A stretch of DNA of 64,000 nucleotides from Symbiodinium sp. CCMP2592 (taxonomy: Eukaryota; Sar; Dinophyceae; Suessiales; Symbiodiniaceae). Location: contig CAJNDT010002835.1 in the NCBI GenBank assembly GCA_905221615.1, forward strand, positions 685,426 to 749,425, written 5' to 3'. The notes beneath the pieces are model-generated. The model made no database searches. It saw only the letters and a list, made by a program, of their open reading frames with translations, and was not told the DNA's origin. Each line of letters opens with the position of its first letter. The first letter of the stretch is position 1. Shown piece by piece: positions 1-64,000 of this stretch. Made by a program: the position numbers and the translations under genes.

Positions 1-3000
1 GGTGACGGCTACGGCGAAGAAGCATACCAGGCCACAGCGTCTGGGGGAGATGATGCGGATGAATGGATTGATGATGAGGATCTAGCATTGCAACTCAACG
101 CCTATACGGCAGTGGCATATGAAGCTGAGATTGACGATTTGGATGATTCCTATGCCGAGTCAGTTCAGCTTGCGTACGCGGCACAGACCGCCTTTGCCCA
201 GGCGAAAGGAAAAGGAAAGGGGAAGAACAAGGGCAAGTCCCCCGGAAAATCCGGAGGGAAGGTCGTGCGTAGCAATTTGACCATTGCTGACCGTAAGGCC
301 AAGTTAGCAGAGCTTAAGGCAAAGAGTAGGTGCCTGAAGTGCGGTGTGATCGGCCATTGGGCCGGAGATGCTGCCTGCAAGTTTAGCGGTAAGGGCAATG
401 GCTCCAAGGGCACCGCAACCCCAGCACAGTCTGGGGGAACTGCCAATGCAGCCGCAAAGTCGGCGGCGCCGAAGCCTCAGGCGTATTTCGCCGCAGTGGA
501 GGAGGATGACACAGAGTGTGTCCATCTGTCGAATGCGAGCGCTGGTAGGCTCGAGGGTTACCCAGCCAACCTTGAGCTGACTCCCTCAAAGACCAATACC
601 GGCAAAGGCCGCGGCAATGAAACCCTCTTCTCACCACAGCTTCGGCGCACAGCCGCCGCTAGGATCATGCGTGACAGCCCGCCTGAGGGTTCCGATCGCG
701 TTTTCTCCTTTGGTCAGCATAAGGGTCTGACTTATGAGCGTGTCTTGTATACGTATCCTGGGTATGTTCTTTGGGGACGCACGCAGAAGTGCCCATCCAT
801 AAATTTGGCCGACTTCTTGGATTGGGTCACGGAGTACTTTGATGTGCGTGATGATAACCCCATTAGCATTACGAGAAGGGATATCCCTCTCAGCCAGGAA
901 CCCCCGCCTGAACCCTTCCAGCCCGAGGTTCGCCTCGCCGCGTCAGCTGCTTCGTCCAGCGAAGGCCCCCGGAAATGCCGGGGAGGTTGCAAGGAGTTCA
1001 ACAAGTCGGGGAGTAACGCATACATAGACATGCGGACCTGTAAGAAATGCGGCACCGTCACCAAGACGAAGAAAGAGAAGCCTGTCATAGATCAGGCCAC
1101 ATGCCCCCACACCTCCACCGAGAGGTCGGGTAGCAGTAGGAAGACCTCCCGCATTAAGTGCAAGCTTTGTGGGATGCTTCTAGATGAGCAGCCGCAGACC
1201 GAGCGAAAGGCTAGGGATGACGCAGCCACAGTGCTGCGGGAGTCCAACACCCTGGACTTCGATCTTCTGCGCAGCATAGTCGGCAGCACGGGGGATAGCC
1301 TCCCCGTAGAGGTAGTAGTTCCGGCTATTGCCCAGTTTCAAGAGACCATAGAGGGTCACTTCGTAACCGAGCCCGTGATATCCCGCGGTGACCTTCTCGC
1401 ATACCTGCAAGAGGCCTTAGACGATCACTCTGCGCCATCGACCAACAACAGTTGGGAAGTGGCGTCGGCGAGATCGCGCTCCTCGAGGGCCTCCGCGACG
1501 AGGCACGCCTTCGTGGCTTTTACTGAGGGGGTCACAGATATCCATCCGGCTTTGGTTGATTTGCCCGTAGTAAATATCTACGAGGATAAGCACGTATACG
1601 CCGTGTTGGATGAGGGCTGTAACTCGACTGTTCACGGTAGCGATTGGATAGCAAACGCGGCGGGGAAACTTGCGAACTTCGGTTACAGCACGAGGTTTAA
1701 ACCTGAGGGCAATCGTACCTTCAAGGGTCTTAGCGGTGCTACCGAGACCTTGGGTAGCAGGACCATACCTTTCTCTATAATGGGATTGGAGCAGGACTTG
1801 AGAGTTCCGGGCGTCCTTGATTCGCATGAGATTAAGGGTACAGCCCCTCTCCTTTTGTCCCTTTACGCGCAGGCCCAGCTTGGTATAACCAAAGATCTTC
1901 GGTTTGGTGAGTGTGGTGTTAGACTTCCTTCAGAGGATAGCATCATTAGGATCAAGCTGTGTCGGACACATGACTCAGGGCTGTTATGCATAAACATAAC
2001 AGAAGGCTTGACCCAGGTGAAACAACCCCGTCTCATAAAGAGCTTCCAAATTCCCTCGCCGCCAGTTCCTATATTTAGGTCTGCCGCCGCCGCCTTAGCT
2101 CACTCAGAGTCCGTGAGCGGATCACCCCGAGATGCAACAGCGGCAGATGACGCAGTGGCAACAAGTCGCAGTCACAGTGCTGTAGATGCAGGCCATGGTC
2201 ATAGCACTGTAGGCGTAGGCCACGGTCACAGCTTTACAACGACAGCTGAGAATCGCAACAACACCAAGCGACGCATAAGCGTAGCGTTTCCGAACCATTG
2301 CATGGTAGGCACGTCCGTAGGAGACACGGAGCCCACCGCGATGGCCGCAGCAGAGGGGCAGCTGCCTAAGAAGGCGCCCCCAACGGCAAAGGCTGCACCG
2401 AAGGTTCTTGCAGCGCCGGAGCCTGGCCACAGTGCCATGGCGAAGTCACCAGCGGTCGGCCACAGTGCCGCACCGGCAGGAGGCACTTTCTCCGCGCCTG
2501 CGCCTAAGGCGCCGCCTGGAGGTGGACTGCCCAAGAAGGCGCCTCCCACGGAGAAGGCCAAGCCTGGGGATAGCCCAGGAATTCCGCCAGCAGCTCGTGC
2601 CACAGTGCACCCGAAGGAGATTGCAAGAGGGCATCGCGAGCTGGCCGAGTTTGATGCGGTTGTGAAGAAGGACCCGCATGGCAGGAACCTGGTTATAATG
2701 GCAGGTGGAGGACCCCACGGTCCGGAGCTCGACACGCCTCTCCCAGCATCCGTGTATAATCCGGATTTGGCCTTGCAGCCGTATTATGCGGGGGACATAG
2801 CGAACCCGGACATCATTATTGATGTTTTTACCTGGGGCTATGAGCACCATGCCTGGCTGCAACGCGTCAGAGGGAAGTGGACAGCAGCCGAGCTCTTCGC
2901 ACAGCACGAAGAGATGGAAACGCATGCAACCACGACGTATGCGTCTGCCACCAGCTATATGCTGGTGATGTTGGACATGGTGTGGCTAAAGGACGATCGC

Positions 3001-3393
3001 AAAGACGATCTGACGCCTGCAGAAGCCCAGCAGCGCAACGATGAACAGCGCGACCGCACAAAGCATGTTGGGTCAAACCCCGATATAATTCGGGAGCACG
3101 CAGACCATCCCAATTTGATTGCCCACGTCAGGCACATCTTGGCGAACATCCTCGACGCCAAGGATGCTGGGATTCGGTCCATAGCCGTGCATGTTGTTTG
3201 CAAGGCCAACAGACATAGATCTGTTGCGGCGGGTATCCTTACCCATGCGACGCTTTTGGAGCTTGTGCCGGATTGCTCCGTCAGCCTCACTCACATGAGT
3301 GCAACGAACAGTTGGCCGTTCATGGGCAGCAAAGCGTGCAAAGGGCAGTGCCCCAAGTGTTTGCACCGCGCCTGGCATAGCCCAGGAGGTTGA
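1..3393 (+). CDS. Retroelement ORF1: gag zinc knuckle, zinc ribbons, aspartic protease-like and RapZ-C-like domains
   Basis: Frame 1 is open from the first base, so the start is upstream. A CCHC knuckle lies at 331-378 (CxxCx4Hx6C, with the GHW...GD pattern). Next comes a segment with HKG, TYE and YVLW motifs (about 709-840), then pairs of CxxC motifs (about 979-1185) that could be zinc ribbons. A retropepsin-like region has DEG at 1609-1617 where D[S/T]G is expected, followed by a PLLLSLYAQAQLG-type segment typical of Copia proteases. A low-complexity Ala/Pro/Lys linker with GHS repeats follows (about 2130-2580). The C-terminal part (about 2680-3300) carries CKANRHRSVAAG, matching the GCTGGxHRSV loop of RapZ C-terminal domains. 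It overlaps ORF2 by 95 nt, one frame apart. Gag-protease assignment is firm; the RapZ link rests on one motif plus overall layout. Confidence 0.88.
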   Translation, partial: GDGYGEEAYQATASGGDDADEWIDDEDLALQLNAYTAVAYEAEIDDLDDSYAESVQLAYAAQTAFAQAKGKGKGKNKGKSPGKSGGKVVRSNLTIADRKAKLAELKAKSRCLKCGVIGHWAGDAACKFSGKGNGSKGTATPAQSGGTANAAAKSAAPKPQAYFAAVEEDDTECVHLSNASAGRLEGYPANLELTPSKTNTGKGRGNETLFSPQLRRTAAARIMRDSPPEGSDRVFSFGQHKGLTYERVLYTYPGYVLWGRTQKCPSINLADFLDWVTEYFDVRDDNPISITRRDIPLSQEPPPEPFQPEVRLAASAASSSEGPRKCRGGCKEFNKSGSNAYIDMRTCKKCGTVTKTKKEKPVIDQATCPHTSTERSGSSRKTSRIKCKLCGMLLDEQPQTERKARDDAATVLRESNTLDFDLLRSIVGSTGDSLPVEVVVPAIAQFQETIEGHFVTEPVISRGDLLAYLQEALDDHSAPSTNNSWEVASARSRSSRASATRHAFVAFTEGVTDIHPALVDLPVVNIYEDKHVYAVLDEGCNSTVHGSDWIANAAGKLANFGYSTRFKPEGNRTFKGLSGATETLGSRTIPFSIMGLEQDLRVPGVLDSHEIKGTAPLLLSLYAQAQLGITKDLRFGECGVRLPSEDSIIRIKLCRTHDSGLLCINITEGLTQVKQPRLIKSFQIPSPPVPIFRSAAAALAHSESVSGSPRDATAADDAVATSRSHSAVDAGHGHSTVGVGHGHSFTTTAENRNNTKRRISVAFPNHCMVGTSVGDTEPTAMAAAEGQLPKKAPPTAKAAPKVLAAPEPGHSAMAKSPAVGHSAAPAGGTFSAPAPKAPPGGGLPKKAPPTEKAKPGDSPGIPPAARATVHPKEIARGHRELAEFDAVVKKDPHGRNLVIMAGGGPHGPELDTPLPASVYNPDLALQPYYAGDIANPDIIIDVFTWGYEHHAWLQRVRGKWTAAELFAQHEEMETHATTTYASATSYMLVMLDMVWLKDDRKDDLTPAEAQQRNDEQRDRTKHVGSNPDIIREHADHPNLIAHVRHILANILDAKDAGIRSIAVHVVCKANRHRSVAAGILTHATLLELVPDCSVSLTHMSATNSWPFMGSKACKGQCPKCLHRAWHSPGG

Positions 3394-6300
3394 GGAGCTT
3401 ACGAAGTCCTTCGTCGACGCCGTCCGCATAGACGGACCGGAGGACAATGAGTGCATCCTTGTCGTGGAGCCGCAGTGTGCACGCCCTGATGATCAGCCTA
3501 CATATGCTGAGCGGTTTCATGAACGCCTGCTTGCAGAGGGCCGCATACAGGCACCGGTGACGGGGGTAGGTCCCCTTGATAGGCCTCCCCTGGCAGGCGA
3601 AACCGCGTACCAGGCTGCAACCCGCATGGGGCTGGTCGGCAAGACACATACATCGTATGTGGCCAAGTTCGACCCCAACTCGCTCACTGCGGCGATGAAT
3701 CGCGCACAGGGCACAGCCCCTGGAGGACGCTTGCCTTCGGTTACCTTTAGCTCGGGTCCTAACCCTGCTAGTTCTAGCGTAGGTGCGTCAGCCAAGGGCG
3801 GAGCGGCCCCCATAGTGGGACCGAAGGACACACCGACACCGCCGCCGGCAAAGTCCGGTGGGGCACAGGACCGCGCAGCGACGCCGACAGGGTCGTCGGC
3901 TCGGATTCGCAGGCTCGAGGCCGAGGTCCACGACCTCACCGATGCGAATCGCTGCCAAGAAAGCACTATAAGTGACTTGAGAGAGGCCCTCAGCAATGTG
4001 AAGCGGCAGCGCGATAATGCGTATGATCGGCTGCAGGACATGCGCGAGAGGGCAGAAGACGCGGAACGCCGGGCCGATAGGGCCGAGGTGGAGCTTCAGA
4101 GGCTCACACGCCGCTCCAGATCGCGTCGCAGGCGGAGGGATAGTTCCTCCTCGAGCAGGGGCCATCGCCGTGACCGCACCCGAGAAAGGCGGCGAATGGA
4201 ATCCAGACCTCGGGATAGGTCCGAGGCTCCGACACGCCAACGCACCTCCCGTTGGGGTCGCGTCCGCGCCGACCCAGGCGACGACCGTGCGGATCGGGAC
4301 ACAGCTCCCGAGCGCGAGCGCATTCGTGCAGGCCGGGACACAGCTCCCGAGCGTGAGCGCACGAATCCTCGCCCCTCTGCACGGCCGGAGGTGGAGTATG
4401 AGCCCGACAAAGGCAAGGGCAAAGGCAAGGCTGCACCCCACAGTGTGTACGACGAGGTCGAGTACGACGACGGCACAGGTGCAGGTGACTGGGATCCACC
4501 GGGACCCAGGAGCAGCCTTGGAGGCAGCAGGCGCCCGCCTGAACCGCCGGAGCCACCGCGCTTCCGAGGCAGTGCTGGTTACCATAGGTTCCCAGAGCGC
4601 GAAAATCCGCACCGCCCCATGACAGCAAACGAGTCATGGTGGTACTTCCACGGCGATAGGCCGTCGGCCGAGTGGACTGACGCGGAATGGGCAGAATTCC
4701 GTCGTCAGTTCCCGAAGCCCCCAGGGCAAGGCAAGCTCGTCGAAATCGACGAGAGGATCCTGGCCATCGACGTTGGTGCCATTGGACTCAGCCCCGACAC
4801 AGGTTTCGGGTGGAACAGGCGCATCGTGTTCCAGGACTTTCCTGATGGTGTGCTGACCGCCCTATACGAGGTGATGTGCGAGAAGCAGGCGCCAGCGTGC
4901 TGGATCGGTCCATACGCACCGAGGCGGTTCTGGGCTGGTGATACAAATCACCATGAGCTAAGCGAACGGCACAACATAAAGTGCACAGTGGTTACCCGCC
5001 AAACTGGCCGTGCGTACAAGCCCACGGGGCGGCTTCGGGACATAGATCCCATTGGTTATCTTTTCTCACACCCAGATCCGGCCGACGGGTCCAGCTGGAC
5101 ATACGAAGGCACCTGCCACCCACCGGGGTCGGATACGCATCGTGTGCCCGCCGAAACTGGCGGAGCGGATCAGCCCTGTCCAGTACAGGAGCCGACCTAC
5201 GAAGGGGCCTATGTGGCACTTTGGGTCTTCCCTTTGGCGTTTGACTCAAGCACGGTGCCGCATCAGATCGAGGACACAGATGCCTTGAGTGCAGTGTATA
5301 TCCCGGGCACAGACCCGCGGGCGTCGCGCATTGCCACCTCTGCCAGCCCGGGCACAGTCCCGGAGGGTGACGTTTCACCCATGGAGGAGGACGGAGCAGA
5401 GCGCGATGCAGCATACATGGCCGTCTGCAGTGGGGAGTGGGTAGGACAAGCCAGCCAGATTTCTTTTCCAAGCCCTGATCCTCCCGAAGACCTGCCCCAC
5501 AGTAGCAGCGCAGCCTCTGGGCCCTCAGCCGCTAGCCTAAAGAAGCTTAGCAAGGCCCAGTCCAAGTACCTCACCTCAAGCCTTACCGAAATGGTAGCGG
5601 GGGACGAAGTCTTAAAGGCAATCGTGTACAACGCTGCCATGCGAGAAGCTGATCACCTGATTAGATTGCATGAACCCTCGGCACAGGTCCTCGCGAGCGT
5701 GATCAACGAGAGGCAGAACGGGCCACCGGGCCTCGTGGTTGCCAGGTTTGAGACTTCCACAGAGGAGTTGTGTTTGGAGCTTGAGTGTGTAGCCGATACC
5801 CTCAACATTCCGATCATATTGGTTACCCCGAACGGCTATCCAATGCTTGAGGACACTGTTACCTTGAGGGGAGACATGCATATCTCAGGCATAGGCCCAG
5901 AGATTGGAAAGGCTTTGGACCTCTTCCAAGCATGGTCAGAGTCTTACGGGTATATACCCCGTAGCTATGTTGATACGGATAGTACTGACTTTTGGAACCT
6001 TTGTCGTACCATTTCTGAGGAGTACTATATCAACGCATTTAGCCGAACTTGCTTTGTCGGCGACGCCCAGGACACAGATCCTGAGGACATCAGCGAAGCA
6101 GAGCTGGTGCCCGACGCTGAGATGCCTCAGCGAGGTGTCCCTGATGGGATGGACGATGCCGGTGGCGCACTGACGCCCGAGGAGAGAGAACGCCTCATTT
6201 TGGAACAATTCCCGTTTCCCGGAACTCCGAACACAGAGGCAGAGCGCCGAGCGGCGTGGAGATCGTTACCGCAACGAGTCCGGGTAGCTATAAGGCGCCT

Positions 6301-9300
6301 GCACCGATCGTTTGGCCATCTGCCAAACGCAGTCCTGATACAGGTTCTGAAGCAGGCCCGGGCGAGCAAAGATTTCATCGCCGCTGCCGGACTTTACAAG
6401 TGTAAGGTCTGCCTGGACACAGCTCCAGTGCCCAGGCACCATCCTGTCGCAGGTGATAGCGTGTTTCCAAAGGAATTCAACCATACGATAGGAATGGATG
6501 CGCTAGAGGTCAAGGACTTCTTCGGAAATCGCTATACTGCTGTCAATATAGTTGACATGGGAACCAGTTTCCAGCAAGTTGTGCTCGTGAAATCTGGGGG
6601 TGGTAACCCAAGTGCCCGCCAGTGTGTGAAATGCCTGATTGACAGGTGGATCAGCTGGGCTGGACATCCCAAAGTCATAACCACTGACAGAGGGACGCAC
6701 TTCAGGGGAGAATTTTCAGAGTATTTGGCACAGCATGGTATAATCCATAAGAACGCCCCTCTCGAGAGTCCGCAGACTATTGGAAAGGTCGAACGCCATG
6801 GTGGACTTGCTAAGGCCATCATTAGAAAAGTCGCGCAGGAGACTCAGCCCTCGAATATCGAGGAGATGGAGGCGGTCGTTACCGAGAGTGTTACTACTAA
6901 GAACGAGCTTAGTAGGCACCAAGGGTTTAGTCCAGCACAACACGTGTTGGGAAAGCAGCCTCGAACACCGGGTTCCGTGCTAGATGAATCCGAAAGTCTT
7001 GGTACATTGTTCACCAAGTATGATGAGACGAGTGTATACTACATTCGGCACAGAGCACGGCAGGAAGCCAAAAAGGCCTTTGTTCATTTAGAGACTTCTC
7101 GCAAGGTGGCCAAAGCATTACAGCGTAATGCAGCTCCTCTAGACACTGATTATAAGGTTGGTGATTTAGTTATCTACCGTCGGGACAACGTCCCTGGCAG
7201 CCCAGGAGTCGTATGGTCCACGGTTAGCCGCGTCATAGGACGTGAGGCAGAGAATGCGTACTGGGTATTACACGAGAATATCCCTGTACTTGTGAACGCT
7301 AGGAAGATGCGCCCAGCTGATGAAATCGAAGTTGCAGCGCACCGCGTTTTGGCAGGTGAACCAGTGCTTCCGGAAGCCATCGTACATGGGCCGGAACAAA
7401 GGTTCCAGGATGAGCGCGTAGCGGATCCGGTCACAGCACCAGCGACGCCACGTCCAGTGGCTGCAGCTGCCCCGCTTACACCGGCAGTCGCGCACGATGT
7501 GCCTATGCCAGCACCATCGACGCCAGCGATGATGCCCGGCACACCGATGCCAGCGCCACCTACCCCTGCAAGGTTTCGCGCCAAAGATAAGACGGGCGAA
7601 ACCGCCCGGTCGCGATCGCCAGTAGGAGGCCGTGATGACGCACTAGTTGCAGAAGAGCTTGATCAAGTAGAGATCATGGCAAAAGGCCTGATAGATGCTC
7701 AGGGTTTTTCTCCAGATGAGTGTCTGGCCCTCCTTCGCGCTTATGACCGCGACCGACGCGAGGCGTACACGCGCCCGCTCCTAGATGACGGAGATCCCGG
7801 GAGCATAGCCCTCGCGGTGGGAGTATATCGGCACGGTGGTCTTGTTGGTGTCTCTGGACCAACGCGCGAGAGACCGTCGTTCGCCATGTACCTCAACCAC
7901 TACCTCTTGCATCACAGTATGCAAGCCGGTCACCATCTTCCACAGTGGAGTAGCGTTCAGCTTACCAACAGAGGCGCAGAGGCCCATAGAGACCTAGCGA
8001 ACACTCCTGGCTCGTATAACTACACTATAGGTGTGGGCGAGTATCGTGGAGGCGGCCTATGGGTGGAAGAAGCCACGGGTACAACTCCCGTGCGTGTTCA
8101 AAACACGACAATGTATGGCACCGTCCATGATACTAAGAACAAGGTTCTTAAGTTTCGCCCGAAGGACGTGCACATGGTCGCACCGTTTGTAGGAGAAAGA
8201 TACAGTCTCTCCGCATACACGGTGAGTGACCTCGGTAAGTTGTCTAAAGATGACATACAGCTTTGGTCGGATCTAGGCTACCCCATATATAGGGATGCGC
8301 CCAACACCTTTGGCAGGAAAGGCGATGGGATATATACCATGGGTCACTCTGATCTTCCCATCGAGACGTTCCTAGAGCGCATCCACGAGTACGGGATTAA
8401 GGAAATCGTAGATTGCAGAAGCCACCCGTACAGCGTTCGGCATCCACAATACAATTGTGATGAGCTTTCTGCCACATGCTTTGCAAAAGGGGTTGTGTAC
8501 AGTCACGCCCCCGAGTTAGGCAACAGGAATCGGGGCGGGATTGAAGCCAACCTGCAAACAGACCAAGGGCTCTGTACGATCGCTAGAATAATTAGCGAGG
8601 CTCACGATGACTTTCACCGAATACTTCTGTTGTGTTCGGAGGCCAGTTGGCGGCGATGCCATCGGCGAAATATCGCCCAGCACATATGGCTCGAGCATTC
8701 GAAACTTGCGGAGCACATACGTGCTAACGGACTGCCAGAAGCCCATCCGTGTCACTACATTCCTGAGGAAGACGACGGACTGGCAGCAGCATCGCACACA
8801 GCTGCGATTGGCACGACAGTGCCAGCAGTTGAGCCCTCGGATAGTCGAGAGGCGGAATCCAAGGCCTTTGCTCTCACCCCTGATGGGGAAGACGCCTTCG
8901 GCTCTAATGTCGATGTTGGCTACATGGCCTCGCTCCTGGATTACCATAAGGCCCCTGTAGAGGTACAGCTGGGGCTGGATGCTGCCATGAAGACTGAATG
9001 GCAGAAGTACACTGAATTCAACGCAGTGGTCCCTTGCACAGACAAGGAGTTTAAGGAGCTTACAAAGGCTGGCCACGTGTGTATCCCCACCAAATGGGTT
9101 CTTACCGATAAGAATGAACACCTAAAGGGGACAGCAGCATACACTCCCAAGTGGAAAGCACGCTTGGTCGCATGTGGAAACTTCGAGCATATCTCGAATG
9201 AGGAGGATATCAGGGCAGACAGCCCCACGGCCGAGCCGGAAGGTATAGCCCTTCTGTGTTCATGGGCGGTTTCGTTGGCCCTGCGGCTCAAAGCAGCCGA

Positions 9301-9679
9301 TATAACGAACGCATACTTCCAAGGGAAACCCCTTGAGCGCCTCCTCATTCTTCGGGTTCCCAAACACCCTAAAGGTGTGCCCGATGCAGAGATTCAGCGA
9401 GCCGGGTATATGATTGCCCGAGTACCCGTGTACGGCACCACCGACGCGGGCCGGAACCTTTATCTCCGTATAAAGGAGAGTTGCCGAGAATTTGGCTTAA
9501 ATGCCTCGCAAATTCTGTCAGCCCTGTACTATATTACAGGAGAAGGTGGTCGTTTGTGCGCTTGTTTGTGCACCCATGTGGATGATTTCCTGTGGGCTGC
9601 TACCGCCGAAGGCGAGCCGGCTATCCAGAATCTGCTGGATAAGTTTAAGATCGGTCGCATAGAGACTGCACAGCGCTGA
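3299..9679 (+). CDS. Retroelement ORF2: RS-rich coiled coil, integrase, 2OG-Fe(II) oxygenase-like, DUF488-like, truncated RT
   Basis: 2126 codons in frame 2; the ATG at 3299 lies inside ORF1, so real translation probably needs a +1 shift near 3380. Residues about 195-265 form a coiled coil, followed by an Arg/Ser-rich stretch with a duplicated GRDTAPERER. Residues about 480-960 are unrecognised. The integrase has an HHCC finger (H1002, H1007, C1035, C1038) and D1067, D1130, E1165. Residues about 1500-1645 fit a double-stranded beta-helix oxygenase: HxD (1563, 1565), distal H1625, R1634. Residues about 1678-1800 match DUF488: YTMGHS, DCRSHPYS, LLCSE and CHRR. The RT has ADITNAYFQG (D2001) and HVDDF (D2095, D2096), then stops after KFKIGRIE, well before the end of the domain. 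Confidence 0.92.
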   Translation: MQRTVGRSWAAKRAKGSAPSVCTAPGIAQEVEELTKSFVDAVRIDGPEDNECILVVEPQCARPDDQPTYAERFHERLLAEGRIQAPVTGVGPLDRPPLAGETAYQAATRMGLVGKTHTSYVAKFDPNSLTAAMNRAQGTAPGGRLPSVTFSSGPNPASSSVGASAKGGAAPIVGPKDTPTPPPAKSGGAQDRAATPTGSSARIRRLEAEVHDLTDANRCQESTISDLREALSNVKRQRDNAYDRLQDMRERAEDAERRADRAEVELQRLTRRSRSRRRRRDSSSSSRGHRRDRTRERRRMESRPRDRSEAPTRQRTSRWGRVRADPGDDRADRDTAPERERIRAGRDTAPERERTNPRPSARPEVEYEPDKGKGKGKAAPHSVYDEVEYDDGTGAGDWDPPGPRSSLGGSRRPPEPPEPPRFRGSAGYHRFPERENPHRPMTANESWWYFHGDRPSAEWTDAEWAEFRRQFPKPPGQGKLVEIDERILAIDVGAIGLSPDTGFGWNRRIVFQDFPDGVLTALYEVMCEKQAPACWIGPYAPRRFWAGDTNHHELSERHNIKCTVVTRQTGRAYKPTGRLRDIDPIGYLFSHPDPADGSSWTYEGTCHPPGSDTHRVPAETGGADQPCPVQEPTYEGAYVALWVFPLAFDSSTVPHQIEDTDALSAVYIPGTDPRASRIATSASPGTVPEGDVSPMEEDGAERDAAYMAVCSGEWVGQASQISFPSPDPPEDLPHSSSAASGPSAASLKKLSKAQSKYLTSSLTEMVAGDEVLKAIVYNAAMREADHLIRLHEPSAQVLASVINERQNGPPGLVVARFETSTEELCLELECVADTLNIPIILVTPNGYPMLEDTVTLRGDMHISGIGPEIGKALDLFQAWSESYGYIPRSYVDTDSTDFWNLCRTISEEYYINAFSRTCFVGDAQDTDPEDISEAELVPDAEMPQRGVPDGMDDAGGALTPEERERLILEQFPFPGTPNTEAERRAAWRSLPQRVRVAIRRLHRSFGHLPNAVLIQVLKQARASKDFIAAAGLYKCKVCLDTAPVPRHHPVAGDSVFPKEFNHTIGMDALEVKDFFGNRYTAVNIVDMGTSFQQVVLVKSGGGNPSARQCVKCLIDRWISWAGHPKVITTDRGTHFRGEFSEYLAQHGIIHKNAPLESPQTIGKVERHGGLAKAIIRKVAQETQPSNIEEMEAVVTESVTTKNELSRHQGFSPAQHVLGKQPRTPGSVLDESESLGTLFTKYDETSVYYIRHRARQEAKKAFVHLETSRKVAKALQRNAAPLDTDYKVGDLVIYRRDNVPGSPGVVWSTVSRVIGREAENAYWVLHENIPVLVNARKMRPADEIEVAAHRVLAGEPVLPEAIVHGPEQRFQDERVADPVTAPATPRPVAAAAPLTPAVAHDVPMPAPSTPAMMPGTPMPAPPTPARFRAKDKTGETARSRSPVGGRDDALVAEELDQVEIMAKGLIDAQGFSPDECLALLRAYDRDRREAYTRPLLDDGDPGSIALAVGVYRHGGLVGVSGPTRERPSFAMYLNHYLLHHSMQAGHHLPQWSSVQLTNRGAEAHRDLANTPGSYNYTIGVGEYRGGGLWVEEATGTTPVRVQNTTMYGTVHDTKNKVLKFRPKDVHMVAPFVGERYSLSAYTVSDLGKLSKDDIQLWSDLGYPIYRDAPNTFGRKGDGIYTMGHSDLPIETFLERIHEYGIKEIVDCRSHPYSVRHPQYNCDELSATCFAKGVVYSHAPELGNRNRGGIEANLQTDQGLCTIARIISEAHDDFHRILLLCSEASWRRCHRRNIAQHIWLEHSKLAEHIRANGLPEAHPCHYIPEEDDGLAAASHTAAIGTTVPAVEPSDSREAESKAFALTPDGEDAFGSNVDVGYMASLLDYHKAPVEVQLGLDAAMKTEWQKYTEFNAVVPCTDKEFKELTKAGHVCIPTKWVLTDKNEHLKGTAAYTPKWKARLVACGNFEHISNEEDIRADSPTAEPEGIALLCSWAVSLALRLKAADITNAYFQGKPLERLLILRVPKHPKGVPDAEIQRAGYMIARVPVYGTTDAGRNLYLRIKESCREFGLNASQILSALYYITGEGGRLCACLCTHVDDFLWAATAEGEPAIQNLLDKFKIGRIETAQR

Positions 9680-9780
9680 GATCCGTTATAGGATCGCTGG
9701 CTTGGGTGGCCCGCGCCACGAGACCTGATCTTGCCTATAGCCGCACAGAATACCGAGGGTACCGAAAGCACTCCGCTTCA
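9676..9780 (+). pseudogene. Out-of-frame remnant of the RT/RNase H connection
   Basis: In frame 1 from 9676 the translation runs RSVIGSLAWVARATRPDLAYS, trimmed here to its core IGSLAWVARATRPDLAYS. This block is normally found downstream of the YVDD region in Copia polymerases. It directly abuts the end of ORF2, so the residues normally lying between KFKIG and this block are missing, showing an internal deletion with a frame change. A further single-base slip seems to follow around 9735 (QNTEGTE resumes in another frame), after which similarity fades. Confidence 0.75.
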
Positions 9781-10292
9781 CGATTGAGGAACTCAGCCTA
9801 GAGCCTTGAGTCGCCGCACTCGGCTCGGTTGACTGCGCAAGCTCCCGGTATAATCCGGTGAAGTAGGCTTGGCCCAAAGCGGCCAAAATTGGAGCATGAT
9901 TCGGACGTCACACTACAGATAAGACGGGTGTGAAATTTCCCTGTCTTGAAGCGCCGTGTTGACATGTCCTCATGCGAGCGTAGTTTTTGTGTTAGTTCTG
10001 AACGCACCCTGTACGACAGACGTCTTGGGCTCAGACCAAAAAGTGTGCTCGTTTGTGTGGTTGGACACTCACTAATCCAGTTCCTGCTTCAAAAGTTCTT
10101 TCTTGACCAGGGAAAGCCTGCATCTAGAGTGTCAATGACGATGGACCAACCTGAAAACACATGTCCTCCTTTTGTAAACAGCCGGTAAAAGAAGGGCGGG
10201 CCTAGCGCCTGCGGGGCTTAAGTCGCCCTGTAAGCCTGAGAGAAGAGGAGAGAGCGAGACACGCAGAGACAGCCAATAGGCGGACAGACGGA

Positions 10293-10293
10293 C

Positions 10294-10328
<35 letters not shown>

Positions 10329-10337
10329 GAGAGAGAC
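10293..10337. repeat. (GA)n microsatellite
   Basis: Nearly perfect GA dinucleotide run, interrupted once by GCGA. Confidence 0.95.
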
Positions 10338-12524
10338 ATAACTGTAGATAGATAGACAGATGCGCATGTAAACACACATTGAAAGAGAGCGGTAAGAGAC
10401 ATTGCCTAGTTGGCTTTGGTACTAGACTGTTACTAGATCAGACGAAAAGCTTGTTTCCAACTCCAGACAATGTCATCACAAACAGGATTCTCTGACCCGA
10501 AGCCTCACATGCAACATATCCCACTGGCAACTACTCAGGTAGCAGCTCTGCAGAAAGATCTGCAGCAAGCGCAGGCCCTCCTGGCAGTTGAACTCCAGCT
10601 CTTCTGCAACTGAATCTACAGGGCTGTTCTTATGTGGGGTTTAAAAGTAGCAGAATGCACACCCTCATGGGATACATAAAAATTTGGCCCCACCGAAGAG
10701 AAGCGATGAATTCCGAAGTTGCAGGGCTTAGAATATGAACGTAGTAACCTGGAGGGTAAGCTGCCAGGCACTGAACCTGACGCTCGCGCCTGCGAGGGAG
10801 ATTCGTGAGCTTGCCGGCTTTGTCCTCAGGGTCTCGCAGACAAGCGTTCGAGTCAGCACCTCCTCTAAACTTACATAACGCTGACATCATTCCGAAGGCA
10901 TTCCAGATCGGGCTACGGGACTAATCCAAATGAAACCCAACCAGAATCCGAGTGTGCACCCTGCAAGATCAAGATGTTTTATTGCTAAAGCGTCATTTGC
11001 GGATCATTCCTCCCAGCAGTCGGCTTAAGGACCCATCACTTCTTTATAATCTCTGAATACCTACACATGGCAATGTTTGATTCGATTCGCGAAGCATGAA
11101 AAGAATGCCTACAGATATATGTATACATGTAGCACTCGACATGTATGTGCTGCACACGACGTAGTTAGGTTCAATGACTCCTGGGGTTCGGGCCAACCAG
11201 GCCTTAGCAACTCTTTTCCCCGGACACGGGGCTGGAGGGTTCGGTGGTACTCGATGATCTCAGGTCGGCAGAGCTTAGGTCAAAACCGAGAGAGAAGGAG
11301 CACAAAGGATGCGCAGACTACTGCGCAAGGCATGCGAAATAACCGTCATCCAGCAAGGCCGACTAACTTGCAACTCCGTTTCCTCCCGCTCGCCTGGCTC
11401 GCTTGTTCGTTTGCCGACTTGTAGATCTGCCGTGCTTGCTGTGGCTTGCGATGCGGGAGAAGCACTACAATTCACTGGGAGCCGGAAGTTCCGATGCCCT
11501 GCAGTGCCCTGCAAAGAAATGTGGCTGAGATTTTTCACTGCCCGTTGGAACCCTATACAACCCTGCAACAACCGTACATTGCAACCTTGCCAGATGCATG
11601 ACAAAGGCTACGCCGCCTCAAGTTCCAAAACCTTTTGTGTGAGCGGCGAAAACAGCATTTAGCAAGCCTTTACATCCTCTACTGTCAGCGCCGTCGCTAC
11701 ATGCTATGAGGCGACAAAGAGGCCATGGCGGAGCGAGCCGCGTGGACCTCGGCCCACAGGTTCTTTCCACAGTGCTGCGAGCAGTGAGGTAAGGTCTCAC
11801 ATGCTTCTTTGTCGACATGCTGTTTAGGTGTTGGGGCCTAGGTCCTGCGAATGGTTTCGCGGGTTTTTTCCCTAGTTTGGGGCTGGTGCTAAGGCAGCGC
11901 TGCGTGTGAAAGGATGGCCTTCACCCACCCAAGCCGGAGCTACGATAGGCCAATAAAGCACCCCAGGACGCCGGTGCTCAGGCCAGCGATTCGGGCGACG
12001 GGCCATGTTTTCACATTATGGCGCAACCATCATCAGGGTCCTGCATTATTGGTCATTGGTTGAACTCAGTTGCCTCTAGCGGAAGAGCCTCGTCAAATAG
12101 ATCCTGAATGCCAGAACCTTGAGTCCTAAACCCACGTCGTAGTTGCACAATGTCCTCGTAAAAGATTTCCATACATGTTAGCGCCGAAACACGGGACAAC
12201 AGATGAAGTCTTGTGCTACAGTATTTCGTTGCAGGAAGCATATTTAAAGCCATTCGAGCTGATATGTTTGTCTCGCGCTGCCTTGCGATTCTACTTGAAT
12301 TTCGGGTTTCGGATGTAGCAGCTATGGGGTTTGGAGCCAAGCCTCCGAAGTTAAGCCTTTGAGAGTACTCGTAGCAAAGGGATGACCGCAACGATCCGAA
12401 TCTTGAATCCCTGACGTCTACATCTCTCAAAAAGACGAGAGCCTGAGGAGGAAGCCTTGCGCACCGAGCTCGCTGCAGCGGTGGAGGAGCTGCAAGCCAC
12501 TGGACCACATGGTAGTTCTATGAT

Positions 12525-12546
12525 TCTCTCTCTCTCTCTCTCCCTC
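12525..12546. repeat. (CT)n microsatellite
   Basis: Short CT run, opposite in strand sense to the GA tract at 10.3 kb. Confidence 0.9.
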
Positions 12547-14250
12547 AGCTCCCTCGGCTGGGAGAAACTCTTGACATGAGGAACAATTAGTACGGGGAGT
12601 TGGTTCTAGAAGTGGCATGGATCAGAAACCCGTGGCATTTGCATGATAGTGAGGTCGGGATTCCACTTACACATGTCAACTTGCAACTCCGCGTTAGAGC
12701 TGAACTGCGCCTTCAGTCCCACCCCCTCTGCGCAGCCAACCAACCCTCTAAGGCCGTGAAATCGTCGGCTGAGCGACGGGAATCTACAGCTGACAATACG
12801 GAAGAGCAGTTCCAGCCTCCAGCAGGCATGTATAAGGGCTTTTTGATTTCCAAATCAGCTGGGCGGGTAGGAAATAACAATCCAGACCGTAGCTTGGGCG
12901 GAGAATGCAGCTCTCGGAAGGCTCCTATGGCTCAGCGATACAAGCTGAATAGGTTCTAGGCCTAGGTTTCCTTTGCTGGGATTCCAAAAGGCTGTGTCGT
13001 CTAGTCAAACATTCAAACTATCCAGTGTTTATGTTGCTCGGGATGGCTTGAGTCTTTATGTCTTTGGTTTAGTGCAGAATTTGGTTCTTGTTCTGGTTTT
13101 GGTGTGTTCCGGCTTCAAAAGAATCCTACAGTGAAACATGTAATGCACGATTTCTGGCATTTAAGGTGCAACGCGTGGGTGTTTTGGTCTCGAGGCTCAT
13201 TTAAAAGTAGGAACCTCTGCAAGCCTTCCCAACCAGGTGGGCAGAAGCGTCCAGACACGAGGGCGTCTTTTGCGGCTGCAAAGGCAGATGACCCGGAGGC
13301 GGCTATCCCGGTGATGAGTGGTTTTCTTCGGGCTGGGGGGGGGGTGCTATTAATACCGGCTTGCCTTCTCGGCTTATAGAGTGTGGAAGGTACTGGTATG
13401 CTTGTCGACAGTCCATCCTCAAATACGGGAGCTGAAGCGCTCACACCAAAGTTCTTCTACCGGTGTGCTGAAGCTATTCCCGATAGTTGCAGCTGGGTCA
13501 GTTCTGATTGTTTCACACCTGCCATATGTCACAGGCCTTGTTGTGGTTAACGTTTCTCAAGACATGACTGCGTGCTGTTGCTAAAGCCTGCAACATGCAT
13601 CATGTTCTGTGGAGCGCATCTGCTGGAGAGCTCCACTTTGCGGATCCTTGGCGTTCCGGCATTGGGGCGTTTAAAGAACATCCTGATAATTCAGCAAGCA
13701 CGAGAGCAAGCGATTCAGTCTCTTAGCCCTTCAAGCCGCCATCCCAAACACTGAAGCCTTGACCCCAGTCTACGAACATCGCAAACGCACAGGTGCCTCC
13801 TTCAGCTAAGTTTTGGAACCTGAAGCCTTAAATAAACCCTACGCCGAAACCCTTCCAATCGATGCAACGGGCCAGGATTAGACGTCACTGTAACACAGCT
13901 GGAGAAACTACAGTAGCTCCGGTGAGTGGGGAGCAAAGACGCCAGGGCTTGACATCCCTCCTCGCGTCCCAGGAGCCAACACCTTCAGTTTAATAGATTA
14001 AGTAGTGTCAAGCCTGTATTGCTATCCAGTTTGTTGCCTTGATTGTTGGGTATGAATCTTCCTCATGCGCATCGAATACGGCTTGGGGTTCAGAGATTCC
14101 GTGAAGGACGGCACGGCTTCGGGTTTGATGCTTTCGAGCTTTCGGGTTTGTTGGCATCCTTGGCTTTGGGTGGTGATGGTGTGAAGAACAGATGTGGCTG
14201 TTGGGCCTTCCTCCTGCTCCTAGTCCGACTCCTACTCCCGCACGACCGCA

Positions 14251-14257
14251 ACTACTA

Positions 14258-14289
<32 letters not shown>

Positions 14290-14319
14290 GCTACTACTAC
14301 TACTACTACAACTACTACA

Positions 14320-14375
<56 letters not shown>

Positions 14376-14428
14376 ACTACTCTACTCTACCACTACCACT
14401 ACCACTACCACTACCACTACCACTACCA

Positions 14429-14484
<56 letters not shown>

Positions 14485-14500
14485 GCTGCTACTGCTACTG

Positions 14501-14575
<75 letters not shown>

Positions 14576-14680
14576 GTACTCGTACTCGTGCTAGTAATGC
14601 TAGTACTAGTACTAGTACTAGTACTAGTACTAGTAGTTGTAATAATACTAGTAGTTGTAATAGTACTAGTAGTTGTTGCT
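14251..14680. repeat. Compound TAC/TGC trinucleotide array with a TAGTAC end
   Basis: The left part is TGC/TAC units, the middle is long (TAC)n with CCACTA hexamers. The right part switches through TACTCG to the palindromic hexamer TAGTAC and then to GTAGTTGT units. The strand sense of the triplet thus reverses inside the array, which would allow intrastrand pairing. The poly-Tyr, poly-Leu and poly-Val ORFs across it are artefacts of the repeat. Confidence 0.95.
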
Positions 14681-17600
14681 GCACAAGCAGTACGCTCCGT
14701 CGAGTAGTACCAGCCGCACGAGCGCTGGTATAATTAGCAGTAGCACTAGTTGGCAGCCGTCGGAGGAAAAGAAGCAGCAGCAGCAGGTTGTTGGCGTCTC
14801 TGTTGCTGCTGTGAAAAGGCCCCCTAACTCCTGTCAAAATATCCGACAGCATGCACCAAAGCCCTGGATCCTCCTTCAGAGGAATCCTTGGCGGTGGCTT
14901 TGCTTCAGCCCAACGACGAGGGACACAGCTTGCTTCAGGCTCTTGGATTGAAGATGCTTTATTGTAGCATTTGTTTCATGTTCTGTCAGGACGCAGGCTG
15001 AAGTTTCCGAACTATAGGGCTCCTGGTTGTCGGTTGCACGGCTCAAACAAGGGTTTCAGACTAGAGGCTTTGGCCTGTAGGCCTCTTGACTTTGCCCACC
15101 GCTGTGAGTTTTCTGTTTTCATGTTGTAGGAAAATGTAGGCCTTTATGGCTGTCGGAGTTCAAGTTTCTTAAACTTGAAGCGTCGATCATGCGCCACGGC
15201 GAGTGAGGCTCAATGCGACGCTGCAAAAAGGAACGACTCAAGGGGCCGAATTAAAAGAAGCTTGTGAAAAAATGGACGACAGCAAACTTCGTGGCACAAG
15301 GGTTGAAAGGGTTGGCACTAGCAGTTCTGCCAGGGGAGACTGCAGCGATTTACGGAGTTCAAGCAGCACCTGACTGTATCCATAAGGGCCTTACAAATCT
15401 CGTGAGCTTTGAGGGAGGGCACCTCGTCAAAAGCCGCTCCAAGTTCCAAGCTCTAGTTCGACGTTGGCCCGAAAATGAAAACAGAGATAAGGTTGCACGC
15501 TGGATTTCTTGCTAGAAATGGATACACGGCATCAAGACCCAAAACTCGTAATGCTAGCTAGAATACCACCACACCAGCAATAACAAGATTACTACCAGAC
15601 TATGAAGAAGGAGAAAGCTGCAATAGTAACTGTAATCGTAGGTAGAAAGCAGAAAGGCAAGAGTAGCAATGCGAAGTCGACGCAACGGAATAAGACTAGT
15701 GACCATCCCGGTGTCTTTTTGCATTTGCGGTGAGGTGGCGCTCGAAGCCGGGTCCTACAAGGCTGCAGAGAAGCTTCTGGAAGAAGGCGTGAGACTTGAA
15801 AACGCTACATTTTTCCTCCAGCCTAGGAGGACCCTTAGATTCCGGACCTTACTAGAATCTGACAGTCACTTCAGGAGCACTTAATTACGACATCTCTGAG
15901 CTCTGTAGAATGAGCCGAGACCTGGCCTGCGCTAAAAGCTGAAAGATTCTGGAGCTTCGAAACTGCCGGGCTGCAAGATGCAACGAATACACTCCTACGA
16001 TTCAGAAAACATTTCTGAGAAGCGTCAGTGGTGTGCGATCATCCTTAAGTCTGTGCCTCAAGCAACCAGGCTTTCAGAGTCTTGCTCAATCTCTTGGATG
16101 AGGGTGGGCACCCGTGAGCAGGAATCTAGATTTCCCCTGTTCTGACTGATGGGCAAAGTTTCATAAAACCCAAAACCGTAGAACGCTAATTTTAGAATCT
16201 GGAACGGCAAGCCCAAAGTCTGCAAAGCCAACACTGTGACATCGACACCTTATATTCTACTGTAAGCCCAAATCCAAACTGAAGCTTCGAATCTTGCAGT
16301 CCCGCACACGCAAACCCCCCAAATCCATAAAATGCCCAAGCTACCAAACTCACCCTCAGAAAGTAAGGCGAAGCATTGCTATAAGTCCAGTCCTGAGACC
16401 AGGACAGAAGCTGTTTGAGCGGTCCGGGGCCCTGACAATTGCGACTTTTCATGATGATTTAAGCACTTTTTAGCTATTAGTTGTCCTTGGGAACCCCAAT
16501 GTATAGAAACCATGTGTAGCATGGCCATGGCCCCAACTAGTGCCGGGCATACTACCAGTATGTGTTGTAATACTTGCGTTCGCTGCGATATCCCGGCATT
16601 GCTGACATGCTACCCGCACGTTTTGCCTGCAGTATGGATATGGTCTAGTGCTCTAAACTCATCTCATGAGCAAATACCGGCTACACTAGCACGTCGACAT
16701 GATTAGCACTAGCGGTCGGAAGCTGACCTATAGCTCTTCGCGCCTATTGAGGATGGAGTACTGACGTCTTGTTTGCCTGATCGCTACTATTAAGCAGCGG
16801 CTGACCGAGATTGGTACTGCTGCCTCTGACCACCATCCTTTTACTTTGTGTCGCAGTTGCATGCATGGGCTTATGATTTGTCGTTGTATTTGCACAGGTA
16901 TCATAGGGGAAAAGGAAGGACCCTTAATGGGGACCTTTAGCCTATAATGGGCTATATAATGAGTATATAATAGCTAGATTAAGGGTATATAATAGCTATA
17001 TTAAGGGTATATACCTAGGGGTCCTTATTAAGGATCCCTCCTTTTACCCTTGGAAGGTATGTTTGGTTAGTGGTGTCGTACATATGTACTTGATCATGCA
17101 TGTGTTTCTGGCATGTACTTCTTATGCATGAAGCTGACTGTGTTTTCTTGTGCACGCATGCTTACTTTATGTTCAAGCGACAGGCATTGCTACCAAGTGC
17201 TCTCCTTCACAGCAGTGGCAGTTTCAGCACAGGGCCCGTTGTTGTTGACATCGTCGCAGCTGCAGCAGCAGTAGCTGTAGTGGTAGTCGTGTTCGTAGTA
17301 GCGGTGGCAGTACTAGCACTAGCAACAGTACTTGTACGTACTTGCACTTCTACAAGTACTACTACTGCTGCTACTGTAGTGCCTCCTGTTGAGAGTTCAC
17401 AAAACCGGCAGCCTGGGCAACGCTGCCTTACCAACTGTGCGGCTTCCTCGACATAGGCGACTCGACTAGCGGGCCAACACAGACAAACAAAGCCATGGTA
17501 GCAGAAGCTACGACTCCTCCAACTCGCACCCTCGACTCTGCCCTGGCAGCAGCAAACATGCTCATCATGTGCACAACCGAGCGGCAATCATGACGATGAC

Positions 17601-17760
17601 TATGGGGTCATTTCAAGCACCGTCGCAGTCAGCTCTGTCGTTGTTGTAGCGAATAAAAGTAAGAGTTGGAGCAGCGGAGTAGCAGTAGCAGCAAAGTATC
17701 AGCGGCCGAAGTCGCTGTAGCACGAGCATTGCTGCTGCTCCACTGCCGCTCCAACTTCGA
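14681..17760. other. Non-coding stretch, no gene recognised
   Basis: Only short unassignable ORFs. It contains the foldback element at 16.9-17.05 kb and imperfect GTA/GCA triplets around 17.25-17.37 kb. Confidence 0.5.
16906..17051. mobile_element. MITE-like foldback element
   Basis: The left arm (16906-16933) reads GGGGAAAAGGAAGGACCCTT and onward. The right arm (17019-17051) is its near-perfect reverse complement, with one-base gaps and a few mismatches. The about 85-nt A+T-rich centre contains two copies of a TTAAGGGTATATA word plus TATATAATAGCTA repeats. There is no room for a coding region. GGTAT occurs on both outer flanks (about 16898 and 17056) but not immediately at the arms, so a target duplication is only possible. 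Confidence 0.6.
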
Positions 17761-17763
17761 CGA

Positions 17764-17849
17764 CGACTGTTGATGCTGCTCCTGCTACTGCTACTGTACT
17801 GCTGCTGCTGCTACTACTACTACTGCTGCTACTACTACTACTACTACTG

Positions 17850-17888
<39 letters not shown>

Positions 17889-17900
17889 TTACTACCACGA
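17764..17900. repeat. Compound CTG/CTA trinucleotide array
   Basis: Runs of TGC and TAC triplets in the same strand sense as the 14.3 kb array, ending in CCACGA variants. Confidence 0.95.
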
Positions 17901-19089
17901 CCACCACGAGAACTCTGCCAGACGCTCCAGAAGCCGTAGCGCTAGTTCCTACTTGATAGCACCCCTTGCTCGTCGTCGTGTCTTTTTCACAACAATCCTG
18001 GAACCTCTCCCAAACTTTCGACACTCCCCCGACATCTGCTGGAACTTTCGCGAAGTCTATATTGTGCAAGGCACGAATTCGAGCAGAAGCTTCGAGAAGA
18101 GCTGTTCGAGCAACAGCGGAGGCACTTGCGGGCCAGGGTGTGAAGGTAAAGGTATCGAAAGTTTTCGTGATATAGCAGGGATGCGGTCTTCAAAGAGATG
18201 GTATTTTCCAAGCGAATAAGAGCTCCAAGTGTAACCAGTATCAGCAATTGAGGCTATCAACTTCTGGATTTTTGGGGGTTTTCGGCCTGCCATGGATGGC
18301 AGCTACCGTCTTGTCACTGCAGCCCTGCAAAAATTGCAATTTCGAGGTTTGCTGCATGCTTTCTCAGTGCAGCCTTGTCAGCTCGAGCTGGGCACACTAA
18401 GAGGAGGCTCACATGCCGATCGCCAGAACGGTAGGCACGTATGTGCCCTAAACCTCGCCAGCGCCCACTGCTGAAACCTCAAGCTGAGGAGGACCCGCTC
18501 TGACTCTCTGACAACAGACCACGAGTCGAGGGGCTCTCGAAGCCCGGAACCCCGAAGCCCACTGAGCTCCAAATTCCCTTTTTCTCGGGTCATCTCGGGT
18601 CCTTGCATTAAGGATCCTTCCGTCTGGGGTCGGCCCCCTGTATTCAGAAGCTCCCCCCAATGCCGCCGTCCGAACATGCGCCGGGCCGGCCGGGCGAGAG
18701 CTGCATGCCTTTGGGAGGGCGACAACTTGGCCAGAGAGGCGCAGCACTGCGTACAAAGCCACGGGTCTGAGTTGCAGGCTTCGGGCAAACTGTAGGAGTT
18801 GGGATGCCTTCGGTTTGGTAGTTATGCAGACTGCTGGACTTTAACAGGGTCGGGAAAGTGGACGACTTCGTAAGGATACCTGCATGCAGCGTTTTCTGAG
18901 TTCTGGATTTCATCGGGTTGTGCAGAAGAGAAAGGGCGGCTTGGGATAGCAAAGAGCGACCGTGAGGTCTCCGGGGTGTTGAGCCTCCGCAGTCCAGCAG
19001 GCTCTGTGATTCTGTGGAACTGGCAGGAGGCAGAAAGCGTGTTGAAACCCTGAAACCCTGACCCAAGCCCAACCCATGGATGGGGCGAG
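17901..19089. other. Non-coding or unassigned stretch
   Basis: Overlapping short ORFs on both strands; none resembles a known family and no splice-linked exon series could be traced. Confidence 0.4.
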
Positions 19090-20913
19090 GCCTTCGCCAA
19101 GGCCGTCACAGCATGCGACGCGGCACGTGCATGGCAACATGCGCTTGCCCTGGCAGACGCCGAAGACTCGGTGGCTCCATAAACTGTGCGTTGTACGGAA
19201 CCTTATCGCAAACAGGCACATGTTGCTGCGACAGCGCAGCCGAGTAACACCTGTCCTAAGCCGCTCTAGGTTTTGATGGTTCGGCAAAGCACCACTGGCT
19301 CTGAGCCCACGAACTTCACGAGGTCATGCTGGAGCAAGGCCACGGGAAGTGCCTGGCGGGGGTGCATGCTCAAATGATGTGGTGCCGCTCGAATGGGAAG
19401 TGGAACCGTGCAGTCGGCCTGCTGCCGGTTTGCATTTAAACGACTGCCCTGCACTCGCAAACCCCGATGGCGCTACAGTATTCTCTCCGGCTTGTTTCGG
19501 AGCATGTTTAGGTATGTCGACCCAAGGGTGGTCAGCGGCTTCCCCTTGAATGTCTTGTCTTCGGTGTTACCCGTCCTTTCCCATTTCTCCTTCCGTACTT
19601 GTTCAGATTCTCTTGATTTGGCAGTCCTGGACTGTCCGACCTACACCCGCTACAGACCTTGCATGGACTTGTACGAAGCCCAAACAAGGCTCACGGTTTG
19701 GAACTTGGCATGTATATCCTCTCGGCTGCACATTGCCTCCCATATCTACTTAGGCTATCTGCCCAGTTCGTAGGATACCAGGTGCTGTTCTGATCCTGGC
19801 CCCCCGTTGGAGTGCTGGAACAAACCAAAGCCTGAATCCTTCCAACGCAGCGAGAAGGTTGCAAGACATGAACTCTCGGGAGCTTTCGCCCTCCAGCGTG
19901 ACCTATGCCCTCATCATCGCGGCATGTCGGCAGTCGAACGAATGGAGATGGCCCCTGAGGCTGGTTGCTGCACTGACCTTAGGCTGACTATACGAGCATT
20001 TGTTTGGGCGTCTTCATGACGGGTCTTTTTCTGGCTTGGACGCTGAATGGTTTGATGCGTTTCTAGCTGCGTCGTAGCTCTCACTACTTGCTTCACGCGA
20101 GGAGCTGCTGCTGATTTCCATTTCAAGTCAGCGTCAGAGCAGAGTTGCACCTCTTCAGCTGTGGCCCAGGACAGAAGAGGGCTTCCCCTTGGACACCCAC
20201 GTCTGTGGTGCAGCAGCAGGCGCTTGCCAGCAAGTGGGCCACTGGCGCTGGGCCGCATGGGTACTGGAGCAGCTTTGGGAAAGCAGGGGCAAAGGCCCCA
20301 GCACCGAAGACATCTCCTTGAATTTGGCGCTTGCCACTTGCAAAGAGGGCCGAAAGTGGCAGCAAGCACTCCACATGCTTGCAGAGGCCGGCGAGCTGGT
20401 TTGGGACGACGTGGCAGCGAGCTCCTTGATTAAAGCCCTTGGCCCGCGATGGGCCATCAGCCTTGCCATCCTCGACCTGGCCCCTGGCGGCCCTGGCGTC
20501 TCAGCCCGGGCTGCGGCCATTGCCTCCTGCACGCAGGCGCGGCAATGGAAGCAATCCTTAGCATTGATCACCGGGCAGATCGATGCAGTTGCGCTCAGTT
20601 CCGCCGTCAGCAGTTGTGCGCAGAGCACAGAGTGGCAGAGGGCCCTTGCTTTGGGGAGCAGTTATGCCAATGATGCTAATTCGTACCAAGATGGTATCCT
20701 TTGGAGCTCTCTGCTCAGCGCATGTGAACATGGGAGTGCCTGGGACCTGGCCTTGGAGCTCTTCGGGCAGATGCAGCATGCGACGGGCTTGCACCCGAAC
20801 TTAGCCGTCTTCGGGACCCTCCTGCGATCTTGCAGTGCTTCCTACCGTTGGGAGGAGGCATTGCAGCAGGCATCTTCGATGAAGGCCATGGGAGCCCAAT
20901 GCCCAAGAAGCAG
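19090..20913 (+). CDS. PPR-like repeat protein, partial multi-exon gene
   Basis: Four exons carry helix-pair repeats with the pattern of an alanine/cysteine-rich first helix followed by W..AL.L, typical of dinoflagellate pentatricopeptide proteins, which usually bind organellar RNA. Approximate exons: 19090-19160 (AFAKAVTACDAARAWQHALA after an AG acceptor), 19360-19425 (WCRSNGKWNRAVGLL), 19835-19970 (SVTYALIIAACRQSNEW) and 20186-20913. The last exon holds at least five repeats, for example LNLALATCKEGRKWQQAL, LSSAVSSCAQSTEWQRAL and LWSSLLSACEHGSAWDLAL. It ends at CAG followed by GTAAGT, a consensus donor, and the frame closes two bases inside that intron, so the gene continues downstream. No start or targeting peptide was found. 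First two exons are less certain than the last two. Confidence 0.7.
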
Positions 20914-23900
20914 GTAAGTTAGACCAACCTCTACGCCTTGGCCCATCACGTAAGAAGCGGACTCGCAGTGAAGGATCATCTTCTGACTCCGACGGCCGTT
21001 TGCACATCCGAAATTCTTGCGACTTTGGTGGCAGCCGGCCATGCTGACAGCATGCCACGACTCAGCCCTGCCATACGACCCTCGGAATACGAAAGAGATC
21101 TTCCTATCAGAACGTCGTATAATCTACCGTGATGTCTTGCTGCACGGGTTGATGTCACAACATTCACGGCAGTTGTGCTTTTATGTTGTTTTCAATACCC
21201 TGTAGAAGATGCTGCTAGGCCGTGCATGAGTATGAAGTCCGAGGCCACCTCCTTGCCCTGGCCTTGGTGACGAAAACGTGGCAGCCGCCGCTGCCACATG
21301 TGCTTGGCGCAAGCAACGTGGAATGTGTTGCAGCTTGGATGCAGTCGGGTTTGCGGAAACACACTAAGGCGCTCGACATCGGGGTGTCTGCCAACAAGAC
21401 CTTATTTTTGGCATGTTCTTTTCCGGACATGCAAGTATTCAGGTGCTGACGGAGCTTTTGGAGGGTTGGCAGTGGTGGAGCAAGCCACGCAGCAACGCGC
21501 GGGGACCTCGGCACATAAGTTGCCTACTACTGTAAGAGTATTTGCGTAATGGATGTGGAGAGTGTGCTTTTGCCTTCCATCGAACATACCCCGAGCGGCT
21601 GAGCCCTCCGTTGAAATGAAACTCTCCCACCAGCCTCCTTTGTCTGCTTCTCCCGGGCACGTGTTGTGTTGGAGGCTTTGGGCCAAACAGGCAAAATCGT
21701 TTGAACACGACCAAACCAGAGCAAGGACTTTCTAACGCATGTACGTATCGGTGCCAGAACTGGTAGCGATGAAACCTCGTAGACTTGTGTCTCTCCGTGC
21801 TGTGGGCACTGTGGGCACAGCAGCAAATCTTCCGAAGTCCGCCCAGGATGGCACGCAGCTTCCTCGCCGCAGTGCAAGCTGGGTTCCGGGCTCCGGAGCT
21901 TCCTGCTTGCCGCCGTGTGCTAGGTGGGGTGCTAGGGACATAATTGATGGAGCTTGAGAGTTGTCCCGATATATAGTCTGTGGTAGTTTGGGACGTAGCC
22001 GTGGAGCAAAGTTTTGACAGCTTCAGGCCGTGATAACTCTATTTCGGTAGGTTGTGGAGTCTTGCATCTGTAATTTTGCGTTTGCAAGGACAAGAGTCAT
22101 CGAGTCATCTTCATGATTACCAGCAGCCCACAGTCCCTAGACGGAACTTGGGACTTGTACCCTTAATGCTCATCCTGTGAGGTGCCACCTGCACCATGGG
22201 GGCAGCTTTGGTGCGGCTTCAGTGTGAAGCGTCTCATTTGGCAGGAACCAAAGCAGTGAGAAAGGTTGAGCGACTTCGGAGCACTTCGTGATTCGATTAA
22301 CTTTCTCGATGGCGGGGAAGGCCCCGAAGTCAGCGGGCTCCCATCTTGATCGCAAGTTTTGCCCGGCGGCACTCGTTGAAGTGGTTGTGGCAGTCGCACT
22401 AAGACGCAGTCGACAGACAGAAGCCATGTGAGCAATTTGTTCTCACCTAAGTCCTGAGACAGGTGCAGCGTCACGGACATGGGGTCGAGTTTTTTGGGGG
22501 CAGACTTGACATGCAGATAGGCTCTTGACAGCGCACAACAACTTTGCGAGTTTCAGTATGCAACTGGACGGCCCCACGACACTTGTGAGGCAATTCCTGC
22601 ATGGCACGGGCAGACAGAATGCCCTGTCCATGCTGTGCAGCCGGGAGGACAGGGCTTCATGAAGCCCCAAAAGACTTCATGCGCTCAGGCCAATACCACA
22701 AGGCTCCATATTGCAAGCGCATGTTCCGGCAATGGTGTCTTTGCGCTGGAAAGCCGCGCCTTGCTGCTAGACCAACTGGAGCATCCAGGTGTCGAGCTGG
22801 TGCAGACCTGCGAGTCATTCGAGCCCTCAACATGGCTCTTGATGTGTGTAGGTTGTCCATTTCAGAGTTGTTTTTACATCCTCACAAAAGGACCCTTTGC
22901 AAGCAACTTGCCTTTTTGCAGGACGCGACGCGCGAGGCATGCCGAAACTTTCCCATAAGCACCGGATTTCAAGAAGCTGGGATCAGAGTTTCGGGGTGGT
23001 GCTTCGAGACATACCACGAGGGATGACAAGAGGAGTTAATCAGGAGCACTCACCACGTTTAACAAGTCCATGTTGCTGGGACGGCTGCTGCCTGTCTGAC
23101 AACATGATTTCGATTTCTGAAAGTATGATCTTACATACTCACGTTGGGGTAGGAAGCGCAAATGGAGTTTATGGATGGGAAGCGACGTTAGCCAGCTGTT
23201 GAATAGCTCAAAGGGGAAGTTGAAGATTTCGGGCTGCACTTGGAAAATCCCATCCAAACACCGAAAGCAGATCCAGCCGACATGCGAGCCACAAGCCCTG
23301 CAGCCGTAAGCTCAACAATTGCAGACCAAAACTCAAACCCATTGTCCGAGATCAGCCCGTTGTCCGCGAGAAACCTGTGCCAGGTCTTTGCACTGTTGAT
23401 GGAGGCCCAGGTGCTGCCTTTGTGTGAGTGCATTTTTGTGGATTCTCGCATTTTCTGGGTTTTGCGAGGCCCGGATCTAAGCTCACCTCTGAGTCCCATT
23501 CTCCGCGGTGCGACTTTGTCAGCTGTGCGCGTGAGAAGAACACCTATTCTCGAGAACCGTCTTGTCGCTGATAGCCTCTTCGACAGGCCGATCCATATCA
23601 GCCGAACGCAGTTGCCGCCCTAGCTGAGCTCTATATGGAACCTGTAGCGTACTCGCCTTTGTTTGCGAGCTTCAGCGGCTCTCGAGGGAAGTACCGGGTT
23701 TTCGGGTCGCGGCCTTTCAGTCCTTGACGGCCATGAGATTCACGATGAGGGGCTTTTTTCGAAGCAGGGTAGGATTTGTACAGAAGTTGGTTGCATGTTC
23801 GGTATTGCGATTTGGCTCGGGTCGAGATGTTCCTGCTCTCTCAGGTCGCTACGATCTGAGATTTAGTAGATTCGGGGTCGTCCGTGTGAGGGCTTTCGAG

Positions 23901-24125
23901 ACCATCTACAAATGCCTGCATGCCCGCCTGGAGTCCTGAGCCCTCTCGCAAGGAAGGTGTGACGCCATTCCTGCAGTGCGCCCGAGCGGGCAACTGCACC
24001 TTCATGATGCCGCCCTCCCAGTTTGAACATGTGGCCGTGGCGGTTGCCTGTTGCTTAGATAGGCGACTCTTGAGGACTTTGGTTTTTGGAGCTCAGATGC
24101 ACTATATGATAATTTGTAGAAACAT
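20914..24125. other. Intron of the PPR-like gene and unassigned sequence
   Basis: Begins with the GTAAGT donor. I found no clear next PPR exon; candidates near 22.7-22.85 kb were too weak to call. The remainder holds only short unassigned ORFs. Confidence 0.4.
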
Positions 24126-24145
24126 CTAATCGGGGAGGAGGGGAG

Positions 24146-24174
24146 GGAGGGAGAGAGAGAGAGAGAGAGAGAGT
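24146..24174. repeat. (GA)n microsatellite
   Basis: GGGA units grading into a pure GA run. Confidence 0.95.
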
Positions 24175-24403
24175 GGTTACCGTTGGTTATGATTTAGGTT
24201 AGGTGGCGTGTGTTCGGGGCGAATAGGGGCCGAGCTGACAGACAGACGCGAGCCTGGAGGGGTAGGCCTTCGGGCCGAGGGTCTTTCGGGGGCCCTACAC
24301 CCCGCAAGCAAGCAGAGAACGAGAGCCCAGGCTGCTGCTGAAGGGCACACGGGGCGCGGTGTTGCTCGACATGGACAGGGAGGGCTTAGTCAGAGATGTT
24401 GTT

Positions 24404-24406
24404 GCT

Positions 24407-24440
<34 letters not shown>

Positions 24441-24470
24441 GCCAGCAGCAGCCAGCAGCAGCAGCAGCAA

Positions 24471-24507
<37 letters not shown>

Positions 24508-24786
24508 CGTCGTCGTCGTAGTGGTAGTAGTTGGAGTAGGAGTAGGAGGAGTAGGAGTAGGAGTAGGAGCAGTCTTCGTCATTGTGGTGGTGGTAGTAGT
24601 AGTAGTAGCAGTAGCAGTAGTAGTAGTAGTAGTAGTAGCAGTAGCAGTAGCAGTAGCAGTAGCAGCAGCTGTAGCAGTAGCAGCAGGAGTAGTAGTAGTA
24701 GTAGTAGTAGGAGTAGTAGGAGTAGTAGGAGTAGGGGTAGTAGTAATAGGAGTGGGAGTAGGAGTGGCAGTAGCAGCGGCAGTGCG
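24404..24786. repeat. Compound AGC/AGT trinucleotide array
   Basis: Runs of AGC then AGT/GTC/AGG triplets, the reverse strand sense of the 14.3, 17.8 and 27.9 kb arrays. Poly-Val, poly-Ser and poly-Thr ORFs on both strands are by-products. Confidence 0.95.
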
Positions 24787-24850
24787 GCCTACCATTGTAA
24801 CCATACCGACGACGCCAATCGCCCTTGCTTTTGCGATTAGTGCTTCTTGA

Positions 24851-26390
24851 TGAGGGAAGAGAGCTCAGTTGTTTACCAAACCTCGCCTGAATCGCTTGAG
24901 CGCGAATGCTGGAAAACCATACCGGCGCATTTCTCTCGATTCACGCCCTAGTTTCCTGTGACAAGATGGCTTGTGATTGGTACCACCTCCTTTAACCTCC
25001 CTTCATGATAAAGTCCCCTGCCGAACAACCTATTGGAGCATGACCGTGGTTTATGGAATGTCCAGGGGTTTGCATGCATACATCGGGTGATTGTGGTGGG
25101 TTATTGCCTGGTAGACTCGGGATCCGTGTGTCTGTCCGGGCCTTTGACCAGCACATGATGGGAACGCAATGCGACGAAGCCGATTAGGTAGCCTGGAAAA
25201 TCTTCCGATCACATGCGAAGTGTCTGCCGTAGGATCGCAGCTGTAGAACTGCACTGCATCACGCAGCTCAGGCACGGCAGAGGTTCAGTGCTTTGGTGTG
25301 TAAGGGCTTTGTTAAACGATAGAAAGACCTAGAGTTAGCATGTGAAATTTGAGTCAGTCGTGGGCGTGTCTCTTGTCAGGTTCTGCGTTGACAGGAAAGT
25401 ACACGATATAGCAGTCTAGCAGCCGGAAGGTAGTTGAGGTTGGCTTGCCGGCGGCCGTTGAGACTTTCTCTGTGGGTTGGGATTCCTCCTTCCGGGCGAA
25501 GGAACTAAGAATTGGATGACCTTGCGCATACCACAGCACAACCAATCCTGCACTCTTACCGTATACCTCACAAGAAGTGGCACAGCCGTGGCAATTACGG
25601 TTTCGCCTCTGCGGTAGCAAACTCGTGACGAGAACGGCTATGATAATAGCACGGCCATGACGTGACTGACTATGAAAGCTCAGAACACGAGCGCTTTCAG
25701 AGATCTTGCCCGGAAGCGGGATGAGAGTTCAGAATATCAGGCCAGGGATTCAAGGAGACACCCTCAGGAAACGGAATGCAGGAAGCTTGTCAGAACGATT
25801 CCGGAAACTAGCGTTGTCACCTTTACGGGTTTTGAGAGTTTAGATGCACGAAATGGGGCGTCACAAGCCCCTGATGGCTTATCGCGAAGGCAGGGCACAA
25901 AGATGCCGTGCAGCTCTTGCTCAAGGTAAGGTGGGCCTTGGTACATGAAGGCTTTGAGGTTAAGGGCTCTAAGTTCGGTGAAAGCGCATGCTGTCATCGT
26001 CGGTCTCAACGAATGCACATCAGATAGAGCACTCAGGGATGCTAAGTCTTGAGCGTTTGCATGTCCTGCAGGTTGAATTTGTGCCTTGAGTTCACCGTTG
26101 CCCCCTTCAGCTGAGGGAGCTCACGTGGAAGTGGTCAAAAAATTCGGAAGCCCTTCAAGCAAATAGTGGATTTTCGACGATGGCACGGGCGTGCCGGAGC
26201 GAGCATCCAACAGACATGCACCTTCTCAGCCTTCTCAAGTACATGCAAGCGTGTGCCAAGAGGGTTAAAATAGACCAAAGGCTCCCCGAACATAACTCCC
26301 AAAACTGCGTTTCTCACAGCTCCTACACCAAGACAGAGAAGGTATCAAGATTGCAATAGTACTGTTCGCTAACAGTCGAGTCTAAGCAAC
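24851..26390. other. Non-coding stretch, nothing recognised
   Basis: Only short overlapping ORFs without family resemblance. Confidence 0.45.
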
Positions 26391-26490
26391 ACTAGAACTA
26401 GAACTACCACTACTGCTGCTGCCACTACTTCTCCTTCTTCTTCTTATACTACTACCACTACGACGACGACTAGTACTACTACTAGTACCC
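26391..26490. repeat. Imperfect TAC/TTC triplet repeat
   Basis: Short mixed array of ACTAC, TTC and ACG triplets preceding the larger array at 26.87 kb. Confidence 0.8.
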
Positions 26491-26867
26491 AACCCACGCC
26501 CACCAACCATCTGTCGCTTGAACCGATGGGCAAAAAGGGAACAGTACTGAGGAAAAGGCACCCGTTAAGCATGAACAGAATGGGGCGAAGCATTTAACTG
26601 TATGCCAGAAAACAGACGCGCTAAAGCGCAGAAACTGTAGAATATGGAAGGAACAAACATCATCATCAACATCATCGTGTGGGCGCTTCCATTTCTTCTT
26701 GGTCATGGCTGATTCGTGTGCTTTACGCCCAAGCTAGACTGGCTGCGAAATGATTGTTTGAGGCTGCCATGTTTCGATTGTCCCCATCCCCTCCACCCCC
26801 GAGCCCCGATTCGACGACGCAGCAAGAACAGTGTTGAGGAGGTGGTTGGTGCGGCGCGGGAGCCTGC

Positions 26868-27172
26868 AAGTACTACTACTGGTACTACTACTACTACTAC
26901 TACTGCCACTGCCCTTGTCACTCCCACTGCTTCGGCTACTTGTACTACTTCTGGTGCTACTACTACTACTACTACTACTGCTACTACTGCTGCTACTGCT
27001 ACTGCTACTTTTACCGCTATTGCTACTTCTACTGCTATTACTAGTACTACTACTATGCCTCTCCCTCTGCTTTTAGTAGTAGTAGTAGTGCTACTACTAC
27101 TGCTACTGCATCTACTACTACTCCTAGTACTACTACCGTTTCTTCTACTGCTACTACTACCACCACTACCAA
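26868..27172. repeat. Compound TAC/TGC array with an internal strand reversal
   Basis: (TAC)n with TGC and ACT variants; at about 27077-27090 a GTA run sits directly before a CTA run, giving head-to-head arms. Confidence 0.92.
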
Positions 27173-27184
27173 AGAACAAGTACT

Positions 27185-27250
27185 ACAGGCAGTGCGGTAA
27201 TCTCGCTGCTGGTCTGCTCCAACTGGTGCAAGATTTCCTCGAACAGCACC
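27185..27250 (+). repeat. Diverged repeat, copy A, beside a triplet array
   Basis: About 60 bp resembling 27743-27805 at roughly 70 percent by eye. Translated in the + frame both give G-x-LA-x-GLL-x-L-x-Q-x-F with conservative changes. Confidence 0.6.
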
Positions 27251-27742
27251 TGTCAGAATGGTCAAATCGAGATATGGAGAAGCTGCTAGAAGAGCATGTG
27301 CTGTGGAACGATGTGTTTGTAAAGGCTCTTGAAGTTTCGTCTGGAGGGTTAACACTGCCTAAATGCTGCAACAACAAGAATTATGTGGAGTGATAAAATG
27401 CATGTCTTTTTGCAGCATTCCGGCAGTGTTAACTGTAGCGTTCACAGTAGTTTTAGCTAAGCATTAATTGAGTGTCAGCTGTCCAAAAACTAGAAAAGGC
27501 CTATGTCAGGCCTATGTGTCATGTTGCAGTCCAAAGCCACACTTGGCCAAACCATCAAGACCTGTTCCCCCAACGGGGATCCTGTCAGTGAGTGGAGGAA
27601 AGCTCGCACCGCCCAGATGCTGACTCATCACAGGGCACATTGCACCCTGTTCATTACTGATGATACGAGGCCATATGGCTGGTGCAAGATTTTTGTCCGT
27701 GGAACCCACGTCTCATAGCTGGACATCAATATCAAACAGGGG

Positions 27743-27805
27743 ATGCGGGGTACTCTCGCTCTTGGTCTACTCAATCTGATGCAAGAATTCTTCCATCAAC
27801 AGTAT
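27743..27805 (+). repeat. Diverged repeat, copy B, beside a triplet array
   Basis: Partner of 27185-27250. Like copy A it adjoins a trinucleotide array, which begins about 25 bp downstream. Confidence 0.6.
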
Positions 27806-27825
27806 CACTACAGTAACATTGTCCT

Positions 27826-27939
27826 TCTTCTTTCTACTACTTCTTGTACTTCCTCTGCTACTACTCCTGCACCTACACCTAATCCTGCTGCTACTGCTAC
27901 TGCAGCTGCTGCTGGAACTGCTGCTACTGTTGCTACTGT

Positions 27940-28000
<61 letters not shown>

Positions 28001-28198
28001 TCTACCACTACCACTACTACTACCATCGCCACCACCACCACCACCACGACTACGACTACGACGACTCCTACTGCTACGCCTCCTCCTACATACTGCTAAA
28101 GCAACTGTTACTACTCCTACTCCTACTCCTCCTCCTCCTCCGCCTCCTTCTTCTGCTACTACTACTACTGCGACTTACTAACTACTACTAATACTACG

Positions 28199-28257
<59 letters not shown>

Positions 28258-28295
28258 GTACTACTACTACTACTACTACTTCTACTACTAGTACA

Positions 28296-28345
<50 letters not shown>

Positions 28346-28375
28346 GACGTTTACGACGACGACGACGAATAGTAG
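27826..28375. repeat. Very long compound TAC trinucleotide array
   Basis: Several blocks of (TAC)n separated by CCACCA, ACG, TCC and TTC variants over about 550 bp. Long runs of Thr, Leu and Val in all frames are artefacts. Confidence 0.95.
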
Positions 28376-31300
28376 CAATCCTCATAGTAGCTTTTATTAA
28401 CCAGCTTTTTCTTACTAGCGGTACTAAACATTCGTTGTGATAGTGGCACTATTGATATGGTAACAGGTAGTACCAGTGAGAGTCTGCACAGAGTATTGGT
28501 AATGGTCAGCCGAAATGCCTGCCAGGCCGATGCGCGAGTCGAGGCGAAGCCACCGTTAACATCCAGCTTAGGTCCTGAAAAGTAAAAGGGTTTGTTTCTG
28601 GCTTCCTATGAGAGCGGGGCTTACGATGCTTGAAGGCTTCAGGCCTGGGGCTGTGTTGAGGTTTGGGGCTTAAGCGATGAAGGGGTCGGAGTTTGGGGTC
28701 CTAGCTGGGTTTTCCGATACATGGACTTCGGGGCTTTAGGGTTGATGTCCGTAGGTTGGCTTCAAACGTCCGGCGTGTGAGGGTGGTGTGTGTTGTAGGG
28801 GTTTGCAGGCTTCGGGGGCCAGGGATCGAGGTCAGCTTCGACTGGAGTCCACCACTGCCTTTCATGCCTGGGCGGCTTTTTCCACGGGGTTTGTACTTTG
28901 AGGCTGTGTTCAGCTTCTACAAGAAATCGAGTTGGCAGATGAGTCGTGCTTTGGTTGTGCTTGCTTTGCCAAGTTTCTGTGGCCCCACAAAGGTGCTAGC
29001 CAAGGCACAGTCAGGAAAGCTGAGAAGTGCACCTCGCAGGTTCGTGCTCAATTCTTCCTGCAATCGCCCACAGTTCCGCAGTTGCCGGTACGGAAACCAG
29101 CTTGATTAGCCAGCAAGGTTCAAGCAGCTTTCGTTGTAGACGTTGACTCTACAAGCTGCTGTCCCACAGAAATCAGGACAGTGGCTCGCCGGCCTTCATG
29201 AGCTCCACGTCGCCAAGCTAGTGAATACCTCGCCACATGATGGAAACTCGGCAGAACAGGGCAGAAGACTCGAACGAGCTAAAAGCAAGTGGAAGGCAAT
29301 GATGACAACTCGGCAGTGAGATGATGGGCGCAACGGTCCGGACTTGGTGAGGCGCTTGTCGCCACTTCCGCGACGGTCCGCAAATTGGGCCGAAGAGGAA
29401 ACGTCAAATCGGAAACAGATGCGGAGACAATCAGTCACAGCCTATCCGGTTGCAGCAGCACCTGCAGTGCAGAGACTTTCAGCACAATGTCCACGGGCAA
29501 TCCCTTTTGTACCTACACTGTCTCGTTAAACCTGAGAAGATGTGCTTTGGAACATTTTTCGTTAGGAACCAAAAATAATGTGAGACGGGAAAATTTGAAT
29601 TACATGTTTCTAAAGATAAAAGAAAAATGTGGCACTTTCAGCAAGCCGCATTCTGTGCTGAATCTGCAAAGGTTTTGAGCGACCATGTTTACACTGGCGC
29701 CGCGGGTCTCGGCATAAGCTCCTTCCGGGACTCATGCCCTCAGGGTTCGGGACGTCGGAGTTTGTACCGGCTTGCAGTACCTGCAGCGTGGAGGCTTCGC
29801 CAAAGATTTTGAGCCATCTTAAATCGCAGGAATACAAACGCGAACCGCGAAATGCAATGGATCCTCAAAGATTCCACTCGACAAACCAAGCTGTGAGAAT
29901 CCAACGGGGCTTTGATGATCTCTGATGCACTACACTCGATACACATCTTTACACCCGAGCGTGGCTGATGTTCTGAACATTTCTGAACACTCACAACATT
30001 CACAATATCATCAGACTAAATTATCAAGCCCTTTAGCCCCGGCGACCTGGCGACGTAACCTCTTAGACTCTTAAACTCTACGTCTTAGACCCGAAGCCAC
30101 ATCGGACCATCACGAGCATGGGAGGCCATAGACTGCTCTGGCCGCATGGCTGCAGCTTTGGCCAACGAGGTGCACAGTGTCCAAAGCAACAATTGTCAAC
30201 ACAAACGGTCATTGCCATGTTTGCTCCATGCCTTTGAGTTCTGCTTCGGTTGTGTTTTCTTTCATGATGACTTTGGCGGGCGTCCAAATGTTCACTGTGG
30301 CAAGAACACAATCAAGGCCTTCCAAGACAAACACAGCCTTGAGATCCCTGAGCCCTCAGCAGTGTTCTTGCAAAGGGGTATTGCTTCTTTCCTGCCCCAG
30401 TCTTCCCGGCTCTGCACCGGGCAGGTCCGACTGAGCCCCGAAGCAAGAAAATTTGCAACTTTGTTTTTCCCACTGAATCTTGCATTCGACGCCCCGACTT
30501 GCATTTGACAAGCAACTTGCAGCTGCGAAGGATGAATCGTGCACTTGTAGCTAGCCAACAGCCTGATGAAAGATCCAAATCACAGCTGAAAAAGCTATAA
30601 ATTGCTTCAAGAAGGCGTTAACACTAACTCCTAACTGCACTTCAGCTGCGAAGGAGGAAAGCCAAAGCGGTCTCTCTTTGTTCGGAGGACCTCTCACACA
30701 CGAAAGCCCCACCTCTTCGGTTGAACCATGTTCAACCAAAGAGGCTGGCCATGACGAGATCTTCGCCATGATCGCCGAGGCTTGTTCAGTTTGCTTATCG
30801 CTTTTGAGTGTCTCCACCTTGGTCTATGTCTGTTGTTGGCGATCCCTGTTCCCTTTGCGCATGGTATTGAATATCTAAGTTCGGAGTCTGCGCTCTGATG
30901 ATTATGCCCGGGATCTTGCGTACGTGAATGCTGCTACATAGATGTTATGTCCTGGTTTACGGATCTGGGGGGTTTCGTGCTCAGACGCCTTCGAACACTG
31001 ATTGTTTTGCTGCTCAGGAGCCTGGATGAGGGGCTCAAGGCTGCCAAAATCTATATTCGGCTTCCTATTAGGGTCTGGCTTTGGGCCTGTGCCTGCGGAG
31101 ACTTGCTGCCAAAGGTTTCGAATTTTGCGAATCCGTGTAGTTTAGACTTCCGGGGCCTGATGTTTCCGCATCGGGATTCGACCTCAATCTCAAGCCCGAT
31201 GTTTCAAGATGCCCACAAGCATCATAGTCCTTGCAAGCTCCATGTCGATCGATCCTTCAGACCATAAAGCGTCTCATGACATCCGGCAACTATGCCGACC

Positions 31301-32977
31301 CTTCAGGTCTGAAACATGGATGACATGGGCATCCAAGACGCCCTTTCAAAATCCTTGCAACAACTATGTGATAGCATCTCACTAACCTCGCTCATCACGA
31401 ACGGAAGTCAAACAGCTGAAAGTTCTGAAACGTTGCCCATCTTGCCCGTGCAGGAAATGAGCGACCAAGCACTGGAAGCAGTCTTCGTCGAAACCTCAAG
31501 GAGTTGTGTTGTGCGCTTGAACATGAGTTCGCAAACGAGGATGTCGTGGGTAAGATTAAAAGCCATGCACTGCACGGGCTCGCGACAAGTCCAGATGCGA
31601 CAATCAATGTCTAATCTTGTTGCTTGAACCCATGCTTCGAGACTTCTCCAACATGTCCCTTTCATTCGTAGAGCGCAACATCGGAGATGCCGTAGCCGCT
31701 TCCGAAAAGCCTTGTGGAAGCCGATTCTTTGCGAATCATTGACGGGCTTGGCGATGGCACCGTCTTGCTTACAGTGGGATGTTTTCAGTGCAGCATCGAG
31801 GCTTTGAGCGAAAGCACAAAGCCCAATATGGGCCGGTGCAGATCGTGAAGGTTTTTGGGTTCGTGCTTCAAGCCTTCCAGCTTCCGAGAGCATGGGCAAG
31901 CTGCGAAGTTCGAGGTCCCAAACTCCCTGGCCTTGGAGAGAGGTCGTTGGTTTACCACTTGGCAATCGGCCATGACTTACCATGGGTTTGCTGTGTCCCC
32001 AAGACTCGAAGACCGGGCGAGGTCATCGAAACTATCCGGCTTTTGGTCTTCGGATTTTCGGGCTTGTTGCAGCTCGGGCTTAGGACAACCTTGTGCAATG
32101 CGAAATTGCATTTTCCGGAGTAGGAAGCCCGAGCCTTCTGAGGCTGATGCGGCCCCTGAGTCTCATTTCAGCGAGACGGGTGCGCGGGAGGCGCCGGAAC
32201 TCAGGGAAACTGCGCCACCAGCAGAGGAGGACTGTCAGAGACCAAGCACCGAAAACCCGGATCGCAGCCGAAGCCCTGAGTGGGTCGGGGCTTGTCAATA
32301 GTTGAAGAGAGTTGATATGTGAACGTTTGGTACGCACATACTTCTGCTTGATGCTGTGGTCACAGATCTTTTGGGCTTGGTCTGGAACAACAAGGTTTAG
32401 GGACTAGGTGGTACGTCAGGCTTTGGCAAGCTACAGGTGTCAAGCTCGCAGTTGTAGGAGTTCGACAGCTGAAGCACCGATGATTCCGAGCGGAGTGCAC
32501 TGACATAGCCATCATACGTGGTCAAGATTGCACGGCCAACTCCAGAGGACTGGGATGTTCCGTCGTCCCCTCAGCTCGAACTTGCACAGTCTCACAGACA
32601 CATGTCTTGAACATGGGGCTCAGACCAAGCAGCCCCTGAACAGCCGGCCTTTCGTTGACAGCTACTTCTCTCAGGTTTTTGTTCTTACACCCCCAGATCC
32701 TAGATATGAAAATTCTGGTGCCTTCAAAGCAAGGCTCTTGGGATTAGAGCTCGGTTAGGATTGGGGTACTCGCAGGGTTCAGCAAAAAGTAGCGGGTTGC
32801 AGATTTTAGGGCGTCGGAGCAACTTGCAGTTCAAGGTTTACGATGATATCAGAGCCTGAAAATCTGCAAGCTTCAGCATGCAATGGAGAGCCTTCCCCAT
32901 CAAGGCTGGATGACCCCGGCATGATGGATATCCCAGATGAGGAGCATCTCCAAGCCCGCCTTCACCCTGTGTCCCCG
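28376..32977. other. Mostly non-coding; rich in GGCTT/TTCGGGG words
   Basis: No recognisable gene. Around 28.6-28.8 kb the words GGCTTCAGG, TTTGGGG and CTTCGGGG recur, a texture also seen near 18.5, 31.1 and 40 kb. An ATG-initiated ORF at 31316-31627 has even composition and could be an exon, but I cannot identify it. Confidence 0.4.
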
Positions 32978-33077
32978 NNNNNNNNNNNNNNNNNNNNNNN
33001 NNNNNNNNNNNNNNNNNNNNNNNNNNNNNNNNNNNNNNNNNNNNNNNNNNNNNNNNNNNNNNNNNNNNNNNNNNNNN
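32978..33077. other. Assembly gap (100 N)
   Basis: Exactly 100 N, the usual placeholder for a gap of unknown length. Any gene across it is incomplete, and ORFs drawn through the N run are meaningless. Confidence 1.
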
Positions 33078-33148
33078 AGTGCAGCTGTGTTGTCTGTGTT
33101 GTTTTGCTAAGGCTACCGGTCGTGGGAGTGTGACGTTGTGAAACTAAG

Positions 33149-33549
33149 ACAACGAGCCCGGACACTTCATCCACTGGGTGGCCAGCTGCAGTCAGTGCAA
33201 CCGCGACTTGTGCCCGGGAGGTCAGCCTTTCAAGCCTTACTACCGGACCAGTACCCCACTATCAGAGTGGGGCTGTGACAAGCTCGATGCCTCACCGCTC
33301 ACTACCTGGGAAGATGGCCACCTCTTCGTGGTGCAGAAGGCCAAGCTTCACTATGTGGGCACGTGCACGCAGTGCGGCAACCATCTCGATCTCTGCAGCA
33401 ACCTGTGGAAGAACGAAGCCGGGCTTGAGAATCAAGCGGAGTTTCAAACGGCGTCTGACCTCAACACATGGGGTTGTGCCAATGTTGGCAGCTCGCCCAC
33501 CATCGTCCGCGACGCAACCACCCACAAGATCTTTGTCGTGGAGTTCTGA
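33149..33549 (+). CDS. 3' exon of an unidentified protein with two Cys-rich repeats
   Basis: The frame has a stop just before an AG at 33147-33148, so an exon starting at 33149 is likely. It runs to TGA at 33547-33549. The product holds two repeats of about 60 residues, each with CxQC, a later C, WGC and IFVV/LFVV (first CSQCNRDLC ... WGC ... LFVV; second CTQCGNHLDLC ... WGC ... IFVVEF). The spacing of cysteines suggests metal binding or disulfides, but I do not recognise the domain. Upstream exons lie in or beyond the assembly gap 70 bp away. Confidence 0.6.
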
Positions 33550-35268
33550 GGGCAGGGGTGCAAGTGCCACCCCGGGAAAGCGAGCAGCTTTTGCAACCCT
33601 GCATGTTGCGGGGGCTTTTAAGTTCAGATCATCGGGGAGCTTCCATTGCAGAGCACCGCTTTTGGATTTGCTCGACGCTGTTACAGTAACTGCCGTCGCT
33701 TGTTTACCGGGGCCGCTAGGGCCAGCATTTAGCAGGGTTGGAGCTCTACCAGCCCATTGCACTCTTGCCCAGAAGCCCTCCGTTTTGCATGCTTTACGCA
33801 TGGAAGGTCTGGCCTTACTTAGAGGGGACACATGTTGAAGTCGATTTTGTGACAAGCATCACTACCGTTGTTATCTCAGTGTCCTTCGTCATCGTTACTA
33901 CGAGAGTGGCACATTCAGAGTTTTCCCTGCAAGCTGTTCAGTTAAAAGTTTAGGATGCCGATGTTGACGCGGCTCTAAGAGCCCCGCACATTCTGTCCAT
34001 CCGATGTCGCGCTGATCAGATCCGCATTCCCGGCAGTGAGGAAAAGAGTGTCGCTTTGTACATCACTTCCATTTATGTGTGTACATTTTGGAATGCATTA
34101 GATGAGTTGTGAATGCTTTCGCATGTTTCGATGCATGTGATGTCAAATGAATCCTGGTCTCGAACACAACTCCCCATTCGCACACATTCATTCAGCCGAC
34201 GCCCGACGACTGTCACGGAAGCGGGCGAGCTTTGTGGTTGCCCGCAGCTTTCTGGCAAGAAGGAAATGTGGGACGATTTTGGTTTAAGAAAGTTGCAAGG
34301 GTTGTGATTTCGCAACCGTCAGGACATCGCACGTAGTGCGGCAACGGTCACACCAGAGACGTCGCACGGCCAAAGGGGGCCTGCTCAAGATTGTTTGCTC
34401 TGCGACAGGTGTCACAAGTGAAGGCGAGCATCAGCGAGTCCACCGTATAGCTGTTTCACAATGCCTTCTCAGCGAATGGTTTTGGGGATCTACTGTTAAG
34501 GTTTCGGCACTACTGTTCCGGCAAAACGTTGAGTGGTCCAAACGTAGTGACCGTCATGGTGATCAATGGGCTTCTGTGTATTCCAAAACCCTGATCTCCT
34601 TTGCATGCAAATATGGTGGCCTTGTGTAGACAGACCTTCATGTCACCATGCAGATTGTGAACCTGAAATAATTGTTGTAGGTCCGAAGCACTCAGTTTCA
34701 CAAGATGACCCATCGCATGAGAGCTTAAGCACATGCGCGTCTTCTCACGTTGGCAGCGAGCTCTTGGAAGACGCAAGGCAAGGACAGGGACCTTTTACTC
34801 TAAGTGCGTTGAAAGCAGCATTGCAGCATGATTTTTTGTTCGACAATCTTCAATTTCGCGAAATCGTGCACCAGGTGTTGGCATGGCAGTACAAGCCGTT
34901 GACATGCAGAAGATGGACCGGCAGTCAAGCCGGAAGCACAGCGATCCAGAACACAAGTTTCGTGGCGCCAGCCGGTTTCGCCAGATGCTATGTTGACAAA
35001 GGTGGCAGTCGGCTCCCCGGATGTTCGCTGGCTAGATGGACCGCCTGCGACCAACAATCGCAAGCCGCGACATGGCCTCCCAAATCTGGTTTGGTGTAGA
35101 CACTTCGAGGCCCACTGCCACAATATTGGCAGTGGCACTTTGAACAGCTTGGCTTCGTAAGGCAATCTTTTCAGGTGTTTTGCTTTGTAAGCCCTAAACA
35201 GCTCGTAACCAAATCTTCAGCACAGCGTTGGCTCGAAAATGTAGCCCGCACCGGACGGGAGTCCCGGC

Positions 35269-35305
<37 letters not shown>

Positions 35306-36099
35306 TATAACTGATACTGGTATGCACGAAAGAAGCTGGCACCCAACCAGGTTTGTACACATGAAGTGTTGGAAAGGCCTGCCGATTCGATCGTTGGTTT
35401 TCAGTCACCTGTCAGGGTCCGAATTTCTAGTTGTGTGCTATTTGCTTGTTGAAGCCGGAAGTGCTAGTTCTGCTCGTCTTCGCTCTTGACCTTGTCGTTT
35501 CGGCGTCTGATATCCGATAGCGCATGGACAAGACCTTGCTTCAGGGGCTGATCAGGCAGGTGTATCGGCACGATGGGTTCTGAACAAGGATGCGTTTTGT
35601 CATGCCTTTTGCAGTGTGACCGGCCAGTTTCAAACGGTTGCGTGCAAGGCCACGATTCGAAAAGATATAAGGCTTTCACAGAGGCAGGGCTCCAACACCT
35701 CGAAAAACGGACCATTTCTTTACGCAATGGTTTTAGCACGCCCCATGATATCCGTCACAAAGCACCCGCTTTTGTGGAGAACTCATTTCTGTACTGGCTA
35801 GCGGGCCTGGCTGGGAACAGCTCTGAAAGTTGCGACCCAACACGGCATTGTTCTCCAGAGGAATCGCATGAGCCATACTTGTTGAGCCATTCGAATGCAC
35901 GTGTGATTCTATGTTCAAGTTCCACGTCATACAGTGCCACGTGTATATAGTTTCACTACGGTGTACCTTTGGACTCTGCCTAGGTTGCCGGTGCGGCTTA
36001 ACACTTTGGAAGGGCCTGCGTCGCAGTTTGTCAAGCTTCAGGCCTTCCGAGAATCAGCAAGGGCGGTGTCAATCAAGACTGGTCAGTCTGCATTCGGAG
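33550..36099. other. Unassigned stretch between the Cys-rich exon and the RNA polymerase gene
   Basis: ORFs at 34566-35099 and 35573-35950 have plausible composition but no recognisable motifs. The true 5' end of the polymerase gene is probably here, since no start codon with a mitochondrial targeting peptide was identified. Confidence 0.4.
35271..35309. repeat. (TA)n microsatellite
   Basis: Pure TA run followed by GAAATATATAA. Confidence 0.95.
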
Positions 36100-39000
36100 G
36101 CCGCGCTTCGCGAGAGACAGCGGGAGGAAAGAGCGAGCCACGCCTTGGAAGATGTCCACCAACAGCTAGCAAGCGTCGGCATTCTTCAGGCCAAGTTGCA
36201 GGATGCCTTGTTCACATAGTGTAGGGCAGGGCTCTGCACTGTGCCTCTGTCGTACACGGTGATGATTCTTGCGAGGCGGATCGGCTGCAAGACAAGATTG
36301 GCTCCTACCTTGCCGGTACTGACATCCAGGCAGGGACATGTCGAGTAGGGGATGGTTTCAAGCTTCCTTCAGAAAACACATGTGCAGGTCATAGAAGACT
36401 TGGACGAGCACCTGCTCGCCGTGCATGGTATCCTGATGGAGGATCTACCTGCAGAGAGGCTGCAGCAATTTCTGGAAGATCCGTCGATCTTCGACAAAGA
36501 CTCCGAAACATTGGAAGAGATCCGGAAGCAGCTTTATGGCCGCGGCCGCATGCCCATCCTCACAGCAGAGGCTCAGGCAATTGACATCGCATGTGGATCA
36601 TCCGAAGCTTCCCAAAATGTCTTTGTCGAGCCCAGTTCAACGAGCGTACAGATCTTTGAAAGTAGGGCCCATGCTTGTTCTTGTTCAAAGAGACTGCACC
36701 TGAAGGTGGAAGCTTGTGTTCATCATGAGCTCTCGTGGAGGCGTCGGGAGTTTGCAATCGTATCTTGGGCTACATAATGACGTAATCTGTTTGCCCGCAG
36801 GTTTTGGAATTCAGTTTCTGTTTACATACGTTACGTAAATGTATGTGCGTGTGTGTATATATATATATATATATTTATACTTATTATATATATATGTATA
36901 TGTATGTATGTAGTTATGTATGGGTGTACGTGTTTATGCATGTTTACGTATGTGAGCGTGAGTGTGTGTGTGTGTGTGTGCGGGTGCAACCCGCGTTCCC
37001 AAGGAGCATCTCGCGGAAACAGCAGCTCTTCGAGAGTTTCTTGAAGAACAGAAGGTTCACGCAGATGCGGGACGTGGAGCATTGACTGGAGGTACAAAGC
37101 GCCTATGGATGCCTTGGGTCGAAGCCATGGCCAACGTCCTCTCAGACCGAGAAGCTGTGCAGCGTACAGGAGCAGGATCGAAGACCTTCATCACTCTGAC
37201 CAGGTTAGGACTGGAGCCAGAGCTCCTGGCCATCATCACTTGCCAGAACGTCTTGAACTTGCTCATGTTGCCGTGCTTTCGGAACAAGGATGAAATGCAA
37301 GAAAATGCTCGCCAGAATCGATTTGGAGAAGTTCCTTTCGCAACAGCGGCTACGAGAGTTGGAGAGGCCCTCCGCTTGGCATTCCAGGGAGTTGCGTTTC
37401 GGCCCATCCCGGTTGGCAAGGCTGTTGTTCGATGGTTTCCTATTCTGCCGGGAGCAGGATACGTGGCTGCTGTTGTTGACTGCTGGCGTTCTTGGGTCTA
37501 GTAATGCGAAGGTGAGGGGAGATGGTGGTGGCGGATGCATGGTGGTGGATGCATTGGTTGTTGTGCTACTGTCGATGATTGTGCTGATGCTGGTATGCTG
37601 ATGGTGCTAGTGATAGTCTTCATGAGATAGTCATGCTGTTAAGGAAGCCCCATGGCGATGATGACATGCAATTCGGATCGATCCAAGCCCCGGCCAGTCA
37701 GCAGAACCCGGGCTATTGCTTGCCAGCCCAGAATCGAAAGCTGAGCCAAGCCGCAACCTTCCTTCGCACTTCGCACTGTGCACCGGTTCGAGCGCCTCAG
37801 CAGCAAAAGCTCTTCGGCCTTTAACTCAACTCGCACACTTGTGGTTGCGGCTTTCGTTGCATCATCCGGCCCGTCAGCACCGGGTGTTGTGGGGACTGAC
37901 GAAAAGATGCACCGTGCGCAAGCCACCTCAGAGCGTGTTGGCATGATTCTGGATCTTGGTGGGTTTAGATGCGTCTCACCTTGCGGTTTTGGTTGCTGAT
38001 CTGGTAAGCTCCCTCACCTTACAATATCGAGTTGTTGTTCTGTTAGGACTTGTTGTTGCCCCGTCCTGCTGGCACTGCTTGTCCCCAGCCTCAGCAACTT
38101 CCTCCGATGCCATGATTGTGCTTCCTTGGTTGGTTTCGTTGTGGCACCATGGACTGATCGCTTCTTTGTTGTGAGGCCGTTGAAGACGAGCTAATGTGGC
38201 AGCGCATTGCCGCCCATGAAAGTGGCCACGGCACCAAGTCTGAAGGAGCTTGCAAGCATCTGAATCTGTTGTCTTGCGGCGTTGGGCATTAGCAACCCTG
38301 CAACCAACAGGAGCCATGAAACCGCAGCTGTTGGAAATGCGCAGGCTTAGACAGGCCTAGCCGAAAGACCGTGCCATGACGTTTGTTTTGATTTCGCAGA
38401 CTGCCGCTGATGCGAGGCATTCCGCGACCGCACTAAGTCGGTGCCTATTGGCGCAGCACTGGTGGACTTGCTGATCGATTGCTCGGCGCTGCGCGTGCCT
38501 GCGATGCACATCGACAGCAAGGCCTGTGCGCTTGGGGCAGTTTCCTGAGCACACGTTTCCGAAAGTCGTTGAGGTCGTTGCCGATGGGCCAGCAGCCAAG
38601 ATTCACGATTGAGACATGCGACAAGTCATGCACTTTGCACACTTCGCAAACTTCGCCACAGCCGTGACCTGCTGTCGGCTGTCAGTCGGCTGTGCCGACG
38701 CTCTGGAACGTCCCCAATCTCGCCCTTGGAACTCCTGATTACGGTCCTTAGAATCGTTTCCGGTAGGCACTCTGTGTCTCCATACTAAAGCGCGGCGAAA
38801 CGTTCGTGTCAATTCGGTGAGTAACTTCTCTTTCCGAGCATGTCGTGATTATGTGTTGCAAGGCGACCCGAACGTCTAGCAGCAGACGATGACTCGCATC
38901 GAGAGCGCACAAGTCTGCATCTGACTGAGGCTGCTGCCGGACGTAGCGCCAAGGCTCGGCCGGCCACAGCGAAGCGTTGCTTGCCGTGTTGAAAAGCTGT

Positions 39001-42000
39001 GGGCCTCCGTCGCAGGGAGGAGCTTCTGGAGAAGGCCTTCTAGGATGGCAGTGTGAATGCCGTGAATGTCGCTTTTTTTGGATGGCAAGGCCTTGGTATA
39101 TGGCAAGCGATGGGAAACGCGCAGAAAGGCTGTGCACTCAAGCTGTAGATGTCATGAGCTCCGGGTCGCACCACTATGTCGGATGTTGCTACAGATCTAC
39201 TGACTCAGGTCGTGGGATATCTGTCGCTACACCCACTGGCCCGGGCGAAAATGGAGTCGGAGGACAGTCTGCGGTCTTCGCTCACATAGGTCTGGCTTTG
39301 TATAAGCACTACTGGGCAGGGTGACATGCTACATTTCATCAAGCCGAAGATGCAGCCGATGGTAATTCCTCCGTTGCCTTGGCAGCCATGTGGAGACTCT
39401 CCTCAAGGTTCGCTGCCTGCCGAAACCACTGTCGATGCAAGCTTACCAACAGTATCCAGGTCCCTACATCTTACACAAGTCGGCTTTCGTGCGAACTACC
39501 TCCGAGCAGATGACGCAGCTCAGATCCTACAGTGCGTCGCGCAGCGCCGCAACTATGGACTTCTCTGCCCATGCATTGCAGACAGTATTCTGCACTTCAA
39601 AACGTTGACGCAGATACACGATTTCCAGGACTTCCTGGGAAGAGTACCTTGGAGAATCAATGGACGCATACTCGCCTTGATCAGGGAGGCCCAGCAGCGC
39701 GACTTGGCCATTGCAGGAATCCCTCCCAACGCGGACCCACCAGCCAGAGCCTTAGTTCTGCTGTCACTCCAGTCGAAACACAGCGTCTTAGGATCGAGAA
39801 GAGAGTGCAGAACAGCGAGCTACGACGGATGTAAACCCAGCCCAAAAGAGTTTGAGTAGCAGGCAATTGGATGGAAATTATGTGGTACTAGCCCCTGCCC
39901 TAAACTCTAGAGCAGCCCTAGGAACGATGGGCAGCAAGGTACCTGAATTCGCGGGAAAGATAGGGGAAGGAAGCTTCAGCCACCAGCAACGAGGGGTTCG
40001 CAAAGCCTAAACCGAAAAGGAGCGCTTGTCGATCATTTCCCGAGCCCGAAAGCAACCAACGCCCGGTGATCCCACGCCGACTGGCAACACCTTAGCCGAT
40101 GTCTGCCCCAGAAGCGATGCGAAGTAGCAAGGTAGAACAGGGCGATAAGTATCTGTGAGCCTTCTTATTTTTGGTGAATCTTGTGCTGCACCGTTTGTTC
40201 CGAGATTGGGGTGTTGTCACCCGTCGTGAAGTTTATCTCAGGGTTTCGGGTTTGTCTTTGGGTTCAGGGTTTCCTGCCAATCGCTTCGCTTCTGGTTCAG
40301 GGTTCGCTGCCCTGCTTTTGATGTTTAGAAGTTTAGGACTCGCTGTCTATCGGATGATCGTTTTACTTCGTTGAAGGTTTGCTATCTGCCGTTTCTTGCT
40401 CAGGGTCTGCGCCATACTATTACCTCGTTTTTTCTCGGTTCAGGATTTGATACCATCGCTGTGTGACGTTCGGTGCTTGCTTCGCATCACTCCTTTCACG
40501 GTTTAGGGCAAGCGTACCAGAGGTTTGAGGTACGCCGCCCATCGGTTCTTGAGGGTTTAGGTTTTGCTGCGTGTTGCTTCTTTCGGGTTACGTTTGCTCT
40601 TGGATTCAGGGCTTGCCGCCCAGTCTATTTCATGCGCATTTCAAGGTTAGTGCTTGCAGGTGATGGCTTTTTTGTTTAGGGCTAAGTGCTGGCAGCCCCT
40701 CGAGGATTCGCTGCTAATTTGTTGTGAGTTGTGCCACCCACTGTTTCTTTCGAAGTTCGGGGTCTCAACCCAGTCTTTTCTTTAGGGCTTAGGGCGTTTA
40801 CGCTGCGTTTTCCGGTGCAGATTTGCTGCGCAGCTTCTGCTGAGTTCGTGTCATTGAGGTGTAAGGTGTGCTGCGCATCATTCGCTTTAGGGCTTAGGGC
40901 ATGCATGGGCATGCAATTTTTCGGTGTCTAGTTTTTGCGTAGTGGTTTCTTTTTCGTTTAGGGTTTGCGGCTCATCTCATGTTCTTGGACTTGATGTCTG
41001 CCGCTCAATGTTTCATTTTATGTTTTTTCAGGTTTATTTTTAGGGTTTAGGGCTTGCGGGTGATGGCTGCCGGTTTTGTTGTGAGTTGTGCCATTTCGCA
41101 GTTCAGGGTCTTCCATGCATCGTTTCTTAGATGTAAGGTTTGCAGCCAGTTGTCTTCTTTAATGCCTAGGATTTTCACTCCGGCGGTGTTTTGGTTTCCG
41201 GTGCGGAGTTTGCTGCGCAGCTGATTCTCAGTTCGTGTCACTGACGTATAATATTTTTGTCAGAAAGCGTCACCCTCAGGGCCCGGTTTTGTCGTATTCT
41301 TACAGAATCGAATTTTCAGTGTTGTCTTAAAAAATTATCACAATTAAAATGAACGGCTCCGAACTTTTGAAAGGGTGTGTTGAAGGTCAGGACAGACAAT
41401 TTGTTTGGGTTTAGTTTGCTCCCTGTCGTTTCTTCTTGGCATTGCGTGTTTAAGACATGGTCTTCATCCTATGATGTTCGTTTTAGAGTTTATAGTTTTT
41501 TGCCCAGTGTTATTTCTTTAAAGTTTTAGGGTTTGCTTTGCATCACTCCTTCTGACGATGTGGTCCGCAGTATTCGAGGTTTGTCATCGTTTGTTTTTGG
41601 GTGCCCGGGTTGACCGCAAATGGTTTCAAATTTGCGGTCTGCTATATACCCGTTGTTTTTGCCGGGGTGTAGGGTTGCTTGTCCACGGTGTCGTCAAAGT
41701 CAAGAGTCGGTTTCACTCTTGCCACTGCTCCGAGTGTGTTTACTGTTAGCTTGATTTTGACGCAGCGTTTCGCGGATGAAGGCACGTGGCCCGTGAATTC
41801 TGTCGGGACTTAAGAAGAGTTTATTTTCCCTTAAGAAGGGTCTACTTTCCCATCACGTCTCTCGGGTGTTCAGGCTTATAAACTGGAGTTGGTGCTCCCT
41901 TTTGCCTTGGATTCAGTGTTAAGTGCTTGCTGTTTGGCCCTCCTTGTGGTTTGCCAGTTTGTCACCTTTGCTCGGTGTTTGATCTCGGTCTGGTCGTTCC

Positions 42001-44778
42001 GGACTAGGTTCCATCTCAAAGTATTGAGTCGATCCCTGTTCGCACATTCAGGAGAACAGTGATGCTCCGTCAACCGAAGCATTCCCCGTTCGTTCAAGGA
42101 AGACAACAAAGCGAAGGTGCAACATAGGATGTGGCTGACCGCGTCATAGAAAATAGTTCGCGCCGAAGCAAATGATTTTGCGAGAGTAACTGAGGTTTGT
42201 TTCTCGCAGTTGCAAAACTGCGAGCTGTCAAAACCAGACAGGTTGCACTCGTTGCCACAGATTGCGTAAGTCTAGGTCGTCGCTCGCAGCATGTGTCCAA
42301 AAGAAGTGAGAAACGCAAAAGGAATCCCCGGCGCTGTCGCTTTCAAAGCATCAGTTTGAAGGAATTCGCCAGGGTTGGCTTCCAACTCACGAAGCAAAGC
42401 ACCTGCATAATAGAAAGTGAAGGCCACCTTCTCGCGTGCATGGCACAAGTGCAAGTATAAAGCTGCATGAATGAAGCATATCGCTTTGGGACCAACAATC
42501 GGTGAGATTCGATCCGAAGATCGAAACTAGCCTACAGGAGCATCGGCCGGAAGTTTGACTTTTTCGTAAGTTTTGAGTGGCCTCTCCGATGCAAACTGCC
42601 GGGGAGCTCCAACGAAGTGACATGGGTGGTTCCTCCAGACAGTAAGTGTCTTCCTATGGGTAAAGTAGGATACAGCCTGGGACATCCACCGATGCAAGTT
42701 TGAAGCTGAGGAAAGCTTGAGGCGATCCCGGTACCGTTTCTGACGAAGCTTGCTTCCCCGCGATGCTTCGGTACACTCCAAAGTCATGCCCAGACATAAA
42801 GCTAAGCAGAGAGCTGCTTCTGTTTCACGAGCCCCCATATCAAACACCTGCCCGTGTCAAGAAGTTTGGACACTGCATTCATCTGGATGGGATTTAGCCG
42901 GCCCCAGGTTTCCAACAAGCCACGGCAGTCTAAGGTCCCACCTGTTCCAGATCAAAGCGACCCGGACTATCAGGTTCTGCGTCTCAGGCTAGTGGCAGAC
43001 TCTTGCGAGTTCATTGAGAGATGTTTACCTCAGATGTGTCGCGGTGACAGGCGTCTCAATGCCGAAAAGCGATGCCGCGAACTCCGATCGGAGCCCCGTT
43101 GACCACTTCGGTTTGTACACATCCTACAAATCTTGCTCTTGGTCGTGGTGTAGCGCTGTGGAAACATCCTCTGACCGCCACGAAGGGACTTTCAGGACTC
43201 ATATGTCGTATGCTGTCCAGCACTTGAATGAGAAAGGAGAAGGGAGTTCGTTGGCTTGTTGACCGTGTGCATTCTTCGGAAGCCTTTGCATCGAAGGAGA
43301 GGCCAACGTTCGAGTTAAAGCTGCGGAGTGCAGAAGATTTCGTCAACGCGGAGAAGCTCTACTTTCCACACAACGTGGACTTTCGAGGGCGCTGCTATCC
43401 TCTGCCGTTTCCTGCTCAGTTGACAGTAGTCGATAGTTTTGCGAGCAGGGGTTTGGAAGTTCGGGCCGGAACTGAGGCCGCACCTGAATCACATGGGGGA
43501 CGATGTCAGCCGCGCATTGCTGATGTTCTCGGATTCCAAGCCTTTGGGGAGCGAAGGTCTTTTCTGGTCGAAGGTAGGCATAGCCAACCTGCATGGCAAG
43601 AACAAGATCTCGCTCGAAGACCGGGTGAGATGGGTTGACAACCGCAAAGACATCATCATGCAGGCCTGGTTTCTTTCTGGAGTGTAGAGGAGGAGGAGTC
43701 GTTTGGATCCTTCGGCCAGGTTGCCGAAAATCCGTTGAGCCCAGAAAGCATCGAGCACTGGGCTGATGCAGATGATGGGTCGTGGTCCAAGGCATTCTTC
43801 TTGGCAGACTCGAGCTCTCCCGTTACGAACTTGAGGCCGTGGCAGGTTCTGGCTCGCTACTTGGAGCTCGCCGAAGTCTACAGACGGCCAGGGTCTGAAG
43901 AGGCACTGGGCCCGGGATCGCTCTGCCAGCTGTCGAAGTAAATACTCGTAAGCACAACGTCCACGAGCCAGGAGTTCAGAAGCCACCTGCCAGTGCACGT
44001 CGACGGGTCCTGCAACGGTCTTCAGTAGATGTCTCAGAGAGGACATGGCTAAGCATTGCTGGACAGCAGTTGTGGCCATCCTCCCTTGCTAGCTGTGGCT
44101 GGCACAGTCGCAATGGGCTGTGCGATGCTGCTGATCGCCCGAGGCACTATGCAGCATTGGGGCGTGATCTCGCAGGTGGGGAGGCCGGCTTGGATGCGGG
44201 GCAGCATGGGGCAGCCATGTACAGCTGGAACTTAAATCGTGACTAGCGGCAGCGGAGATCCAAAGCCAATTCGAGTGCACAATTCAGATCAGTCCGGGAG
44301 GATGCTAAAAAGCTGTCATGGTTTCGTGGCAACTGAGGCTGTGAACTTGACGCCAAACGACAAGCCCCAGGACGTGTACACAGTTGTGTTGAAGATTGTC
44401 ATAGACAAGGTCTGCTGCCTGATTAACCACTGCGCTGTGGAAACCCTCTGCACTCCCGATTGCTTTGCCTTTTCCAATGCATCAACCTGCAATGCAAAGT
44501 CCTACGAGGTCAACGCCGATGCTGCATTGCCCGTCCATGTCCAGACAGCTTGGCCCTCAGTCTGCATTTCTTTTGGCTTTGTTTCGGTCGTGCAGCCTGC
44601 TCAGCTGCAGGAAGCCGAAGAAGGCCGTCCTCTGAGCCACGACAAGGGACGCCTTGCTCGAAGGCTTCTGGAACTCGGCATACTGCAGCGCAAGGCGGGA
44701 AGGACCTGGACCATCGGTACCTGGTAACAGCGCGTTGCGCAGGTTGTGAAGCAAACCATCATGACCATCTGCTACGGT
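36100..44778 (+). CDS. POLRMT: Phage-type (mitochondrial) RNA polymerase, N-terminal to palm exons
   Basis: Single-subunit T7-like polymerase, expected to transcribe mitochondrial DNA. N-terminal exons, approximate: 36100-36205 (QREERASHALEDVHQQL), 36385-36590, 36985-37385 (LWMPWVEAMANVL ... ELLAIITCQNVLNLLM), 38430-38540 (IGAALVDLLID). Then 39330-39520 (MQPMVIPPLPW, FVRTTSEQ), 39628-39750 (LGRVPWRINGRIL) and 42890-43110. Catalytic exons: 43255-43400 (YFPHNVDFRGRCYPLP), 43470-43675 (RPHLNHMGDDVSRALL), 43690-43890. The exon ending at 44024 holds VHVDGSCNGLQ, with the metal-binding Asp at 44001-44003; 44144-44183 HYAALGRDLAGGE; 44338-44409 VNLTPNDKPQDVYT; 44611-44694; 44743-44778 VVKQTIMTICYGVT. 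Junction phases agree, e.g. Gln split as CA|G across 44025-44143. The rest of the protein lies at 53.5 kb. Confidence 0.88.
36841..36981. repeat. (TA)n, TATG and (GT)n compound microsatellite
   Basis: TA run, then TATG/TGTATG units, ending in a pure GT run just upstream of a polymerase exon; lies in an intron. Confidence 0.95.
40170..41640 (+). repeat. Degenerate TTTAGGG-rich tandem repeat inside a polymerase intron
   Basis: About twenty diverged units of 50-70 bp, each starting near TTTAGGGTTTG or TTCAGGGTTTG and continuing GCTGCCCATCG-like then a T/C-rich run. A higher-order copy exists: GTTGTGAGTTGTGCCA occurs at about 40721 and 41078, and TTTCCGGTGC followed by TTGCTGCGCAGCT occurs near 40809 and 41195. 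Composition is T-rich on the + strand and differs sharply from the flanks. TTTAGGG is the telomere word of plants and many algae, but here it is interspersed, not a tandem telomere array. Confidence 0.75.
41641..42889. other. Intronic or unassigned sequence of the polymerase gene
   Basis: No further polymerase motif was found here. A near-duplicate of CTTAAGAAG followed by TTTCCC occurs twice around 41811-41850. Confidence 0.4.
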
Positions 44779-45790
44779 GTCACGGCTGTGCGCCCGGGCA
44801 TGCTTAGCGCCCTAGTTCAGGGAGAACAGTTTAGAGCTTCCCTGCCCTGCTGCTGCTGCTGCTGCCGCTGTGGCTGCCGCTGCTCCCTTAGGCGCCGGAA
44901 ATCGAAAAGGGATTCGGAGCCTTTCTGGAACCAATCAGGCAACATGTTCAGCACTTGTTAGCTTTGTGTAACCGTCGCCATCGGTTGCCCGAAGCTTGCT
45001 AATTGTGTTTTCCGCACTTTGTTAAATGTTGCATACTTTGTTTCTTGTGAATCGAGCTTTCTTTGTTCGCTTGTGTGGGGCTGTCTGTTCGAGCATCCGT
45101 TCCTCCACCTTACCTAACTTCGGTTGGGCTGCTTGTGGACCTGCGGGCCGCCTGCTGCTTTGGGGCTCTGAAGTTACGTCGTTCGTGGATGGAGAGCCTA
45201 CGGCTGTATTTAGAACTTCGAGAGGGCTTGAAGCAAGGAGGAGCAGCACCCGGGAACGAACTGAAGGGGTCCCTGAGACCCTTGAAGCTCGGACCGAAAT
45301 ATTTGCTCAGCAGATACCAGGGAGTCCAGGGGTTGGGGTCCGAGAGGAATCATCCTGAGATGGTATGATATGAGCGCTTGGGCGAGCCTGTAGCTGTAGC
45401 TGCAAAACGAAGCCCTCAGCCGTATGTGAGCTTCATGCAAGTCGAAATTCTCCCCGGTACCGATGTCAAATGCACGGCCAAGCGAAGCCCCGAGCTTGCC
45501 GCAGAAGATGAGGACATGCATCAAGCCCCTTCCGGAACGAGAAATTTGCGTGATCGTTTGACTTGTGCTCAAGGCTGTAGGGGTGGACATGCTATATAGC
45601 CAAAAGTAAGTATCGGAGGGTTTAGCCTATAAAAAGCATGTCCGGAAGCACACTCATATGCCGAGGAGAGGCGCTGTGGCGCCAAGCGGCACAAAACCAG
45701 CAGTCAGCACTATATCATTTCGAGATGATTAGTGGGAGCTCTAGTGTAAGCTCGACTTCACCAATCCCAGGATAGACGGTATTCGTCTGT

Positions 45791-45792
45791 AG
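45791..45792 (+). promoter_or_regulatory. Candidate spliced-leader trans-splice acceptor of the TPR-ACP gene
   Basis: An AG after a T-rich run (TATTCGTCTGTAG) lies 8 nt before the proposed ATG at 45801. Dinoflagellate mRNAs receive a spliced leader at such sites, which would give this gene its own 5' end within the polymerase intron. Confidence 0.35.
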
Positions 45793-45800
45793 TCCTCGCC

Positions 45801-48800
45801 ATGTCAACCATAGATGATGCCGCTGGGCTGCTGCGGGATGCGGAGTGGCACATAGATGAAGAGGTGCAAAGTCTGTCTAAGCAGAAAGCTGTGACGTCGT
45901 TGGTCCTGTACTGAATGCAGGAGAGCCAGCTGGCAGAGCAGAAGGCGCAGAAGGCGTTAAGCATCCTCCGAGAAAACTCCCAGGATTCACCAGGCGCCTG
46001 CGACAAAATTGTCTCAAGTTGTGGTGAAAGCTGGGTAAGCTGTCAAGGTCCTGCAGATGCTGTCCGGATGCTGGCCTTGGCTTGTCCGCGGCCTAGTGCG
46101 GCCGTAGTCAGAGCCACTTGCAGATGGCGCTGAAGTGTTTCTAGTCTTCGAAGAATCGTGGCCAGTTTCCTGATATAATTACATTATCTCGTCGTCTTCG
46201 CTCATCGGAATCATCATCAAATCATCCTCTGCATCAGAACTCATTAGTTTGTTGTAGTTTTCTTTTAATCGTTTTGGGGACGGTTGGCGCCCTTTCCGCG
46301 GCCCTTTTGCGCCAAACGATGAAACAACAATGAAACATGATAAACAGCTTCCAAGGCTCCCCGAAGGCCTTCCTGATTTTGCGAACATCGAAGGAGTCCC
46401 ACGCGGCCTTTCCCCGGCTCTTGTCCGCCAAAAGATGAGCAGATGAAAAATGGTAAATTACATGAGAACAAAGTTATACTAAAATGATAATTAAAACTGT
46501 AAGATATGAAAATGGCAATGGTGATGAAACGATGAGTTGATGACGATCAGAAGGATGTTTTTCGAGATATTGATTCACGCAGGCCATGCCAGTCTATTCA
46601 CGCAAGACTCGTAATTCTAGTTGAATCCGGGCTGTGCACTTCAAGTATCTGCTGACACTTTGGTGGCACGTCGTGAACGGGAAAAGCATTCCTTATCCAT
46701 AATATGAATATTTGAAGATGTGGGTGAGGTTCAGCCAGAGGCGACCGCAAAGCTGGCCTCGGTTTGTTGGCACAAGAGCTTTCTCGAGATGGTTGCAGCC
46801 ATCGGCAGAGAGTGCATCGGCTGCGAAGTCAGATGGGATTTCAGTTTGAGTTGAGCGTGGTGGCATTCTTTCCATTGTGAGGCTGTTCTGCGTTTGGCCT
46901 TCGCGGAGATTGCCAATTCACGTTGTGGCAGCAAGCGCCGAGAAGAGGCGCTGGAGGCAGCTCTGGAGGCTGTGAAGACCTTCAGAGAGCTGGGAGAGCC
47001 GCGGCTCGAGGCGGGGGAGCGCATTAGATCGGCAGAGCAAGCATGTATGGCAATCAAGATGCGCAGCAGCTGTGTTGCGCTCTGGCAGGGATGGGCATTG
47101 ATTGCATTAGCTCACACCCATGTCCAGAAAGGCAAGGCGCAAGTGTCTGTCCTTGGAGCACGGTAACGGACTAGCATGATTCCGCTCGCACAGGCACGAA
47201 AAGCGAAGTGCCTGAAGAGTTAACGAAAGCTCTGGAAGCAGCGGCGCAAGCGCAAGTTGTTCTCCGAGAGGTTGGTGACAGAGTAGGCTGGGGCTTCAAA
47301 AGCAATCGCTGCTTTCTTCAGCATATGTAAAAGACTGAGAAGACCATTGTTGCCTCTCAGGTGAAGGAAAGGCCATGCACACCACAGCCGTCGCTTGAGC
47401 GATTAGTCTCAGCTTTTTTTTTGTTGCATTATTGTAGTGGATCTAAACAGAACCCTTGCTCGTCCGATCTACTTGATACCCAATAACGCCACAGGAGGCT
47501 CCTAAGGCAGGACGAGATTCATGGCTTGTTGTGAACTTGTTTCAATTTTCTGTTGCATCTCATCGCATCTCGTGGGTTTGCGAGTGGTGATTTGCAGGGC
47601 ATGTGGGCGCGAACCACTCCCGCAAACAAGCCAGCAGGGTTGTAGAAGGTGCTGGACCCGTGCTTGATCTGATAGGGTTCGAAGAAGGTGAACAAATTGA
47701 AGCCACCTTGCCCACCTGGGCCCCAAAGACCATGTGCTGACGGCTGAGCAATCTTTACATGCCACCTCTTTGTAGAAGGCGAGCTAAGGCAGCTAAGAGT
47801 GGAACAAGTGCTCCGGCATGTACTGTTCAGTTTGTGTCCTGGCGTTGACTGCGCCAGGTCGCCCTTTCCTTTCAGAACAACATTGACGAGGCAGTTGCCA
47901 GATCTAGAGAGCTGGTGTCATACTGGCGTGACCTTGGCTACACGCGCCTGGAGGCTGGGTGCCAGTCAGGGATGCTAGCTGGAAGGGTCTTCTGTTGGTA
48001 TGGGCAGAAGAGCATCATGTTGCACAGTCGTGGTCGCAGGCATTCCAGCAGGAGTGTGTGAGTGAGTGGGAGCTGGTGCGTCACAGGCCGGAGGAGGCAG
48101 GTGACAAGCAAGTGTAGCCATGACTTCCTAGTATGCAGTTAGCTGTTCGGTCATGTGACGGGGCACGGCAGCTGGCATCATTGTCAGGCACTCGAAGCCG
48201 CTCAAGCTGCCCTAGAGCAAAAAATGCAGAGGGAAGCCCAGCGACAAGCCCAAGTGGACCCCGTTCCTGCCAGATCTGCAGCAGCGCTTATCCATGCCTC
48301 AAATGCATACCTTACGATGGGAAAGACTGATGAAGCCCTAAAGCTGTCTCAAGAGCGACTGGAGACATTTCGACGGAACAGAGATTTCGAGAGCGAGATC
48401 GTCGCGCAGTCCTCCATCGTCTCTGTGTACGTGAACTCTGGGCGATTGCGGCAAGCTGCGGAGGTGGCTGAGGAGACGCTGCGCAAAGTCCAAAGTCGAC
48501 CGTCTTCCAGGCTCTTGAAATGCTGGGAGATCGATTTGCTGCAGACGCTGGCCAAGATCTACCTGAGGGCAGAGGATGTGGAGAACGCAGAAAAGATCGT
48601 CGACCAGACGATTGCAGTTGCCAGCGAGCAGAAGGACACAACAAAGCTAAGCTTCTTCATAATTGAGTCGCTTCGTCGCTACTCGCAGCTGCTCTCGCAG
48701 CTGCTTCCGTGCAGGACCGGAAGTCCCTGGCCGCGGCCTACTTGCTTCAGAGCGAGCTGGCCCTGCTGAGAAAGGAAAACCGCCTTGGACTGAAAGCGGC

Positions 48801-48909
48801 GATGAGATCCCGGGACTTGTCCAGGAAGACGCAAACCAAGAAAGGAGAGGCAAGGCAAGTTCTGCCGTCTTTGCCCCTCCCGCTACTGTCCTGCCCGTCT
48901 TCCGCTTGA

Positions 48910-48941
<32 letters not shown>

Positions 48942-51900
48942 CACAAGAGAGAGAGAGGTTGTGAGGGGGGAAACCCCGTCACCATAACCCTGGCGAAAGA
49001 AAGACAGAGGTTGTTTTGTGTTGTGTTGCCTTGACTGACTTCAGGCCTCTGCCCTGCTGCAGCTCTGCTCTGCCTACTGTGCCCGAGGCGAGCTCAAGCG
49101 AGGCCACGCTTTTGCCGCGCTAGCTGGTTGCGCTTGCTGAGCTCTGCTCTGATCTGTTCTGGGCTTCCTGTTGTGAGTCTCGAGGTGCGGCAGTGACCGT
49201 AGAGTCGCAGCGAATCTTCAACTCCGTGGGCGACCGCGAAGGTGAGGCAGATGCACTGCGAATGCAGGCCGTGGTACTCTGTGTTGGCTGCAAGAGGTTG
49301 GGCAGATGAAAGCCTGAGCATCGTGCGAGGCAGAAGTTCGCCTTCATTTGAATGACTTTCCCCGCGCCATTGCAGCCGCCAGAAGGCACGCGAAAGTATT
49401 TTCGGAGCATAGAGACCTTTCGACGATGCAACACCACGCTGCCGTGATTCCCTGAGGTGTCGGGAACTGCAGCGAGAGATGGGTGACCGGAAAAGTGAAG
49501 CATGGGCATGTGTACAACTGGCGCAGACCCTCCTGTCAGCTGCATCAGACGAAGAGAAGCAGGAGTTAGATCTTCGAGCAAAGGCAAAAGAAGAAAAGGC
49601 ATCCCCGCATTTTACCACTTGGATGTCTTCAGTCCATTGTGCACATCTCGGCTGTTTAAATGGGAGGCCCGAAGTGAAGGAAAGGTGCTGGAATCTGTGC
49701 GGCTCCCAAAAGATCACGACTGCCATGACAACTGGATGTGCAGAAAGCGATGCTCATGTATGCATGTTCCGAGTGATTCGGGATAGTCGGAAGATTCTGT
49801 GCAAGCTTGCAGACGAGTTCATTCGAGGCTGATGGGACTGGCACCAGACAGGATTGGTTTCAAGGAGACGACGAGGACATGACATCGTTCGCTACTAGAC
49901 AATTTTCCCGGTCTGTGAAGGTCGTGTCATCTGGCAACAGGTAGTGCGTAAACCCAAGCGATCTCGACAAAGCCAGATCAGGGAGCCCAGTGCCGGTGCT
50001 CAGTTCGTTCTGCTCCTGCAGAATGATCCTTCGGGACAGCTTGAAAACGGATGTCGTGTTTCTGCGTGCGAGTTGTGCGTGGACACGCCAGAACCAGAAA
50101 CAAAAGCCGACCTCCAGCTTTGACACGTCCAGCCGCAACCGGCCAGTCCTCGGCTGTGAATATCCCGGGAGCACCCTGAAATAGATCTCGGGTGTAGTGC
50201 ACTTGAGCCTTGGGGAGTTGGTGGCTGTCCGGCGGATATTCTGCAGGTCTCTGTTGGCTTGATGCTTGCTCGGCTTAAGGGCTGTTTCCGCGCAAGGCTG
50301 GCGGGGTGCTGATTCAAGTTATGACAACCACTTTTCGGCTTTGGCATGGTAGTGGCGACGACCTTTGTGAGATGATTTTTCTAGTGGCTCCACGTAATCT
50401 CGCTGGTTGTCTGGCATAGTGGCCATTTCCTTGCCACATTTTGATGAATTTGCTTCCTTCTGTGGTCTTCTTGTCTTGTTCATGCAGAGTGTGAGACCGG
50501 CGGGTGGTCTGAAACAGCCATCGCTGCTTTTGCTTGCCTGCTTTGCATCCTTGAGCAGTCCTGTCCTTCTGCCGGAGCAACACAGGGCCAACCAAACAGG
50601 CTTCAAAACGAGCGGTCTGGTCTGCAGGGTGCGCCCGTATGTGCCCGTGCAAGGACGACAACCAGGAGAGACCAGCCAAAGCAGCTTTCGAACGGGCTCT
50701 TCAAGCTGCCAAGGATGCTCTTCAACTGTCGCGACCGCAAGAGGACACTCAAGGGGTTCAGTGCACTTCCTACAGATTCCTGCAGCAGAAGGTGTCCGCT
50801 GGCAGTTGTGACACGGTGGTTTCGTTCTCTCTGCTATCAGCACTAGTGATCGCATCTCCCTTGCAGCCGAAAAGCCAGGGCTGTCTGAGCAGGACGAGCA
50901 GCTGCTGTCGCGAGCGCTGCTACCTGGCTTTTGGCCACTGCTTCATGGTCAGGTGTGTCCCAGGCGCTTTTGCTCCTTTCACTGCACATGGTCTGCATTC
51001 TCCGAGGTTGTCGCTTGCCACGGCTCAGATGATGTGCTTAGAAGCAGACGCAGCAGCGAAGTCCATCGAAGAGGGGCTTCCGGTGGCACAGATGCCTGCC
51101 TGCATGTTGCCTTACCTTGCATCATATCACTTGGTTGTGCTGCATGTATCCTTCAGCCCCAAGGGATTTAGAGATCAGCACAAGATGGGGTGCCTATAAG
51201 GACCGTTGCCGACGCCTCTGCCGAAGCGCACTTCCTCCTCGTGAAATCGCAGCTCGCCGAGTTCAATGGTGCCAAGTCTCATCCCGAGGCAGGACTCCGG
51301 GGATGGGGCCTTAATAGTTCGAACAGGGTTTCGGGGGATTTTATACTACAATCGTAAGAAGCAACCACCAAAATAGTGTTGATGCTCAAAAGCGGGTCCA
51401 AGCCTCGGGGGCTGTTCTCAGGCAAAGCAGCTGGCCAACGAGGCTCTGCAGCTCTTCACGACGCAGAGAGACGAATCTGGGGAAGCTGCGGCACAAGCAA
51501 TCCTGAAGCGACTCACGCCGAAGACAATCGGTGTGAGACCCACAGATACGGGCGGACCGCGCTACTATGCTGCTGAGGGTGATGACGAGATGGAGGAATA
51601 TTGGGAAGAGGAGGTGATCGAGGAAGGTGGTGGCGGTGGTGGTCCTGTGGAGATTCAACCCTACAGTGGGCCCAACTCGAGCGAAATTGTGGCTACTGTC
51701 AGTGATGTGGCACTAAGTCTGATAGGTGTCGAGACTCTCGATGCAGACGAACCGCTTATGGATGCAGGCCTTGACAGCTTAGCTGCCGTGGAGTTTGGCA
51801 ACACACTAGCCAAAGAGTTCTCCGGTGTGGCCTTGCCATCGACTCTTATGTTCGATTTTCCTTCCGTCAAACTGCTCTCGGGCTTCATTGATGCTAGCAT

Positions 51901-52505
51901 GCGTGAAGCGCACGACAAGAGTGAGGCCCAGCGGGCGCAGAGCGCTGCAGCAGGAGGAGGAGGGGGAGGCGGGCAGAGGAGGACACGGATGGTCAAAAAG
52001 TTTCGACCGAAGCCTGGTGGTGCCCGCCGCAAGCCAATGTCCTTCAATCAACAGGCGATGCCTGTGCAGATGGTCCCTTCCATTCCACAGGCAGGCCAAG
52101 CAGGCCAAGCAGTCTCCCAGGCCGCGGAGGTGGGACCCTACAAAGGCGGGCCTGTGCAAATTATCCTAAGCTTGTGTTTAGGGTTTAGGGCATTTTCTAC
52201 AGGTTTGCAGAGGTTTGCATGCAGCGGGGCCGGAAGCCCTTCTTTGTGAAGGTCCCACGTTGGCGGAGATTGAAGAAGTTGTCAAAGACACTGCTTTGTC
52301 TCTCATCGGAGTTGAGTCATTGGATAACGACGAGCCGCTGATGGATGCAGGTCTAGACAGCCTGGCTGCAGTGGAATTTGGTAATGCAATTCAGAAGGAT
52401 TTTGCTGGCTTAACCATGCCGAATACGCTCATGTTCGACTATCCCTCCGTTAAGCGATTGACGGAGTTCATCAATGAAGGGTTGATCGAAGCGCACGGGA
52501 AGTGA
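45801..52505 (+). CDS. TPR-repeat protein with two tandem C-terminal acyl-carrier (phosphopantetheine) domains
   Basis: Exons encode helical TPR-like repeats, then two carrier domains. Approximate exons: 45801-46034 (donor GTAAGC), 46882-47065 (REEALEAALEAVKTFRELGE), 47194-47282, 47876-47968 and 48188-48854. The last ends AG|GCAAGT and changes frame near 48650-48700, from a mini-intron or a slip. Then 49045-49126, 49168-49285, 49456-49600, 50665-50760, 51010-51090, 51200-51295, 51422-52145 and 52252-52505. The final junction (AAAG|GC to AG|GTCCC) restores a Gly codon. Each carrier domain has PLMDAGLDSLAAVEF; the serines that would carry phosphopantetheine are at 51776 and 52359. A Gly/Lys/Arg-rich linker separates them. 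Carrier domains tether acyl or aminoacyl intermediates in polyketide, fatty-acid or peptide synthesis. No ketosynthase, acyltransferase or adenylation domain is present, so it probably works with separate enzymes via the TPR part. Confidence 0.8.
48909..48957. repeat. (GA)n microsatellite in a TPR-ACP intron
   Basis: Pure GA run interrupted once by CACAA, 55 bp after a GC-type donor. Confidence 0.95.
52146..52251 (+). other. Short GC-AG intron between the two carrier-domain exons
   Basis: 106 nt; begins GCGGGC, ends GTGAAG, and its removal joins Tyr-Lys-Gly-Pro-Thr-Leu in frame. It contains TTTAGGGTTTAGGG, two telomere-like words. Confidence 0.65.
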
Positions 52506-53500
52506 AAGAGCAGACTTGTGGCCTCAGTGATCCTTGGGTCAACCTTCGTCTTCCACCACGCTCCATCTTCCGTCCGAGGGTGCACGAAGCTTCGTGTCAA
52601 GCCAGCGGGCTGATGGCAAAAGGGAAATCGGAAGCCTCGGAAGCTGTCGCTGATGGGTTCTTTCGAAGCGCATCGGACGCATCGCCTCGCCAGGTCGGAG
52701 CTCGCAAGCAAGTCCAGGGCCAGATCGAGGACATGGTGGGCGAGAAGGCGCGAGGTTGTTGTGATTGCAGTCGCTCTATTCACAGTGGCTTTCTTTGCAA
52801 AGGTAGACCCCGACGAAATCCTGGCGCTGGCAAAGTACCTGTCAAGGCCTCGTGGGCTTGGCGTGTCAGTGCCGTTGACCTTTGTCCCTAGGAGCGGCAT
52901 CTTGAGCCAAGAACTGCGGGCGGAATCTTATGTGCACGCCGCTCGAAAGTAGTAGGAAGATGTGGTTCAAGGCAACGTCACAGAGCCACCGGATAGTTTT
53001 GCACCGTGATAGCCGGCGTTAACCTCGAGCTGTCTGCGGTGTTGATCTATCTGAGACACTGAAGACCCCATGTGCAGCTCTGTAGACAATCAAGTCTTGA
53101 GAGCTCAAAGTAAAAGTATATGTGACCGTATGCTCGGTTTCATCCGGTCCTGCGCCTCGAGAGTCGGATTTCACAAGAACGGCAAGCGCCATGAGCACTA
53201 TCGGGATGCATTTGGCTTGGATGAGTTGCGGTTAGAGGCATGGGGCCTTTCCAGGAAGTCCAGACTGACTCAGCGAGGCTTTTCCTAGGTCCTTATGCGA
53301 GATGTTGTTTCTTCGGCCCACGCAGTTTCTGCAGAAGCTGTCCTCTTTCCCTGGACTCTTCCCGACGTGTCTGCATGTATATCAATACAGCACGCAAAGA
53401 TTGACATGCTAGTTGGGAAATCGCGAACGACCGCCAAGAGAAGCAATGTTTGGCAAGCACTGAACCATCAAAATCCAGTCATGGAAGCACACCCTGAGTT
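52506..53500. other. Polymerase intron downstream of the TPR-ACP stop codon
   Basis: No supported exon. Would hold the 3' untranslated region of the TPR-ACP transcript; no AATAAA-type signal was relied on, because dinoflagellates often lack one. Confidence 0.4.
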
Positions 53501-53563
53501 TGAATCCAATTTTAGGCAGCCGGGTCGGGTAGCGGGTGCAAGTCTTGAGGGTCTTCTGGGGAG

Positions 53564-54640
53564 GCCCGGCTGAAGCAGGAGCTGTCACCAGTTACTAGTT
53601 CTCCAGTGCCAAATTTCGCCAGGTTGGTTTTGGCTTCCATCGATGACGTCTTCGCACAGGCGATGAAGATCCAAGAGTGGTTGAACCAGATCACAAGGAT
53701 CTTCTCCAAGGTGCAGGCGAGGACATGATTACATTGTCGTAGGGACGGCAGCCAGAATTCGGACAGGCTCCAAATGCTTGGATCTCGCCGGTCGGCTTGA
53801 ACTGCGTGCAGCCGTACCGGGACGCACAGAAAACGGTGGTTCGCAGCAAGCGCCAGACGGCCTTTCTGCCATGTTTTTGTTCAACTCTTACGTGTGCCAC
53901 GGGAGTCCCTGCGTTGACAGGTCACATTGAAAACTGGCGATGCACCAACGATCAACAAGGCCCGATTCAGCCGAAGTGCAGTGGTTTACAGGCTAGGTGA
54001 CCACGGGATGCTCCGTGCATGGCCATGCCCCCCGTTCCAGATGCGGCAGAGAATGGGCTACCCGCCGAACTTCATCCATTCACTTGATGCCCAGGACTTG
54101 GTTCACTTGTGTTCCCTGCTTTGGCACTCGCCTCCCAGCAAAGGCCTCGCACATGATGATGGTTGCGGAGAGCTGCCAGCGCGAGGGCATCACGTTTGCA
54201 GCAGTGGTTGCCTTGGAGCATCGCATTCGACCTGGGTCAACTGCTACAGAGTGCTTTTGAAATCTCAGGTGCATGACTCGTTTTGGACGCATGCTTGTGA
54301 CACCGCCAAGCTGAATGCGCTGACTCGTGCCAGAAGCCTGGTATTGTTGCAGACTTGCGACGGATTCCTTACGGTGCTAATGCAGGATGCCTTCGTCGAG
54401 CTTCACAGAAAGCCGATCCTTGCTGAGCTCTACGAGGACATGCGATGTATGTCTTCCAGTGGCACCAGCAGTGATAGACACAGGACATGAAAGTGCACCT
54501 CGGTGGCCAAGTCCCTCCCCCTTTGCCAGAGCAAGGCTGGTGAAGATAAGTTTCTGGCGGCCCTGGGCTCTTGGGCTCTTGAAGAATCGACGATCCCTGA
54601 AGGACAACTGGATCTGGATCGCGTAAGGGACAGCTTGCGC
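53564..54640 (+). CDS. POLRMT: Phage-type (mitochondrial) RNA polymerase, C-terminal fingers and palm exons
   Basis: Continues the polymerase begun at 36.1 kb. Exons: 53564-53710 (ASIDDVFAQAMKIQEWL), 53767-about 53858 (WISPVGLNCVQPYR), 53921-53959 (VTLKTGDAPTINK), 54041-54088 (YPPNFIHSLD), 54144-54203 (SHMMMVAESCQREGITFAA). Then 54269-54328 (VHDSFWTHACD, with the conserved HD), 54386-about 54440 (FVELHRKPILAELYEDM) and a last exon reaching about 54640 (TIPEGQLDLDRV, the usual C-terminal block). Introns are 55-81 nt, GT-AG or GC-AG, and phases match. The end is uncertain: the frame stays open to a TAA at 54863. Homology to T7-family polymerases through these motifs is strong; mitochondrial location is inferred from family membership. 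Confidence 0.88.
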
Positions 54641-54865
54641 CCTGCTCTGCTGGAGTGCAAGAGGTGTTGCGCACAACCTGTCCCACACTGCGTTTGCAAG
54701 CTGAGTTCACGGGTTAAAGGGTTCTTGCTCCAATTCTCCAGCCGGTCATTCGGGAGAGATAGGCCAAGCTTGCGTGTGAAGTGTGCAGGTACTTCTTTGC
54801 ATGAAGCTACATCTTGTTCCCGGCAACGTAGTGATCGCGCCGCCAGAGTGCCGACGGATGGGTAA

Positions 54866-55470
54866 TGCCCACGCGTGCACTGGATAATTTCGCCAAGGAG
54901 ACACAGAAGCAGATGGAGATCTTCTGCCTGTCAGAGCATGGCCTGGGTAGTTTATCGTTTCCTAGACGGGAGCCTTTAGGCCCGGATTATGGCTGGTCCA
55001 AAGAGACCAGAATTCCTTCAAGGTGGAACGAAGAAAGCTTGTCAGGAATTGTAATTGCAGAACTTCTGAATGGAAGCTTACAGTCCAAATGCACTTCGGC
55101 GAAGTCGTGCTTGGGTGCGAATAGGTAATTCCAACCATTTTGCTCAAGCGTTGTCTCTTCACTTTCGTCGCTCCAGCAATGAAGGCTGGAGTATCATTCG
55201 CTCATCCCAGTCTGAGATGCCACAAAGCTCTCTTCGCAGGTCCTCGAGTTGAGCCTGACAGAGGACCAGGACGCCTGGGTTGTTGCAGCAACCCACCCTG
55301 AGCTCTGCTCTTGATGGGAGCCAGAGGAGCGAACACAGCGCCTGCAAGAATCTCTTGCAGAGCGGGAAAGAGGAGGTCCTCATGAGCAAACCAGGCAGCT
55401 CACGAGTTCATGCCTTTACCTATCAGTGTTTGTGCAGCCATACGAAGCCAGGTAAAGGTAATGCAGCTTC
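54866..55470. other. Unassigned stretch before the cathepsin gene
   Basis: A Glu/Arg/Gln-rich segment near 55315-55390 could be a coiled-coil exon on the + strand, but it contains an in-frame stop and was not called. Confidence 0.35.
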
Positions 55471-55481
55471 TTTGGCTCAAA
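55470..55481 (+). other. Possible relict spliced-leader sequence
   Basis: TTTGGCTCAA at 55471-55480 is identical to ten bases near the 3' end of the dinoflagellate spliced leader. Further upstream bases match only partly. It lies about 50 nt before the cathepsin start. Confidence 0.5.
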
Positions 55482-55529
55482 ATTTTGTCAGCGTGAGTTG
55501 CTTCACGCTCCTGATTGAACCACTTGGTC

Positions 55530-56492
55530 ATGGGCCGCATGAAGATTTTGCCAGGATCACTCTCCTGGCTGTGCATCAGCCTTCTTTGCCTGACAACGGA
55601 TGCGAATCATGGATACAAGAGCTCGCGTAAGTGGCTTCCTCGCACTGCTCCCCAAAACTTAGTCACGGCAGATGCCTTGGTCTCTAAAGATGATCTCCCT
55701 GTTTCCTTTGACTGGAGAAGCGTTGGAGGGCGAAACTTCGTGACCAGTGACGTCAACCAACACATTCCACAGTACTGCGGATCTTGTTGGATACATGGGA
55801 CGACAGCTGCCTTGAATGACCGAATCAAGATCATGCGCAAGGGACAGTTCCCTGATGTGATGCTGGCACGGCAGGTCTTGATGAACTGTGTGCCCGATCC
55901 CACAAACACCAGCGTTCCCCCGCCTGGTTGTGATGGTGGAGACCCCTGGATGATCCACAAATATCTGATGGACAACGATGTTCCGGACGAGACGTGCATG
56001 CCATATCAGGCCAAGAACATGCAGTGCAATCCCTCAGACCAGTGCCGCAACTGCCTGCCGAAGCACGGGTGCTGGTCAATCGACACCTGGACCGGCTACG
56101 GGGTGAGTTCATTCGGCAACCTGTCCGGAGAGGTCGCAATGATGAAGGAAATCTACGCTCGCGGGCCTATTGCCTGCTCCTTCGCAACAGATGCGATGTT
56201 TATGATGAACTACAGCAAGGTTGCTGCAGAAAACGAGGGCGTCTTCGTTTCCAACAAAATATACACCAAAGATGATATCGATCACACTATGGAGGTAGCT
56301 GGATGGGGCACAACGGCATCGGGAATGAAATATTGGATTATTCGTAATAGCTGGGGCACCTACTGGGGTAGCAACGGATGGTTGAAGTTGAAGCGTGGTG
56401 TCAACATGCTTCAAAGCGAGTCGGCAGCTTACGAGCTTAGTTCCAGTCTGTCCAACGAGCGACCTCGGGGAGATGAATGTCAATGCTTGTGA
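55530..56492 (+). CDS. CTSZ: Cathepsin X/Z-like cysteine protease, secreted/lysosomal
   Basis: Papain-family (C1A) endolysosomal carboxypeptidase-type enzyme. ATG at 55530 (or 55539) starts a signal peptide: basic MGRMK, hydrophobic SLSWLCISLLCLT, likely cleavage after TDA. The propeptide is short, as in cathepsin X, without an ERFNIN helix. Mature protein begins near LPVSFDWR. Catalytic residues, numbered from the ATG at 55530: Cys86 in QYCGSCW, His252 in DHTMEVAGWG, Asn273 in RNSWGTYWG. The HIP insertion (residues 78-80), which distinguishes cathepsin X/Z from other papain-like enzymes, is present. Length of 320 residues is normal for the family. It is a single uninterrupted exon, unlike its neighbours, and has a spliced-leader-like sequence upstream. 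Stop is TGA at 56490-56492. Confidence 0.93.
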   Translation: MGRMKILPGSLSWLCISLLCLTTDANHGYKSSRKWLPRTAPQNLVTADALVSKDDLPVSFDWRSVGGRNFVTSDVNQHIPQYCGSCWIHGTTAALNDRIKIMRKGQFPDVMLARQVLMNCVPDPTNTSVPPPGCDGGDPWMIHKYLMDNDVPDETCMPYQAKNMQCNPSDQCRNCLPKHGCWSIDTWTGYGVSSFGNLSGEVAMMKEIYARGPIACSFATDAMFMMNYSKVAAENEGVFVSNKIYTKDDIDHTMEVAGWGTTASGMKYWIIRNSWGTYWGSNGWLKLKRGVNMLQSESAAYELSSSLSNERPRGDECQCL

Positions 56493-56597
56493 CGCTGCGT
56501 ACATGCTATGCATTTTTGGCATGTCTCGAGTGGTTCATGTGCGTCTCTCTCTGTGTGTCCCACATGCTTCTTGCATGTAAATATTATCAGTATGGAC

Positions 56598-56790
56598 AGA
56601 CACACACACACACATACACACACACATGCATGCATGCGCATATTTACGTGTATATGTATACTGTGTATACAGTATACACGTACATGCACACTTACGTGCG
56701 TGCATGCGCACATACGCATGTCGGTGTGTTTGTATTTATACTATATGTATACATACACACGCATACACGCAGGTGTACACAATACGCCAG
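56598..56790. repeat. (CA)n and TACA/CATG-rich compound microsatellite
   Basis: CA run, then GCATGCATGC and a palindromic GTATACTGTGTATACAGTATAC segment, then further ACATAC units. Confidence 0.92.
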
Positions 56791-57119
56791 TCAAAAGTCA
56801 AGAGTACACAGGCAGATCTGGATGGATAGTCTTAAACGCTGCGTGTCGACTGCCTGAGCAGAACAGGGGAAGCAGAACTTGGCACGGAGCAAAAGTGAGG
56901 TGTTTGGCCTTGACTCGAATGTAAGTAAACGACAGTGAGACAGGGATGGGCAAGCGGGTGCTAGGGTGGGACGGCAGCCAGGGGGAAGGACTGCGACGGA
57001 AAGAGGGGGAAGGAGAGTGAGGGACATGCTGGCTACCTCCTAACCAGAGTCCGTGAGTGGATCCCCCTAGGCACTCGCTGATTTCTTGCTAAGGTCCGAG
57101 TGTGACTGGGCTACCCCCA

Positions 57120-57388
57120 GGTTTGGAGAGTTGGACGAAGTGCTTGCAGGACGTGTCTTGGGCAGCTACATGTCGGGTACAACGACGCACGTCGATGATC
57201 CTCAGCTTCAAGCTGTTCTTGCGGCTCCCGCAGCAATGGTTGCCACAATTTTCCCTCTTCAATACCCAGAGCTGCCGCTATTGGCATGCACTTTCTCTCT
57301 AGGCGTTGCTGTTGCGGTGGTGGTTTCCCGGCTGGTGAACCACCGGCGGAGAGCCATATCTGTCAAAGCGGAGCCGCTTCTAGGTTAA
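57120..57388 (+). CDS. 3' exon of an unidentified single-pass membrane protein
   Basis: After the acceptor CCCCCAG the frame is open to TAA at 57386-57388. It encodes an acidic segment (FGELDEVLAGRVLGSYMSG), a hydrophobic stretch of about 35 residues centred on LLACTFSLGVAVAVVVS, and a basic tail NHRRR. That order suggests a C-terminal anchor with a short cytosolic tail. No family recognised; upstream exons were not found. Confidence 0.45.
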
Positions 57389-60300
57389 TCTTAGATAGCA
57401 CGATGGGAGCGCTTGCAGAAAAAGAAAGCAGTCTTGGTGTTTCGGGGCAGTGAGCGCCGCTTGTTCCACCTGCACTCGCCGTTGCCAGATCCAAGCCGTC
57501 GCGCCTGAGGCATACTCGCCGTGGCCTTTCAGCTGTCTGAAGCCTGCGTGTACATACCATTGAGTTTGCTGTTGCGCAACCCATTCAGGCAGCTGCGACA
57601 TTTTGGATTCTACCCTTGAGGCCTGCATGTAAAAAACCGGATGTCCAAATAACAAGTTTGACATTGAGGTAATCTATGCATAGTCTTGCGATCTGTGACA
57701 GCTTACGAGCAGGAGCCGTTGACATACTACAAGTCGCTGGAACCTATCAAACCTCACTGGCCGCGTTCCTGGCGAAGGTTCCTCGTGCAAGTGTGCAGCG
57801 AGAGTGCAAAAAGCTGCCAACAGCCGTCAGTCTGTTCAAGTCCGACAGGCTGCATTTGATTGATGGCATCCGGGTCAGAGACATGGCGCGGTGCTGAGTC
57901 GAAGTGTCCCGACGATGAACGCAATTTGGTGCCCGCTACCCAGGACACCGTGGTGGTTTCCTCTCGCAATAGCCTCTCCAAGACGAAGAAGGGCTTGCTG
58001 AGGTGCGGCGCCCAGTGCGCAGCGCCCGGAGCCTGCCCTTTCTGGCCTTGGGCAAAGAAGGTCCTCCAGTGGAACAGTGACGTATTCCAGCACCCACCGC
58101 CTCAAGGACCGTTCGTCAGGATACGATGAAGTCGTAGCACCAGGAGCAGAATTGAAGCTTTCAACTCTGCTTGCAGGTTGACCTGGATGCGCAAGAGATT
58201 GCCTACATCCTAGGTGACGGAGTGCCAGGCGCCGGCAGCCGTTGACTTGGCAACGAGAGAGCGCGTAACTCGAAAACTTTCCAGCAATAATTGACCATCG
58301 CGAGAGCGCATCGGAGAAAAGGCGAGTGAGGTCGGGAAGTCGCTTTCGGGTGGGAGGGCCGGAGCCAGCTTGCAGTTGTTTTTGTTGTCACCAGCCCAAA
58401 GTTCGCTTTGCCGCAAAACTGTGGTAGTCGGATCCGGAGGTGGGCCATGACCGGGTCATGGCTTGTGAAGAATGGGTTGTGTTGGTGATACCGGTCTTGG
58501 GGTGAGCAGTTGTTTTGTGAGCTTTGCCATTAGCAGAGACCTGTTCACCGATTGGAGGTTTTCAGCAGATGTTGATGTTGCCCTAAAGAGGGCAGGCGCC
58601 GGTAACCGCCGTTGGTGTTCAATCCTCGGTTGTCTTGGGAAGAAAATGATGCAGGTCTTGGCAGCACATTTTGGTAAGACAACTTATCTGGTGCTCCGTC
58701 CTTGGGTGCACCTCGGAGAAGAAGATGCCGGCTAGGAACGCCGGACAAAATCCACTCGGGAGCATGACAAAACTTCGAACCTGTTTTCTTTTATACTGAG
58801 CAGGACGGGTGCAGCATTTCTGGGGGTCTTCATGTATGCCGAGTGAAAAGAGCCGAGGAAGGCAGCTGGCACGAGGAACTTCTCGAGTCCACGGGTTTTG
58901 GGACCATATGACGGGCTCTGTGTCCGTGAGCTCGATGCGCGATACGCTCGATCACGGAAGGCTTGCCGCTTTCCCAAGCAGAATCCAGGAAACGTGGAAG
59001 CTCCATGGCACAGCATTGCGCCGAAGCGAAACAACGGTTCCGCAAAGACTTCCGTCGCCAGCGGCTTTGGATGGCAATAAAACCTAGACCGCTGTTTGTT
59101 CGGGCAAGTGAGCTAGTGACAGAACCTACAAAGCTCTGGAAAACTAGAAGTGGACGATATCCCAGATCTTGGTTCGTTTCGAAATCGCTGCGGCTCTTCG
59201 GCACATGAAGAGGGGCATGCACAAGAAGAACCGCCCACAGTCCCCACAAGATCTGCATGCTTCGGCTCGGCCACTGCCGTAATGAGGCACAGGTTGTGTT
59301 ATGAGCGTCTATATTGCAATCAGATAGCGAGCTTCTGCGTTTCGCGATCCTGGCCGTGGGCTGCTATTCATGTATGGTATCACACTGGCTGAGAGGTGCA
59401 GGGCTTTTGCTTGGAAGTGTTTGGCAGGCGGCGGTCATGCCTGGACACCCGCCAGGCGAAGTCTTCAGCTTCGGGCAGTTTCTGCCTACGGCCGGTCCCA
59501 CTTGTGTGAAAGATGCTTCGTACGTGTTTCTGCACATTGGCCGCTATAGACTTATAGACCATTGCTTAACGGTTCTCGCGAAGCGGCTTCTTCTCGACTT
59601 TGTAACAGATTATAACAGATTGTACTACTCGCCGGATTCACGTCTTGCCAGGGTTTGCGGAGAGTAACTGCTGAGCATGAGTTCCGGCCAGGCTGGCAGT
59701 CGAATTCAAAACACGCACTGGCAGACCCGGCGTTTGGATGCACTACGACGTCTGCCAGCCTTGGTTGAGTGGTCCAATCCAGACTTTCCCCTGCTCACAC
59801 ACTGCGCCCTTGCAAGATTGGGTTGTCGTCCTTCCTCCTCCTGTTTCCGAAGACGTTCGAAGTGCTGCACGGCTGGATTTTGATGTGGATCGATTTGTTC
59901 ACGTCCTTGCGAGATCGTCTGTCACTCAAATGATTTTCACATGCTGCGAGTGGCGACTGTTGCGAGGTTCGGACCGGCGAACGAGTTTGTGCGCCTTGTG
60001 CGGAAGAACTGCCGGACTCTCCTTGACAACGTGGAGGCTTCATTTGCACCTACCGACATCTTACTAGAAGCGATCGCTGCATGGCAGTGTTGGCCAGGAT
60101 GCGATGGTGCGCTTGGCTATGGGCCGCGAGGTCATAATCAATGCCCGCGTGGCTTACTGCGGGAAGTGCTTGTCATGTCGAAGAGGACGGACGGATCCAC
60201 TACAACATAGCAGACTGCGCGTCCCAGGATCCAGAAGATAAGGCAAGAGCAGCCTGGCAGCCTGAGTGTCAGTGCTGTCGGATTCAGTGATCCTGGCCAG

Positions 60301-62750
60301 TGGGTGAAGCACATGAATGACCTGAGCTTCGCCAGTGCCAGCCCCAAGGTGGGCGACAGATCAGAGCCCAGCCGTTCGGAGTCCTGCCATGTGTCACGGA
60401 AGGCTCACATTCTACCTCGCCTGACCACTCACCGACTGAAAGCTCTGGCCTCAGAGGAACGGCAAACGTAAAGATTTGGACCGGTGAATCTCTGCCCTCT
60501 AAGGCGGCGTACATAAAGTCGAACGACATGGCAATGGCTCCGGAGAGGTGCCATTTTGCCGCTTGTGCTTCGATGTCGGGCATACTGTGTTGTTTTTTGC
60601 TCGTTGGCACTTCACCTGTCCCCTGACGCAAGCACTCGTGCGAAATGGCTCATGGACTTCCTTCTGAGACTTCTACCTATGTAATATCTGCGTCGAATCT
60701 ACGTACCGAGACGGGATCTGGATGTGTGTGCAACCAGACTGGAGGGTCAGGAATGTTCTGTCTGAGAGGGCATGGATGCCTGATGCCAGTGCAGGACCTC
60801 CAGATCTGATGCTTTAGGCGCATTGGATTCCTTCAGGGAGCTGGTCCAGTCGAATGCTTCCTTGCACAGAAGACATGTTCGGACGCTGGGCTTGAACAGG
60901 ATTCGGCAACCTCTGAGAGACTCTCGCTCGGTTTCACATGCTTAGCACCGTAGGTGCGATGCTGAAAAAAGATCGCATGAACAAACATCTTGCCTTGCCG
61001 GTATGTGCATCAGTCTGGGAAGCAGACCGTGACACACACACACACACATGGGCTGCTCCACCGAAATGTTCGGTGTTCAGAGAGCTACAGAGACCCTGTG
61101 AGGAGACATACTGTTTCTGCGGTTTAGAGATGGACGCAGCACGAGCATCAAGCGCAGACACCCTTGCAAACTGAGAGAGGCAAAGCAGCATTCAATTTGC
61201 GGAGTATTTGCATGTAGCCTTCATACCCACCGGTGCAATGGAGACCGACCGCCCCTCAGATTTGGTGGTATCATGGTCAGACATTTCCAGGCTCGTCTCC
61301 CAGCATCAGGACACGTTGCCATATGACGCCGATGGAGCAGCATGGGATGTTTGGAAGGCCAGTGTTGTCGCAAGCACAACCTCAAAGCAGAGCAATCGCT
61401 TGCCAGGTGCCAACCTATCAATCTGGTTGCAAGAACCAGACTTTTGAGGCAGAGCCTGTCTGTTCCATTTCACGGCATCTCTTCCGCTCTTCCTCTCTCT
61501 GTCTCTCGCTCACAATCTGCCAGGTAAGCTCAAAGCATCCACCTGAGGATGATGCCGTTGCTCCGAAACTTTGCGGAAGAAGTTATCGGCGTGGCCGTGA
61601 GGACTGTGTCTTGTGAGTCACCTCGCTTAAGGACGATACCATACGATACCGTTTGCAACATGGATCCGGAGCTGGAAGGTGCAGTCCAAGGCTCAGGCTG
61701 CATCACAGTCGTCTCGGTGCAGCCTATGCAAATGTGGGAAGAATCTGCGGGGAGGAAGTCCGAACAGAGGGGAGAAGAAGCCATGCCAGAACTAGGAACA
61801 GTATGGAACAATGAGGGTTTCCGGGAAGGCAAGGAGCTGACAGCCTGAGCACTGCTACTGGCACCAGCAAGTCTTGGTCTTTCGCGATGGTTCAGAAATC
61901 GTGTCCTTTCCAAGCTCCAGCTCTTGATGTGTTCTGAAACTGCTCCGAATCAGGTTGAAGTGACCTGCAATCGCATTGTGCCCTCAGGAATGTGCCAAAA
62001 CACACAAAAGATGTGGTCTGCCAGAAGATGGGATCTTGACAGGAACTCTGCAGGAGTATGCAGAACTGCCGATGTACCCTGGGACAAGGATATCGCATGT
62101 TCTGACAGACTTGCAAGCCCGGTAACCTTTGGCAGTATACAATGCGGGCATGGCCGTGTTTTTTGTCTGTCCAAAGGTCAAAACACAGGCAGTAACAAAG
62201 CATGGGCAGTTGGCCTTGATGCAAAGCGCGTTGTTTCGCACATGGCCGGCAATTTTGCACAGTCCTACCTGAGAAAAGTTCCGACACGGAAATGCCAAAG
62301 GGCAGGTAAGCCTGCAACTGAGGGTTCCATACTGACGAGCTTTGAGGTTGGTGATGCCACCCTTGCATACGAAGCAGGTGCTCCAGGCTGGTGCACGCCA
62401 CACAGCACAGCCTGGCATGCCGAGCAGAGACACGACTGGTCAGGCGAAATGCCAGAAGTGAGCACTTTTACTAGCATGCCACCGCCGGCATGGCAACGTC
62501 CCCAACATGCAGTCTTCAGCAATGCATTGCCACTCGTGCTTGTCGTCGCCGACTGCCAGCTGCAACCAGGTCACCCCCGGCAGCCGCTGCGATCGACCAG
62601 GAGGTGCACCTCTCCTTCTATGTGGGGTATCACTAGCAGTAGCAAGTCTTTCAGCCTTGGCCAGAGACTGCTTTGCACGTCAGGCTCCTACCTTGGCATA
62701 TGGGGACACACTTGCAGGGACCCTATTCACGCTGCTCTGCTATCTTCTGA
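57389..62750 (+). other. Scattered exon-like segments of one or more unidentified + strand genes
   Basis: Several AG-preceded segments have protein-like composition, e.g. VDLDAQEIAYILGDGVP at about 58175, DDIPDLGSFRNRCG at about 59150, WVVVLPPPVSEDVRSAARL at about 59818 and VIINARVAYCGKCLSCRRG at about 60132. The last has a CxxCxxC pattern. Frames and spacing suggest small exons, but I could not join them or name a family. Confidence 0.35.
61032..61050. repeat. (AC)n microsatellite
   Basis: Short pure AC run. Confidence 0.9.
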
Positions 62751-62764
62751 TGCCACAAGCGAAC

Positions 62765-63866
62765 GTCTCACACCGACAGGTTTTGCAACCGGAAGATGAT
62801 GCGGATCAGGCAGCGCCGATGGAACCTTGTCCGGAGGCAGTGCCAGAGGCAGTGCCAGCTCCCGCGGAGATGGCGGAGCAGCCCAGTTGCATATCCAGAT
62901 CCAGCGAGTCCCCGCAGCCCCGCGAAGTGGCTGGAACGGGTCCACGAACTGAAAAGTCGGGTCACGGACGAATTTCCGCATCTGGTCTTCGACTTCGGCT
63001 CTGGCACAAACAGCCGCCGCCAACAGGAGGGATCAGCGAGGGCTTCGGCGTGCGCGTGCCTTCCCGTCTGCGCTGCCTGTAGCAGGATATGTTCCTCCTC
63101 GCAGAGCATCTCGAGCAAAACCGAAGGCATGTTTGCACTCCAAGTTTATGGGTAAGAAGCAGTTTCGGCCCGGCCCGTCCGGCCCGTCCGTCAGGCGCGC
63201 TCGTCTGCACCTGCAAAGAGGCTCGCGTGTCGACGAGACTGAGGGTCCTGCTGTTGGCGATGCGGCTAGGTCTGCGCCGTCAGTTGCTCCAGCTGATCCT
63301 CACTCTGTCACCAAGATGGTGGGTTGTAGAGCCGCAGCCTTGACTTGTCTTGTCATCATTTCGTCGTCATGCTCTCCTATTTTGCGTGAAGGTCTCCGTG
63401 ACCGGTGATGGCTGGGGTGGCGGAACGGGAGAGTCCTCCCGATTGCAGTGGTCAGATCGGTCGCACTCCAGCTTCGTTTCGTGCAGGTACGAGGCCACAG
63501 TCGTGGACTCCGACGACCTTTCCTTGACGGTTATTTACAGAGACGATGACAAGAAATGGAAGGATCGCCGTGTTTCACATGGTCCTGCAAAACACAAACA
63601 GACTTCTTGCAGACTCTAGCGCCACAGGAGACCCACGTTCTGCGCCAACACTGCGATCTTCTTGACGCCCCTCAGGTTGTCTGAGATCACCAGCCTTGAA
63701 GGGAGAGAGAGTCTCTGTGCCGGGAAGTGGAGAGTTCAAGTCTTCTGTGACCAGGCTGAACCGGCCTCGCGACGAAGAACCATCTGAGGCTCTCCAGGCT
63801 GTACGTCAGAGCGGCCACAAGAGCTGCACGGCCCCAAGTTCAAAAAAAAGGACTAGGTTGCGCTGA
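62765..63866 (+). CDS. Partial multi-exon gene with an SH3/Tudor-like segment
   Basis: Probable exons include an acidic, Pro/Glu-rich part (about 62785-62935, PMEPCPEAVPEAVPAPAEM), a basic part (about 63140-63318) and GDGWGGGTG near 63400. Then come 63487-63580 (YEATVVDSDDLSLTVIYRDD) after a GTGCAG acceptor, and 63632-63678 (ETHVLRQHCDLLDAPQ) after CCACAG. A Lys/Arg-rich tail then runs to TGA at about 63864-63866. The GWG, YEA.V, TVIY and ETHVL.QHC pattern looks like a small beta-barrel (SH3/Tudor-like) module; family and function are inferred only. Exon limits are approximate and the 5' end is not found. Confidence 0.4.
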
Positions 63867-64000
63867 TGAAAGGAAAGGTTTGGGATACCGCTTTTTTCTT
63901 TGCACTTCCTGCTTCGTGGTCTTTCTAAGCTGCGGAGGTAAGCCGCGGCGTCACACCTGCACTTTGTTCACAGGCTATCACTCGAGATTGAATCCACATC
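63867..64000. other. End of window, nothing recognised
   Basis: Short tail without a supported ORF. Confidence 0.5.

Follow-up and report, generated by a model that had tools for sequence, protein, structure and literature searches.

The window, a 64,000-nucleotide stretch of the Symbiodinium sp. CCMP2592 genome, carries on its forward strand an open Copia-type polyprotein frame of 2126 amino acids (positions 3299..9679), which is truncated within the reverse transcriptase. On the same strand this frame encodes an integrase core (rve; residues 1061-1153, 6479..6757; PF00665, E 1.6e-4, under the curated cut-off), a predicted 2-oxoglutarate (2OG)/Fe(II) oxygenase domain of TET/JBP-like type (7799..8230), a DUF488 domain (PF04343; residues 1688-1794, 8360..8680) and a reverse transcriptase (RVT_2; residues 1925-2101, 9071..9601; PF07727, E 1.1e-10). 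The integrase region (residues 988-1210) also matched an IS481-type transposase model of NCBIfam with an E-value of 1e-14, likewise under its cut-off. Integrase upstream of RVT_2 in a single frame is the order that defines Ty1/Copia elements, the integrase model scoring below its cut-off. In the element family of the window, the oxygenase domain sits between integrase and reverse transcriptase, with DUF488 directly downstream. Around the break in the reverse transcriptase (9640..9801, forward strand), the frame ends at 9679, while a Copia-like sequence, SVIGSLAWVARATRPDLAYS, which we take to be the usual tail of a Copia reverse transcriptase, continues briefly in another frame. The window copy is therefore a broken one, and a self-comparison of the 64-kb window gave no direct repeats flanking it.

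Elsewhere in the window, sequences at 43228-43638 and 53918-54490 resemble by eye a phage-type (mitochondrial) RNA polymerase and are perhaps exons of a host gene. Frames resembling PPR, TPR, acyl-carrier and papain-type protease proteins, also by eye, were seen at 20078-20917, 48143-48769, 51383-52249 and 55515-56492. Long tandem arrays based on trinucleotides are located at 14251-14632, 24472-24773, 26871-27169 and 27940-28345.

The initial annotation had read the region between integrase and reverse transcriptase as a 2OG-Fe(II) oxygenase-like domain, on the basis of four residues. In the 2126-residue frame these were found at the positions claimed, between integrase and RVT_2: H1563 and D1565 of an HxD motif (7985..7993; the codons start at nucleotides 7985 and 7991) and the distal H1625 (8171..8173) as predicted Fe ligands, and R1634 (8198..8200) as the predicted 2-oxoglutarate-binding arginine. 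The same layout, taken as H-x-D followed after 50-75 residues by a His and after 7-12 more by an Arg, is present two times in the actual polyprotein; 2000 shuffled versions contain it 1.1 times each on average. Since 66.7% of the shuffled polyproteins contain it at least once, it proves nothing by itself, and this part of the original argument had to be given up. With GG(x)L added, 3.0% of the shuffles still fit, and with HxVxP added none of the 2000 does, but both patterns were defined post hoc from the sequence. What lifts the motif above chance, and on which the 2OG-Fe(II) reading now stands, is the conservation of the residues in relatives together with the profile tests.

For the identification of copies, the window's own genome (1,098,105,373 bases in 5383 contigs) was searched with a 347-residue piece comprising the oxygenase and DUF488 domains. 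This gave 4411 first-look candidates, and each of the 117 that were scored covers the full piece at 97-100% identity without a stop; 23 of them lie within open frames of 3,920-3,939 amino acids, known by frame length alone. Diverged elements were found via RVT_2 (150 scored of 5766 candidates), and the upstream 2.5-kb stretches of 16 were fetched. A homologous oxygenase domain was present in five (L111, L114, L115, L117 and L119), while pattern and visual inspection did not reveal the domain in the other 11. Seven out of ten further stretches, picked as likely relatives, also carry it (tblastn with the window's domain, E 3e-15 to 6e-28). In these further stretches the domain lies, by eye, upstream of what looks like the zinc-finger region of the integrase, unlike in the window's family. 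The domain is not peculiar to the Copia polyprotein of the window, as other retroelements of the genome carry it as well.

Other arrangements were also observed. In L134, L135 and L140 an oxygenase-like domain apparently precedes, by eye, an RT-like start and not an integrase. L130, L131 and L132 represent another, apparently multi-copy element type, in which a further piece follows the TET/JBP-like domain. Its strings PPCGTASRARE and ENPANSHFW in L130 look to us like those of a C5 cytosine methyltransferase; this reading of the L130 piece found no support in Pfam or PDB.

Two alignments were used for the subsequent comparisons. The first, A3, consists of the window domain and ten diverged relatives at 25-34% identity to it, and all 11 rows contain the H, D, H and R. 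The second, A4, comprises 20 sequences, with the near-copies L124, L125, L131 and L136 and, for frame trouble, L138 omitted. The columns H63, D65 and H125 of A4 (H1563, D1565 and H1625 in the window) are invariant in 20/20, as is N68, corresponding to N1568 (8000..8002), an asparagine five residues past the first His. The ligands are among ten invariant columns, and the arginine (R134; R1634 in the window) is kept in 18/20, L134 and L135 having Lys at this site beside a small insertion.

PF13640 (2OG-FeII_Oxy_3) was the sole Pfam match in nine out of ten trimmed window constructs (E 0.023-0.037). Of the 98 positions in the model, the match begins at 12 or 13 and ends at 95 or 96; its score of 15.4-16.1 bits lies below the curated cut-off of 27 bits. 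Counting every construct containing the domain, a 2OG match was obtained in 10/16; the whole polyprotein and the longer constructs matched no 2OG family in Pfam. Ten scrambles of the domain (nine shuffles and the reverse) gave no match to any 2OG family in Pfam. Four of them matched other Pfam families at E 0.054-0.15, so the single-sequence E-values are little above noise. PF13640 is nevertheless the family expected before the search, and the match extends over nearly the whole model.

An HMM-HMM comparison, named in the initial annotation as a check of the 2OG reading, came out in its favor. Against 23 PF13640-type enzymes (seven host proteins from the same genome and 16 phage or bacterial ones), hhalign returned a probability of 93.9% for A4 and 91.5% for A3; the residues H, D, GG-L, H and R line up. 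In the controls for A4, none of 200 column shuffles scored as well (best 29.8 versus 48.6) and the reversed profile reached 0.1%. A narrow profile of the 16 phage and bacterial enzymes gave 7.5 bits against the window domain, over a short piece only. Of 20,000 shuffles, 18,522 received a score and 18 of these reached 7.5 bits; among 589 window frames the highest score was 3.9 bits. The result is not decisive. Single-sequence AlphaFold2 prediction of the window domain yielded no usable model (mean pLDDT 33). With the single sequence, phmmer found nothing relevant in PDB, and PHROGs and NCBIfam gave no 2OG family. The phage and plasmid collections contained no relative of the oxygenase domain, only DUF488 or noise, and several scans of viral contigs, one of them with E. 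coli YbiX, and one genome-contig scan retrieved no relative. Taken together, the presence of a 2OG-Fe(II) oxygenase domain in the Copia polyprotein is well supported at the level of sequence comparison. In two host PF13640 proteins, L069 and L074, the distal motif (HRVTPLFIGERWSL; GGGLRIW...VTSGERWVLVVF) resembles that of the element, and these could be possible donors.

The closest family was sought with the Tet_JBP model, PF12851. Its whole-genome search (limit E 10) produced 155 candidates; 150 were scored and gave 148 matches, of which 30 are at E <0.01 and four at <0.001. The best reached 2.2e-4 (29.6 bits) and none scored above the cut-off. Many of these matches have repeated scores and long frames, as expected of multi-copy elements. 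Among 14 control genomes a match was found in one, under the cut-off. All 12 PF12851 places that were fetched belong to the family of the window's domain, with best tblastn E-values per locus of 1e-12 to 2e-35 against A3 members, a small set. PF12851 also matched nine out of nine constructs (six loci) containing the domain, at E 2.3e-7 to 8e-3 (single-locus values 2.3e-7 for L130 and 5.6e-6 for L132). As the best score in a relative is 30.6 bits versus a curated cut-off of 34.9, the domain is named TET/JBP-like and not a member of the family. The window domain itself gave no PF12851 match in whole-frame or trimmed Pfam searches. Among the sequences not chosen by the Tet_JBP model, PF12851 was matched in one out of six in one search, window included, and in two out of ten constructs, both of L111, in another.

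Against PDB, the A4 profile matched the JBP1/TET-domain protein 8jkk (E 0.058), CcTet 7vpn (0.061) and then TET2 (5d9y, 4nm6 and 9hxv; 0.52-0.53), all weakly; TET/JBP proteins make up five of the eight sequences listed, including the first four. In all of these structures the HxD region aligns, and the HrDlhN of the profile falls on the HRDLHN of TET2, pairing N1568 with its asparagine. In 7vpn and 8jkk the distal His and GER align too, in a second piece scoring near zero, while the remaining parts of TET2 were not found in the element domain and similarity is very low. The 11-sequence A3 profile showed no TET among the matches listed, and with a 6-sequence profile, A2, 8jkk came second (E 2.1) after an unrelated protein. 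Because L130-L141 were picked with the Tet_JBP model, neither their Pfam E-values nor the results of A4 can count as independent of it; the genome-wide PF12851 E-value (2.2e-4) and the A3 results are. On balance, the sequence comparisons lean towards TET/JBP as the nearest family. We consider it somewhat probable that residues about 1501-1644 form a 2OG/Fe(II) oxygenase domain of the TET/JBP-like base-oxidase kind within retroelement polyproteins.

The main competing explanation is a 2OG oxygenase that acts on protein in the manner of prolyl hydroxylases, for example on the capsid of the element or on a host silencing factor. The core of the window domain finds PF13640 but not PF12851 in Pfam, the enzymes chosen for hhalign are PF13640 types and align well, and the HxVxP...R pattern is similar to that of prolyl hydroxylases. 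However, those relatives that have any Pfam 2OG match give PF12851 only, the PDB list of A4 is headed by TET proteins with no prolyl hydroxylases in the lead, and the HRDxHN with its invariant asparagine is TET2-like. A protein substrate is therefore considered rather unlikely. Between the two families that had been proposed at the outset, the choice of TET/JBP over prolyl hydroxylase is favored by the relatives and by the A4 matches in PDB, but not by the window core.

The 30 top copies by protein score among the 117 scored of the 4411 candidates, all young, contain 60 synonymous versus 13 non-synonymous variants over 347 codons, a low pN/pS that is biased downward by this ranking; all 30 retain both the ligands and the motif of DUF488. 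Twenty older copies were fetched through DUF488, and 11 with the frame open across the domain were compared with the window (L084, L085, L087, L088, L093, L098, L099, L100 and L101 being left out). These gave pN/pS ratios of 0.08-0.21 at pS 0.04-0.39. This shows that the stretch of oxygenase and DUF488 is under purifying selection. A ligand is altered in four of the 20 older copies (L085, L086 and L088 at H1625; L089 at R1634), as expected of dead copies, and some of the 20 do not span these residues. Loss of HxD...H...R in most related copies, which the initial annotation had regarded as fatal to its reading, was not observed, neither in A3 and the young copies, where all are kept, nor in A4, where only the arginine varies.

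The same data bear on the idea of a catalytically dead or structural 2OG relic, kept for the fold of the polyprotein, e.g. for particle assembly or the tethering of integrase to reverse transcriptase. Its location in a polyprotein, its varying placement between elements and the altered ligands of some older copies would agree with such a role. A dead scaffold would not need to keep precisely the ligand residues, though, and these are invariant across the 20 sequences, or nearly so for the arginine, which makes this explanation improbable. A chance motif in a non-2OG domain, suggested by the frequency of the layout in shuffles and the weak single-sequence Pfam match, is largely refuted and very improbable given the ligands conserved in A3 and A4, the PF12851 matches genome-wide and in relatives, the A4 matches in PDB and the hhalign result.

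DUF488, directly downstream, was missed by the initial annotation. The family is mostly prokaryotic. PF04343 matched with an E-value of 6.9e-12 in the whole frame and 2.3e-14 in the isolated domain (54.5 bits versus a cut-off of 22.2), so that by its score the window domain is clearly a full family member. Its C-x-E (C1779, E1781) and C-H-R (C1787-H1788-R1789), five residues in total, are invariant in nine aligned proteins, one being that of the window and the other eight coming from bacteria, archaea and phages. At least 150 DUF488 places exist in the genome, and 20 out of 20 fetched match the window's element family; DUF488 appears here fused into a single Copia family. Titles of papers using the name DUF488 contained no description of its function. 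In plasmid and phage records, repair-type genes neighbor DUF488 in four out of seven cases, while none were seen in the other three. These neighbors include, depending on the record, a DNA-3-methyladenine glycosylase, a uracil-DNA glycosylase family protein, an SOS-response peptidase, or a RuvC-like resolvase together with an ssDNA-binding protein. From these seven records a tie to DNA repair may be suspected.

Several transposon-borne enzymes of related kinds have been described. In fungi, DNA transposons and Helitrons likewise encode a 2OG enzyme of TET/JBP type, spread over several lineages of elements (Kojima 2025, PMC12730594); in the present case the domain is part of Copia-type polyproteins, one family of which also has DUF488. 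Ty3/Gypsy elements of Phalaenopsis (PMC9289625) are also LTR retrotransposons with an added 2OG domain, an AlkB-type 2-ODD with m6A RNA demethylation in vitro. They differ in that the domain is an additional frame in Gypsy, belongs to the AlkB family and is found in one orchid genus; in the survey of that paper, 15 out of 15 extra domains were in Gypsy and none in Copia. Dinoflagellate retroelements have likewise captured a base-modifying enzyme in the DNMT retrotransposons of Symbiodinium and charophytes (PMC5890265). These are, however, methyltransferases in LINE and DIRS elements, Symbiodinium Copia being said there to lack a DNMT domain. Copia elements are described in it as the most abundant Symbiodinium retrotransposons. 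The main text of that paper does not mention dioxygenase, oxygenase or TET. A later paper, PMC12344493, refers to DNMT3-bearing elements of the Copia and DIRS types in streptophytes and dinoflagellates. In the dinoflagellate Breviolum, most repeats show enrichment of 5-hydroxymethyluracil (5hmU), and one of the least accessible is Copia (PMC11071213). Among the titles and abstract openings listed, mostly from outside subscription journals, none places a 2OG or TET/JBP domain within a retrotransposon of a dinoflagellate. Relative to the transposon-borne 2OG enzymes already known, a TET/JBP-like domain in Copia-type polyproteins can provisionally be considered new.

Under the preferred reading of a TET/JBP-like base oxidase, the domain would hold Fe(II) by H1563, D1565 and H1625 and 2-oxoglutarate by R1634, within a fold predicted to be that of 2OG enzymes. 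N1568, invariant among the relatives, would be directed at the target base like the asparagine of HRDLHN in TET2, a base-contacting residue. The enzyme would then probably oxidise the methyl group of a pyrimidine (thymine or 5-methylcytosine) in element cDNA or in DNA at the insertion site. Such oxidation could alter the silencing or repair of the element by the host, perhaps to the benefit of the element, and in the window's family the adjoining DUF488 might act on the same substrate or product. The conserved ligand residues, the selection and the family resemblance are what the sequences directly support; the fold, the binding of metal and cosubstrate, the substrate and the benefit are matters of inference, as is the editing of DNA, RNA or protein by an element-borne domain, which the initial annotation had thought plausible. 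A dinoflagellate enzyme making 5hmU (5-hydroxymethyluridine) reportedly has a role in silencing transposable elements, going by the title of a 2024 PNAS paper of Li and co-workers. If 5hmU silences elements, a hydroxylase of their own might target 5-methylcytosine instead, carry 5hmU to a more oxidised state, or act as a brake on the element that encodes it.

We tentatively propose, as a possibility well short of probable, that these retrotransposons supply their own TET/JBP-like hydroxylase of thymine (or 5-methylcytosine), which in one family is linked to DUF488 as a partner. New element DNA could thereby be born with, or stripped of, the oxidised bases used by the host to mark and silence repeats, and the elements may have helped to spread 5hmU through dinoflagellate genomes. 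A TET/JBP-like domain in Copia would link the 5-hydroxymethyluracil mark to the parasite as well as to the host. It would also extend transposon-borne TET/JBP enzymes from fungal DNA transposons to retrotransposons and provide DUF488 with a testable partner. An element of this kind might chemically mark its own DNA.
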